Source: a virus. From it: a DNA stretch of 41,944 nucleotides. The position numbers and the translations under genes are program-made. This document shows positions 1-41,944 of this stretch, one piece after another. The DNA lies in IMG/VR virus record IMGVR_UViG_3300042691_007396, positions 1-41,944 of that record. One strand, written 5' to 3'. The first letter of the stretch is position 1; the number at the start of each line of letters is the position of its first letter. Below the pieces are notes generated by a model. The model worked only from the letters and a program-made list of their open reading frames with translations. It was not told the DNA's origin and ran no database searches.

Positions 1-69
1 AATCTGCTCAGCGGGAAACGACCTATTGCCCTGGTTAACAGAGGCGGATCGGGCCAGTTAATTTCAAAC
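1..69. repeat. Left copy of 69-bp terminal direct repeat (contig closure overlap)
   Basis: Bases 1-69 are identical to bases 41876-41944. The tail-fibre frame is open through both copies and in the same phase, so the repeat is best read as the overlap left when a circular assembly is linearised, not as two genomic copies. The non-redundant length is 41,875 bp. A true short terminal repeat of virion DNA is less likely because it would split an essential virion gene. Confidence 0.95.
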
Positions 70-441
70 AACACGACTACAGTTATCGACTGGACTACAG
101 TTTCTATAGATACAAATTCAATCTTCGATGATACAAACAATCGACTTACGCCAAATGTGGCTGGGCATTACCTGGTTGGTTTGAATATCAACATTGATGC
201 TGGTGTTGATACCGCTATTGTTCGAGCTGGTATTCGTAAGAACGGAACAGACGCGGCGGTTGGGCAGAACATGTCTGGGCAGACTGGCTCGAAAGATAAC
301 ACAGAGTTTATAGCTACAATTCAGTACATGAATGGATCGTCGGATTATTTTGATGCAACAGTAACGCAAGATTACGGATCGAGCCAAAACCTAGATGGCT
401 CGGCATTTAACACTTACTTTTTCTGCATGAGGATTGCGTGA
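1..441 (+). CDS. Tail fibre protein, C-terminal part (continues from 40508-41944)
   Basis: Frame 1 is open from the first base to the TGA at 439-441, and joins in phase to the fibre gene starting at 40508; the closed gene encodes about 602 residues. This part starts with a Gly/Ser-rich linker, then the residues NNRLTPNVAGHYLVGLNINI and alternating beta strands ending in an aromatic YFFCMRIA. The pattern 'predicted strand, vaGhY, strand' resembles the C1q/TNF-like jelly-roll heads at the tips of some phage fibres; that match is inference from memory. In other podoviruses the C-terminal head of a fibre contacts the host receptor. An internal GTG at 157 would give a 94-residue fragment but is not needed once the circle is closed. 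The stop overlaps the ATG of the next gene (TGATG). Confidence 0.85.
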   Translation, partial: NLLSGKRPIALVNRGGSGQLISNNTTTVIDWTTVSIDTNSIFDDTNNRLTPNVAGHYLVGLNINIDAGVDTAIVRAGIRKNGTDAAVGQNMSGQTGSKDNTEFIATIQYMNGSSDYFDATVTQDYGSSQNLDGSAFNTYFFCMRIA

Positions 442-749
442 TGGCATTCATTCACAAAGCGTTTAGAGTCTCGAGCAAAGGTTTATTCGAGCGATACTCG
501 TGGTATAGCGATGAAGCCGATCCGCACGCGACCAATCCGTATCCAGCCGAGCAGAACATTGAATTTGAGACGGCGGTACTTAGTGCGGAACAGGAGGCTG
601 ATTTTGCTGCACAAAAGCAGCGTGCCATACGCCGCACCAAACTTCGTCAAGCTCGCAATGCAATAAAAGATTTGAAGGATAAAGCAGACCTCGATGCTCA
701 AGATGTGCGCAAGGCATTGAAGGCTTTGTTCGATCTTGTCGATGAGTAA
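441..749 (+). CDS. Small protein downstream of tail fibre, unknown (possible fibre accessory)
   Basis: 102 residues. ATG at 441 is preferred over GTG at 438 because TGAGGA at 428-433 sits 7 nt upstream. The N-terminal half (FIHKAFRVSSKGLFERYSWY) is aromatic and mixed; the C-terminal half (residues 50-102) is a charged, probably helical or coiled-coil segment rich in K, R, D and A. I do not recognise a family. Its position directly after the fibre, with overlapping stop and start, suggests a fibre chaperone or accessory tail protein, as small genes in this place often are, but no motif proves it. It could equally be the first gene of the lysis cassette. Confidence 0.75.
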   Translation: MAFIHKAFRVSSKGLFERYSWYSDEADPHATNPYPAEQNIEFETAVLSAEQEADFAAQKQRAIRRTKLRQARNAIKDLKDKADLDAQDVRKALKALFDLVDE

Positions 750-763
750 GAAGGGGCGTGGAC

Positions 764-1045
764 GTGGACGGCGGAAACGGACGTTTGATGTCTTGGCGGT
801 TCTCGATAGTGGAGACAATCGGGTTTGGATTTTCCCTTGCTTCGATCGCAGTCGGTATCACGCTCTGGTCGATGAGCACCTTTCAAAGCAAAGAAGAAGC
901 GGCGAGCGTAAAGTTAAACCTCGAGCAGAGAGTCATCGCACTGGAAGGCGAGATGAGAGAGCTGCGGGCGTCGATGCAAAACGTGGCAAGAGACGTGGCG
1001 TATATTCGCGGCGTACTCGAGCCAAAGGCGGGGCGTCGTGAGTGA
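764..1045 (+). CDS. Single-TM coiled-coil protein, holin or inner-membrane spanin candidate
   Basis: 93 residues from GTG 764, which lies 7-8 nt after AAGGGG (751-756); GTG 758 is too close to that site and ATG 788 lacks one. Residues 15-37 form one hydrophobic segment (IVETIGFGFSLASIAVGITL onward) and residues 43-85 a charged heptad-like helix (LNLEQRVIALEGEMRELRAS). One membrane anchor followed by a long helix is the layout of i-spanins and of some small holins. The context of membrane proteins, a lipoprotein and an endolysin supports a lysis role. Which of the small membrane proteins is the pore-former cannot be decided from sequence. Confidence 0.7.
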   Translation: MDGGNGRLMSWRFSIVETIGFGFSLASIAVGITLWSMSTFQSKEEAASVKLNLEQRVIALEGEMRELRASMQNVARDVAYIRGVLEPKAGRRE

Positions 1046-1202
1046 GTGCAGCAATGAGCCGTATTACATGCTCGGCATGGCGGTGATCGCGCTGCTCGAC
1101 GGCGGTCTTGGGCGCACGAAATCTGTTCGCGCAAACTCGATCGTTGAACTACTGTTTCATGTCGTGGTCGCAGTGGTGCGGGCGCGTAAACCCAAGGAGT
1201 AA
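1038..1202 (+). CDS. Small 54-aa protein with two hydrophobic stretches, lysis cassette
   Basis: A short frame from GTG 1038 to TAA 1200-1202 that overlaps the end of the preceding gene by 8 nt and fills the otherwise empty 155-nt gap before 1206. It reads SECSNEPYYMLGMAVIALLD, then a short charged turn, then a second apolar stretch IVELLFHVVVAVVRARKPKE. The GGCGGGGCGT sequence just upstream is purine-rich but a poor ribosome site, so expression probably depends on coupling. No family is recognised. It may be a small membrane-active lysis protein; a fortuitous frame is possible. Confidence 0.5.
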   Translation: MSECSNEPYYMLGMAVIALLDGGLGRTKSVRANSIVELLFHVVVAVVRARKPKE

Positions 1203-1205
1203 GAG

Positions 1206-1430
1206 ATGGCATACGAAGCACATAAGCTCGTGGATAAGTTGAAATCGAAAGGTCTTGATGTGGCGGAAGACGCGGCTGTGGTCGTGTTGGAAGCCGTGGT
1301 CGAGTTCATCAAAGAAGGTGCGGCTGAGTCTGAGAACAAAGTCGACGACTTGTTGGTACCGCTCGTTGATGCCGTGAAGCCAATCATCGTGCAGCAGCTC
1401 GACAAGATCGACGGCAAGGACGACATGTGA
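1206..1430 (+). CDS. Small acidic helical protein of the lysis cassette, unknown
   Basis: 74 residues from ATG 1206, with AAGGAG at 1194-1199 seven nt upstream, a strong site. The protein is acidic and almost entirely helical in appearance (KLVDKLKSKGLDVAEDAAVV, then VVEFIKEGAAESENKVDDLL). It has no clear transmembrane span; amphipathic helices are possible. It ends inside the GTG start of the next gene (GTGA overlap at 1427-1430), so the two are translationally coupled. The family is not identified. The position between membrane proteins suggests a lysis regulator or membrane-associated partner, by context only. Confidence 0.75.
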   Translation: MAYEAHKLVDKLKSKGLDVAEDAAVVVLEAVVEFIKEGAAESENKVDDLLVPLVDAVKPIIVQQLDKIDGKDDM

Positions 1431-1780
1431 GTCTGAGCCGCGATCAATACGTCGCGGCCATGAAAGAGACGGCGCTTCGTGTGGGTAAGTCGGTCGTGAT
1501 GGACTGGCTGATAGCGCGAGCGCCGTTTCTGTCGTGGAGTTTTCCGAATCTCGTCGTCGGGTATCTGGTCGGTCTTGTTCTTGAGATCGCGATTAAAGAG
1601 ACGGAGTTTGGAATGTTCTTTGTTTACATCGACGTTCGCACCACGCGGCAGGGTCGGGCGTTTGAAGCTGCCGCTGCGAGGAATAAGTATGTCCAGGAGT
1701 TCGGGACCGCCGAGGACAAGCAGAGAGCTGAGCGTGATCTCATTGCTGCTTTTCGTGATTTTGTTCGTCTTACTTCTTAG
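1427..1780 (+). CDS. Putative holin-like membrane protein
   Basis: 117 residues from GTG 1427, overlapping the previous stop. A hydrophobic region at about residues 24-55 (WLIARAPFLSWSFPNLVVGY, then LVGLVLEIAIKETEFGMFFV) can form one long or two short membrane passes. It is followed by the polar YIDVRTTRQGRAFEAAAARN and a charged C-terminal helix. I recall similar small proteins beside endolysins in other podovirus and siphovirus genomes, sometimes labelled putative holin; that is memory, not a search. The last 47 nt overlap, in another frame, the start of the lipoprotein gene at 1734, an Rz/Rz1-like nested arrangement. Confidence 0.7.
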   Translation: MSLSRDQYVAAMKETALRVGKSVVMDWLIARAPFLSWSFPNLVVGYLVGLVLEIAIKETEFGMFFVYIDVRTTRQGRAFEAAAARNKYVQEFGTAEDKQRAERDLIAAFRDFVRLTS

Positions 1781-2075
1781 CGGCTGTGCCTCTTCACCGC
1801 CTGATGTTCCGGTGTGTGTGGAGATCACAATGGATCGCGGATACTGCACGAACACGATCTCGGCCAAAGAGTTCTATGTCGATGAGACTCGCAAACTCGA
1901 TGGCCGAACGTGGTGGGAAGCCAGGCCCATGATGTTGATGATGCCCGCCTCGTCGTGGGCGAAGCTCAAGACCTGGATCATTACGCAGTGCAAACGCACT
2001 GGTCAGTGCGATCAAAGCATCGCTTCATGGGAGCGCACGATTAACTCAATCGACACAGCTCTTGAAGGGAGATGA
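1734..2075 (+). CDS. Predicted outer-membrane lipoprotein, o-spanin candidate
   Basis: 113 residues from GTG 1734. The N-terminus VISLLLFVILFVLLLSGCAS is a lipoprotein signal: a hydrophobic core and lipobox LSGC with the modified Cys near residue 18. An in-frame ATG at 1689 would add 15 polar residues ahead of the core, which is less typical. The mature part has several cysteines (CVEITMDRGYC; TQCKRTGQC) that could form disulfides in the periplasm. The 5' end is nested in the preceding holin-like gene. Position next to the endolysin and the lipid anchor suggest the outer-membrane partner of a spanin pair, though it is longer and less proline-rich than classical Rz1. The stop overlaps an ATG at 2072. 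Confidence 0.7.
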   Translation: MISLLLFVILFVLLLSGCASSPPDVPVCVEITMDRGYCTNTISAKEFYVDETRKLDGRTWWEARPMMLMMPASSWAKLKTWIITQCKRTGQCDQSIASWERTINSIDTALEGR

Positions 2076-2077
2076 AG

Positions 2078-2602
2078 ATGGCTTGGCTTAAATCCTTGCT
2101 CGACGGAATCAAGAAGTTCTTTTCGCCAAAGGCTTTGCCACCAACAAGTAAAAGTCCAGCGCCGCATGTGGTGCGTGATCCGACAGTGCCGCGATGGTTT
2201 GAGATCGGACAGTCGCAGGTTGGTGTGACTGAGTATCCAGGCGAGCAGCATAACCCGATGATCTTAAAATATCACCGCGCCGTTCTTGGTGGTTTGAAGC
2301 GCGATGAAGATTCGTGGTGTTCGAGCTTCGTGTCGTGGTGTCTTGAAGAAGCTGGGCTTCCGAGTACGGATTCGGCGACAGCGAGATCGTACCTTCAGTA
2401 TGGCGTTCAGACTTCACCGAAGGTCGGTGCGATTGTGGTGTTCTGGCGCGAGCGCCGCAGCTCATGGAAGGGACACGTCGGCTTCTTTGTCTACCAAGAT
2501 GAGAAGAACGTGTACTGCTTGGGCGGGAATCAAGGTAACAGCGTGAACATTGCGGCGTACCCGAAGTCGCGAGTTCTTGATTACCGCTGGCCGAAAGAGT
2601 AA
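2078..2602 (+). CDS. Endolysin, CHAP/NlpC-P60-type (TIGR02594-like) peptidoglycan hydrolase
   Basis: 174 residues. ATG 2078 is chosen because AAGGGAG (2065-2071) lies 6 nt upstream; ATG 2072 abuts it. The catalytic region runs from about residue 40 to 172: Trp-Cys81-Ser-Ser-Phe is the nucleophile motif, Gly-His133-Val-Gly-Phe the catalytic histidine, and LGGNQGNSVNIAAYP is the strand with Asn151 that closes the active site in TIGR02594 proteins. This family cleaves peptide bonds in murein stems. The first 16 residues (MAWLKSLLDGIKKFFS) are an amphipathic cationic helix, not a cleavable signal, so release probably needs a holin. It is the last gene of the late region and is followed by a terminator. 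Confidence 0.88.
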   Translation: MAWLKSLLDGIKKFFSPKALPPTSKSPAPHVVRDPTVPRWFEIGQSQVGVTEYPGEQHNPMILKYHRAVLGGLKRDEDSWCSSFVSWCLEEAGLPSTDSATARSYLQYGVQTSPKVGAIVVFWRERRSSWKGHVGFFVYQDEKNVYCLGGNQGNSVNIAAYPKSRVLDYRWPKE

Positions 2603-2630
2603 GACTCAGGGAAAGTTCACCCAACTTTGC

Positions 2631-2663
2631 GCTCGGGCCGAAAGGTTCGGGCGTTTTTATTTG
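2631..2663 (+). terminator. Intrinsic terminator of the late/lysis operon
   Basis: A 9-bp stem with GU pairs (GCTCGGGCC at 2631-2639, GGTTCGGGC at 2644-2652) closed by a GAAA tetraloop, directly followed by GTTTTTATTT. It begins 28 nt after the endolysin stop and separates the late region from the genes starting at 2727. Confidence 0.88.
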
Positions 2664-2726
2664 TAATGATTTCTCTTCAGTTCGCCACCTGATTCTGCTA
2701 CTTCGATAGGCAACAAAGGGGTGAAC

Positions 2727-3059
2727 ATGCAGACGCATCGCGTTCGTAAGATCGAAATCAATCTTCAGCTGACGCTCATCGTAAACGACGACATGGATAT
2801 TTTACGGGCAGTTTTGAATGGCCGCGACATCGGTCACGACGGCGCACTGCTGGATCGCCTGAATGAGTTTTACTCTTTGCGTCAGATCATCGACCAATCG
2901 GCTGACAATCCCTTCATCAATGTAACGCGTGACGACATTGCAAAATGGCAGGCGTATGAGCGCTACGTCGACCGCTGCAAACTTGTGCGCGAGATTCCGA
3001 AGGACTTCGAGGTGTGGTCGAGCGAACCGCCGGAGGCGCTATTACCTGGCCTGCTTTAA
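2727..3059 (+). CDS. Hypothetical protein, first gene after the late terminator
   Basis: 110 residues. ATG 2727 has AAAGGGG TGAAC directly upstream, a site type shared by several genes in this part of the genome; GTG 2721 lies within that site. The sequence has a basic N-terminus, a beta-like stretch INLQLTLIVNDDMDILRAVL and a C-terminal helix with several aromatic residues (DDIAKWQAYERYVDRCKL). No family is recognised. As the first gene downstream of the late terminator it is probably transcribed early from a promoter in 2664-2715, where I could not see a convincing consensus. Confidence 0.75.
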   Translation: MQTHRVRKIEINLQLTLIVNDDMDILRAVLNGRDIGHDGALLDRLNEFYSLRQIIDQSADNPFINVTRDDIAKWQAYERYVDRCKLVREIPKDFEVWSSEPPEALLPGLL

Positions 3060-3096
3060 GTTGAAATCATAGGGGTATAGGGTAGGGTGGGGTCTG

Positions 3097-3393
3097 ATGA
3101 AAGAAGCGATCTGGAGCGAAACCAGAGCGGAGATCAAGCGGCTGTATGACGCGATGCCTGATTCGCACAAGAGTCAGGCGAAAGAGATCGCCGCGTCAAA
3201 GCTCTCAGACCTGATGGCTGCGATCCGCGAAGCACAAGAAAAGTTCGACGCAGAGACCTCGACTCAGCAACAGGCGTACTGGTCGCGCCGATACATCGCA
3301 CTGCACAAGCAGCTCTTCCGAGCGATCTCAATTCAAATTCTTACCGGGTCTGTCACGGACTCGATGCGTCTGCCGCGAGATGGCGAGGCATAA
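3097..3393 (+). CDS. Hypothetical helical protein
   Basis: 98 residues from ATG 3097, preceded by an unusually G-rich leader (TAGGGTAGGGTGGGG, 3075-3089). The sequence is mostly charged helix (IKRLYDAMPDSHKSQAKEIA; LSDLMAAIREAQEKFDAETS) with no membrane segment and no cysteines. The family is not recognised. It ends right at the A-run that opens the hairpin at 3396-3421, so it is the last gene before the gene-free stretch. Confidence 0.72.
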   Translation: MKEAIWSETRAEIKRLYDAMPDSHKSQAKEIAASKLSDLMAAIREAQEKFDAETSTQQQAYWSRRYIALHKQLFRAISIQILTGSVTDSMRLPRDGEA

Positions 3394-3395
3394 AA

Positions 3396-3421
3396 AAACC
3401 CTCGTCTTTCGACGAAGGTTT
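3396..3421. terminator. Hairpin with flanking A-run, probable (bidirectional) terminator
   Basis: AAACC-C-TCGTC / GACGA-A-GGTTT forms an 11-position stem with one C/A mismatch and a TTTC loop. The A-run at 3392-3398 becomes a U-run for leftward transcription, while the rightward side has only a weak TTTCGAGTTT tail. It therefore looks stronger for the minus strand, yet follows a plus-strand gene. Confidence 0.6.
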
Positions 3422-3933
3422 CGAGTTTGATACCTCTTGTCGATTGAGGGCGCGAACCCTCGCTCGACGTGCCCGAAGTTGGAGTCTCAACTTCGTAGCG
3501 AGCCCGAAGTTGACAGACCAACTCCGGACCGAGATCAGATTTCTTCTGTTTCCATACGGAAGTCAACTCACTCGCTTCGATATTGTTGGACTCAACTTCA
3601 TGGTGATGGAGTCCGGTAATAGTTTCACAAGCAAGGCCGCGCTCCGAGACATACGAGAGGTACCCGCAAGGGGAGACCCAAAGCCCGACGAGCGAAAGCG
3701 ATGAGATCGGGACAGGGAGCTAATACTCGGCTTCGATGAATGATCTTTTGAGATCGCGATTCGACCGCTCGTTTTGTCGCCAAACCACATGGGCCGTAAT
3801 GGGCGAAGTGTATCTTGCGGGGGGCAGCTGCCGCGCTCCGCTTCGCTCGCTTGCCTGCTTGCGAGTTCGCGCTTGCAGCTCGACCTCGCCAAGCCATATC
3901 GTGAATTAAATTCAATTCAACGAGGGGTGAGCG
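3422..3933 (+). other. Gene-free, hairpin-rich region; candidate structured RNA or replication origin
   Basis: About 510 nt with no credible CDS; short frames here lack ribosome sites and end in low-complexity Arg/Ser sequence. Visible structures in order: a two-step hairpin 3439-3468 (GTCGA/TCGAC plus GAGGG/CCCTC); an 8-bp perfect hairpin 3474-3495 (CGAAGTTG/CAACTTCG); hairpin 3504-3527; GGACTC/GAGTCC around 3588-3614; overlapping GNRA hairpins 3663-3679; CCCGA/TCGGG 3684-3711 enclosing GC-GAAA-GC; GATCT/AGATC 3742-3755; and a long imperfect hairpin 3826-3880. GAAGTTG or its complement occurs four times in 3475-3599. Such density in a compact phage genome suggests a selected function. I do not recognise group I/II intron, tmRNA, RNase P or 6S signatures. 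The alternative is an origin with iterons. Confidence 0.5.
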
Positions 3934-4329
3934 ATGACGCCGCTATTCCATGCGTTCGTGCCAGGTCGTCCGATTGTGAAGAAGAACACTCAGCGAGTGA
4001 TCGGCTTCGGTAAAGCAAAGCGAGTCGTGTACTCAAGTCGATACCGATCTTGGATGCGAGTCGCTGGCGCAGCGATCAGTGAAGCTGTTAAGGCGCAAGC
4101 GTTGCGTGGCGTGCTGGATCAACCGATGCGACTGAAGATTGAATTTAGGTTAAGAGACCGCCAGGCTGAACCGGACTTATCGAATCTAATCGAAGGACCA
4201 CAAGACATGCTGAAGTCCTGCGGGGTTATACGAGACGACAAGCTGATCGTTGAGATCGAGGCGCGTAAGACGTTTGGCCACAGCGATGAAGAACTTGTCG
4301 GTACGACGATATTCTTGTACTCAGTGTGA
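3934..4329 (+). CDS. rusA: RusA-family Holliday junction resolvase
   Basis: 131 residues from ATG 3934, with GAGGGGTGA upstream. The family core is clear: an N-terminal strand/Lys-rich region (FVPGRPIVKKNTQR), then PDLSNLIEGPQDML with acidic D81 and D91, followed by GVIRDDKLIVEIEARK with D101/D102 and K112. RusA dimers cut four-way junctions symmetrically using a cluster of Asp residues and a Lys. The length fits the family (about 120-140). It is followed 18 nt later by the exonuclease and then the annealase, forming a recombination cassette that would resolve the branched concatemers those two create. Confidence 0.88.
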   Translation: MTPLFHAFVPGRPIVKKNTQRVIGFGKAKRVVYSSRYRSWMRVAGAAISEAVKAQALRGVLDQPMRLKIEFRLRDRQAEPDLSNLIEGPQDMLKSCGVIRDDKLIVEIEARKTFGHSDEELVGTTIFLYSV

Positions 4330-4347
4330 AAGAAAGAGGGGTGAACT

Positions 4348-5301
4348 ATGGGGCATATCGCCTTTAACCAAGTAACACACACATTGATCGAACCGAATCG
4401 CAGACTCGTCCGAGTATCGTCGCTCGGAGATTTCCGAACGTCTCCGCGTCACTGGATACATCACCAGATCACACCGAAGGAAGAGACGCCGATGATGGCG
4501 CTCGGCTCGCAGGTTCATGCAGCCTTGCTTGAGCCAGCAAAATTCGATGAGACGTACTACGTCGCTGAAGAGACAACGCTTCCAGAAACGATTGAAGAGA
4601 TTCGTGACTGGATTCGCGCTCGAGGTGGAGAGCCGAAGGGCACGAAGAAAGAACAGGTCATCGAGATCGCACGATCCATCGACCCGATGTTCCACACGCG
4701 ATCAACGTGGCTGGCCGCAAGACAGGGTGCGCGTAAGCTCGTGAGTCGTGAAGACTGGGAGATCATCGAGAAGAGTGTGCAGTCGGTGCATCGGCATCCG
4801 TTTGCAAACAAGTTGATGTTCAATCCTGAAGATCAGTACCGAATTGAAGAGCGCATGTATGCCGACATGCCAGGCATCGACTTCACTCTCACAGGTCAGC
4901 CGGACATGGTGAACATGAGTAAGCGCCTGTGCATTGAAGTGAAACGATCATTCGCGACATCAGCGCAAGCGTTCGCTGGCCACGCCTACCGCATGGGGTA
5001 TCACGTTCAGGCTGCGGCCTACACCGAGATGCTGAGCGCGGTACATGGTGCGCCGTTTGGTTTCGTGTGGGTCGTGATCGAGGCGAATGCGCCACACTCT
5101 GTCAGCGTGTTTATGCCCGATGATGCGATGCTCGACGCTGGCCGCCTTGAACTGAAGGGCATCATGTCGCGACTGGACACCTGCCTGAAAGACGACCGAT
5201 GGCCTGGACCTGGCGGCTTTGAGATCGAGACGATTTCACTAACGTCATGGCAGCTGCAAGAAGCATTGAACGCTGGTCCTGCTGAAGAGTTCGGCGTATA
5301 A
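4348..5301 (+). CDS. PD-(D/E)XK exonuclease, RecE/DUF3799-like, with SAP-like insert
   Basis: 317 residues from ATG 4348 (AGAGGGGTGAAC upstream). RecB-type nuclease motifs are in order: GSQVH57AALLEP, E168 region, GQPD186MV, IE197VK199 and QAAAY (Q221, Y225), the QxxxY motif. These are the metal and DNA end-processing residues of the DUF3799/RecE C-terminal family, which resects 5' strands to feed an annealase. Residues about 78-112 (TIEEIRDWIRARGGEPKGTK and KEQVIEIARSI) interrupt the nuclease between motifs H57 and E168 and look like a SAP/HeH DNA-binding helix-turn-helix. It lies directly before the RecT-like gene, its expected partner. Confidence 0.85.
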   Translation: MGHIAFNQVTHTLIEPNRRLVRVSSLGDFRTSPRHWIHHQITPKEETPMMALGSQVHAALLEPAKFDETYYVAEETTLPETIEEIRDWIRARGGEPKGTKKEQVIEIARSIDPMFHTRSTWLAARQGARKLVSREDWEIIEKSVQSVHRHPFANKLMFNPEDQYRIEERMYADMPGIDFTLTGQPDMVNMSKRLCIEVKRSFATSAQAFAGHAYRMGYHVQAAAYTEMLSAVHGAPFGFVWVVIEANAPHSVSVFMPDDAMLDAGRLELKGIMSRLDTCLKDDRWPGPGGFEIETISLTSWQLQEALNAGPAEEFGV

Positions 5302-5329
5302 CCTGGGCACACAATTAAAGGGGTGAACG

Positions 5330-6070
5330 ATGTCAGATCAAGACAAGTCCGAATCTATTGAACTACAAGAATCATCGGTTCCGAGTGAGCCGCAGTCGGC
5401 TGCGCCAGCTGTGCGCGTGCAGGCCGAAGTGATCGCTGTCGATGAAGGCGGGGTTCGTCCGACGAACGTGCAGCAAATGCATCGCATGGCCGTGGCGTAC
5501 TTCAAAGCTGGCATGGTGCCGAAGTCTTTCAAGACTCCAGAGCAGGTCTTTGCCGGAATGCAATTCGCTGCCGAGCTTGGGCTTCCGATGCTGAGTGGTC
5601 TTCGTCAGATCGCAATCGTCAACGGACAGCCGTCGATCTGGGGTGATCTGCCGCTTGCTCTCGTTCGCCGCACAGGTGAGCTTGAGTTCATCAACGAGAC
5701 CCTCTTCACTGAGACTTACGATCCGATCTGCTTCGATAACAAGAACATCAACGCGCCTGCGTGGGGTGCGATGTGTAAGCTCAAGCGCCGAGGTTACGAT
5801 GCGATCGAGCGCGTGTTCACGATCGACGACGCGAAGAAGGCCGGACTGCTGTCGCGAGATAACGTGTGGCAGACCTACCCTCGTCGAATGCTCCAGATGA
5901 AAGCGCGAAGTATTGCGCTCAAGGACGTGTTCAGCGACGCGCTAATGGGTGCCGCGATTGCTGAGTATGACTTTAACGTGATGCCGTCCGAGCGAGATGT
6001 GGCTGGCGTCGGTTCCGGATCAACACAGGCAGCATTGCTTCAGTCGATCAAGGGTGAGGTGAAGCAATGA
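5330..6070 (+). CDS. recT: RecT-like single-strand annealing protein
   Basis: 246 residues from ATG 5330 (AAAGGGGTGAACG upstream). A polar, disordered-looking N-terminus of about 40 residues is followed by a conserved core: MAVAYFKAGMVPKSFKTPEQ, then GLPMLSGLRQIAIVNGQPSI and WGDLPLALVRR, then a strand-rich section (AWGAMCKLKRRGYDAIERVF) and WQTYPRRMLQMKARS. This ordering, including 'VNGxPxxWGD', is characteristic of RecT/Bet-superfamily annealases of phages. Role: coats ssDNA exposed by the upstream exonuclease and anneals homologous strands. The C-terminus is Ser/Gly/Gln-rich. The stop overlaps the ATG of the next gene (ATGA). Confidence 0.85.
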   Translation: MSDQDKSESIELQESSVPSEPQSAAPAVRVQAEVIAVDEGGVRPTNVQQMHRMAVAYFKAGMVPKSFKTPEQVFAGMQFAAELGLPMLSGLRQIAIVNGQPSIWGDLPLALVRRTGELEFINETLFTETYDPICFDNKNINAPAWGAMCKLKRRGYDAIERVFTIDDAKKAGLLSRDNVWQTYPRRMLQMKARSIALKDVFSDALMGAAIAEYDFNVMPSERDVAGVGSGSTQAALLQSIKGEVKQ

Positions 6071-6279
6071 CCACGCACGTTCATCGTGAAGAAATTAAGA
6101 ATGAACTCGAGATCGTGCGCGAGAAGTTGAAGCTCGCGCTTGAGGCTCTCGACACGCTATCAACACTTCGACCGATGAGAGATGCAGAGCGGTATCGGAT
6201 CGCAATGCAGGCGATCATGGAATGCAACGTCATCAACTTAGCTAGAGATACGAAGCGAGAGAACGAGGTGCGGGCGTGA
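6067..6279 (+). CDS. Small coiled-coil protein coupled to recT
   Basis: 70 residues from ATG 6067, overlapping the recT stop by 4 nt, with AGGTGA upstream. Residues 9-35 (IKNELEIVREKLKLALEALD onward) have heptad spacing of Leu/Ile and are likely a coiled coil. No family is recognised. The coding end supplies the GAGGTG ribosome site for the next gene, so its last residues NEVRA are dictated partly by that site. It may modulate the recombinase by context, but nothing proves it. Confidence 0.7.
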   Translation: MTTHVHREEIKNELEIVREKLKLALEALDTLSTLRPMRDAERYRIAMQAIMECNVINLARDTKRENEVRA

Positions 6280-6920
6280 AGATCATCACAGTCCCGATGA
6301 TCCTCGAATGGGGTCCATGTTACCAGCCGATAAAAGTCGTAAACGAGGACTGGTCCGGCACAGTGCTCGACGTGCTCGCGCTTGATATTCCAATCGCAGA
6401 TCGCTTTTGGGTTGTGTTACGCGAAGAGTTGCTGAGCCAAAAGATTTTGCGTCTCTTTGTAGTTCGTTGCGCCCTCGGAGTTCAATACCTGATGAGAGAT
6501 GAGCGAAGCATCAAAGTGTTGGAGGTCGCCGAGCGATTTGCGTTTGGAGAAGCGACGGATGATGAGCTTGCCGCAGCGCGGGCCGCAGCGCGGGACGCAG
6601 CGTGGGCCGCAGCAACGGACGCAGCGAGGGCCGCAGCGCGGGCCGCAATGTGGACCGCAGCAACGGACGCAGCATGGGCCGCAGCAACGGACGCAGCGCG
6701 GGACGCAGCGTGGGCCGCAGCAACGGACGCAGCGTGGGCCGCAGCGAGGGCCGCAGCGCGGGTCGCAGCAACGGACGCAGCAACGGACGCAGCAACGGAC
6801 GCAGCGTGGGCCGCAATGAGGGCCGCAGCGTGGACCGCAGCGTGGGACGCAGCAAGGTCTAAACAGCTCGAAATACTGCGCGAGTTGATCAATGAATTTC
6901 CAGAAGAGGTGCGGGCGTGA
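6276..6920 (+). CDS. Alanine-rich tetrapeptide-repeat protein (Imm5-like family of phage proteins)
   Basis: 214 residues from GTG 6276. Residues 1-98 are an ordinary globular-looking domain (FWVVLREELLSQKILRLFVV; DERSIKVLEVAERFAFGEAT); residues 99-194 are 24 consecutive four-residue units of the form [A/D/T/V]-A-[A/M]-[R/W/T]; a short helix closes the protein (KQLEILRELINEFPEEVRA). Ala-rich proteins with the same leader ('vlevAErfA.GeAt..el.aAr') occur in many phages and are often labelled putative immunity protein (Imm5-like); their function is unknown to me. The repeat would form a long helix with Trp/Arg/Asp drifting slowly round it. The 12-bp unit keeps frame when copies are gained or lost. 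Start and stop overlap both neighbours. Confidence 0.75.
   Translation: MKIITVPMILEWGPCYQPIKVVNEDWSGTVLDVLALDIPIADRFWVVLREELLSQKILRLFVVRCALGVQYLMRDERSIKVLEVAERFAFGEATDDELAAARAAARDAAWAAATDAARAAARAAMWTAATDAAWAAATDAARDAAWAAATDAAWAAARAAARVAATDAATDAATDAAWAAMRAAAWTAAWDAARSKQLEILRELINEFPEEVRA
6570..6857 (+). repeat. 24-copy 12-bp in-frame tandem repeat
   Basis: Twenty-four uninterrupted 12-bp units, of which GCCGCAGCGCGG, GACGCAGCGTGG and GACGCAGCAACG are the commonest. In each unit the second codon is always GCA; variation is concentrated in codon 1 (GCC/GAC/ACC/GTC) and codon 4 (CGG/TGG/AGG/ACG), with GCG/GCA or ATG in codon 3. The unit length leaves several other frames open on both strands, which produces many spurious long frames here. 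Confidence 0.95.
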
Positions 6921-7243
6921 CATTCTACGAAGCATTGAAAGCGAACGAGACAAATCGGGTCACTTTTGACGATGAGCATCCGTGGCACATCGGTCAACTG
7001 ATTAAGTTTCTCAATGAGAATACACTCCAACAACAAGACTTGGACATTTACACAAAGCCAAAGTGGCGGGTCGTCGAGGAGCCGCTCGAGTTTTGGGCTT
7101 TGGTTAACCGCGACAATTCAATAGGCGCAGAGGCTTTTGAATCGAAAAAAAAGGCTGCATTTTATGCTCGCGACAAAGGGTGTTCATATGTTGTTGCCAT
7201 GTTCCGCGAGGTGCCTGGCACGCGCGAAGAGGTGAAGCCGTGA
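6917..7243 (+). CDS. Hypothetical protein
   Basis: 108 residues from GTG 6917, overlapping the previous stop, with AGAGGTG seven nt upstream. Mixed alpha/beta composition with a central VVEEPLEFWALVNRDNSIGA and a C-terminal SKKKAAFYARDKGCSYVVAM, which resembles a small fold that reads out a residue-rich strand; no family is recognised. It is part of a coupled run of small genes between recT and the transglycosylase, where accessory or host-takeover proteins are common. Confidence 0.68.
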   Translation: MTFYEALKANETNRVTFDDEHPWHIGQLIKFLNENTLQQQDLDIYTKPKWRVVEEPLEFWALVNRDNSIGAEAFESKKKAAFYARDKGCSYVVAMFREVPGTREEVKP

Positions 7244-7509
7244 AGCGATGGGAAGCCACAGAAATTACCGATTTAGTGCAGCGGTTTAAGCAGGTGCCAG
7301 GGCAGTTTTATTCTGTCGAAGACGTAACAAGTCTTGAGCAACGCCTCGCGGAAGCTGAGAAGGCGCTGGAGTGGTATGCGGAAAAGTCGAATTGGGTAGG
7401 TCCAGTTGGTTGCCACATAGATGAAATTAAGCATGATGACCTTCAAGGAGATGAGCTTATTGGCGGCAGACGAGCGCGGGAGTATTTCGACAAATGGAGG
7501 CGGGAGTGA
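7240..7509 (+). CDS. Small coiled-coil protein, paralogue of the next gene
   Basis: 89 residues from GTG 7240 (GTGA overlap with the previous stop; AAGAGGTGAAG upstream). An upstream start at 7180 would overlap the previous gene by 64 nt and has no ribosome site. Central helix LEQRLAEAEKALEWYAEKSN and C-terminal GRRAREYFDKWRRE. The next protein carries matching elements (VEHKLNQAEAALAQYD and AREYFKKWR), so the two look like diverged tandem copies. The function is unknown. Confidence 0.7.
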   Translation: MKRWEATEITDLVQRFKQVPGQFYSVEDVTSLEQRLAEAEKALEWYAEKSNWVGPVGCHIDEIKHDDLQGDELIGGRRAREYFDKWRRE

Positions 7510-7826
7510 GAAAACCTATTAAACACTCGTTTGCGGCCTGGAAAAACGCGAAAGGTCATACGGCTATTGGAGCAGTTGAGACCGCGAGGGTTTTAGCTAA
7601 GGGCTGGGGCGACATACCGAAACATATTAACGACCTTCGTGCTGCCGAGCTACATTGGCTTGCTGTGGTTTTTTTAAGTGACGTAAAGCGATTGCAAGAA
7701 GTCGAACATAAATTAAATCAAGCCGAAGCGGCATTGGCACAATACGACATTCCGACCAGTCCTGTGTCGCACTACGCGCGGGAGTATTTTAAAAAATGGC
7801 GCACAAGCGCGGAAGGTGAGGAGTGA
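7506..7826 (+). CDS. Small protein, paralogue of the preceding gene
   Basis: 106 residues from GTG 7506, with GGAGG (7496-7500) five nt upstream; ATG 7494 lies ahead of that site. N-terminus RKPIKHSFAAWKNAKGHTAI is basic; the C-terminal half has LQEVEHKLNQAEAALAQYD and AREYFKKWR in the same order as the preceding gene. The 13-base string CGCGGGAGTATTT encoding the shared AREYF motif is identical in both genes. The function is unknown; the start overlaps the previous stop. Confidence 0.7.
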   Translation: MRKPIKHSFAAWKNAKGHTAIGAVETARVLAKGWGDIPKHINDLRAAELHWLAVVFLSDVKRLQEVEHKLNQAEAALAQYDIPTSPVSHYAREYFKKWRTSAEGEE

Positions 7827-8239
7827 TGAGCGAACTAGCTAAAATCGAAATCGACAAAGCTACAGTCAAAGCTATTATTGACAAGCAAGTTCAGGCTGCG
7901 ATTGTTCGCGAGCTTGATGGAACAAAAGACCTTTTGTTTGAACGTATCGTCGAAGACTTGGTTAATAGCCGAGTAAACGACCGAGGCGAGATCACTCGAG
8001 ACTCATGGAGTAAAACGACCCTAGTTGAATGGCTTTGTCGCGAGCAAATTAAGAAGGCAGCACAAGAAGCTGTCGAGCAATTCTTTGCGCGTGAAGCTCC
8101 TGAAATACAAAAGGCGGTTGCAAAAGAGTTGACGAGGCAAAAGGCAAAATTTGCAAAGGCGGCGGTTGACGCCATGATTGGCGCCGCGACATCCTCCTAC
8201 CGATACAACTTCAAAATTGAAGTAGACGACGGCGGTTAG
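7826..8239 (+). CDS. Hypothetical helical protein
   Basis: 137 residues from ATG 7826, behind AAGGTGAGGAG; GTG 7823 is also possible. Nearly all helix, rich in K, E and A (IKKAAQEAVEQFFAREAPEI; LTRQKAKFAKAAVDAMIGAA), with a short strand-like end YRYNFKIEVDDGG. No transmembrane segment or metal-binding motif is visible, and I do not recognise the family. Confidence 0.7.
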   Translation: MSELAKIEIDKATVKAIIDKQVQAAIVRELDGTKDLLFERIVEDLVNSRVNDRGEITRDSWSKTTLVEWLCREQIKKAAQEAVEQFFAREAPEIQKAVAKELTRQKAKFAKAAVDAMIGAATSSYRYNFKIEVDDGG

Positions 8240-8241
8240 AA

Positions 8242-8838
8242 ATGAACCGCGCACTAATCGCACTGCTCATGCTCACCGCTTGCACGACAAGCCCGACTCA
8301 AGTCGTGACCTTGCCGCCGATTCAAGTCGAAGCGCCCGCGCCGCTTGCGTGGAAGAATGCGGCTTGGGATCGCGAGCTTTACGCTGCGATTGACCGCGAA
8401 GGGTTGACTAAGCTCACACCTCAAGACGCCAAAGACTTCGCGCTTGATCCGACGAAGCCCGAGGCATGGGCGCGGTTACTTGTTGAGATGGCTCGCTTTG
8501 AATCAAGCTTTAAGCCCACCACGACCTACACCGAAGCGTTCACCGACGCGAAGGGCCGCCGCGTGGTCTCGACAGGACTGTTTCAGATCAGCGTGGAAAG
8601 CATGGGCGGCATCGGATGCAAGGTGACGCAAGCTGAACTGCTTACGCCTGAGCGCAACATTCAGTGCGCCGTTAAAGCCTTCGCTTACTACGTCAGGAAG
8701 GACTCGCGGATCGCGGGCCTTGGCCCTAGCCAGTGGCGGGGTGGGGCGAGATACTGGGCGGTGCTTCGCGGAACAAACGAGTACACACGCAAGGCGCTCG
8801 CTGCGATCCGAGGCGCGGCAGCAAAGGGGGCACGATGA
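8242..8838 (+). CDS. Lipoprotein lytic transglycosylase (SLT-like)
   Basis: 198 residues. Residues 1-14 (MNRALIALLMLTAC) are a short lipoprotein signal with lipobox LTAC, so the mature protein should be lipid-anchored at Cys14. A proline-rich linker (LPPIQVEAPAP) leads to an SLT-like domain: LLVEMARFESSFKP has the catalytic Glu87, STGLFQIS is the conserved GLxQ motif, and PERNIQCAVKAFAYYV is the 'N-I..G...L.y' helix. Lytic transglycosylases cleave the MurNAc-GlcNAc bond non-hydrolytically. It lies far from the endolysin, in the coupled region after recT, so a role in murein remodelling during infection, or exclusion of other phages, is as possible as lysis. It is not fused to a virion protein. 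Confidence 0.82.
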   Translation: MNRALIALLMLTACTTSPTQVVTLPPIQVEAPAPLAWKNAAWDRELYAAIDREGLTKLTPQDAKDFALDPTKPEAWARLLVEMARFESSFKPTTTYTEAFTDAKGRRVVSTGLFQISVESMGGIGCKVTQAELLTPERNIQCAVKAFAYYVRKDSRIAGLGPSQWRGGARYWAVLRGTNEYTRKALAAIRGAAAKGAR

Positions 8839-9104
8839 GACACGACATGCGAGACAGAGTATGGGTCGCGCTGGATGAAGCGAAGACAGATCAGATTGAG
8901 CGAATGCGTAAGCAGATGGTCATTCTCTCAAGCCTCGCGCTTGAAGCTACGGATCACGTTAAACGTAACGGCGATGCCGATCTTGCGCGGTCACTCGAGC
9001 GAGCGATCGACGGCGCTTTGCTGTGCGCTGCAAACTCGCTCGGTAAGACCAGCGGTGTCGAGCGAATGATTCGAGACTTCGACGAAGGTCTTGACGCAAA
9101 GTAA
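8835..9104 (+). CDS. Hypothetical helical protein
   Basis: 89 residues from ATG 8835, overlapping the transglycosylase stop (ATGA) and preceded by AAAGGGGG (8823-8830). Mostly helix with an alternating charged face (ALDEAKTDQIERMRKQMVIL; SLERAIDGALLCAANSLGKT). No family is recognised. Its stop codon is two nucleotides before the hairpin that covers the ribosome site of the next small gene, so termination here may open that hairpin. Confidence 0.7.
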   Translation: MRHDMRDRVWVALDEAKTDQIERMRKQMVILSSLALEATDHVKRNGDADLARSLERAIDGALLCAANSLGKTSGVERMIRDFDEGLDAK

Positions 9105-9106
9105 TA

Positions 9107-9144
9107 GGCCCCGCAATCTGTGTTCTCACACATGAAAGGGGGCC
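9107..9144 (+). promoter_or_regulatory. Hairpin sequestering the ribosome binding site of the 19-aa peptide
   Basis: GGCCCC (9107-9112) can pair with GGGGCC (9139-9144), enclosing an inner TGTG-TTCT-CACA hairpin (9119-9130). The 3' arm contains the GGGG of AAAGGGGG, the ribosome site of the ATG at 9147. The 5' arm starts two nt after the upstream stop codon, within reach of a terminating ribosome, so coupling or autogenous control is plausible. Confidence 0.55.
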
Positions 9145-9146
9145 AC

Positions 9147-9206
9147 ATGGCAAAGAAGAAGATGACTAAGAAAGCTACCAAGAAAGCTGGCGGCAAGAAG
9201 TACTGA
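9147..9206 (+). CDS. 19-residue lysine-rich peptide
   Basis: Reads MAKKKMTKKATKKAGGKKY: ten Lys in 19 residues, behind a near-perfect ribosome site (AAAGGGGG, spacing 4-5). The strong site, the upstream hairpin and the clean stop argue for a real gene despite its size. A peptide this basic should bind nucleic acid or the acidic surface of a protein; histone-tail-like Lys/Ala peptides are found in other phages, but I know of no assigned function. It is the last plus-strand gene before the convergent junction. Confidence 0.6.
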   Translation: MAKKKMTKKATKKAGGKKY

Positions 9207-9209
9207 TCT

Positions 9210-9425
9210 TCATCGACGTGGAGATCGGCGCTTGACGATTACAGTCTCTCCGTCGATCTCCACGTTATACCCTCGCCCGCTCAGACACATCGCCGCGTTC
9301 TTGCGGTTCTCTGGGTGCTTAAGATAAATGTGCGCGACCATACCGCCAGTCGCGAGATGCTTCTCAGCCTGGTCGCACATCTTAAACACACGATCTTTCG
9401 CGATGTATCCGTCGTCGTTACCCAT
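9210..9425 (-). CDS. Hypothetical small protein, last gene of the leftward operon
   Basis: 71 residues, ATG at 9425. It carries an aromatic/charged core (HIYLKHPENRKNAAMCLSGR) and ends in a beta-like strand with a basic tail (VEIDGETVIVKRRSPRR). The stop is 4 nt from the stop of the convergent plus-strand peptide. The start overlaps the end of the upstream gene by 8 nt. No family is recognised. Its 3' end forms half of the long hairpin at 9216-9265. Confidence 0.7.
   Translation of the reverse strand: MGNDDGYIAKDRVFKMCDQAEKHLATGGMVAHIYLKHPENRKNAAMCLSGRGYNVEIDGETVIVKRRSPRR
9216..9265. terminator. Long inverted repeat at the convergent junction
   Basis: ACGTGGAGATCGGCG (9216-9230) and CGTCGATCTCCACGT (9251-9265) form a 15-bp stem with one GU pair and a 20-nt loop, the outer 12 bp being perfect. 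It sits just past the end of the plus-strand operon and inside the last codons of the minus-strand gene. No T-run follows on either side, so it may pause polymerase or stabilise 3' ends rather than act as a classic terminator. Confidence 0.6.
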
Positions 9426-9783
9426 TCACAAGCACCGATGTTAGACGAACTTTCTTCTCTGTTGCCAAGTCAGACGACATGATGAGCACGATCAGATCGG
9501 CGATGTCTTGCTCGCGACCAGTGCGCTCGACTCGAGTCACCTTTGGCATATCGGCGGTCGCCTTGCGACGACGCCTGCGTGGTGTCGTTCCGTCCGAGTT
9601 CTTCTTATACCCGCCAAGATTATACATGCCGCCGTCTGTGTATCGCCCTGTGCGAGTAAGCTGCGGCCATGTCTTGTTCGCGATCTCCGCAATCTCGCGA
9701 AACTTCAAGCCACCTCGTCGCATTTCTCGGATGATCTTCTTCGCCTGTGTTCTTGTCTCTGGAATATCGAATGTCTGTTCCAC
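9418..9783 (-). CDS. HTH-like basic protein, putative DNA-binding regulator
   Basis: 121 residues, start at 9783. Residues about 14-50 (IIREMRRGGLKFREIAEIAN onward) look like a resolvase/sigma-type helix-turn-helix: 'G-x-x-[FY]-R-E-I-A-x-x-x'. A polybasic linker follows (TTPRRRRRKAT), then a helical C-terminal domain (REQDIADLIVLIMSSDLATE). The arrangement suggests a small DNA-binding regulator with a separate oligomerisation part; this is inference. It lies downstream of the ribbon-helix-helix gene in the same operon. Confidence 0.65.
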   Translation of the reverse strand: MEQTFDIPETRTQAKKIIREMRRGGLKFREIAEIANKTWPQLTRTGRYTDGGMYNLGGYKKNSDGTTPRRRRRKATADMPKVTRVERTGREQDIADLIVLIMSSDLATEKKVRLTSVLVNG

Positions 9784-9795
9784 CCAACTCTCCTC

Positions 9796-9972
9796 TTACT
9801 TGGTTAAGCGCATTCTCTGCGCATGTTCGATCAGTGCGTCACGAACGACAGCACTGAGGTTTACTCGTTTCTCTTTCAGCTCTTTCACGATCTCGACATC
9901 AACCCACGCCTGAAGCAGCTGCTTCCCTGCGCGTGCCTTGGACTTTGATCGCGTTACTCGCTTCTTCTTCAT
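9796..9972 (-). CDS. Ribbon-helix-helix (Arc/CopG-type) DNA-binding protein
   Basis: 58 residues from ATG 9972, which overlaps the upstream stop (ATGA) behind GGAGAA; GTG 9984 would add four residues. A Lys/Arg-rich leader (MKKKRVTRSKSKARAGK) precedes the RHH core: strand QLLQAWVDVEI, then helix VKELKEKR, then VNLSAVVRDALIEHAQRM, where 'N-x-S-x-x-V-R-x-A-L' is the conserved helix-turn-helix. RHH proteins bind short repeated operator half-sites as dimers of dimers and commonly autoregulate. The CTTACAT repeats upstream of this operon (11572-11605) are a natural candidate operator. Confidence 0.78.
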   Translation of the reverse strand: MKKKRVTRSKSKARAGKQLLQAWVDVEIVKELKEKRVNLSAVVRDALIEHAQRMRLTK

Positions 9973-10304
9973 GGGTTTCTCCACTGTGATTTTAAGATTG
10001 CTCTCGCGTCATACAGGTAGGAATCAACTCGACTTCGGCTTCTCGGATTATCTTCGTGAATGTACTCTTCGCACTGATCCAAGATGTCGAGCACCTCATC
10101 AATATGGCGCAGAGCTTTTCGTTCGCGCCGACGGGCATTCTCGATCAGCGCAAGCGCGTGGAAGATAATCACAGTCAACGCACAGAAGAACGCGGTTCTC
10201 CAGTTTACGCCGGACAAGGCTACCAAGATCGGCCACGCCACCGCGTACACCACAAGCTCGTGAAGGAAGTACCGCAAGATGTAATCGGACACAGGGCTTC
10301 TCAT
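9969..10304 (-). CDS. Small membrane protein with cytoplasmic coiled-coil tail
   Basis: 111 residues from ATG 10304, with GAGGTGA upstream; the longer frame from 10334 would overlap its neighbour without a ribosome site. Two hydrophobic stretches at about residues 10-33 (LRYFLHELVVYAVAWPILVA) and 37-56 (WRTAFFCALTVIIFHALALI) look like a membrane hairpin. A highly charged tail follows (NARRRERKALRHIDEVLDIL). No family is recognised. Small membrane proteins in early phage operons often alter the host envelope or exclude other phages, but that is only context. Confidence 0.7.
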   Translation of the reverse strand: MRSPVSDYILRYFLHELVVYAVAWPILVALSGVNWRTAFFCALTVIIFHALALIENARRRERKALRHIDEVLDILDQCEEYIHEDNPRSRSRVDSYLYDARAILKSQWRNP

Positions 10305-10540
10305 GACTTCACCTCGCCATACTTTCCAGCACACTCTCGCGAACAGAACGCATACATCGAGAACTCACCACACGCACACTCGGTCTCAACACGCACGATC
10401 TTGTCGGGCGCGACGCGCCAGAACACACACGCTTTACCTGTGGCCGTGAACGCATCAGGCGCAAACGCGACATAGCGGTCGCCGCCAGCGTGAGTCAGGC
10501 GGTACTTTCGTTGAACGTCGGTCGTCGGATATAGCTTCAT
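10301..10540 (-). CDS. Small cysteine-containing protein, possible zinc-binding
   Basis: 79 residues from ATG 10540 (GAGGGTGAACT upstream). The N-terminal half is strand-like (TTDVQRKYRLTHAGGDRYVA); the C-terminal quarter has ECACGEFSMYAFCSRECAGK, with four Cys in C-x-C and C-x3-C arrangement that could form a small treble-clef-like zinc site. The overlap with the next gene (ATGA) implies coupling. The function is unknown; a protein-protein or nucleic-acid zinc ribbon is the simplest guess. Confidence 0.68.
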   Translation of the reverse strand: MKLYPTTDVQRKYRLTHAGGDRYVAFAPDAFTATGKACVFWRVAPDKIVRVETECACGEFSMYAFCSRECAGKYGEVKS

Positions 10541-10549
10541 AGTTCACCC

Positions 10550-10756
10550 TCAATTCTGCACGCGAACCGAACACTCGTTCGATCCGTCTTTGCGCAAGTA
10601 TAAAGTCCAGGACCGCGAAGAGTCCTGGCTCACTTCAGTCATCGTGTAGCAGTTCACAGCATCAGGACCACAACACTGAGTCAAGGCGTCCACGCGCGGC
10701 TGCTCGCCGCACGCAGACAGCAACGCCAGAGAGATCAATGCGAGCGCGTAGTTCAT
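10550..10756 (-). CDS. Small lipoprotein
   Basis: 68 residues from ATG 10756. Signal MNYALALISLALLSACGEQ has a hydrophobic core and lipobox LSAC, with lipidation expected at Cys17. The mature part is short and cysteine-containing (LTQCCGPDAVNCYTMTEVSQ, then a late Cys near the end), suggesting disulfides in the periplasm. Short phage lipoproteins of this kind can block receptors and prevent superinfection (Llp of phage T5 is the known precedent), but sequence similarity to those was not visible. The ATG overlaps the stop of the upstream gene. Confidence 0.68.
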   Translation of the reverse strand: MNYALALISLALLSACGEQPRVDALTQCCGPDAVNCYTMTEVSQDSSRSWTLYLRKDGSNECSVRVQN

Positions 10757-10998
10757 GGTTCCACCTTCTTCGTTGGGGTATCGAATGCAGTCCACATGTC
10801 CTGCATAAAGGCGCGGCCAGCGCCATGCTCGGCGCACCAGGCCACGCAGTAGGCAAAGTAATCTCGAGCCGCAGCCTCGCCCATGTGCGCCTTAATGCGA
10901 GGACGGCGGGGCACTACACCCCGCACGAGATCGCGAAACTCTTCGTCGGTCATGCCGTCTGGTGGCTTGACCCCGACCTTAAAGCGATTGGAACGCAT
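10753..10998 (-). CDS. Hypothetical protein
   Basis: 81 residues, ATG 10998, overlapping the upstream stop (TAATG) and itself overlapping the lipoprotein start. A basic N-terminus (MRSNRFKVGVKPPDGMTDEE) is followed by helix-rich sequence with aromatic and two Cys residues (ARDYFAYCVAWCAEHGAGRA). No family is recognised; the CVAWC pair might bind metal or be redox-active, though nothing else supports it. Confidence 0.66.
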   Translation of the reverse strand: MRSNRFKVGVKPPDGMTDEEFRDLVRGVVPRRPRIKAHMGEAAARDYFAYCVAWCAEHGAGRAFMQDMWTAFDTPTKKVEP

Positions 10999-11243
10999 TA
11001 CGTCACATCCTTAAAAACAAGAAGATCGTAAACCCTAAAGGATTCAAAAGTTTCCTTAATCATTTGCTCGTCTTGCGAATCTAGCGACAGGCGCAACGCA
11101 TGTAATATGGAAAGAGTCTCAGCCACGCCTTCGATGTCGTCTGACCCGTAGTACGCCATAAGGTCTTTTTCGTCGTCGTTGATTCTCTCTGCGGTAGCTT
11201 CTCGATCAATTATGCAGTTCGTCTTTGTATTCGTTCGCATCAT
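10998..11243 (-). CDS. Small acidic protein, tandem paralogue of 11240-11485
   Basis: 81 residues from ATG 11243 (ATG 11240 also possible). It shares with the neighbouring upstream gene the N-terminal motif [NI]-x-I-I-[DN]-R-E-A-T, an acidic middle (ERINDDEKDLMAYYGSDDIE), and a C-terminal 'YDLLVFKD' against 'VDLLVKEK'. The two are diverged tandem copies. Strongly negative charge and small size are typical of inhibitory or DNA-mimic phage proteins, but no known inhibitor family is recognised. Confidence 0.7.
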   Translation of the reverse strand: MMRTNTKTNCIIDREATAERINDDEKDLMAYYGSDDIEGVAETLSILHALRLSLDSQDEQMIKETFESFRVYDLLVFKDVT

Positions 11244-11485
11244 ACCGACTTCTCTTTGACGAGCAGATCAACTAGACCAATGTACTGAGCGAACTCGAGA
11301 AGCTGCGCATCGGAAACCGAGCGGTCTTTGCATCGCTCTTGGAGATCGCAAAGCTCGTCCATGTACTCAGCCGCACCCTCATCTTCACTGGACTCAAACT
11401 GAATCTCGTCGATCGCGTCGGCAATCGCAGCACTGGTCGCCTCGCGGTTAATGATGATCGACTTATTTCGATTGGTTAAATTCAT
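11240..11485 (-). CDS. Small acidic protein, tandem paralogue of 10998-11243
   Basis: 81 residues from ATG 11485, behind GAGGTGGCGT; the longer frame from 11497 begins inside that site. Motifs: NKSIIINREATSAAIADAID, an acidic run (FESSEDEGAAEYMDELCDLQ), and a C-terminal LVDLLVKEKSV. It overlaps its downstream copy by 4 nt (ATGA-type). It is among the first genes of the leftward operon, so it should be expressed early. The function is unknown. Confidence 0.7.
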   Translation of the reverse strand: MNLTNRNKSIIINREATSAAIADAIDEIQFESSEDEGAAEYMDELCDLQERCKDRSVSDAQLLEFAQYIGLVDLLVKEKSV

Positions 11486-11493
11486 ACGCCACC

Positions 11494-11568
11494 TCACTTC
11501 TTAATGGTTAAGAGACACAAGAGCAGGGAGAGCAGACCGATCTGAGCTAACACTATTAAAATAATCAT
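11494..11568 (-). CDS. Possible 24-aa hydrophobic peptide at the operon start
   Basis: ATG 11568 to TGA 11494 reads MIILIVLAQIGLLSLLLCLL and ends TIKK: one complete membrane span with a short basic end. No good ribosome site precedes it, only a purine-poor TAAGTATAAGTAC. It ends 9 nt before the next gene. Leader or mini-membrane peptides like this are known in phages, but this one may be chance. Confidence 0.35.
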   Translation of the reverse strand: MIILIVLAQIGLLSLLLCLLTIKK

Positions 11569-11571
11569 GTA

Positions 11572-11605
11572 CTTATACTTACATATCCTTACATGTAAGT
11601 AAAGA
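11572..11605. promoter_or_regulatory. Candidate operator: CTTACAT direct repeats and 12-bp palindrome
   Basis: In the divergent intergenic region, CTTACAT occurs at 11578-11584 and 11588-11594, exactly 10 bp (one helical turn) apart, with a related CTTATAC at 11572. The second copy is half of the perfect palindrome CTTACATGTAAG (11588-11599). This is the spacing favoured by RHH-type dimers, and such a protein is encoded in the leftward operon. No convincing -35/-10 pair was found for the leftward promoter. Confidence 0.55.
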
Positions 11606-11666
11606 ACACCAGCGATCCGGATCGAGCACCACGCCAAATCGAATATATGCGCCGCGTAGTCTAGTT

Positions 11667-11695
11667 TTGAGGCGTGGTATTGGAAACAATACAAA
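11667..11695 (+). promoter_or_regulatory. Possible sigma70-type promoter for the rightward late region
   Basis: TTGAGG (11667-11672) and TACAAA (11690-11695) are separated by 17 bp, each matching four of six consensus bases. Transcription would start about 15 nt before the ATG at 11717, leaving a short leader without a clear ribosome site. The match is weak. Confidence 0.35.
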
Positions 11696-11716
11696 AGCTG
11701 TCAACAATCTCGACAG

Positions 11717-12658
11717 ATGACGAGTCACGATCTTGTCGCCGAACTGATCCGCCTCGCCCAAGAACTCCAGCGCATACCGCTGAGAGACGAATTCGTGTCT
11801 CGCATTAAAGGCGGGCGCGGCATGGTCGATAAACATTTCGGCTCATACCGCACACTGCTTCAAGCCGCAGGTCTGGCCGACGCTCGACGCATCGACAATT
11901 CAGTGTTTGAGCGCGACATCGAGCGTCACCTCGAGCAACACAGGCCGATTACGCTGCCGGATGTTCACGATTACGAATCGACATTGTTCATTCCAGATGT
12001 TCACTTTCCTTTCGAACATGCCGATACCCTCGCGCAGATATATGAGTTTGCTGAAAGGCATCAGCCAAAAAACATCGTGCAGCTTGGTGATCTCTACGAC
12101 ATGTACTCACACGCTAAATTCCCGCGATCACACAATGTCTTCACGCCTCGCGAAGAGTTCAGCACCTCACGAAAGAAGGCCGAGCTATTTTGGAAAACAC
12201 TTCGCCTTAAAGCACCGAAGGCTCGATGCGTACAAATCACTGGTAACCATTGCGTGCGTCCGGTTAAACGAATTATCGAAGTGTACCCAGAAGCGGAAGA
12301 TTGGATTGTCGAAATCGTTGAGAAAATGATGACGTTTGATGGGGTCGAGTCGATCACCGACCCACGTCAGGAATTGATTTTACCTGGCAACATTTGCGTC
12401 ATCCACGGCTACCGCTCAAACCTCGGAGCGCATCGCGATTACACAATGATGAATGTGGTCTGTGGCCACACCCACAGGGGCGGCGTAGTGTATCGACAGG
12501 TTCGCGGCGAAATAATCTGGGAGTTAAACGCAGGTCTTGCTGGCGATGCAACAGCCAAAGGTTTGAGCTACACGTCACAGCGAGTCGTCGACTGGACCTT
12601 GGGGTGGGGTTACCTCGACGAGTATGGACCACGTTTCATTCCGGCGAGGGGCAAATGA
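11717..12658 (+). CDS. Calcineurin-like metallophosphoesterase with N-terminal HNR-type domain
   Basis: 313 residues. Residues about 5-53 (LVAELIRLAQELQRIPLRDE ... RTLLQAAGL) match the homing-endonuclease-associated repeat (HNH_repeat/HNR), a small putative DNA-binding module. From about residue 88 the metallophosphoesterase motifs follow in order: IPD94VH96, GD125LYD128, GN177H178, VIH230G and GH251TH253, the ligands of a dinuclear metal site. The full set implies an active enzyme. Substrate is unknown: nucleic-acid ends, nucleotides or phosphoprotein. It is the first gene of the rightward region, lacks a strong ribosome site, and its stop overlaps the next ATG. A domain fusion that targets the phosphoesterase to DNA is an attractive reading. 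Confidence 0.83.
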   Translation: MTSHDLVAELIRLAQELQRIPLRDEFVSRIKGGRGMVDKHFGSYRTLLQAAGLADARRIDNSVFERDIERHLEQHRPITLPDVHDYESTLFIPDVHFPFEHADTLAQIYEFAERHQPKNIVQLGDLYDMYSHAKFPRSHNVFTPREEFSTSRKKAELFWKTLRLKAPKARCVQITGNHCVRPVKRIIEVYPEAEDWIVEIVEKMMTFDGVESITDPRQELILPGNICVIHGYRSNLGAHRDYTMMNVVCGHTHRGGVVYRQVRGEIIWELNAGLAGDATAKGLSYTSQRVVDWTLGWGYLDEYGPRFIPARGK

Positions 12659-12888
12659 AGATCGTCGAAGTTCAATGGGTCGACGCTCAGTCGAGCGATG
12701 AATGGCAAACAGTCGCACACGCCACAGCCGACGAGCTGCCGATCATCACCACAGTCGGATACCTGCTGAGGCACGATAAGACCACGATCTCCGTGGCCAT
12801 GCAGCTCGACACCAAGAACGACAAGACCAGCATGGTGATGACCATACCTTCGTCATGGATCAAGAAGCTGAGAACTCTCAGACGTTGA
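12655..12888 (+). CDS. Small beta-rich protein, unknown
   Basis: 77 residues from ATG 12655, with GAGGGG upstream and a 4-nt overlap with the phosphoesterase stop. Alternating strands (MKIVEVQWVDAQSSDEWQTV; TTVGYLLRHDKTTISVAMQL) ending in a basic helix (SSWIKKLRTLRR). Small proteins of this pattern, a beta-sheet with 'T-x-G-[YF]-L-[VI/L]', are common in phages, with unknown function. No catalytic motif is visible. Confidence 0.72.
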   Translation: MKIVEVQWVDAQSSDEWQTVAHATADELPIITTVGYLLRHDKTTISVAMQLDTKNDKTSMVMTIPSSWIKKLRTLRR

Positions 12889-12919
12889 CGCACGCACTCA
12901 GCTTTGCAAGCCTTCACAC

Positions 12920-13186
12920 ATGGCAGACCTGAAATACGGCGACATTCCATCCATCATCGCTCAACTCGAAGGCAAGAACTCCGAAACACACATCGACAAC
13001 ATTCGTGAAATCCTCGCGCTGATCGCAAAGCTCGAGGCCGTGTACCGATACCAAGTCTTTGAGCGATCCGGTGATGAAGCAGACTTGCGCAAGATGTCGA
13101 AGGTCTTGCGGGCAATCGGCATTCGAGCCACACTCGTCGCACAGAAACACGCAAAGAAACAGAAGCCCAAGAAGGACCAGGCATGA
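12920..13186 (+). CDS. Hypothetical helical protein upstream of terminase small subunit
   Basis: 88 residues from ATG 12920, without an obvious ribosome site. Helical, charged sequence (IDNIREILALIAKLEAVYRY) ending in a Lys-rich tail (QKHAKKQKPKKDQA) that could bind nucleic acid. It overlaps the small terminase start by 4 nt. The position suggests an auxiliary packaging or DNA-binding role, by context only. Confidence 0.68.
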   Translation: MADLKYGDIPSIIAQLEGKNSETHIDNIREILALIAKLEAVYRYQVFERSGDEADLRKMSKVLRAIGIRATLVAQKHAKKQKPKKDQA

Positions 13187-13806
13187 GCGACGACGTTAAA
13201 CCAGAGCACGATCTCGATGAAACCACAGAGGCGCGGTCCATCGTTCCGGAGTTCGTCTCGCCAAGGCGTAAACTGTTCTGCGAAGAGTACATCAAGGACT
13301 TCAGCGGCGCTCGCGCAGCAGCTCGTGCCGGATACTCTGGCGACGTTGCAACGCTCAGCGCCACAGCATCGCGTTTGTTAAATGATGATAATGTAGCGCG
13401 TTATATTGCTGAGCTGAGTCGAAATGCTCTGATGCGATCCAAAATACAGGTCGATGTCATTCTCGCTGAAGCCGCTCGCATTGCCACTGTTGACATCGCT
13501 GAAGCATTCAACGACGACGGCTCACTCAAGCGGCTGCAAGACATGTCGCCCAACGTGCGTCGCGCAATCGCCGGACTTGAGATCAAAGAGTACTTCGAGG
13601 GTTCAGGCCAGGACCGAATGCAGGTCGGCTGGATCAAGAAAGTAAAGTTCGCCGATAAGACGAAGGCGCTCGAGATGCTCGGCAAGTACCTCTCGATGTG
13701 GACCGATGTAACCAAGCACGAAGGCAAGCTCACACTCGAGCAGGCCATTGCACAGAGCTACGAAAAGAAGGGACAGGACGATGGCAAAGGTAACGATCAC
13801 GATTGA
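13183..13806 (+). CDS. terS: Terminase small subunit
   Basis: 207 residues from ATG 13183. Residues about 25-80 carry the Terminase_2 (XtmA-type) N-terminal HTH: SPRRKLFCEEYIKDFSGARA, then AARAGYSG, then ATASRLLNDDNVARYIAEL. The middle (VDVILAEAARIATVDIAEAF) is the oligomerisation region of that family, and ADKTKALEMLGKYLSMW is its conserved C-terminal helix. Small terminases recognise packaging sites and load the large subunit. The length is typical (150-220). The 3' end overlaps the start of the next gene by 26 nt. Confidence 0.86.
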   Translation: MSDDVKPEHDLDETTEARSIVPEFVSPRRKLFCEEYIKDFSGARAAARAGYSGDVATLSATASRLLNDDNVARYIAELSRNALMRSKIQVDVILAEAARIATVDIAEAFNDDGSLKRLQDMSPNVRRAIAGLEIKEYFEGSGQDRMQVGWIKKVKFADKTKALEMLGKYLSMWTDVTKHEGKLTLEQAIAQSYEKKGQDDGKGNDHD

Positions 13807-13996
13807 AGACACGCCGAACGGCAAAGTGAAGATCGTCGCAGAGCCTTCGTTTGAGACGATGGCCAACATGATCGTGAGCGGCGAGACGATGACCAGCGCC
13901 CACGGCTACGCCATGACGTGCATCAAAGCTGTCCGCCAAGAGTCGAAGAACGCAGACCCGACCACACTCATTAAGTTGCCTCGGCTTGGACGATGA
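13781..13996 (+). CDS. Small protein between terminase subunits
   Basis: 71 residues from ATG 13781 (AAGGGACAGGAC upstream), overlapping the terS 3' end. N-terminal strands MAKVTITIEDTPNGKVKIVA resemble small phage proteins of unknown function that have this 'G-x-v-x-[VI]-x-x-x-P' hairpin; a helical part follows (MTSAHGYAMTCIKAVRQESK). The last four nt overlap the next ATG. An earlier start at 13748 would overlap terS further and has a poorer site. Confidence 0.68.
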   Translation: MAKVTITIEDTPNGKVKIVAEPSFETMANMIVSGETMTSAHGYAMTCIKAVRQESKNADPTTLIKLPRLGR

Positions 13997-14196
13997 GAGA
14001 CCCGAAGACTGGCAAGCTAATACGATGTCCAGTCTGCGGTCGCATTCCGAACTCGCTCGCGTTCTACCCTGCGACAAACCGATACGTCTTCAGGCACCGA
14101 TACATGGACCGCAAGACGAAGAAGATGGTGAACGAGAAGCATGAATCAAAGCACCTTGAATCGGACAGCGGCGAAGATCAGGGAATGGCGCGATAA
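13993..14196 (+). CDS. Small basic protein with one CxxC motif
   Basis: 67 residues from ATG 13993. An early CPVCGR motif supplies two possible zinc ligands, with several histidines later (FRHRYMDRK, EKHESKH) that might complete a site. The protein is strongly basic in the middle. It overlaps the terminase large subunit start by 56 nt, which is unusual in this genome; either the protein is real and ends late, or the terminase starts further in. The function is unknown. Confidence 0.6.
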   Translation: MRDPKTGKLIRCPVCGRIPNSLAFYPATNRYVFRHRYMDRKTKKMVNEKHESKHLESDSGEDQGMAR

Positions 14197-15598
14197 TCCG
14201 TGTCTCTTCGTGTACGAGAACTTCGGCGTCACGCCTGATCCGTGGCAAGAGCAGACGCTTAAGGCATTCGCTGACGCCTCGATCTCACGCATAAGTATGC
14301 AAGCCTGCGCTGGTCCAGGTAAGTCAGCCGTACTCGCGTGGTGTGGTCTCAACTTCCTGACGTGCTACGGCGAACCCGGCGAACACCCAAAGGGTGCGGC
14401 GGTCTCGATCACAGGCGACAACTTGAAAGACAACTTGTGGCCAGAGCTTGCGAAGTGGCGAGGCCGATCATCGTACTGCTCACATGTTCTCACCTGGACG
14501 AAAGAAAGAATCTTCGCGACCGATCACCCTGAGACATGGTTCATCTCTGCTCGCTCATGGTCGAAGAACTCAGACGAACAGGAGCAGGGTCGAACACTCT
14601 CAGGTCTACATTCAAAGTACGTTCTCGCACTGATCGACGAATCAGGTGACGTACCGATCGCCGTCGCGAAGGCGGCAGAGCAGGCGCTCTCGACTGGTCC
14701 GAAGTTCGGTAAGATCGTGATGGCAGGAAACCCCACCTCGCAGACTGGAATCTTGTACGCAGCGGCAACGAAGTTCCGCGATCTGTGGTTCATCGTGCGA
14801 ATCACTGGCGATCCAGATGACCCTAACCGATCATCGCGCATCGACATCGACTGGGCAAGGCAGCAGATTCAAACCTATGGCCGAGATAATCCGTGGGTCA
14901 TGGCGTTCATTCTCGGACTATTCCCGCCTGGCTCGATCAACACACTGCTCGGACCTGAAGAAGTCGAGAAGGCAATGAATCGTGCCTACGCTGAAGACCA
15001 GATCGCGCATCAACAGCGACGCCTCGGTATCGACGTGGCTCGCTTTGGCGACGACCGCACTGTGATCTTTCCGCGTCAGGGACTCGTGGCATTTAAGCCT
15101 GTCATCATGCGAGGCGCACGAACTGGAGACATCGCCGCTCGAGTCGCGCTGGCAAAGGCGAACTGGGGCTCAGAGATGGAACTCGTCGACGGCACTGGCG
15201 GCTATGGTGCAGGGGTAATCGACTCTCTTCTTCAGGCTGGCCACGCACCCTTCGAGGTTTCAGCATCCGGCAAAGCGGTCGATCCGCGATACCTGAACAA
15301 ACGAGCAGAGATGTGGTTTCAGATGGCCGAATGGCTGCGACGCGGCGGGGCATTGCCGAACATGCCAGAGCTAGCGAAAGAACTGACTGCGCCGACGTAC
15401 TTCTTTCAGAACGGAAAGTTCCAGCTCGAGCCGAAAGAGCAGATCAAGAAGCGACTGGGCTTCTCGCCTGACTTGGCCGATGCCCTTGCTCTCACGTTCG
15501 GGCAGCCTGAGATGCCAGCAGCGGGACCATACGGCTCGCTCATTAAGAAGCCGCGCATCGAAGCGGACTGGAATCCATACGACGAAACTCGACTTTAA
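14141..15598 (+). CDS. terL: Terminase large subunit (ATPase/nuclease)
   Basis: 485 residues. ATPase domain: Walker A ACAGPGKS (residues 55-62, K61) and Walker B VLALIDES (D166, E167 catalytic). Coupling-type motif: AGNPTSQTG (195-203). RNase H-like nuclease: GIDVARFGDD (D298, D304/D305), ELVDGTGGYG (D350) and SPDLADALALTF (D444/D447), the carboxylates that bind metal. The protein pumps DNA into the prohead at the portal and cuts concatemers. The length is normal for the family. Start ATG 14141 lies within the preceding gene; the N-terminus DPWQEQTLKAF fits the usual start of such ATPases, so this start is reasonable. Confidence 0.93.
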   Translation: MNQSTLNRTAAKIREWRDNPCLFVYENFGVTPDPWQEQTLKAFADASISRISMQACAGPGKSAVLAWCGLNFLTCYGEPGEHPKGAAVSITGDNLKDNLWPELAKWRGRSSYCSHVLTWTKERIFATDHPETWFISARSWSKNSDEQEQGRTLSGLHSKYVLALIDESGDVPIAVAKAAEQALSTGPKFGKIVMAGNPTSQTGILYAAATKFRDLWFIVRITGDPDDPNRSSRIDIDWARQQIQTYGRDNPWVMAFILGLFPPGSINTLLGPEEVEKAMNRAYAEDQIAHQQRRLGIDVARFGDDRTVIFPRQGLVAFKPVIMRGARTGDIAARVALAKANWGSEMELVDGTGGYGAGVIDSLLQAGHAPFEVSASGKAVDPRYLNKRAEMWFQMAEWLRRGGALPNMPELAKELTAPTYFFQNGKFQLEPKEQIKKRLGFSPDLADALALTFGQPEMPAAGPYGSLIKKPRIEADWNPYDETRL

Positions 15599-15655
15599 GC
15601 GTGACCCAGACTTCGCGCTGGACAACGAACGCATCGTGACAAACGATTGTGGTCG

Positions 15656-16117
15656 ATGGCCGTCGAGATCAGGCAAGCAACAGAGCACGACATTGAATGG
15701 ATCATCGTGGAGCTGCAAGCCTTCTCGAAGTTCTTCGACTCAAAGTATCCGCTGCTCGGCGACGAACAACTTGTGAGGGGTATGCTTGATGCGTGCAGAC
15801 GAGATCACTACCTGCGCGTTGCTGATCGTGTGGGCAATGGCGACGCTGTTCATCTTGGATTCCTGGCGGGGACAGTGACAGGGCATCCGTTTAATCCACA
15901 GATCAAGACTCTTACTGAGCTTCTGTGGTGGGTGAAGCCTGAGCATCGCGGCTCGCGGGCAGGTCTCATGCTGTTTGATGACTTCGTTCAATTCGGCAAA
16001 GACATCGCCGCGAACTGGATCATCTTCGGACTCGAGACGATCTCGCCTGTTAGCGATGAGTTCATGATTCGCAAGGGGTTCAAACACAAAGAACGAAACT
16101 TTCTGATGGAGCTTTAA
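15656..16117 (+). CDS. GNAT-family N-acetyltransferase-like protein
   Basis: 153 residues from ATG 15656 (TTG 15647 would add three residues). AVEIRQATEHDIEWIIVELQ is the GNAT N-terminal strand/helix; LTELLWWVKPEHRGSRAGLM contains the acetyl-CoA pyrophosphate loop 'R-G-x-R-A-G'; FMIRKGFKHKERNF is the family's C-terminal 'Y/F-x-x-x-G-F' ending. Genes of this type stand between terminase and portal in several podoviruses; the acetylated substrate is not known. Whether it is a virion component cannot be told. A 57-nt gap precedes it without a clear ribosome site. Confidence 0.78.
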   Translation: MAVEIRQATEHDIEWIIVELQAFSKFFDSKYPLLGDEQLVRGMLDACRRDHYLRVADRVGNGDAVHLGFLAGTVTGHPFNPQIKTLTELLWWVKPEHRGSRAGLMLFDDFVQFGKDIAANWIIFGLETISPVSDEFMIRKGFKHKERNFLMEL

Positions 16118-16119
16118 TT

Positions 16120-16578
16120 ATGGGCAGTGCTTCGAGCGCGATCTCAAATGTTGGGCGTGGACTTCAGCAGGGTGTGCAGAGCGTGATTGAAGCGCCGATG
16201 CTCGCAGTTCGTGAGGTGGCTCAGGCTGGCGAGAAGGCCGATAAGTGGCGTCGAAGCCAGGGCGGTTACCTCGGTGATCTCTTGGCGATGAACGAGCGTG
16301 GACTTCTCACGGCTGCGACTGCCGGGCTTTACGATGTGAAGCGTGCGCTGGTCGATGACCCACAGTTTCAGGCTCGAGCGCAGGCTGAGCGCCAAGAGAA
16401 GGCGGCAGCCGAAGGCATGGCACGTCTCGACGAGGCACGCTCACAGAATGAACTTGCTCGCACCAGAGACCAGCAGCTTTCTCGCGCTCGTGGAATGATG
16501 AGTGGCCGCCGATCTCCAACGCTTCTCACTTCAATCGGCTCAACGCCGCGAGCGAACAAGTCGCTCATTGGACAGTGA
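16120..16578 (+). CDS. Hypothetical protein upstream of portal (possible virion component)
   Basis: 152 residues from ATG 16120, starting 2 nt after the previous stop, with GGAGCT upstream. The N-terminus is glycine/serine/alanine-rich (MGSASSAISNVGRGLQQGVQ); the middle is helical; the C-terminal third is a charged coiled-coil-like helix (AQAERQEKAAAEGMARLDEA; QNELARTRDQQLSRARGMMS). The composition resembles small head-to-tail or internal virion proteins placed next to portals. No family is recognised. Confidence 0.68.
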   Translation: MGSASSAISNVGRGLQQGVQSVIEAPMLAVREVAQAGEKADKWRRSQGGYLGDLLAMNERGLLTAATAGLYDVKRALVDDPQFQARAQAERQEKAAAEGMARLDEARSQNELARTRDQQLSRARGMMSGRRSPTLLTSIGSTPRANKSLIGQ

Positions 16579-16579
16579 C

Positions 16580-18361
16580 ATGAAAGATAAAAGTCCTGAC
16601 TCATACCTTGATAAGCGCCGCGAACTCGACCACCTCTGGTCGCAGCTTGAGCTTGAGCGCAACTCATTCACATCGCACTGGCGCGATCTCGGAGACCACA
16701 TCTTTCCGCGTCGACCACGATTCACGTTGACCGAGACGAATCGCGGCGACAGGCGGAATCAGAAGATCATCAACTCCACGGCCACGCTCGCAGCAAGGAC
16801 GCTCAGGGCAGGCATGATGTCCGGACTCACCAGCCCTGCGAGGCCGTGGTTTCGTCTTGTCACACCTGAGCCTGAGTACATGGAGATTGGATCAGTGCGA
16901 CAGTGGCTTCACGAAGTCACGAATCGCATGTCGTCTGTGTTCTTAAAGTCGAACCTCTACAATTCTTTGCCAGTAGTTTACGGCGATGTTGGCACGTTCG
17001 CGACAGGCTGCATGATTATCGAAGAAGACTTCGACATGGTGATCGACACGACAGTCTTTCCGATTGGCTCGTACATGGTGGCCAACGATCATCGTGGCCG
17101 CGTCAACGTGTTCGCTCGCGAGTTCCGACTGACTGTGCGCCAACTTGTGGAGAAGTTCGCAAGCCGCGATAAGAACAACGAAATCATCTGGGAAAACTTC
17201 AGCGACCATGTGAAGTCGCAATGGATGAACGGCAACAAAGAAGCATGGATCGACGTGCGGCATGTGATTCAGCCGAACAACAAGTACGACCCACGCAAAC
17301 CTGTGGCGAAGTACAAGAAATACGAGTCGTGCTACTGGGAAGCTGGATCGACCACGATGCAGGGTTCAAACTACCTGACGCCAAACGACAAGATGAAGTA
17401 CCTGCGTGAGTCGGGTTACGATTACTTCCCTGTGTTGGCGCCACGATGGGAGCGATCTGCTGAAGATGTGTACGGAACTGACTGCCCTGGCATGACGGCG
17501 CTCGGAGACATTCGTGCGCTTCAGATCATGGAGAAGCGTAAAGCTCAGGCAGTCGAGAAGATGGTCAACCCACCGATGGTCGGCCCGACTTCACTTCGAT
17601 CTGCAAAGGTTTCGATCTTGCCTGGCGACGTGACGTTTACTGACGTGCGTGAAGGGCAGCAGGGTTTCCGACCTGCGCATGAAGTGAATCCAAGGGTCAA
17701 CGAGCTGCTTCTCGACATACAAGCCCACCAAGAGCGCATCCGACGCGCATTCTTTGAGGACCTGTTCCTTATGCTGTCGACCACAGACCGACGCGACATC
17801 ACTGCTCGCGAGATCGACGAGCGACACGAGGAAAAGCTCTTGGCCCTTGGACCTGTTCTTGAGCAGCTCAACCAAGACCTTCTCGACCCATTGATCGACA
17901 TCACATATCAGATCATGGACAGGCAGGGTTTGATTCCTGAGCCACCGGAAGAATTGAAGGGCATTGATCTTAAGGTCGAGTACATCTCGATCATGGCTCA
18001 GGCGCAGAAACTTGTTGGCATCTCAAGTGTTGAGCGGTTCACTCAGTTCGTGCAGGGCGTGTCTGGATTCCAGCCACAGGCGCTCGACAAAGTCGACGCC
18101 GATCAGATGCTTGATGTGTACGCTGACATTCTCTCGCTGCCGCCTGGCATCGTGAGAACAGACGATCAGGTCGCTCAGCTTCGTGCGGATCGCGAGCGGC
18201 AGGCGCAGGCTCAGCAGCAAATGCAGCTGATGGCACAGGCACCGAGCATGATTCGCGACATGGCGAACGCGCCGATGGAAGGCGATAACGCTTTGAACAG
18301 AATGGTCGATAACGCACAGGCGGGGGCACTGGCAGCGGTGACGCCTGAGATGGTTCAGTAA
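16580..18361 (+). CDS. Portal (head-to-tail connector) protein
   Basis: 593 residues from ATG 16580, one nt after the previous stop. It matches the podovirus head-tail connector family (Head_tail_con): RRELDHLWSQLELERNSFTS near the start, then HWRDLGDHIFPRRPRF, MSGLTSPARPWFRL, FATGCMIIEEDF and, in the clip/stem area, APRWERSAEDVYGTDCPGMT. A Gln/Met-rich C-terminus (QAQAQQQMQLMAQAPSMIRD) is the usual crown tail. Twelve copies would form the vertex channel through which the terminase packages DNA and onto which the tail is built. The longer frame from 16502 has no ribosome site and overlaps the previous gene. Confidence 0.92.
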   Translation: MKDKSPDSYLDKRRELDHLWSQLELERNSFTSHWRDLGDHIFPRRPRFTLTETNRGDRRNQKIINSTATLAARTLRAGMMSGLTSPARPWFRLVTPEPEYMEIGSVRQWLHEVTNRMSSVFLKSNLYNSLPVVYGDVGTFATGCMIIEEDFDMVIDTTVFPIGSYMVANDHRGRVNVFAREFRLTVRQLVEKFASRDKNNEIIWENFSDHVKSQWMNGNKEAWIDVRHVIQPNNKYDPRKPVAKYKKYESCYWEAGSTTMQGSNYLTPNDKMKYLRESGYDYFPVLAPRWERSAEDVYGTDCPGMTALGDIRALQIMEKRKAQAVEKMVNPPMVGPTSLRSAKVSILPGDVTFTDVREGQQGFRPAHEVNPRVNELLLDIQAHQERIRRAFFEDLFLMLSTTDRRDITAREIDERHEEKLLALGPVLEQLNQDLLDPLIDITYQIMDRQGLIPEPPEELKGIDLKVEYISIMAQAQKLVGISSVERFTQFVQGVSGFQPQALDKVDADQMLDVYADILSLPPGIVRTDDQVAQLRADRERQAQAQQQMQLMAQAPSMIRDMANAPMEGDNALNRMVDNAQAGALAAVTPEMVQ

Positions 18362-18372
18362 CAGGGGGCAAG

Positions 18373-18744
18373 ATGGCAACGATCACACCGACGATTGTGA
18401 ATCTTCAATCGTATGGAAACACAGGGGTTCACACATACAGCTTCACGCCGATGACTCACACTGGGTCTGACGCTGGCGCACCGATCGAAATGCCAGGCTC
18501 GGCAGATCGCTCGGTTCAAGTGTTTGGCACGTTTGGCACTGGCGGAAACCTGCGCATCGAAGGTTCGATGGACGGCAACACATGGGCAACGCTCACCGAT
18601 CCGCAAGGCAACGCGCTCGACTTCACGACAGCGAAGATCGAAACGATCATGGAGATCACGCGATACATTCGGCCACGCATCACCGCAGGCGACGGCTCGA
18701 CAAGCCTCACTTGCATCATCCTCATTCGGAGACCAGTACAATGA
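18373..18744 (+). CDS. Small beta-rich virion protein (head decoration-like)
   Basis: 123 residues from ATG 18373 behind AGGGGGCAAG. Almost entirely beta-like with many Gly, Thr and Ser (VQVFGTFGTGGNLRIEGSMD; ITRYIRPRITAGDGSTSLTC), a layout I associate with small decoration-type proteins that follow portals in related phages. No enzyme motif is visible. The stop overlaps the next ATG (ATGA). The structural role is inferred from fold type and position. Confidence 0.72.
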   Translation: MATITPTIVNLQSYGNTGVHTYSFTPMTHTGSDAGAPIEMPGSADRSVQVFGTFGTGGNLRIEGSMDGNTWATLTDPQGNALDFTTAKIETIMEITRYIRPRITAGDGSTSLTCIILIRRPVQ

Positions 18745-19226
18745 GTAAGCAATTTGCAGCCATCGACGATATTAAGAAATTCACACGAATGCTTAAAGGC
18801 TTGGCCGAGTTTGGCGACGAGCTTGAGCAGATTGCGTCTCTGGATCAGGCCAAACAAGAAGCTGAAGGCTTGGCACAGAAAGCACGCGCAGATCGAGATC
18901 AGGCGCTCGCGGCATTGGCCGACGCAGAGAAGCAACTCGACTCAGCAAAGAAGGCGGCAAGCCTGATGGCTGACGAGGCTCACGCTCAGGCTGAGTTTAT
19001 TAAAGAGAAGGCCATGCACGATGCAGCAGCAGTAAAGCAAGCGGCAATGGCCGAGGCGTTCGGCATCAAAGCTGCGGCTATTGCTGAAATGGAAAAGGCC
19101 AAAGAAGAACTGGCAAAGATTAAGGCCGAGCACCAGGCTGTGAAGGTTGATCTTGTCGCATCACTCGAGCAGCTTGCTGCGGTTAAGAGTGAACTCGCAC
19201 GCATTAAAGAGAGGATTGCACAATGA
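18741..19226 (+). CDS. Long coiled-coil virion-module protein
   Basis: 161 residues from ATG 18741 (the longer frame from 18582 lies inside the previous gene). Residues 20-160 are one continuous heptad-type helix rich in A, E and K (AQKARADRDQALAALADAEK; AEMEKAKEELAKIKAEHQAV). Scaffold-like or fibrous coiled coils of this kind are common in head modules, but a separate scaffold candidate exists at 22598. The 4-nt overlaps with both neighbours indicate coupling. The precise role is unknown. Confidence 0.72.
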   Translation: MSKQFAAIDDIKKFTRMLKGLAEFGDELEQIASLDQAKQEAEGLAQKARADRDQALAALADAEKQLDSAKKAASLMADEAHAQAEFIKEKAMHDAAAVKQAAMAEAFGIKAAAIAEMEKAKEELAKIKAEHQAVKVDLVASLEQLAAVKSELARIKERIAQ

Positions 19227-19630
19227 GCTTCTCGAACTCGACAGAAGAAGATGTTCTTCAGCAGGTGTTTATTGGCACCGCTTTACCTTGGAACGGCAAC
19301 ACGAACCTGTGGCTTGCGCTATACACCGCATCACCAGGTGAAGCTGGATCGGCGACCACGAACGAGGCGACGTATGGCGGTTATGCCCGCGTGGTGTTGA
19401 CTCGAGCAAGCGACTTTACTGTTAGCGGCAACAGCGTTGAGAACGCGAACCTTGAGCAGTTTAACGCTTGTACCTCTGGGTCGAACGTCATCACTCATGC
19501 GGCAATCGTGGACAGCGCATCTGGTGCTGGCAACGTGATCGTGTACGGCGCACTGTCGTCGTCGATCACAGTCACTACTGGTGTTCAGCCTCAGTTCGCG
19601 GCTGGCGCACTGTCGTTTACATTGGATTGA
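19223..19630 (+). CDS. Virion structural protein, LALYTA-type
   Basis: 135 residues from ATG 19223. Contains TNLWLALYTASPGEAGSATT, then EATYGGYARVVLTRASDFTV, a combination ('LALYTAxPg...a....eatYgGYaRv') found in small structural or fibre-like proteins of many phages. The rest is beta-rich with Ser, Gly and Ala. In those phages its place is on the capsid or tail surface; the exact location is not known. It is followed by the two tandem copies at 19634 and 20502. Confidence 0.75.
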   Translation: MSFSNSTEEDVLQQVFIGTALPWNGNTNLWLALYTASPGEAGSATTNEATYGGYARVVLTRASDFTVSGNSVENANLEQFNACTSGSNVITHAAIVDSASGAGNVIVYGALSSSITVTTGVQPQFAAGALSFTLD

Positions 19631-19633
19631 TGC

Positions 19634-20500
19634 GTGGCTGGATTCACTGGCTTCCGAGCGATCAAGGATTCGATGCAGTCAGACGGCAAGTTCTGGCACG
19701 CATCGTTTCGTAAGGTCGTCTCGAACGCCACTGTCGCCGGAGTGTGGTGCGATCTTTCGTACTCGCCTGGCAATCCGCCCGCGAACTTTTATGCGACTGA
19801 GCCTTTGGTGTCGGCCACGCTGTCGGCCACGAAGGGAATTGATAACGGCGGTTCGGTTTCGCCGGATCGCAAATTCGTGAAAAAACTCTTGGTGTACTCG
19901 CCAAGTACCGCATTTCAGTCAAGCACGCTGATGCTTTGTGATTACCTGCTGTATTATCCGTTTATCGACGGCGACGATACAGCAACACAGACATTCACAA
20001 ACAGCGTGAGCCTGTCGCGCTCTACTGATGGCAAAGGCGTTCAGGCAATGCTTGTGAGTCAGGGTTCATACACTGGCAACGTCACGTTTCAGATTCAATA
20101 CACGAATCAAGACGGCACCACAGGTTGTGTATCGCCACTCGTGACCACAAACACGGCAGCTCTTGCGGCAACAATCGTGAACTCTGGTACTCAGGTCGAC
20201 GGCTCTGGTCCGTTTATTCCGCTGCAATCTGGCGACTACGGCATCAGATCTGTAGAGTCGATCACGTTCACATCACCAAACGGCGGCATCTTATCGCTGG
20301 TCTTGGTGAAGCCTTTGTTTGAGATCGGCATCGAAGAAGTGACGGCGACATTCAACACGCCATCGCAGCTTGAGAACTTTTACGATCAGATGAACGGCGC
20401 GGTCATTGAAGACGGCGCGTACTTAAATTTTATTTGCTTACCAAACGCGAGTCTTTCGGCAGCAGTGCTGAGCGGAATGCTCGTCACCACATGGAGATGA
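19634..20500 (+). CDS. Virion surface protein, first of a tandem pair
   Basis: 288 residues from GTG 19634. Beta-rich with long Ser/Thr/Gly stretches. Shared with its neighbour in the same order: 'GKFWHASFRKVVSNATVAGVWCDLS' region, 'LLYYPFIDGDDTATQTFTNS' followed by SLSRS, and GPFIPLQSGDYGIRSVESIT. I recall proteins with this opening ('dgKfw.a.f.Kv......ag.WyDLs...G.Pva') next to capsid genes in various podoviruses and siphoviruses, usually labelled hypothetical or structural. Probably a decoration or head-fibre protein. The start is supported only by a weak GGATTGAT. Confidence 0.75.
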   Translation: MAGFTGFRAIKDSMQSDGKFWHASFRKVVSNATVAGVWCDLSYSPGNPPANFYATEPLVSATLSATKGIDNGGSVSPDRKFVKKLLVYSPSTAFQSSTLMLCDYLLYYPFIDGDDTATQTFTNSVSLSRSTDGKGVQAMLVSQGSYTGNVTFQIQYTNQDGTTGCVSPLVTTNTAALAATIVNSGTQVDGSGPFIPLQSGDYGIRSVESITFTSPNGGILSLVLVKPLFEIGIEEVTATFNTPSQLENFYDQMNGAVIEDGAYLNFICLPNASLSAAVLSGMLVTTWR

Positions 20501-20501
20501 T

Positions 20502-21383
20502 ATGGGCTTCTCATCGCTTGATGATCTGGTTTCTGAGCTGACAGCTGGCAAACGATGGCGAGCTGACTTCAACAAGACTGTGGCCAACGGCGCTTATGTC
20601 GCTGGTGCATGGTACGATCTCTCAATCTTGTCCGGTTCGCCCGTAGCCAACACATACACAGGCACCGCACTGACATCACAAGTCCCGACCGAGACGACAG
20701 GGTGGGGCATTTATCACGGCGGCAACGTCAGCTTAGACACAAAGCATTTGCTCAAAGCTGTGGCAGTCAGCAACACAGCGACGGCATCACCTGGAACACT
20801 GCTGCTTGTCGATACGCTTCTGTATTATCCAGGCATCTCGTCGACATCTGCGTCTCTTCAAACGCTCACGAACTCTTCATCGCTGTCGCGGTACACGACT
20901 GGCCAGGGAAACAGAATGTACCTTGTGCATACTGTTGCGTCTGGTACGAACACCCCGACAGTGGCGATGAGCTACACGCGCCAGAACACTGGCGGAACTG
21001 ACACGGGTCGGGCGCTTGGTGCTACGACTGCGTTTGTTGCGTCGGTTGGTATTGGTCGATTCCCGCATTCAGGTACAGCGGCAAACAATCGTGGTCCATT
21101 CTTGCCGCTTCAGTCTGGTGATACAGGCGTGCAGTCGGTGCAGTCTGTGACAGTGACGACGCCACACGCGACCACTGGTACGATGTGCTTGGTGATCTGC
21201 CAACCTCTCGTTGAGATTCCGCTGACGACGGCAAACGTGCCTGTGATCGTGGACTTCTTAAGCGCAGTTCCGAGTCTTCCACAGATTCAGGACGGCGCAT
21301 GTTTGAACCTTCTTTATCAGCCAGCAGGTGCCGCAGCCAACGGCTCGATCATCTCTGGATCACTCGAATTTGTGTGGGGGTAA
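20502..21383 (+). CDS. Virion surface protein, second of a tandem pair
   Basis: 293 residues from ATG 20502, starting one nt after its paralogue's stop. Aligned elements: GKRWRADFNKTVANGAYVAG, LLYYPGISSTSASLQTLTNS with SLSRYTTG, and GPFLPLQSGDTGVQSVQSVT. Identity is concentrated at these three islands and low elsewhere, so the duplication is old. Two diverged copies could assemble as a hetero-oligomer or decorate different capsid positions. Ends with a beta strand GSIISGSLEFVWG like the ILS...GMLVTTWR end of the first copy. Confidence 0.76.
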   Translation: MGFSSLDDLVSELTAGKRWRADFNKTVANGAYVAGAWYDLSILSGSPVANTYTGTALTSQVPTETTGWGIYHGGNVSLDTKHLLKAVAVSNTATASPGTLLLVDTLLYYPGISSTSASLQTLTNSSSLSRYTTGQGNRMYLVHTVASGTNTPTVAMSYTRQNTGGTDTGRALGATTAFVASVGIGRFPHSGTAANNRGPFLPLQSGDTGVQSVQSVTVTTPHATTGTMCLVICQPLVEIPLTTANVPVIVDFLSAVPSLPQIQDGACLNLLYQPAGAAANGSIISGSLEFVWG

Positions 21384-21386
21384 TTG

Positions 21387-22166
21387 ATGGCTTTGCGTAC
21401 AAACCGATTCAACGCTCAGGGGTACATTGGCGGGATTGCCGCTGGTGGGGCCGAGGCGTGGTCGCGTAAGCGCAAAGACCTTCTGATAAACCTGTACGTC
21501 GATGAGCAGTCAGACATCAGCGATAAGTCTGGCGTGCCTAATGGATACAACATGGGTGCGCTGCTTTTGCCGCTTAAGCCTGGCGGCATGTCGTCGTACC
21601 GCACGAGCCGCATGGAACTGACGTGGGTCGAGGCCGATGCCAAGATGGGCAGAAACCTCGAACTCACAGCAAGCTCTGCGATCTCGGTGGTCAACGCAGA
21701 CCTAGACCAGATCATCGCTATGATCGCGAGTGGCACGATGAGCTTGGCTGTTGCTTCGGCGCAGCTGAGCGCAGGCGTGCAGATGGAAGCCTCGTCATCA
21801 ATGGCGATCTCTGTATCGGTGGCGCAGCTTGGCGGTATCATTCCCGCAGAGGTGTCCGGCACGATTACGCTATCGCCGTCTGTCGTGATGTCGGCTCTGG
21901 CTAACATTGAAATGACCGCAGGCGGTGCAACGCCACTCAGTCCCGAAGGTTTGGCCGCAGCACTGCTAGATGAGAACGACATCGAGACAGGGTACTCTCT
22001 TCGTGAAGCATTGCGTCTGATGCTGTCATCTCTTGGTGGCAAGATCAGCGGTGCAGGCACGACCACGATCACAATTAGAAATGTGACTGATGACAAGAAC
22101 CGGATCATCGCGACTGTTGACTCAAACGGAAATCGGACTAGCGTTACATACGACGTGAGCGACTGA
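21387..22166 (+). CDS. Virion-module protein with collagen-free beta/helix repeats, unknown
   Basis: 259 residues from ATG 21387 behind GGGGG. N-terminus ALRTNRFNAQGYIGGIAAGG is polar/glycine-rich. The middle has recurring 'A-x-[IM]-x-x-[AS]' beta-type stretches (ELTASSAISVVNADLDQIIA; MIASGTMSLAVASAQLSAGV) that look like short degenerate repeats. The C-terminus ALRLMLSSLGGKISGAGTTT followed by ITIRNVTDDKNRIIATVDSN is a widespread phage ending ('GkisGagttti.ir...d.k.RI.AtvD..GNR..vt'). A fibre or baseplate-type structural role is likely; exact function unknown. Confidence 0.72.
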   Translation: MALRTNRFNAQGYIGGIAAGGAEAWSRKRKDLLINLYVDEQSDISDKSGVPNGYNMGALLLPLKPGGMSSYRTSRMELTWVEADAKMGRNLELTASSAISVVNADLDQIIAMIASGTMSLAVASAQLSAGVQMEASSSMAISVSVAQLGGIIPAEVSGTITLSPSVVMSALANIEMTAGGATPLSPEGLAAALLDENDIETGYSLREALRLMLSSLGGKISGAGTTTITIRNVTDDKNRIIATVDSNGNRTSVTYDVSD

Positions 22167-22297
22167 TGTTTCCAGCTGGGTACTTTCCAAAGACGATGTT
22201 CACTGGTGGGTACTTTCCGCCCACAACAGAGTTCACTGTCATTGATGAACCAGCGAGCTTTCCTTACCCGCTCTTGCGTCGAAGGACGAGACGATGA
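22166..22297 (+). CDS. 43-aa protein with GYFP repeats
   Basis: ATG 22166 overlaps the previous stop by one base (TGATG) and the TGA overlaps the next start (ATGA). It reads MFPAGYFPKTMFTGGYFPPT near its start: two 'GYFP' units 11 residues apart, followed by a proline-rich region and a basic end LLRRRTRR. Very short proteins with 'AGYF/PRYFP' repeats occur in capsid modules of other phages, with unknown role. The overlap at both ends and the repeat argue that it is translated. Confidence 0.68.
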   Translation: MFPAGYFPKTMFTGGYFPPTTEFTVIDEPASFPYPLLRRRTRR

Positions 22298-22605
22298 GTC
22301 GAAAGTCGAATGCTGCTGATGAGGCCGCGATTAAAGAGCGCGAGCTGAATGCTCGTTTCTCACGCAAGCAAGAACTGGCCGATCTCCGTGAGCTGCTCTC
22401 TTTGCCAGCTGGTCGCCGTCTTTTCTGGCGATACCTCACCTATACAGGCGTGTATCAGCTGAGCTTCACAGGCTCGAGCGAGACGTTCTTTCGAGAGGGT
22501 CGACGAGACGTTGGTCTGAAGATGCTCGCTGATATTACCGAGGCAGACCCAGACGGATTCATTTTGTTGATGCAAGAAAACAGAAAAGGAGTTGAGAATG
22601 AGTGA
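22294..22605 (+). CDS. Bbp19-like head-module protein
   Basis: 103 residues from ATG 22294. The core LRELLSLPAGRRLFWRYLTY followed by SSETFFREGRRDVGLKMLAD and EADPDGFILLMQE matches the Bbp19 family of BPP-1-type podoviruses ('Ll..p.GRr.lw.lL...gv....f.....t...EGrRnvGl.ll.ei...dp..y..m..e'). The role in the virion is not established. It lies just before the scaffold and overlaps it by 8 nt, as in the relatives. Confidence 0.82.
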   Translation: MSRKSNAADEAAIKERELNARFSRKQELADLRELLSLPAGRRLFWRYLTYTGVYQLSFTGSSETFFREGRRDVGLKMLADITEADPDGFILLMQENRKGVENE

Positions 22606-23212
22606 AGCGAATCCAGCGGCTACAGGTACACCGAGCGCCGCTGAAGCACCGCAGGGCAATACAGTGTTGACCGCAAGCGCAGCGCCAGCACAGCAACCCA
22701 CCCCGAACGAATCAGCGAATGCACAGGCGACTGAGCAGAAGCCACCGGAACAAAAGCCCGACGTTAAGTACGAGCTGAAGATTCCAGACGGCTCACCTCT
22801 CGATGCCAGCGTTCTTGCCGAGGTTGAAGCCTTCGCGAAAGAGAAGGGAATCTCGCCAGAGATCGCACAGGCAATTGTCGAGAAGCAGCACGCAGCAGCC
22901 AGTGCGTATGCCACGAAGCTCGCAAGCGAGTACGAGGCGACCAAAGCAAAGTGGGTCTCAGCAGTCCAGACGGACAAAGAGATCGGCGGCGAGGCGTTCA
23001 AGGGTAACGTCGAGATCGCACACCGAGCGATGAAAGCATTCGCATCCGATGAGTTCGTGTCGATCTTAGAGACCACAGGTTTAGGGAATCACCCTGAGCT
23101 TGTTCGTGTGTTCTACCGAATCGGCAAGCAAATGGCTGACGATAAACTTGTGACTGGCGCTCAGGCACAGCCCAAGAAATCGGCAGCTGAAGCATTTTAC
23201 GGAAAGTCATAA
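22598..23212 (+). CDS. Capsid assembly scaffold-like protein
   Basis: 204 residues from ATG 22598, behind AAAAGGAG. The first 55 residues are low-complexity A, P, Q, T, E and N; then YELKIPDGSPLDASVLAEVE, then FAKEKGISPEIAQAIVEKQH, and a helical remainder with KEIGGEAFKGNVEIAHRAMK. This sequence type ('yelk.P.g..ld...l..f...A...glt...Aq.lv') is the common scaffold of MCP modules in podoviruses and siphoviruses. It immediately precedes the capsid protein, its expected place. A C-terminal 'AAEAFYGKS' is the end that commonly binds capsid subunits. Confidence 0.85.
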   Translation: MSEANPAATGTPSAAEAPQGNTVLTASAAPAQQPTPNESANAQATEQKPPEQKPDVKYELKIPDGSPLDASVLAEVEAFAKEKGISPEIAQAIVEKQHAAASAYATKLASEYEATKAKWVSAVQTDKEIGGEAFKGNVEIAHRAMKAFASDEFVSILETTGLGNHPELVRVFYRIGKQMADDKLVTGAQAQPKKSAAEAFYGKS

Positions 23213-23229
23213 CTTAAAAGGAGATTCAA

Positions 23230-24219
23230 ATGGCAACGATTGGTGCAAACGCATTGACGCTCGCAGATTGGGCGAAGCGTCTTGATCCGGATGGCAAGGT
23301 TCCGATGGTCGTGGAACTGTTGTCGCAAACAAACCAGATGCTCGACGACATGTTGTTCGTCGAAGGAAACCTGCCGACAGGTCATCGCACGACTGTCCGC
23401 ACAGGTCTTCCGTCTGTCAGCTGGCGTCGATTAAACGAAGGTGTTGCGCCTTCGAAGTCGACCACAGCTCAGGTGGACGAGCAGTGCGGTATGCTCGAAG
23501 CGTACTGCGAAGTCGACAAGGACTTGGCTGAGTTGAATGGCAACACTGCTGAGTTCCGCTTGTCGGAAGCATCTGCTTTCATCGAAGCGATGTCGCAAGA
23601 GATGCAGTCGACCATGATCTATGGCAACGCATCGACTGCGCCGGAAGAGTTTAACGGCCTGGCTCAGCGTTACGCTGCGCTTGGACAGAACTGTATCTCT
23701 GGCAGCGGTAGTGGTTCCGATAACTCGTCGATCTATCTCTGCTTGTGGGGTGGCCAGACTGTGCATGGTCTCTTCCCGAAGGGGTCGAAGGCTGGTCTTC
23801 AGCACGAAGACCTCGGTCTTGTGACTGTTGAAACGACTGCTGGCGTGGCTGGAAACCGCATGCGTGCGTACCAGGATCATTGGCAGTGGAAGTGTGGTCT
23901 GAGCGTTCGTGACTGGCGCTATGTTGTTCGTATCGCCAACATCGACATCTCAAACCTGGTCGCGAAATCTTCGGCAGCTGATCTGATCGAGCTGATGATT
24001 AAAGCGATCCATCGCATTCCGAACTTGGGCGCTGGTCGCGCTGCGTTCTATATGAACCGCACTGTGTTCCAAATGCTCGACATTCAACGTCGTGATGATG
24101 TTATCACTGGCGGCGGCTTGGTGTACGCAGACGTGGATGGCAAAGTGGTGCCTACATTCCGTGGTATTCCGATCCGCATCGTCGACGCGCTTCTCGAAAC
24201 AGAAGCAACAGTGTCGTAA
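23230..24219 (+). CDS. Major capsid protein (BPP-1/Bbp17-like, HK97 fold expected)
   Basis: 329 residues from ATG 23230 with a strong AAAAGGAGA site. The N-terminus ATIGANALTLADWAKRLDPD, then LLSQTNQMLDDMLFVEGNLP, TGHRTTVRTGLPSVSWRRLN and GVAPSKSTTAQVDEQ matches the BPP-1 capsid protein group. ALGQNCISGSGSGSDNSSIY and LGLVTVETTAGVAGNRMRAY lie in the surface domains, and GRAAFYMNRTVFQMLDIQRR followed by FRGIPIRIVDALLETEATVS is the conserved C-terminal A-domain strand. The gene has the strongest ribosome site in the region, consistent with many copies per virion. Confidence 0.93.
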   Translation: MATIGANALTLADWAKRLDPDGKVPMVVELLSQTNQMLDDMLFVEGNLPTGHRTTVRTGLPSVSWRRLNEGVAPSKSTTAQVDEQCGMLEAYCEVDKDLAELNGNTAEFRLSEASAFIEAMSQEMQSTMIYGNASTAPEEFNGLAQRYAALGQNCISGSGSGSDNSSIYLCLWGGQTVHGLFPKGSKAGLQHEDLGLVTVETTAGVAGNRMRAYQDHWQWKCGLSVRDWRYVVRIANIDISNLVAKSSAADLIELMIKAIHRIPNLGAGRAAFYMNRTVFQMLDIQRRDDVITGGGLVYADVDGKVVPTFRGIPIRIVDALLETEATVS

Positions 24220-24246
24220 GGCAAATAACGAATAAAGGAGTTTCAA

Positions 24247-24678
24247 ATGATCGTGGATAAATTTAACACATACAGCGATGCACAGGCGCTTACTTCGACT
24301 GGCGCATCGACAGACTTGATCGACCACGGGTCCGATCGCAATCTTGGTATGGGTGAGCCGATGGTCGTCGAGATTCTTCTCGATGTCGCGGCTGACGCTG
24401 GCAACTCTGACGAGACGTATTCTGTTGCGTTGCAGACAGATGACAACGCTGGTTTCTCGTCGCCGACCACAATCGGAACAGCAACGATCACTCGCGGCGA
24501 CGCTGCTGGTACTCGTTACGTCATTTCGGTTCCGCCGAATACAGCGTTTGAGCGATACTCTCGCTTGAACTTCACGCTCGCTGGAACAACACCCAGCGTG
24601 ACTGTGACGGCGCATCTGGTTCCGCAATCGTTCGTCGATAGGTATGTCCAGTATCCTGACGCGATCACTATCAGCTAA
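24247..24678 (+). CDS. Capsid cement protein (Bbp16-like)
   Basis: 143 residues from ATG 24247, behind AAAGGAG. MIVDKFNTYSDAQALTSTGA followed by ASTDLIDHGSDRNLGMGEPM, then a jelly-roll-like strand set (MVVEILLDVAADAGNSDETY; TATITRGDAAGTRYVISVPP) closely resembles Bbp16, the protein that clamps capsid subunits in BPP-1-type phages. It lies immediately after the MCP and shares its strong ribosome site type. Confidence 0.86.
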   Translation: MIVDKFNTYSDAQALTSTGASTDLIDHGSDRNLGMGEPMVVEILLDVAADAGNSDETYSVALQTDDNAGFSSPTTIGTATITRGDAAGTRYVISVPPNTAFERYSRLNFTLAGTTPSVTVTAHLVPQSFVDRYVQYPDAITIS

Positions 24679-24695
24679 CAACTGAGGGGTGACGT

Positions 24696-24887
24696 ATGAA
24701 GGTGAAAGCGAAACGTCTCGGATGGTACAAGTCGCGACGGATTCAGCCTGGACAAATCTTCGAGCTTGCAAGTGAGGTTCACTTCTCTGCGAGCTGGATG
24801 GAGAAGGTCGAGGCGGCGAAGTCCGAAGCGGTGAAGGAAAAGCCGAGTAAAGCGGCGAAGACAATCGCCGACTCAGAAGTGATCTGA
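24696..24887 (+). CDS. Small basic protein after the cement gene
   Basis: 63 residues from ATG 24696 with TGAGGGGTGACGT upstream. Opening MKVKAKRLGWYKSRRIQPGQ with IFELASEVHFSASWMEKV resembles short phage proteins having an SH3-like 'K.lg.y.g.r..pGd.F.v' domain; then a Lys/Ala-rich tail. Its function is unknown. It is closed by the terminator at 24894-24921. Confidence 0.72.
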   Translation: MKVKAKRLGWYKSRRIQPGQIFELASEVHFSASWMEKVEAAKSEAVKEKPSKAAKTIADSEVI

Positions 24888-24893
24888 GAATCA

Positions 24894-24921
24894 GCGGGGA
24901 GTTAACAGCTCCCCGCCTTTT
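24894..24921 (+). terminator. Intrinsic terminator/attenuator after the capsid block
   Basis: GCGGGGAG (24894-24901) pairs perfectly with CTCCCCGC (24909-24916) around a 7-nt loop, followed by CTTTTAT. An 8-bp GC stem with a short T-run directly after the capsid/cement block suggests partial termination that keeps capsid mRNA above tail mRNA. Confidence 0.8.
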
Positions 24922-24932
24922 ATGAGGTAGGC

Positions 24933-25544
24933 ATGGCGACAGATACAGTCATCTGCAACATGGCGCTTGGGCACCTTGGCTCAACGAAAGAGATCGGCGA
25001 TCTCGAAACCGAGCGTTCAGCTGAAGCCATTGTGTGCCGCAGGTTTTACGAAACGATTAGGACTCAGACTCTTCGCGACTTTCCGTGGCCATTCGCCACG
25101 AAGATCGCAGAGCTTAATCTTCTCGACGAGAGTCCAAACGAGGACGAGTGGGCGTATGCGTATCGCTACCCGACCGACTGCCTCAGTATTCAACGCATAG
25201 TATCTGGCATTCGCAACGAGGCTGCCGGGCAGCGCGTGCCATACAAGATCGTGCGTGACGACGATGGCCTGGTGATCTTGACCGATCAGAGCGAGGCCGT
25301 TCTTCAATACACAGTCGACCTTGATGATGAGTCACAGTACCCACCCGATTATGTGATGGCGCTCTCGCTTCACATCGCTGCGGTGATTGCACCGAAGCTG
25401 ACAGGTGGCGATCAGTTCCGTCTCGGACAACGAGCGCGGCAGCTGTATGAGATCGCGCTCACGAAGGCAGCGGCAAACTCGCAGAACGAACAGCAACAAG
25501 AAGTCGACCCAGAGAGCGAGTACATTCGCGCAAGAATGGGGTAA
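24933..25544 (+). CDS. Tail tubular protein A-like (head-tail adaptor)
   Basis: 203 residues from ATG 24933 (GAGGTAGGC upstream). It shows ATDTVICNMALGHLGSTKEI, RRFYETIRTQTLRDFPWPFA and EDEWAYAYRYPTDCLSIQRI, the 'N.AL..lG...i..l......a...c...y...r...L...pWnfA......L' pattern of TTPA/gp11-like proteins. The role is to form the gatekeeper ring between portal and tail nozzle. A Gln/Asn/Glu-rich C-terminus ends the protein. The gene lies next to TTPB, as in T7 and relatives. Confidence 0.85.
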   Translation: MATDTVICNMALGHLGSTKEIGDLETERSAEAIVCRRFYETIRTQTLRDFPWPFATKIAELNLLDESPNEDEWAYAYRYPTDCLSIQRIVSGIRNEAAGQRVPYKIVRDDDGLVILTDQSEAVLQYTVDLDDESQYPPDYVMALSLHIAAVIAPKLTGGDQFRLGQRARQLYEIALTKAAANSQNEQQQEVDPESEYIRARMG

Positions 25545-25547
25545 CAG

Positions 25548-28160
25548 ATGCCGTCATTCACTCTTCGTAGCTTTGCAGGCGGTGAGTTATCGCCTGGTCT
25601 TTACGCTCGAACTGATCTCACCAAGTACGCCACTGGTCTTCGCAAGGCGCGAAACGGATACGTCTTGCGGTACGGCGGTTTTACGAATCGCCCTGGCAGT
25701 GTGTTCGTGGGCGAAGTCGAAGACTCGTCCAGCGTGGTGAGACTGATTCCGTTTGTTGTGAGCGACACGACGAACTACATGCTCGAATTCGGCGATCAGA
25801 TCATGCGCGTCATCAAAGATGGCGAGTATGTGAAGGCGTCGAGCCAAGCGATCACCGGAATCACGAATGCGAATCCGTGTGTCGTGACATATTCCGGAAC
25901 GGATACATACGCGAATGGTGATGTGATCTATATCTCAGGCATCGTCGGCGCGATCGGCACGTTCTTGAATGGCCGCACGTTTAAGGTGGCCAACGTCAAT
26001 ACAGGTGCCAACACATTCGAGCTTGATTACATGGACGGCGCAAATGTGAACTCGACGAGCTTCGGCGCGTACACGTCTGGCGGAACGATCGAAGAGATTT
26101 ACTCGATCACGACGCCATACGCTGCGGCTGATCTGGCTCGCGTGCAGTACTCGCAAAACGGCGACGAGATGTATCTGGTGCATCGTGAATATGAACCACG
26201 AAGCCTGACATCAGCTGGTGACACATCTTGGACTTTGGCAGCAGTGGCCTTTGCTCCGAACCTCAATATGGGTATTGCTGGCTTGTCGATCACAAACAGC
26301 GGCACGAAAACATACTACGAAATCACAGGCGTCGATTTTGAGGGTTCAGAAAGTGAAGGATTGGATACTGGAAACACTTTTGGTTCATCTCTGACTCCAT
26401 CTAGCTCGCATAACATCACGCTGGACTGGTCTTTGAAAGGCGGATCGACAGCGCCATTTAAGTACTACATTTATCGAAGCGATTCTGGCGTCGATGGAAC
26501 GTATGGCTTTATTGGGTCGGTCGATGGAGATGTTGGGTCATTCATTGATCGCGGTATTCCACCGGACTTCACCAAGAACCCGCCGACAGATATAGATCAA
26601 TTCGGTAGTACTGATCTTTATCCTGGCGTGGTGTCGAATAACCAGCAGCGACTTTGGCTTGGGTCATCGACGACATACCCGCAGCGGGCGTGGGCGTCTC
26701 GAGCTGCGGCATTCAAATACTTTTATCGAGAAGCGCCAATTACCGATGCGTCGCCAATTGAGTTTGATCTTGCTGGCACAAAGGTCGTGGAGATTCGGCA
26801 TATCGTTGATCTTAATCTTCCGATCATCTTCACAAGCAATGCGGAGTACGCGCTTCAAGGTAACGGCGGGGTGATTACGCCATTTGACATCAACCCGAAG
26901 CGATACTCGCAGTACGGCGCAAGCTACTTATCGCCGCTCGTTGTCGGGTCATCCTGTTTATTCGTTCAAGCGCGAGGCAACATCGTTCGCGATCTTGGCT
27001 TCGATTACCAGGTAGACGGATACCAAGGGAATGATTTGACCCTATTCTCGTCGCATCTCTTTGATGGATACACGATTGTCGACTGGGCTTACCAGACTGT
27101 GCCGCATTCAATCGTGTGGGCAGTGCGAAGCGACGGCACGTTGCTCTCTCTGACGTACATCAAAGAGCAGCAAATCTTTGCATGGTGTAAACACGATCTC
27201 GGTGGCGATGCCATTGTCGAGAATGTGGCTGTGATTCCTGGCACGACCGAAGACGTGGTGTATGTTGTGGCCAAGCGGGTCATCGACGGACGCTCTGTGC
27301 GCTACGTTGAGTATCTGAGTTCTCGTGACATCACCGACATTAAGGAGATGATCTTCATCGACTCGTGCCTGACTTACGATGGACGGCATACTGGTTCTAC
27401 AACGATGACGATCTCAGGCGGCACGAATTGGGATGAAGACGAGACGCTGACGCTTACGGCATCGGCGTCGACATTCGCGTCAAGCTGGGTCGGCGACGAG
27501 ATTCACGTCACGTCTGGCGACGACATCATTCGTCTGTCGATTGAGGCATACACGTCGGCCACTGTGGTCACTGTGCGACCAAACCGAACTGTACCTGTGG
27601 CAATGAGATCGACGGCGCTCTCGACATGGGGGCGGGCGGTCGACTCTGTTTCAGGACTTTGGCACATCGAAGGTGAGACTGTTTCTGTCCTTGGTGATGG
27701 CTTCGTGGCGGCGAGCGCAAACAACAGCGAATATACGCAGGTCACAGTTTCGGATGGCCAGATCACGCTGGATCAGTGCTACCAAGTCATCAACGTTGGT
27801 CTTGCCTACACGACCGACATGGAGACGCTGGACATCGACATCGCAGACGGCGCGACGCTGGCCGACAAGAAGAAGAACGTGACGCAGGTCACTCTTCACA
27901 TGGAAGAGACTCGAGGTGTGTTCGTCGGCGGCTTTGCGCCCACGGACGACGACACCGATCCGCTCGAAGGTTTGATGGAACTGAAACTCAGAGACGAAGA
28001 AGGGTACGACGAGCCGACTGAACTTACGACTGGGGTCACTGATGTTGTCATTGACTCAGCGTGGGATAACGGCGGTCATGTATTCGTTCGTCAAGTTGAT
28101 CCGGTGCCGATGACGATCTTGGCGATTACGCCGAGCGGCTGGCATCAGATCGGGGGGTAA
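25548..28160 (+). CDS. Tail tubular protein B-like (tail nozzle)
   Basis: 870 residues from ATG 25548. The start PSFTLRSFAGGELSPGLYAR followed by KYATGLRKARNGYVLRYGGF and TNRPGSVFVGEV is the signature of TTPB-type nozzle proteins ('F..GelSp....R.Dl..y..g...l.N......G....RpG..fv'). Later elements YSQNGDEMYLVHREYEPRSL and NQQRLWLGSSTTYPQRAWAS fit the same family, which often has a propeller-like body. The C-terminal third is beta-rich (STTMTISGGTNWDEDETLTL), and a late KPNRT-like strand leads to the YQVINVGLAYTTDMETLDID region that these proteins share. It forms the six-fold end of the tail tube. Confidence 0.88.
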   Translation: MPSFTLRSFAGGELSPGLYARTDLTKYATGLRKARNGYVLRYGGFTNRPGSVFVGEVEDSSSVVRLIPFVVSDTTNYMLEFGDQIMRVIKDGEYVKASSQAITGITNANPCVVTYSGTDTYANGDVIYISGIVGAIGTFLNGRTFKVANVNTGANTFELDYMDGANVNSTSFGAYTSGGTIEEIYSITTPYAAADLARVQYSQNGDEMYLVHREYEPRSLTSAGDTSWTLAAVAFAPNLNMGIAGLSITNSGTKTYYEITGVDFEGSESEGLDTGNTFGSSLTPSSSHNITLDWSLKGGSTAPFKYYIYRSDSGVDGTYGFIGSVDGDVGSFIDRGIPPDFTKNPPTDIDQFGSTDLYPGVVSNNQQRLWLGSSTTYPQRAWASRAAAFKYFYREAPITDASPIEFDLAGTKVVEIRHIVDLNLPIIFTSNAEYALQGNGGVITPFDINPKRYSQYGASYLSPLVVGSSCLFVQARGNIVRDLGFDYQVDGYQGNDLTLFSSHLFDGYTIVDWAYQTVPHSIVWAVRSDGTLLSLTYIKEQQIFAWCKHDLGGDAIVENVAVIPGTTEDVVYVVAKRVIDGRSVRYVEYLSSRDITDIKEMIFIDSCLTYDGRHTGSTTMTISGGTNWDEDETLTLTASASTFASSWVGDEIHVTSGDDIIRLSIEAYTSATVVTVRPNRTVPVAMRSTALSTWGRAVDSVSGLWHIEGETVSVLGDGFVAASANNSEYTQVTVSDGQITLDQCYQVINVGLAYTTDMETLDIDIADGATLADKKKNVTQVTLHMEETRGVFVGGFAPTDDDTDPLEGLMELKLRDEEGYDEPTELTTGVTDVVIDSAWDNGGHVFVRQVDPVPMTILAITPSGWHQIGG

Positions 28161-28161
28161 T

Positions 28162-28737
28162 GTGGCAGCTACGACGACACTGATTCTTGCTGGCGTAGGC
28201 GCTGCGGCGTCGCTTCTGGGCGGTGTTCAGCAGTACGGCGCACAGCGAGCACAGGCTGAGTATGCAGATCGAATGGCTGATCTCCAGGGGCAACTCGATG
28301 AGATGCGGGCACGCAGCACAATTGCGCAGGGCGATGCGGCGATCAGCGATGTGCGACGAAAGTCGGCGATGGTCGAAGGCTCACAGATCGCAACAGCAGC
28401 AGCTCAAGGTATTCGCTCGGACACCGGAAGCATGGGTGCGATTCGCGAAGAGTCGAGATTGATGGCGCTTCAAGATGAAATGATGATCCGGAACAACGCA
28501 GCTCTTGAGGCGATGGGAATCCGAACGCAGTCGGCGCTCAACATCGGAGACATCCGAATGCGAGCCGAAGGTGCGCGTCGATCTGCCGCAGCTTCGCTGC
28601 TTGGCGGTGGGCTTGATGCCGCTCGAATTGCGATGGGTGCTGGACGACAGGGTGAGTTTGGCGGTCAACCGCTTCCGCAGAATCCTCGGCCAATGGCCAT
28701 GAATTACCAGCGTGGAGCTGGCTCGAATATCGCGTGA
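28162..28737 (+). CDS. Internal virion (ejection-type) protein, small
   Basis: 191 residues from GTG 28162, 2 nt after the nozzle stop and overlapping nothing. N-terminal hydrophobic AATTTLILAGVGAAASLLGG, then a charged helical part (EYADRMADLQGQLDEMRARS) with AAAQGIRSDTGSMGAIREES, and a Gly/Ala-rich C-terminus. This layout (short apolar N-terminus, alpha-helical 'Q.a.a.a.A' middle) is typical of gp14-like internal proteins found right after the tail nozzle. Such proteins are ejected with the DNA and help form the channel through the envelope. Confidence 0.75.
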   Translation: MAATTTLILAGVGAAASLLGGVQQYGAQRAQAEYADRMADLQGQLDEMRARSTIAQGDAAISDVRRKSAMVEGSQIATAAAQGIRSDTGSMGAIREESRLMALQDEMMIRNNAALEAMGIRTQSALNIGDIRMRAEGARRSAAASLLGGGLDAARIAMGAGRQGEFGGQPLPQNPRPMAMNYQRGAGSNIA

Positions 28738-28744
28738 GGTACAC

Positions 28745-30508
28745 ATGCCAGTAGTTCGTTATGAACGACAGGTCGCTCCAGCAGGGCAGCCAAACCTTCA
28801 GGTCAATCCGTCGTCGCCAGCAGAGGCATTCGGCGGTGGCCAGATTACTGAGAACACTTTTGGCGCAGCTCAACGGCTCGCATCGACCGCGTATCAGTAT
28901 GCCGCTGAAGAGAAGCGCAACACCGACGAGATTCAAACTCTGGACGCGATCAACAAGCTGAAGGCAGAGAAGAACGATCTGCTCATGCATTACGAGCGAG
29001 GATTCCTTAATCGTCGTGGCCGCAATGCATTTGAAGGTCGCGATACGACGATCGGTGAGTTCGAGAAGAAGCGCGGCGAGATCATGGAGACGCTCGCGAA
29101 CGATGCTCAGAAACAGGCGTTTCTGCGGTATGCGTACAACGAGCAGGCATCGGTCATTGAAGATGTCGATCGCCATGTGTTTCGCGAGCGCGAGAAGTTC
29201 GACCAAGAGACGACCGATGCGTCGCTCAAAATGTTCTATAACGACGCGATCAATAACTACCAATACCCGCAGCGCCTTAAGGCTGCGATGGATGCGCAGC
29301 TTGCTGTGGTGATGGATCACGCTCGTCGCACTGGCAAGTCAGACCAGTGGCTCATTCAGCAGACTGGTGAGATTACGTCTCGCACGAATGCAGCAATCAT
29401 CGAGCGAATGCTGGCCAACGGCGAAGACCGCAGTGCCGAGGCATTTTATAAACAGAACGAGAGCCGCATCATCGCAAGCGAAAAAGCACAGATCGAGAAG
29501 GCGCTCGAGGTAGGTCGGATGCGTGGCGACTCGCAGCGCATCACCGACCGATTACTTGGACAGTACGACAATTTGAACGACGCACGCGACGCGATGAAGC
29601 AGATGCTTGGTGGCGATCCTAAGCTGCGTGACGAAGTTGATTCACGGCTTCAGCGCGAGTTCTCTTTGCGAGACCAGCAGCGTGAGGCGCAGTCTGAGAT
29701 GATGTTCTTAAATGCGTATAACCTTCTTCAGAAAAATAACAGCCTCGACGATATTCCGCCGACAATGATGGGCCGCCTATCGCCGTCGCAGCAAGAACAG
29801 CTTCGTCGGATCAGCAAGACACCTTCGGCTGAGAAGGATAACGAGGCTGTGTACTTAAAGTACCGCTCGATGCCGTACCTCGATCTAGCAAAGTTGAAAG
29901 AGAGCGAGATCGTATCACTTCGCCCGAAGCTCACAGAATCTTCGTGGAAGGAGATTGTTCGTCGTCGTGCCGAGGCAAAGGACGCGATGAAGAGTGGTAG
30001 CAAAGAGAAGGTCGAGAAGTTCGACGGACTTCGCACCGAGCAGGATTTGGTTGACGATGGTCTCGTCGCATCTGGTGCTTTGAAGTGGAATCAAGTAAAG
30101 GCCGCAAGGTCAGGACGCGACAACACGGCAGCCGAGAAACTGTCGACGTTTGAGAAGGCGATCGAGCAGCGATGGCGTGAAGAGTACGAGGCGACGGGTA
30201 AGAGTCCGAGTATGAAGCGCAAGCAAGAGCTGGTCGATGAGATTGTGAAGCAGCAGGTCTTTGTTGCTCCGCGATTCTTCGGTTCGCCAGAACAGAAGTC
30301 GGTGATCGCTTTGAGTGAAGCTGAGCGCAATCGTGCATTCGTTAAGGTCGATGAGATTCCGCCGCGTCAACGCTTGCAGCTTGCGAACTATCTGACTTCG
30401 CTTGGAATCAGCACGACAACAGAGAACCTTGAACGAGCATACGGCCAGATGGTCGTGGGTGGCCGCTCAGGTCTCGATACTTGGATCAAGAACAACAGGG
30501 GTCGATAA
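28745..30508 (+). CDS. Internal virion (ejection-type) protein, medium
   Basis: 587 residues from ATG 28745 with GAGGT upstream; the longer frame from 28712 lies within the preceding gene. Mostly alpha-helical and charged, with TYP-free N-terminus VRYERQVAPAGQPNLQVNPS, then LASTAYQYAAEEKRNTDEIQ, RGFLNRRGRNAFEGRDTTIG and KQAFLRYAYNEQASVIEDVD. This 'eG.nA......' region occurs in many gp15-like or second ejection proteins. No enzymatic motif is visible. The stop overlaps the giant gene ATG (TAATG). It probably packs inside the capsid with the small and giant proteins. Confidence 0.78.
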   Translation: MPVVRYERQVAPAGQPNLQVNPSSPAEAFGGGQITENTFGAAQRLASTAYQYAAEEKRNTDEIQTLDAINKLKAEKNDLLMHYERGFLNRRGRNAFEGRDTTIGEFEKKRGEIMETLANDAQKQAFLRYAYNEQASVIEDVDRHVFREREKFDQETTDASLKMFYNDAINNYQYPQRLKAAMDAQLAVVMDHARRTGKSDQWLIQQTGEITSRTNAAIIERMLANGEDRSAEAFYKQNESRIIASEKAQIEKALEVGRMRGDSQRITDRLLGQYDNLNDARDAMKQMLGGDPKLRDEVDSRLQREFSLRDQQREAQSEMMFLNAYNLLQKNNSLDDIPPTMMGRLSPSQQEQLRRISKTPSAEKDNEAVYLKYRSMPYLDLAKLKESEIVSLRPKLTESSWKEIVRRRAEAKDAMKSGSKEKVEKFDGLRTEQDLVDDGLVASGALKWNQVKAARSGRDNTAAEKLSTFEKAIEQRWREEYEATGKSPSMKRKQELVDEIVKQQVFVAPRFFGSPEQKSVIALSEAERNRAFVKVDEIPPRQRLQLANYLTSLGISTTTENLERAYGQMVVGGRSGLDTWIKNNRGR

Positions 30509-33500
30509 TGGTCTTGAACGACAGCGAGTTTGATTCTCTTCTCGGCGGCGCTGAGTCGCCAACACTGATCGACCAGCCGTCACCTGTGCCTGAGCCCGAA
30601 GCTGCGCCAGCGCCAGGTCGTCCAACGCTGTCGGATGATGACTTCGATTCCGCGCTTACTGGTCGGCCAGACGCAAACCGCGTCGGTCTTTCGATGAAAT
30701 ATGGCCAGGAAATTGAGCCTGATCGCGCAGCGAAGGTGCTCGACATCCAGCGCAAGACCGGAATGCCGCTCGATTTTGTTGAGCGAAACGTCGACGATCT
30801 CGAGAAGCAGGTCACTCAAAGTCAGTTCAGGCCAGACGAGTTAGCTCGCGAGTACCCGAAGTCTGCGTCGATGATCGCCGAGCATCCGACGAAGGCGGCG
30901 TTGATCCGCGACGACATCGAGCTACTGAAGCGCATCGAAGATGCAGATCGGCAGCATGGCTTCTGGCGTGGCGTCGCTCGCTCTGCTGGCGTCGGTTTAA
31001 TGAACATCTACCAGGGTATCGCAAAGATTCCAGCTCAAGCCTACGACATCGCAGCGATGCCACAGAACGCGCTGTTCAAGGCAATGGGTCGCGAAGACCT
31101 ACTCGTCGAATCTCCAGAGTGGGCGCGAAAGAATGCGTTCACAGAGTACTATCGCCAGTCTGCCGAGGCGCAACAGCAATTGGTTCCGGACTTGAACAAG
31201 TCTGTGACAGAGCAGGCGCTCAACGGAAACTTCAGCGGTGCCGCTCGCACGTTTGCGATGCAGCTCTCTCAGCAGGCGCCTCAGTTCTTGATGATGTATA
31301 TGGGCGGGGCAGCAGGTCTGGCAAACCAGACGGCGGCTGGTGCTGGTCTCATGCAGGCCGCAGAGACCGCAGAGCGTGGCCGTGAGGCTGGTCTTGATCC
31401 GTTCGAGGCGCAGATCGCAGCAGTCACTCAAGGCTCAGCAGAGGCGCTGTTTGAGCGCATGGGCACGATGGCCATTGTCGAGCGATGGGGTACTGCGCTT
31501 GCTCAACGAACGAGCAAAGAAACCGCGCTTCGGATCATGGCCGACACAGGTAAGGTGATCGCAGCGAACGCAGGCCAAGAGGGTTTGGAAGAAGCCGCGA
31601 CATCTGCGGTTCAGTCGGCGTCGGACTTCGCGTCTGGCATCAATCCGAACATGACATTTACAGAGGCGCTGCTTCGTGGTGCCGACGCGTTCGTTCTTGG
31701 CGCAGGTATGGGTGGCTCGGCTGGATCGGTCGGTGCTATTCCAGGCATAACGTATCGCACAGAGTCGTATCGTGCGGCAGTGCAAGATCGGAACTTTTAT
31801 CTCGCACTGATGGACGGCGTTGAATCGTCTCGCGCACGCGCACGTCTGCCCGAAGCCACGCGAGAAATCGTGGCTAAGATCACAGAGAATGGTGCGGCTG
31901 AGAATTTGTACATCGCACCAGAGGACATCAAAGAATACTTTCAATCGAAGAACATCGACCCCGATGTGGGTGCGGCACAGCTCGGCATTCAGGTCGAGTA
32001 CCGCGAGGCGCTCGAGACTGGACAAGACATTAAGGTCAAGACCGCAGACTGGGCAGCGAAGGTCGCAGGCACAGAGGATTCCAAGGCTCTCGCTGAAGTC
32101 ATCAAGTTCTCGCCTGATGGCGTGACGCCTAAGCAAGCTCGCGAAGAGGACACGAAGGTTCAGCAGCTTCTTGAGGAAGCGGATCGCAACGCGACTGCCG
32201 AAGCGAAGGAATCTGCTGACGAGGTGAAGAAGGTCATCAGCGAGCAGCTTGTGGCAGCAGGTTACACGTCGGCAGACGCAAACGCGAATGCTGAACTCTG
32301 GCGTCGCACATTCCTGTACTTCTCATCTCAAGACACGAAGGGTCGCACACCACGACAGCTTCTCGATCAGTACGGCGCACGCATACGTCGAGTTAACGAC
32401 ACAGATGTCGTGATTCCGCCGACGCAAGGCTTCGTGTCGCAGCAGTCGGCCACACCTCTGATCGCTCGACATAATTTGACTGAAGGCAATCTGCTCCACG
32501 CGATCTCGATTGGTGGGCTGCCTGTGCCGTCGCTTGCGATTGCGCCGCTTGATTTTCCGATGGAGAACTTCGGCGAGATCACACTTGTCGCTCCGAGCGA
32601 GTTGATCGACCCACGATCCGGTCAAGGTGCGCGAGTGTTTGGTGCAGACGTGTACTCGCCTCGGTATCCAAGCGTTGAGTACTCGTTTACATCGGCGGCT
32701 GAAGCTCGGCTCAGTAAACTTGTGGCTGAGCAAGAGAAGGTGTTTGGCCGTGGTATTGACCGCGATGAGATTCGTCGCGAAGGGCCAGCGGCGCTTGAGA
32801 ATAACGTCGTATTCATGGCGACGTTTTTAGCTGGCAAGGGTGTCACTCCGAACATTGAGATGGACACACCTAACCAAGAAAAACTCGATGAGCTGAAGAA
32901 GTTCGGCCTCGATAAGTACTTCGGTCAAACGCAGTACGATCTTCAAATTGATGCGGCATTCTTAACCGACGCAAATCGCTTCTGGGAGTCGGTACTATCT
33001 GACATGCCGGATTTGCTTGAGAGCTTCCGAGCTGATCCAGGGAGACGTATTCGGCAGCTTGCTCAAGATGTCGCCGTGGTCGGTGAGAAGGTGCTGAATC
33101 CATCGCCGGATGCTTATGGTTCGCGCAACAATCTTCGCGACCAGATCAAAGAACTTGGCCTTCAGAATGAGTTCGTCATGGAAACTCAGCGCGTCGTTAA
33201 AGACGTGCTAAAGGCCAAAGAGCGAATTTTTGTTGATTACACAGAAGATGGAGATCGCAAGTACGTCGGTCACACATTGAAGAACGTCGTGCGTATGATG
33301 TCGAAGAACATCCGTGGCGGCGAAGGTTTCTCGTATGGTGCGGGCAGTGTTCGTGCTCTGGTCACACCTGAATTCCGATCATTGTCTGGTATTCGTGCCG
33401 CGAAAGATCGCATCGTCAAGCCAGAGGTGTTCGCCGATCTGAAGGAAGAAGTAAACACAGAGCTTGCATCACTGCTGTCGCGCCTTGGATCAAAGACCGG

Positions 33501-36500
33501 ACGCGAGAGTTTCTCGTCAATGAACTCAGCCGAGTCTGCTCTTATCGAGTCGATCAACAGTGGCGACATTGAAAAGTCATTTGCTGACTTTGGAATGCAG
33601 CTCACTCCAGATGACATCGACTCCGTACAGGAGTTCATCGACAAGCTGCGCAACATGCCGACTGAATACTTCGAGGCGCTGGTCACACGCGCCGTTGGCA
33701 TTGATGAGTTCGCGGCTGCTGTCGTGCCTCAGACCATTGGGCCGATTGCACGCAAGGCCCTGGAAGACAGCGGCGTGCGTCTCTTCGAGTATGATCCGAA
33801 CATTGAGGGTTCGCGCCAGCTGGCGGTTGAGGCGGCGGCAAATTCGATTCCTGAGCGCGTGCTGTTTCAGCGTGCGATCAATGGCGTTGCCGCGCAATAT
33901 GGCCAGCCTTCTCTTACAGCTGCAATCGAGCGCATGGCCAATGGATTACCGGATCGCGTGACACCAGACCAGGTGCGCGGTTATTTGCGCGATCTCAGTG
34001 TTGCTCGCCGTGACCAGATCGGACTTGACGCATTCATCGGCACAAAGCAATCGCTTCAGAAGGCCGACGTGCTGGCATTCCTGCGCAAGCGCCTCGCTGA
34101 ATCACCTGATGATCTCAGTCTGTTTCAGAGTGACATTAGTGCCGTTGGCTTTTACTCAAGCGTTCGTCGTGCGGTGTTCGGCATGGACTTTAAGCAAGTA
34201 CCTGCTAAAGACCTCGCGAATCGAATCAAGAACATGCAGGGCATTAAGAAGGCCGAGCTTCAGGCGATCGGTTTGATTCCGTACCTTGAGGCTTACGAAG
34301 GCAAGATCACCAAAGACGAGGTGCTGAAGTATCTCGACGACAACGTGATCGAGGTGACTCAAACCATATACGGCTCGTCGCCTGGGCAAGAGATAGATGG
34401 TTCAAGTGGCGCTGATTTCTCTGAGATCACTGCCGGATTTGATGACGACAACGCATATGAATCAGCTCGCGAGAACTACAGAGACTCGTACACTCTCAGA
34501 GAACTTCGTAACGAGTTAGAGTCCGACAGCAAATGGCTTAATGATAACGAAGTTCTCGATGAAGACGGCGAGATCGACGAAGACAAGTTTGAGTCTGCGA
34601 TGGAATCCGAGATCGAGCGTCGTATCGAATCTGACGTTCGGATGTACGAAGAAAATCCGGACGATTATCCGTACTACTTTACATTTGAAATGACCGAGAA
34701 CAACTCAGGTCGCACGTTCTATCGCTACGGCGACGATCGCTGGCAAGACTCTGACAGCGGCACATACTTCTCTGGCGACGACAACGAAGCGAAGATTCAG
34801 ATCACGAACTGGTTAATCTCTAAAGGGTACATTCAGGGCGAGCGCATCGTTCCGCTTACTACCGATGTTACGTTTGCAGCAGAGCCGACTGATCGAACTG
34901 ACTACAGCCAAGGCGATGTCGAGGACATTGGCCGATCGGCAGACTTCAGAGAGCGATACGTTAAAGCGATAATCGCTGATGGCAAGACTGCCGAAGAAGC
35001 TGAGCAGCTTGCAAAAGATAACGTCGACGCATATCCGGTCGATGAAGATGGCAGTACGCCGTACCAGCGTGACCAAGCAGCTCGTGAACTTATGCGCCTT
35101 GAGACGCCGCCAGCATTGCGCGAGATGGGTCTCGGTATTGGCGGACCGCTGCTGAGCGGAAGCATTCTCGGCAATGGCGGCGCTGACGAATATCGACTCG
35201 AGTTTACGGCTGACAACAAAAAGAAGAAGACGATCATTCTTGGCAACGCGATGAGCTTTGAAGAAGCGAAAGTTCTCGCGATCAATGCGCTTGTTGATGC
35301 TGGTCATCTCAAACGCCCACCTGATCCAGGAGATGCGTCTCGAGCTACATTTGCCGATAAGATGACACCTACACGATCGACGAAATGGGGAGACTTTCTA
35401 GTCGGTCAGACCTATGGCCGCGAGGTTCGCGAGATTGTTCTGCGCTACGAACCGAAAGGTGATCGTCAGTTTGACAGTGTTCACTTCAGCGAGCCAAACG
35501 ATGTTGCGCACGCTCGCGGTATCGTAATCGAACAACGTGATGGATCGAAGGTCTTCGTCGTCGACGAGATTCAGTCGGACTGGAATCAACGCGGTCGCGG
35601 CTTCGGGTACGAGAGTGATTACAAAGATAAGATTACAGAGGCGCGAGCCGAACAAGAATCAAACGATCGCGAGATTCTGCGCTTACAAGAGATTCTCGAT
35701 ACGCAGCGCGAGCAGCTCGCTGACGAGATGGACCGCGCATTCTCTGCGGCTGTTGCGTCCGGCGAGTTAGCTGATTCCGCTGTTACACGAGACACGATTT
35801 CTGATTACCGCAACAGTAAAATGCAAAGCGGTGAAGACGAGGCCGATCTAGCCGCACGTCTTGTTAAAGACGGATTGCGCGATCTTCAGTTTGTGAGGCT
35901 GCGACAGAGGGTTAATCTGCTGCGGCAGCGGACAGAAACAATTAGTACGGCGATCTCTGATGTTGAACGCAAGTACCTACCAGACAATCCGTTCATGGAT
36001 ACCGACGCATGGGCTTCGCTTGTGGTTCGTCGTGCGATGCGTGCAGCAGTTGAGCTTGGTGTCGACAAGATCGCATTCGCGCCTGGGGCTGTTCATGCCG
36101 CTCGCTGGGGCTCTGAGCGCGTGTCATGGGAACGCAACGATGACGGAACATTCACTGTCGAAGTAAGCGGTCAAGAGAGAGGCGCAGCGATTGAGGCTTT
36201 GCTTGATGGCCAGACAATCGACGAGGCGATGGCGGCGCATGGAAGGATCAACAGACGAAGCGCCGATAAAGTGGAAACCTACGAACAATTTGAAGAGATG
36301 GTGACATCATCGTTCCATGACGTGATCGACAAGCAGGGAATGTGGCAAGCGATTAAGATTGCAAAGCGGTACTGGAAGATGATGCAGGAATCGCCGAAAG
36401 GTCACGACCTGCGTCGCGCCGCTGGCCAAATGATGTTCTACGACGACGTAGTCGCGAAGAAGCTCGTGCCAAAGATCGTTAAAGAACTCGACAAGGACGC

Positions 36501-39500
36501 GAAGCCAATTAGGGCAAAGCTCGACAATTTAGACAATAAAGAGCGTGGCGATGCGAGTAACTTAGATTTCACAGTCGTCGAGATCACTCCGAAGATGCGC
36601 GAGTCGTACCTTGCTGGCGCGTCGCTGTTTCAAGGCGAACAAGATGGACCACGCGGTCGCACTGTATTCCTGCCGGATCGCCAGTTCCAGATTGATCTCT
36701 TCAAGAATGCAGACCGCTCGACGTTCTTACATGAGTCGGCTCACTTCTTCCTTGAAGTTATGCGCGATCTTGCGACGCAAGAGAATGCTCCCGCTCGCAT
36801 CGTGTCGGACTTCCGCGCAGTACTGAACCAGTTTCAGGTGGCGGGTCCAGAGGACATTACTCGCGAACACCACGAACAGTTTGCCGAAATGTTCGAGAAC
36901 TACCTGGCCACAAGTGAAGCGCCGACGCCTGGACTTCGCCGACTCTTTGCGAAGTTTCGCGTGTGGCTCATTGATGTGTATAAGTCGATCAAGCAGATTG
37001 GCACGCCAGTCTCCGATGAAATTCGCGGAGTGTTCGACAGTATGCTGTCGGCTGAAGATGAGCTGATCGCGAAAGAGGGTGGCTCGCTGTATGGCGGCGA
37101 TGCGATCGAAAGGTCGATGACGCCAGCGGAAGCTGAGTCGTACCGCGCTGCACGCAAAGAAGCTGAAGAAGCTGTGCGCGGACGCATTAACCGCAAGGTC
37201 ATGCAGTCCGAAATGAAGAAGCGGCAGCGTGTCTTTGAGACCGCACGCAAGGCAATCGAAGAAGAGGTGACTCGCGAAGTCGACGCTCGTCGCGATCTTC
37301 GTGCGTACTACCTGCTTGCGTATGGCACAAAGCCAGACGGCTCGCCGCTTGATCCGGATGTTCAGCCGATCAAGATCAGCAAGGCGTCGATCGCAAAGTT
37401 CCTTGAGCAAGGCTACTTCAAGAACATGCCGAAGCCGTACTTCTATTCGGCGAAGGGCGGATTCCCCGCGCATCTCGTGTACGACATGCTGGGTTTCAAC
37501 AGCGTGCCTGAGATGCTGCGAGAGCTTACGCAGGTTCCGCGTCGCGATGTGCTAATTAAAGAGATGGTCGAGGCGAGAATGCGCCAAGAGTATGGCGCTG
37601 AGTTCTTTGATGGTCCGCCAAAGATTGACGATCTGATGCACGAAGAACCGCGTGAGCGCGTGCTTCGCATGGAGCTTGAGCATTTGATGGAAAAGAATCC
37701 GTCGATGGTTAAGCGACTGATTCGCCGACTGGCTGGTCGTGGTCGATTAACTGAGACGATCAGTGCAAAGGCTCGAGCGATCATCGGACGAAAGTCTGTC
37801 GGTGATGTGAACCCGAATGCGTACCTGCGTGCGGAACAGAAGGCGCGACGCGAAGCGGCGGCGGCACTGACTCGTGGTGACATCGAGCAGGCGTTCAACT
37901 TTAAGCAGGCTGAGCTTCTGAATTTCCAGCTGTATAAGCACGCACTGGAGTTCGAGGCGCGTGTCGATAAGTTCGATGCGGTTCGTAAGCGTATGCGCCG
38001 CAAAGACGAAGACATCGCAAAGAGCCGCGACATGAACATGGTCAACGCAGCTCGTGCGATCTTGGCTCAGTATGGTCTCGGCCAGGCGGAGAAGAGCGCA
38101 GCTGAATACGTTCAGCCTATTAAGCAGTACGATCCACTGTCTGTCGCCTCGGTTGAGGCACTGATCTCGAGCGTGGCCACGGTGCCAGTCGAGTTCAACG
38201 ATGCTCCTGTCGATCAGGCTGTGCAGATGATGGATACAGTCGAAGCGATCTGGGGTCTGGCGCGGTCAATGCGTCAGATGGAGATCGACGGCAAGATCGA
38301 GCAGAAAGAGCAGATCGTCGCTGAGCTTGTAAGTGGACTCGAGGCGAATGCGTCGAAGTCTTCGATCTCGACGAATGCGGCTTCGCTGACTGGCATGGAT
38401 CGGTTTAAGCTCGAGCTTCTGAGTTTTAAGGCGTCACTGGTTCGTGTTGAGCAATGGGTCGACCTGATGGACGGCGGCGACCCGAATGGTCCGATGCGAA
38501 AGTACATCTGGAATCCAATCTCAAACGCGGTGACGAACTATCGTTTGAAGAAGAAACCAGTCATCGAGCGCATTCACAAGGCGCTTAAAACGTGGGCGCC
38601 GAACGACATGACTGAGGACATCATTGCGCCTGAGCTTGGCGGGTTCATCTTCCGAGGCAAGGTCGATCTATTGGGTCTGATGCTGCATCTCGGAAACCGA
38701 TCAAACAAAGACAAGCTCGTGCTCGGGTATGGGTGGGGCGATAAGAATGCCGAAGGCGAAGTTGATTACTCGCGACTAAATGCGTTTATGCAGCGAATGC
38801 ACAATGAGGGTTACATCGGTAAAGCCGACTGGGATCTGGTGCAAGAACTTTGGGATACGATGGAGAACCTGAAGCCTGACGCTCAGAAAGCGAACATGTC
38901 GATGTTCGGGTTCTTCTTTAACGAAGTGACGGCGGAGACAATCGTCACACCTTTCGGAGAGTATCGCGGCGGTTACGCTCCAGCGGTGACTGATCCGAAC
39001 AAGGTCGCAAACATTGCCGACAAGCAGATGCTCGAAGAGATGTCGAACACGTTTGATATTCGTGCGTTACCGACAGCTGGTCGAGGCTTTACGAAGTCTC
39101 GTGTCGAAGGCTTCGCGGCACCATTGCTTCTTGATCTGCGGCTTGTGATTAACTCAGTCGATAAGGTGCTGAAGTTCATCTACATCGAGCCGACAGCTCG
39201 CCAGGTCGGACGCCTAGTGACAGATAAGAAGTTCGAGGCCGAGCTTCGCAAGTACGACCCAACGGCGGCGAGCGAAATTCTGCTGCCGTGGTTAAAGCGT
39301 GCGGTCCAGCAGCGCGTGTCGCAGCCGAGCAACACCTCGCTCGACAAGATCGCAAAGATCATTCGTGCTCGCACCGGACTTCAGACGATGTTCTTCAATA
39401 TCGCCAACACGCTTCAGCAGATCACAGGTTTCTCGCTGACGGCGGTGAAGGTGCCGCCGAAGTACGTCGCGAAAGGCTTTGCTCGTTACATGGCAAATCC

Positions 39501-40446
39501 GAAGGGGACGGCAAAGCTCGTTGCTGAAAAGTCTGGTTTCATGTCGACACGGATGGATGACCAGGTGTCGCAGATGAACAACGAGATCGACAAGGTGCTC
39601 ATCAATTCATCGACGTTCGCGAACTTCCGAGACTTCGTGACGCGGCATGGATACTTCATGCAACAATTCGCGCAGAACATCGTCGACGTGTCGAGCTGGA
39701 TGGCGGCCTATGATCAGGCCACAGTCGAAGGTAAGAGTGAGCTTGATGCGATTGCGTATGCAGACGGAGTGGTTCGCACGACACAAGGCTCTATGGCTCC
39801 AGAGGACATCGCGGCATTCGAGGCTGGAAGTCCGGCGCGGCGACTCTTCACGATGTTCGTCGGGTACTTCAATATGCAGGCGAACTTGCTGGGTGGCGAG
39901 TTCTTAAAGGCGTACCACAACAACGGACTTCGACCAAAGTACTCGCGTCTGTTCTATGTTTACCTGATGGGTCTAGCGGTTCCGGCATTCCTTTCTGAAT
40001 TGATCGCTCGTGGTATGGCGGGCGAGCTACCGGATGAGGATGATGAAGAACAGTTTATCACCGAACTTGTGACGATGTTCTTCGGATCGCAGGCGCGGAA
40101 CGTGACAGGCATGGTCCCTTATGCAGGTGCGGCAATTAACACAGTCTTCGCTTCCGCGACTGATACACCAATGGACGACAGACTTCAGACAAGTCCGGCG
40201 ATCCAGGCGATTGAGAAGGCGGCGCTGTCGATCGGACGCATGACCGATCTGATCGAAGACGACGGCAAGTCAAAGCGTCGCGCCGTCAAGGACTCACTCA
40301 GTTTGTTCTCGCTGATTACAGGTGTACCGACTGGTCCGATTCAGAGACCTGCGGTGTACCTGATCGACGTGGAAGAAGGCAGGGCGCAGCCAGAGAGCGA
40401 GCTGGACTTTGCGCGAGGTATCGTTACAGGGCGGCCAGGGAATTGA
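30508..40446 (+). CDS. Giant large polyvalent/ejection protein (3312 aa) with HExxH protease-like domain
   Basis: 3312 residues from ATG 30508 (AGGGG upstream). N-terminus: acidic repeats DSEFDSLLGG and DDDFDSALTG, then KVLDIQRKTGMPLDFVERNV and hydrophobic/Ala segments at about 230-420 (QQAPQFLMMYMGGAAGLANQ; GADAFVLGAGMGGSAGSVGA). Middle: an LPD-type block with FDSVHFSEPNDVAHARGIVI and VDEIQSDW at 1685-1692, then AWASLVVRRAMRAAVELGVD and ITPKMRESYLAGASLFQGE, a set seen in phage large polyvalent proteins. A metallopeptidase-like motif HESAH lies at 2075-2079, with candidate third ligands E2123 or E2127. C-terminus: LPVAFLSELIAR-like stretch followed by SLFSLITGVPTGPIQRPAVY, a common ending. 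The gene occupies about 24% of the genome. Ejection of such proteins with the DNA is known for other giants; here it is inference. Confidence 0.85.
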   Translation: MVLNDSEFDSLLGGAESPTLIDQPSPVPEPEAAPAPGRPTLSDDDFDSALTGRPDANRVGLSMKYGQEIEPDRAAKVLDIQRKTGMPLDFVERNVDDLEKQVTQSQFRPDELAREYPKSASMIAEHPTKAALIRDDIELLKRIEDADRQHGFWRGVARSAGVGLMNIYQGIAKIPAQAYDIAAMPQNALFKAMGREDLLVESPEWARKNAFTEYYRQSAEAQQQLVPDLNKSVTEQALNGNFSGAARTFAMQLSQQAPQFLMMYMGGAAGLANQTAAGAGLMQAAETAERGREAGLDPFEAQIAAVTQGSAEALFERMGTMAIVERWGTALAQRTSKETALRIMADTGKVIAANAGQEGLEEAATSAVQSASDFASGINPNMTFTEALLRGADAFVLGAGMGGSAGSVGAIPGITYRTESYRAAVQDRNFYLALMDGVESSRARARLPEATREIVAKITENGAAENLYIAPEDIKEYFQSKNIDPDVGAAQLGIQVEYREALETGQDIKVKTADWAAKVAGTEDSKALAEVIKFSPDGVTPKQAREEDTKVQQLLEEADRNATAEAKESADEVKKVISEQLVAAGYTSADANANAELWRRTFLYFSSQDTKGRTPRQLLDQYGARIRRVNDTDVVIPPTQGFVSQQSATPLIARHNLTEGNLLHAISIGGLPVPSLAIAPLDFPMENFGEITLVAPSELIDPRSGQGARVFGADVYSPRYPSVEYSFTSAAEARLSKLVAEQEKVFGRGIDRDEIRREGPAALENNVVFMATFLAGKGVTPNIEMDTPNQEKLDELKKFGLDKYFGQTQYDLQIDAAFLTDANRFWESVLSDMPDLLESFRADPGRRIRQLAQDVAVVGEKVLNPSPDAYGSRNNLRDQIKELGLQNEFVMETQRVVKDVLKAKERIFVDYTEDGDRKYVGHTLKNVVRMMSKNIRGGEGFSYGAGSVRALVTPEFRSLSGIRAAKDRIVKPEVFADLKEEVNTELASLLSRLGSKTGRESFSSMNSAESALIESINSGDIEKSFADFGMQLTPDDIDSVQEFIDKLRNMPTEYFEALVTRAVGIDEFAAAVVPQTIGPIARKALEDSGVRLFEYDPNIEGSRQLAVEAAANSIPERVLFQRAINGVAAQYGQPSLTAAIERMANGLPDRVTPDQVRGYLRDLSVARRDQIGLDAFIGTKQSLQKADVLAFLRKRLAESPDDLSLFQSDISAVGFYSSVRRAVFGMDFKQVPAKDLANRIKNMQGIKKAELQAIGLIPYLEAYEGKITKDEVLKYLDDNVIEVTQTIYGSSPGQEIDGSSGADFSEITAGFDDDNAYESARENYRDSYTLRELRNELESDSKWLNDNEVLDEDGEIDEDKFESAMESEIERRIESDVRMYEENPDDYPYYFTFEMTENNSGRTFYRYGDDRWQDSDSGTYFSGDDNEAKIQITNWLISKGYIQGERIVPLTTDVTFAAEPTDRTDYSQGDVEDIGRSADFRERYVKAIIADGKTAEEAEQLAKDNVDAYPVDEDGSTPYQRDQAARELMRLETPPALREMGLGIGGPLLSGSILGNGGADEYRLEFTADNKKKKTIILGNAMSFEEAKVLAINALVDAGHLKRPPDPGDASRATFADKMTPTRSTKWGDFLVGQTYGREVREIVLRYEPKGDRQFDSVHFSEPNDVAHARGIVIEQRDGSKVFVVDEIQSDWNQRGRGFGYESDYKDKITEARAEQESNDREILRLQEILDTQREQLADEMDRAFSAAVASGELADSAVTRDTISDYRNSKMQSGEDEADLAARLVKDGLRDLQFVRLRQRVNLLRQRTETISTAISDVERKYLPDNPFMDTDAWASLVVRRAMRAAVELGVDKIAFAPGAVHAARWGSERVSWERNDDGTFTVEVSGQERGAAIEALLDGQTIDEAMAAHGRINRRSADKVETYEQFEEMVTSSFHDVIDKQGMWQAIKIAKRYWKMMQESPKGHDLRRAAGQMMFYDDVVAKKLVPKIVKELDKDAKPIRAKLDNLDNKERGDASNLDFTVVEITPKMRESYLAGASLFQGEQDGPRGRTVFLPDRQFQIDLFKNADRSTFLHESAHFFLEVMRDLATQENAPARIVSDFRAVLNQFQVAGPEDITREHHEQFAEMFENYLATSEAPTPGLRRLFAKFRVWLIDVYKSIKQIGTPVSDEIRGVFDSMLSAEDELIAKEGGSLYGGDAIERSMTPAEAESYRAARKEAEEAVRGRINRKVMQSEMKKRQRVFETARKAIEEEVTREVDARRDLRAYYLLAYGTKPDGSPLDPDVQPIKISKASIAKFLEQGYFKNMPKPYFYSAKGGFPAHLVYDMLGFNSVPEMLRELTQVPRRDVLIKEMVEARMRQEYGAEFFDGPPKIDDLMHEEPRERVLRMELEHLMEKNPSMVKRLIRRLAGRGRLTETISAKARAIIGRKSVGDVNPNAYLRAEQKARREAAAALTRGDIEQAFNFKQAELLNFQLYKHALEFEARVDKFDAVRKRMRRKDEDIAKSRDMNMVNAARAILAQYGLGQAEKSAAEYVQPIKQYDPLSVASVEALISSVATVPVEFNDAPVDQAVQMMDTVEAIWGLARSMRQMEIDGKIEQKEQIVAELVSGLEANASKSSISTNAASLTGMDRFKLELLSFKASLVRVEQWVDLMDGGDPNGPMRKYIWNPISNAVTNYRLKKKPVIERIHKALKTWAPNDMTEDIIAPELGGFIFRGKVDLLGLMLHLGNRSNKDKLVLGYGWGDKNAEGEVDYSRLNAFMQRMHNEGYIGKADWDLVQELWDTMENLKPDAQKANMSMFGFFFNEVTAETIVTPFGEYRGGYAPAVTDPNKVANIADKQMLEEMSNTFDIRALPTAGRGFTKSRVEGFAAPLLLDLRLVINSVDKVLKFIYIEPTARQVGRLVTDKKFEAELRKYDPTAASEILLPWLKRAVQQRVSQPSNTSLDKIAKIIRARTGLQTMFFNIANTLQQITGFSLTAVKVPPKYVAKGFARYMANPKGTAKLVAEKSGFMSTRMDDQVSQMNNEIDKVLINSSTFANFRDFVTRHGYFMQQFAQNIVDVSSWMAAYDQATVEGKSELDAIAYADGVVRTTQGSMAPEDIAAFEAGSPARRLFTMFVGYFNMQANLLGGEFLKAYHNNGLRPKYSRLFYVYLMGLAVPAFLSELIARGMAGELPDEDDEEQFITELVTMFFGSQARNVTGMVPYAGAAINTVFASATDTPMDDRLQTSPAIQAIEKAALSIGRMTDLIEDDGKSKRRAVKDSLSLFSLITGVPTGPIQRPAVYLIDVEEGRAQPESELDFARGIVTGRPGN

Positions 40447-40463
40447 TGTCAGCTTGAATTAAA

Positions 40464-40494
40464 GCGTCCCGAGTGATGAGATTTCCTCGGGCGC
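40464..40494 (+). terminator. GC hairpin between giant gene and tail fibre
   Basis: GCG-T-CCCGAG (40464-40473) pairs with CTCGGGCGC (40486-40494), nine base pairs with one bulged T and a 12-nt loop. No T-run follows, so it is more likely an mRNA processing or stability element than a full terminator. It lies in the only gap between the giant gene and the fibre, 14 nt before the fibre ATG. Confidence 0.5.
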
Positions 40495-40507
40495 TCATGG
40501 GGGTTTC

Positions 40508-41944
40508 ATGGGTTTATCTTCGACAACGAGTCGTGTGGCGTACACTGGTAACAACACGACAGACACCTACGCATACACTTTCAAAGTCTTTGCTGCCTCT
40601 GATCTTCTGGTGACGAAGGTCATCGGTGGTGTCGAGTCGACACTGATCTTAAACACCGATTACACAGTAACAGGTGTTGGGTCAGTCTCGGGCGGCAACA
40701 TTGTTCTGACAGGCGGCAATCTCGCGACTGGTCACAAGCTGGTGATTCGTCGCGTTCGCCCGCTGACGCAGACGACAGACATCAGAAACCAGGGCACATA
40801 CTACCCTGAGACGCACGAGAATCAGTTCGACAAGCTCGTGATGCAAGACCAGCAGCAGCAAGATGAGATCAACCGATCAGTGAAGCTGCCTGAGTCTGTG
40901 GCGACATCGGCGTTCAATCCAACGCTTCCTGTAGGTACACCTGGTACTTTGAGTAAAGCTCCAATTACCAATTCTACTGGCACCGGATGGGCCGACCCTA
41001 ACCTATGGCCTGCGGCAACGGACATTGCAACAGCGGCATCTAGTGCTACGGCAGCGGCGGCTTCGGCAGCAGCGGCACTGGTGAGCGAAAATGCGGCGGC
41101 AGCAAGCGAAGCAGCGGCAGCGATTAGTGAGACGAATGCAGCTCAATCTGCCGTTGACGCTGCGACATCAGCAGCAAGCATGGCAGAGCGTGATCTTTCA
41201 AACCTCTTGCCGACAGCGATTAACGAAGACCTACTGCCTGATACAGACAACACTCGATCTCTTGGCAACGGAACATTTAACTGGGCGAACGTGCGTGCTG
41301 TGTTCTTTGGCATTCCTGGCACTGGCTCAGGGCGCTTCGGGACTCCAATCGCCACGGGTGCGAGCAATAGCGGCGTTTCAAATTATCGCTCTGGCAGTGT
41401 CGTTGACGGAACGTCTGGTGTTGCCAACTTTGGATCAGGACCAGCAAGCGGAGCTGGATCATCGGGAGATGTGAACGTCGGCGCTGGCACTGTGGTCAGC
41501 GGTGTGCGCGGCATTCTTAATTTGCTTGGCCGCTTTGTCACATTCCCTTCGGCGTCGGCTGATCCGTCTTCGCCTGCGACGACTGGTCTGTACTACAACA
41601 CTACGTCAAACATCTGGAAGTTCTACACCGGAAGCGCATGGTCTTCGTTGTTCAACTGGAACGTCGTGAACGATCTAACAGCAGAGACAGCTCCTGCGGC
41701 AAACGATGTAATCGTGTTTGGTGACACGTCGGCATCGGCTGCGGAAAAGATGACGTTTGAGAACTTTATGAAAGTCATTAACTCGCTGACAGCTGAGACT
41801 TCGGTCGATCAGGCTAACGACGTGGTGGCGCTGTTTGATTCAAGCGCAAGCGCCGCACGAAAGATGACGATCGACAATCTGCTCAGCGGGAAACGACCTA
41901 TTGCCCTGGTTAACAGAGGCGGATCGGGCCAGTTAATTTCAAAC
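40508..41944 (+). CDS. Tail fibre protein, N-terminal part (continues at 1-441)
   Basis: ATG 40508, with GGGGG eight nt upstream. Residues 1-120 resemble the T7 gp17 N-terminal tail-binding domain: TTSRVAYTGNNTTDTYAYTF, LNTDYTVTGVGSVSGGNIVL and TGGNLATGHKLVIRRVRPLT, followed by FDKLVMQDQQQQDEINRSVK. Then an Ala/Ser-rich coiled-coil region (41030-41200), the DTDNTRSLGNGTFNWANVRA stretch found in many fibres, and two tandem units at about 41677-41883 beginning LTAET. The gene is open to the end of the window and continues in frame at base 1; total about 602 residues. It attaches to the tail and carries the receptor-binding tip. Confidence 0.88.
   Translation, partial: MGLSSTTSRVAYTGNNTTDTYAYTFKVFAASDLLVTKVIGGVESTLILNTDYTVTGVGSVSGGNIVLTGGNLATGHKLVIRRVRPLTQTTDIRNQGTYYPETHENQFDKLVMQDQQQQDEINRSVKLPESVATSAFNPTLPVGTPGTLSKAPITNSTGTGWADPNLWPAATDIATAASSATAAAASAAAALVSENAAAASEAAAAISETNAAQSAVDAATSAASMAERDLSNLLPTAINEDLLPDTDNTRSLGNGTFNWANVRAVFFGIPGTGSGRFGTPIATGASNSGVSNYRSGSVVDGTSGVANFGSGPASGAGSSGDVNVGAGTVVSGVRGILNLLGRFVTFPSASADPSSPATTGLYYNTTSNIWKFYTGSAWSSLFNWNVVNDLTAETAPAANDVIVFGDTSASAAEKMTFENFMKVINSLTAETSVDQANDVVALFDSSASAARKMTIDNLLSGKRPIALVNRGGSGQLISN
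41876..41944. repeat. Right copy of the 69-bp terminal direct repeat
   Basis: Identical over all 69 bases to positions 1-69. See the left copy: same reading phase in the fibre gene, so it is most simply the circularisation overlap. Confidence 0.95.

Follow-up and report, generated by a model that had tools for sequence, protein, structure and literature searches.

A predicted leftward small RNA at the edge of the longest gene-free gap in a podovirus-like phage genome

The gene-free gap and its surroundings

The window analysed here is the whole 41,944-base virus record IMGVR_UViG_3300042691_007396, in which bases 1-69 are identical to bases 41876-41944, and given this exact direct repeat of 69 nt at its two ends it probably represents a complete genome. 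Its longest non-coding gap (positions 3394-3933, 540 nt; the next longest measure 316 and 291 nt) is bordered on the left by a 98-aa gene ending at 3393 and on the right by the start of a RusA-like resolvase gene at 3934. The resolvase gene (3934-4329) is followed on the plus strand by genes for an exonuclease VIII-like protein (4348-5301) and a RecT-like annealing protein (5330-6070), all three recognised by PHROG hits and sharing the ribosome binding site (RBS) AGGGGTGA. Near-identical sites of the form GGGGTGA(A/G)C ahead of ATG, unlike those of most of the genome, occur at the genes starting at 2727, 3934, 4348 and 5330, and perhaps mark an early regulon.

An earlier sequence-only reading had described positions 3422-3933 as lacking any credible coding sequence, and this description is borne out. 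In a codon model trained on 29 genes of the same genome, each left out in turn, all open reading frames (ORFs) in the gap scored negative (-0.02 to -0.37), compared with +0.10 to +0.33 for the 29 known genes; none matched Pfam or PHROG, and none carried the strong RBS seen at the RusA, exonuclease and RecT genes. One frame (3444-3704, or 3513-3704 from an internal start) was somewhat protein-like, but its codon score fell below that of every known gene and no relative was found, so it was set aside.

The same reading had offered a replication origin as an alternative, which the data speak against: GC skew is positive throughout the first 9 kb with no turning point at the gap, and a search of the gap for initiator-type direct-repeat arrays (iterons) returned only two short two-copy families. 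The absence of a tmRNA signature that it had reported was confirmed with ARAGORN, which found neither a tmRNA nor any tRNA in the genome.

Folding and terminators at the left edge of the gap

The region had also been portrayed as packed with hairpins, with at least eight inverted repeats and several GNRA-type loops. Simple hairpins are in fact no commoner there than in shuffled sequence: counting perfect stems of at least 5 bp with loops of 3-12 nt gave five where shuffled sequence gave 4.0 +/- 1.6, and as many occur in 59 of 162 genome windows of the same size. GNRA hairpins are likewise at chance level, with two on the plus strand and one on the minus strand where 1.1 are expected.

All of the excess structure is found at the left edge, at 3386-3532, and is far stronger on the minus strand than on the plus strand. 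The minus strand of 3384-3535 folds at -80.0 kcal/mol, compared with -46.3 +/- 4.1 kcal/mol in shuffles (z -8.24, with none of 200 shuffles as good), and an almost identical interval on the plus strand reaches z -3.8. In a genome-wide folding scan the minus strand of 3376-3525 ranked first among 558 windows, and it also ranked first among 11,412 window-strands over ten genomes (this one and nine related ones) in a scan that used a regression version of the score rather than shuffles. Scored against proper shuffles, structured gaps in two of the relatives, G002 and G031, reached z values of only about -2 to -3; neither resembles the block described here. The region thus does hold a structural outlier, but it is confined to about 145 nt of the minus strand, and since it begins about 30 nt to the left of 3422, an interval starting at that position cuts off its terminator.

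The structured block (3386-3532, minus strand) comprises three hairpins over about 140 nt up to the terminator, each of which, folded alone on the minus strand, is more stable than all 200 of its shuffles. Hairpin 1 (3471-3529) has a long imperfect stem, with 12 bp, a small bubble and 9 bp, closed by a 9-nt loop; it is built of two copies of a palindrome with 8-bp arms (3474-3495 and 3505-3526), and folded alone gives z -6.4 on the minus strand and -4.3 on the plus strand. Hairpin 2 (3439-3468) consists of 5 bp, a 2x2 internal loop and 6 bp (z -4.3 alone on the minus strand), and is separated from the terminator by a linker (3423-3438) that in a longer fold can pair with sequence past the terminator. 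Six G-U pairs occur in the minus-strand fold, which correspond to A-C on the plus strand, compared with one in the plus-strand fold, and this asymmetry is modest evidence, about 6 to 1, for selection acting on the minus strand.

The third hairpin belongs to an intrinsic terminator on the minus strand (3392-3422), with the stem AAACCTTCGTC-GAAA-GACGAGGGTTT running from 3422 to 3395, followed by a seven-U run ending at 3392, and a folding energy of -15.6 kcal/mol. The U tract shares bases with the TAA stop codon that ends the upstream gene on the plus strand. A terminator scan of the genome returned only two strong examples outside genes, this leftward one and a rightward one at 2629-2654 behind an endolysin-like gene. 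From the leftward terminator to about 9.2 kb, that is over 5.8 kb upstream of it, no minus-strand gene is apparent, and its simplest purpose would therefore be to end a leftward transcript begun in the gap. Similar terminator hairpins with a GAAA loop and a U tract are present in proteobacterial genomes.

A candidate leftward RNA and competing readings

Because the block is, on the minus strand, the strongest folding outlier of this genome and nine relatives, carries a leftward seven-U terminator without an apparent gene to serve and holds no coding frame, we favour the reading that the gap encodes a small non-coding RNA on the minus strand, which we predict from sequence features to be about 140 nt long and regard as somewhat probable; possibly it is longer, if transcription starts nearer to RusA. 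From its 5' end, the order of elements would be the long imperfect hairpin, the second hairpin, the short linker and the Rho-independent terminator, which at 3392-3422 on the minus strand supplies the 3' end typical of a small RNA; we infer transcription from these elements. Of the claim of an undescribed phage RNA, a structured RNA accordingly stands as likely, but as minus-strand hairpins of about 145 nt at one end and not as an ornate RNA of 510 nt.

The remainder of the gap (3533-3933) has no excess structure and is assigned to neither strand. It would serve as promoter DNA for both the leftward RNA and the rightward RusA-exonuclease-RecT operon, and is presumed to hold their promoters, none of which was recognised. 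A search of 3300-4000 for a minus-strand promoter found none that was sigma-70-like, a consensus that may not be that of the host, and 66 of 300 random genome segments likewise lacked one. A look-alike of a T7-like promoter, TAATACTCGG at 3721, occurs as a single copy and was dropped. At 3902-3914, 8 bp ahead of the RusA RBS, lies an AT-rich palindrome, TGAATTAAATTCA, a possible promoter or operator element.

If made, the predicted RNA is antisense to every rightward transcript that leads out of the gap into the RusA-exonuclease-RecT genes, and it would overlap the leader of that operon. Most likely it would act in cis: a rightward transcript that crosses the region would carry an untranslated leader with full complementarity to the RNA. 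The loops of the RNA would pair with this leader, and either cleavage of the duplex, by RNase III for instance, or refolding of the leader would damp or time expression of the recombination genes. Given that the leftward RNA exists, antisense control of the recombination operon is a tentative but reasonable proposal; the fuller claim, of an orphan antisense RNA in a podovirus-like phage group that tunes its own RusA/exonuclease/RecT operon via a long leader, is rather unlikely. A search for trans targets of the RNA within the phage gave none better than background.

The block could instead be a transcriptional insulator that separates the lysis genes from the recombination operon, merely stopping stray transcripts (leftward ones and, more weakly, rightward ones) and releasing no functional RNA. 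Terminators are often present at phage boundaries, this one adjoins the stop codon of a plus-strand gene, and its hairpin folds on the plus strand too (z -2.9). Against this, the U tract on the plus strand is poor (TTTCGAGTTT), the 5.8 kb upstream contain no known leftward gene that requires a terminator, and the two extra stable hairpins ahead of it would be unneeded, and we consider an insulator unlikely. In another reading, at the DNA level, the two copies of CGAAGTTG-N6-CAACTTCG, at 3474 and 3505, are operators for a phage regulator of early promoters, and the RNA hairpin arises incidentally from the duplication of the palindrome. The palindrome is unique to this place in the genome (two sites at three or fewer mismatches, against 0.28 expected), it sits in the presumed promoter region, and the start-to-start distance of 31 bp is about three helical turns. 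Such operators would account for hairpin 1 only, leaving hairpin 2 and the terminator aside; moreover, the imperfect positions are not random but form G-U pairs on the minus strand, and a search for a repressor-like gene identified none, which makes this reading improbable.

The remaining alternative is a structured rightward 5' leader of the RusA-exonuclease-RecT mRNA acting as an attenuator or an RNase III processing site. RNase III processing sites are found at T7 early junctions, and the form of hairpin 1, a bubble in a long stem, is that of RNase III sites; the recombination genes lie downstream, and the plus strand of the block folds above chance (z about -4). Yet the minus strand folds far better, the U-rich terminator tract is on the minus strand, and the roughly 400 nt that separate the block from RusA are unstructured. 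With a plus strand that folds less well than the minus strand, we hold the long leader suggested by the sequence-only reading to be very improbable.

Relation to known RNAs and to other phages

In its layout the candidate recalls lambda OOP, a leftward antisense RNA that ends at the terminator tO, overlaps the coding end of cII by 52 bases and acts on cII (PMC5869508). Both are small leftward phage RNAs with an intrinsic terminator at the end, lying opposite to early rightward genes. The candidate is, however, longer and has three hairpins, the DNA that it overlaps is untranslated except for one stop codon, whereas OOP overlaps the coding end of cII, and its target is inferred; the likeness is one of layout, with no sequence relation claimed. 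As regards assignment to an OOP-like class, the opposite strand is indicated by the terminator and the fold, and any overlap with the RusA-operon transcript depends on where that transcript starts. Further cis-antisense RNAs of phages include P22 sar, lambda aQ and PAK_P4as15, which are treated in the portion of PMC12197685 drawn on here and resemble the candidate in being non-coding RNAs opposite phage genes that are proposed to damp them. None of those described in that portion concerns a RusA/exonuclease/RecT operon, and no homology to them was found.

The large ornate RNAs GOLLD, ROOL and OLE are of a different kind, with many GOLLD RNAs exceeding 800 nt, extensive structure supported by covariation and, for GOLLD, frequent proximity to tRNAs, some of these RNAs being found in phages and prophages (PMC12286853). 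Like them the candidate is non-coding, but it consists of about 145 nt of plain hairpins in a genome with no tRNA. The proposed comparison with the Rfam models reached no family at gathering score over the whole window, GOLLD and ROOL included; at E values up to 10, hits in the interval 3300-4050 were limited to two of 17 bits, BTnc231 and Phe_leader, both over the terminator and neither credible. The earlier proposal of a 510-nt ornate RNA is not upheld, as only about 145 nt are structured, in plain consecutive hairpins on the opposite strand and without an Rfam family, and the extensive structure of such RNAs is missing from 3530-3933, which folds like its shuffles (z -0.66 on the plus strand and -0.45 on the minus strand).

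No homologue of the candidate was found in the viral, phage, plasmid, genome or Rfam collections searched. Comparison of the region with phages and plasmids by blastn gave nothing, and when the terminator and hairpins 1 and 2 were sought in viral and genome contigs as exact or degenerate DNA patterns, no match turned up either. The covariance model R1, a weak model built from a single sequence, matched only the region itself and, in other genomes, plain terminators, which were rejected as homologues. The early region of this genome is divergent from all relatives that were reached, and this, together with the weakness of a single-sequence model, limits the force of these negatives. The element would be an orphan of a known kind, an intrinsically terminated small RNA, with no membership by descent claimed. 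In uncultured phages hardly any non-coding RNAs have been annotated. The present case shows that a thermodynamic outlier, taken together with an orphan terminator, can point to a small RNA and to the strand that encodes it even without a homologue, and it singles out a phage recombination operon that antisense control may target.

The relatives themselves were reached through the portal, one of the head genes, which are podovirus-like. The portal is 41-65% identical to portals in about 50 environmental contigs and identical to that of three further short contigs, related portals are also present in mostly proteobacterial genomes and metagenome-assembled genomes, and the terminase large subunit shares 46% identity with Xanthomonas CP2-like phages. 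In the 53 contigs reached via the portal, the early regions differ and the gap region is absent, and searching viral contigs with the exonuclease, RusA, RecT and the gene at 3097 yielded no relatives.

Elsewhere in the genome, GC skew turns negative at 9000-13000, where several short ORFs on the minus strand, none belonging to a known family, form a leftward module. The gene at 6276-6920 (PHROG 18326, function unknown) contains at least 19 head-to-tail 12-nt units at 6516-6879, encoding repeats rich in Ala, Trp, Arg, Thr and Asp. The neighbouring genes at 19634-20500 and 20502-21383, apparently tandem paralogues without a PHROG match, match the same proteins of relatives, and positions 30481-40446 encode a polyvalent protein of 3321 aa with PBECR5 nuclease-like and LPD22 domains.
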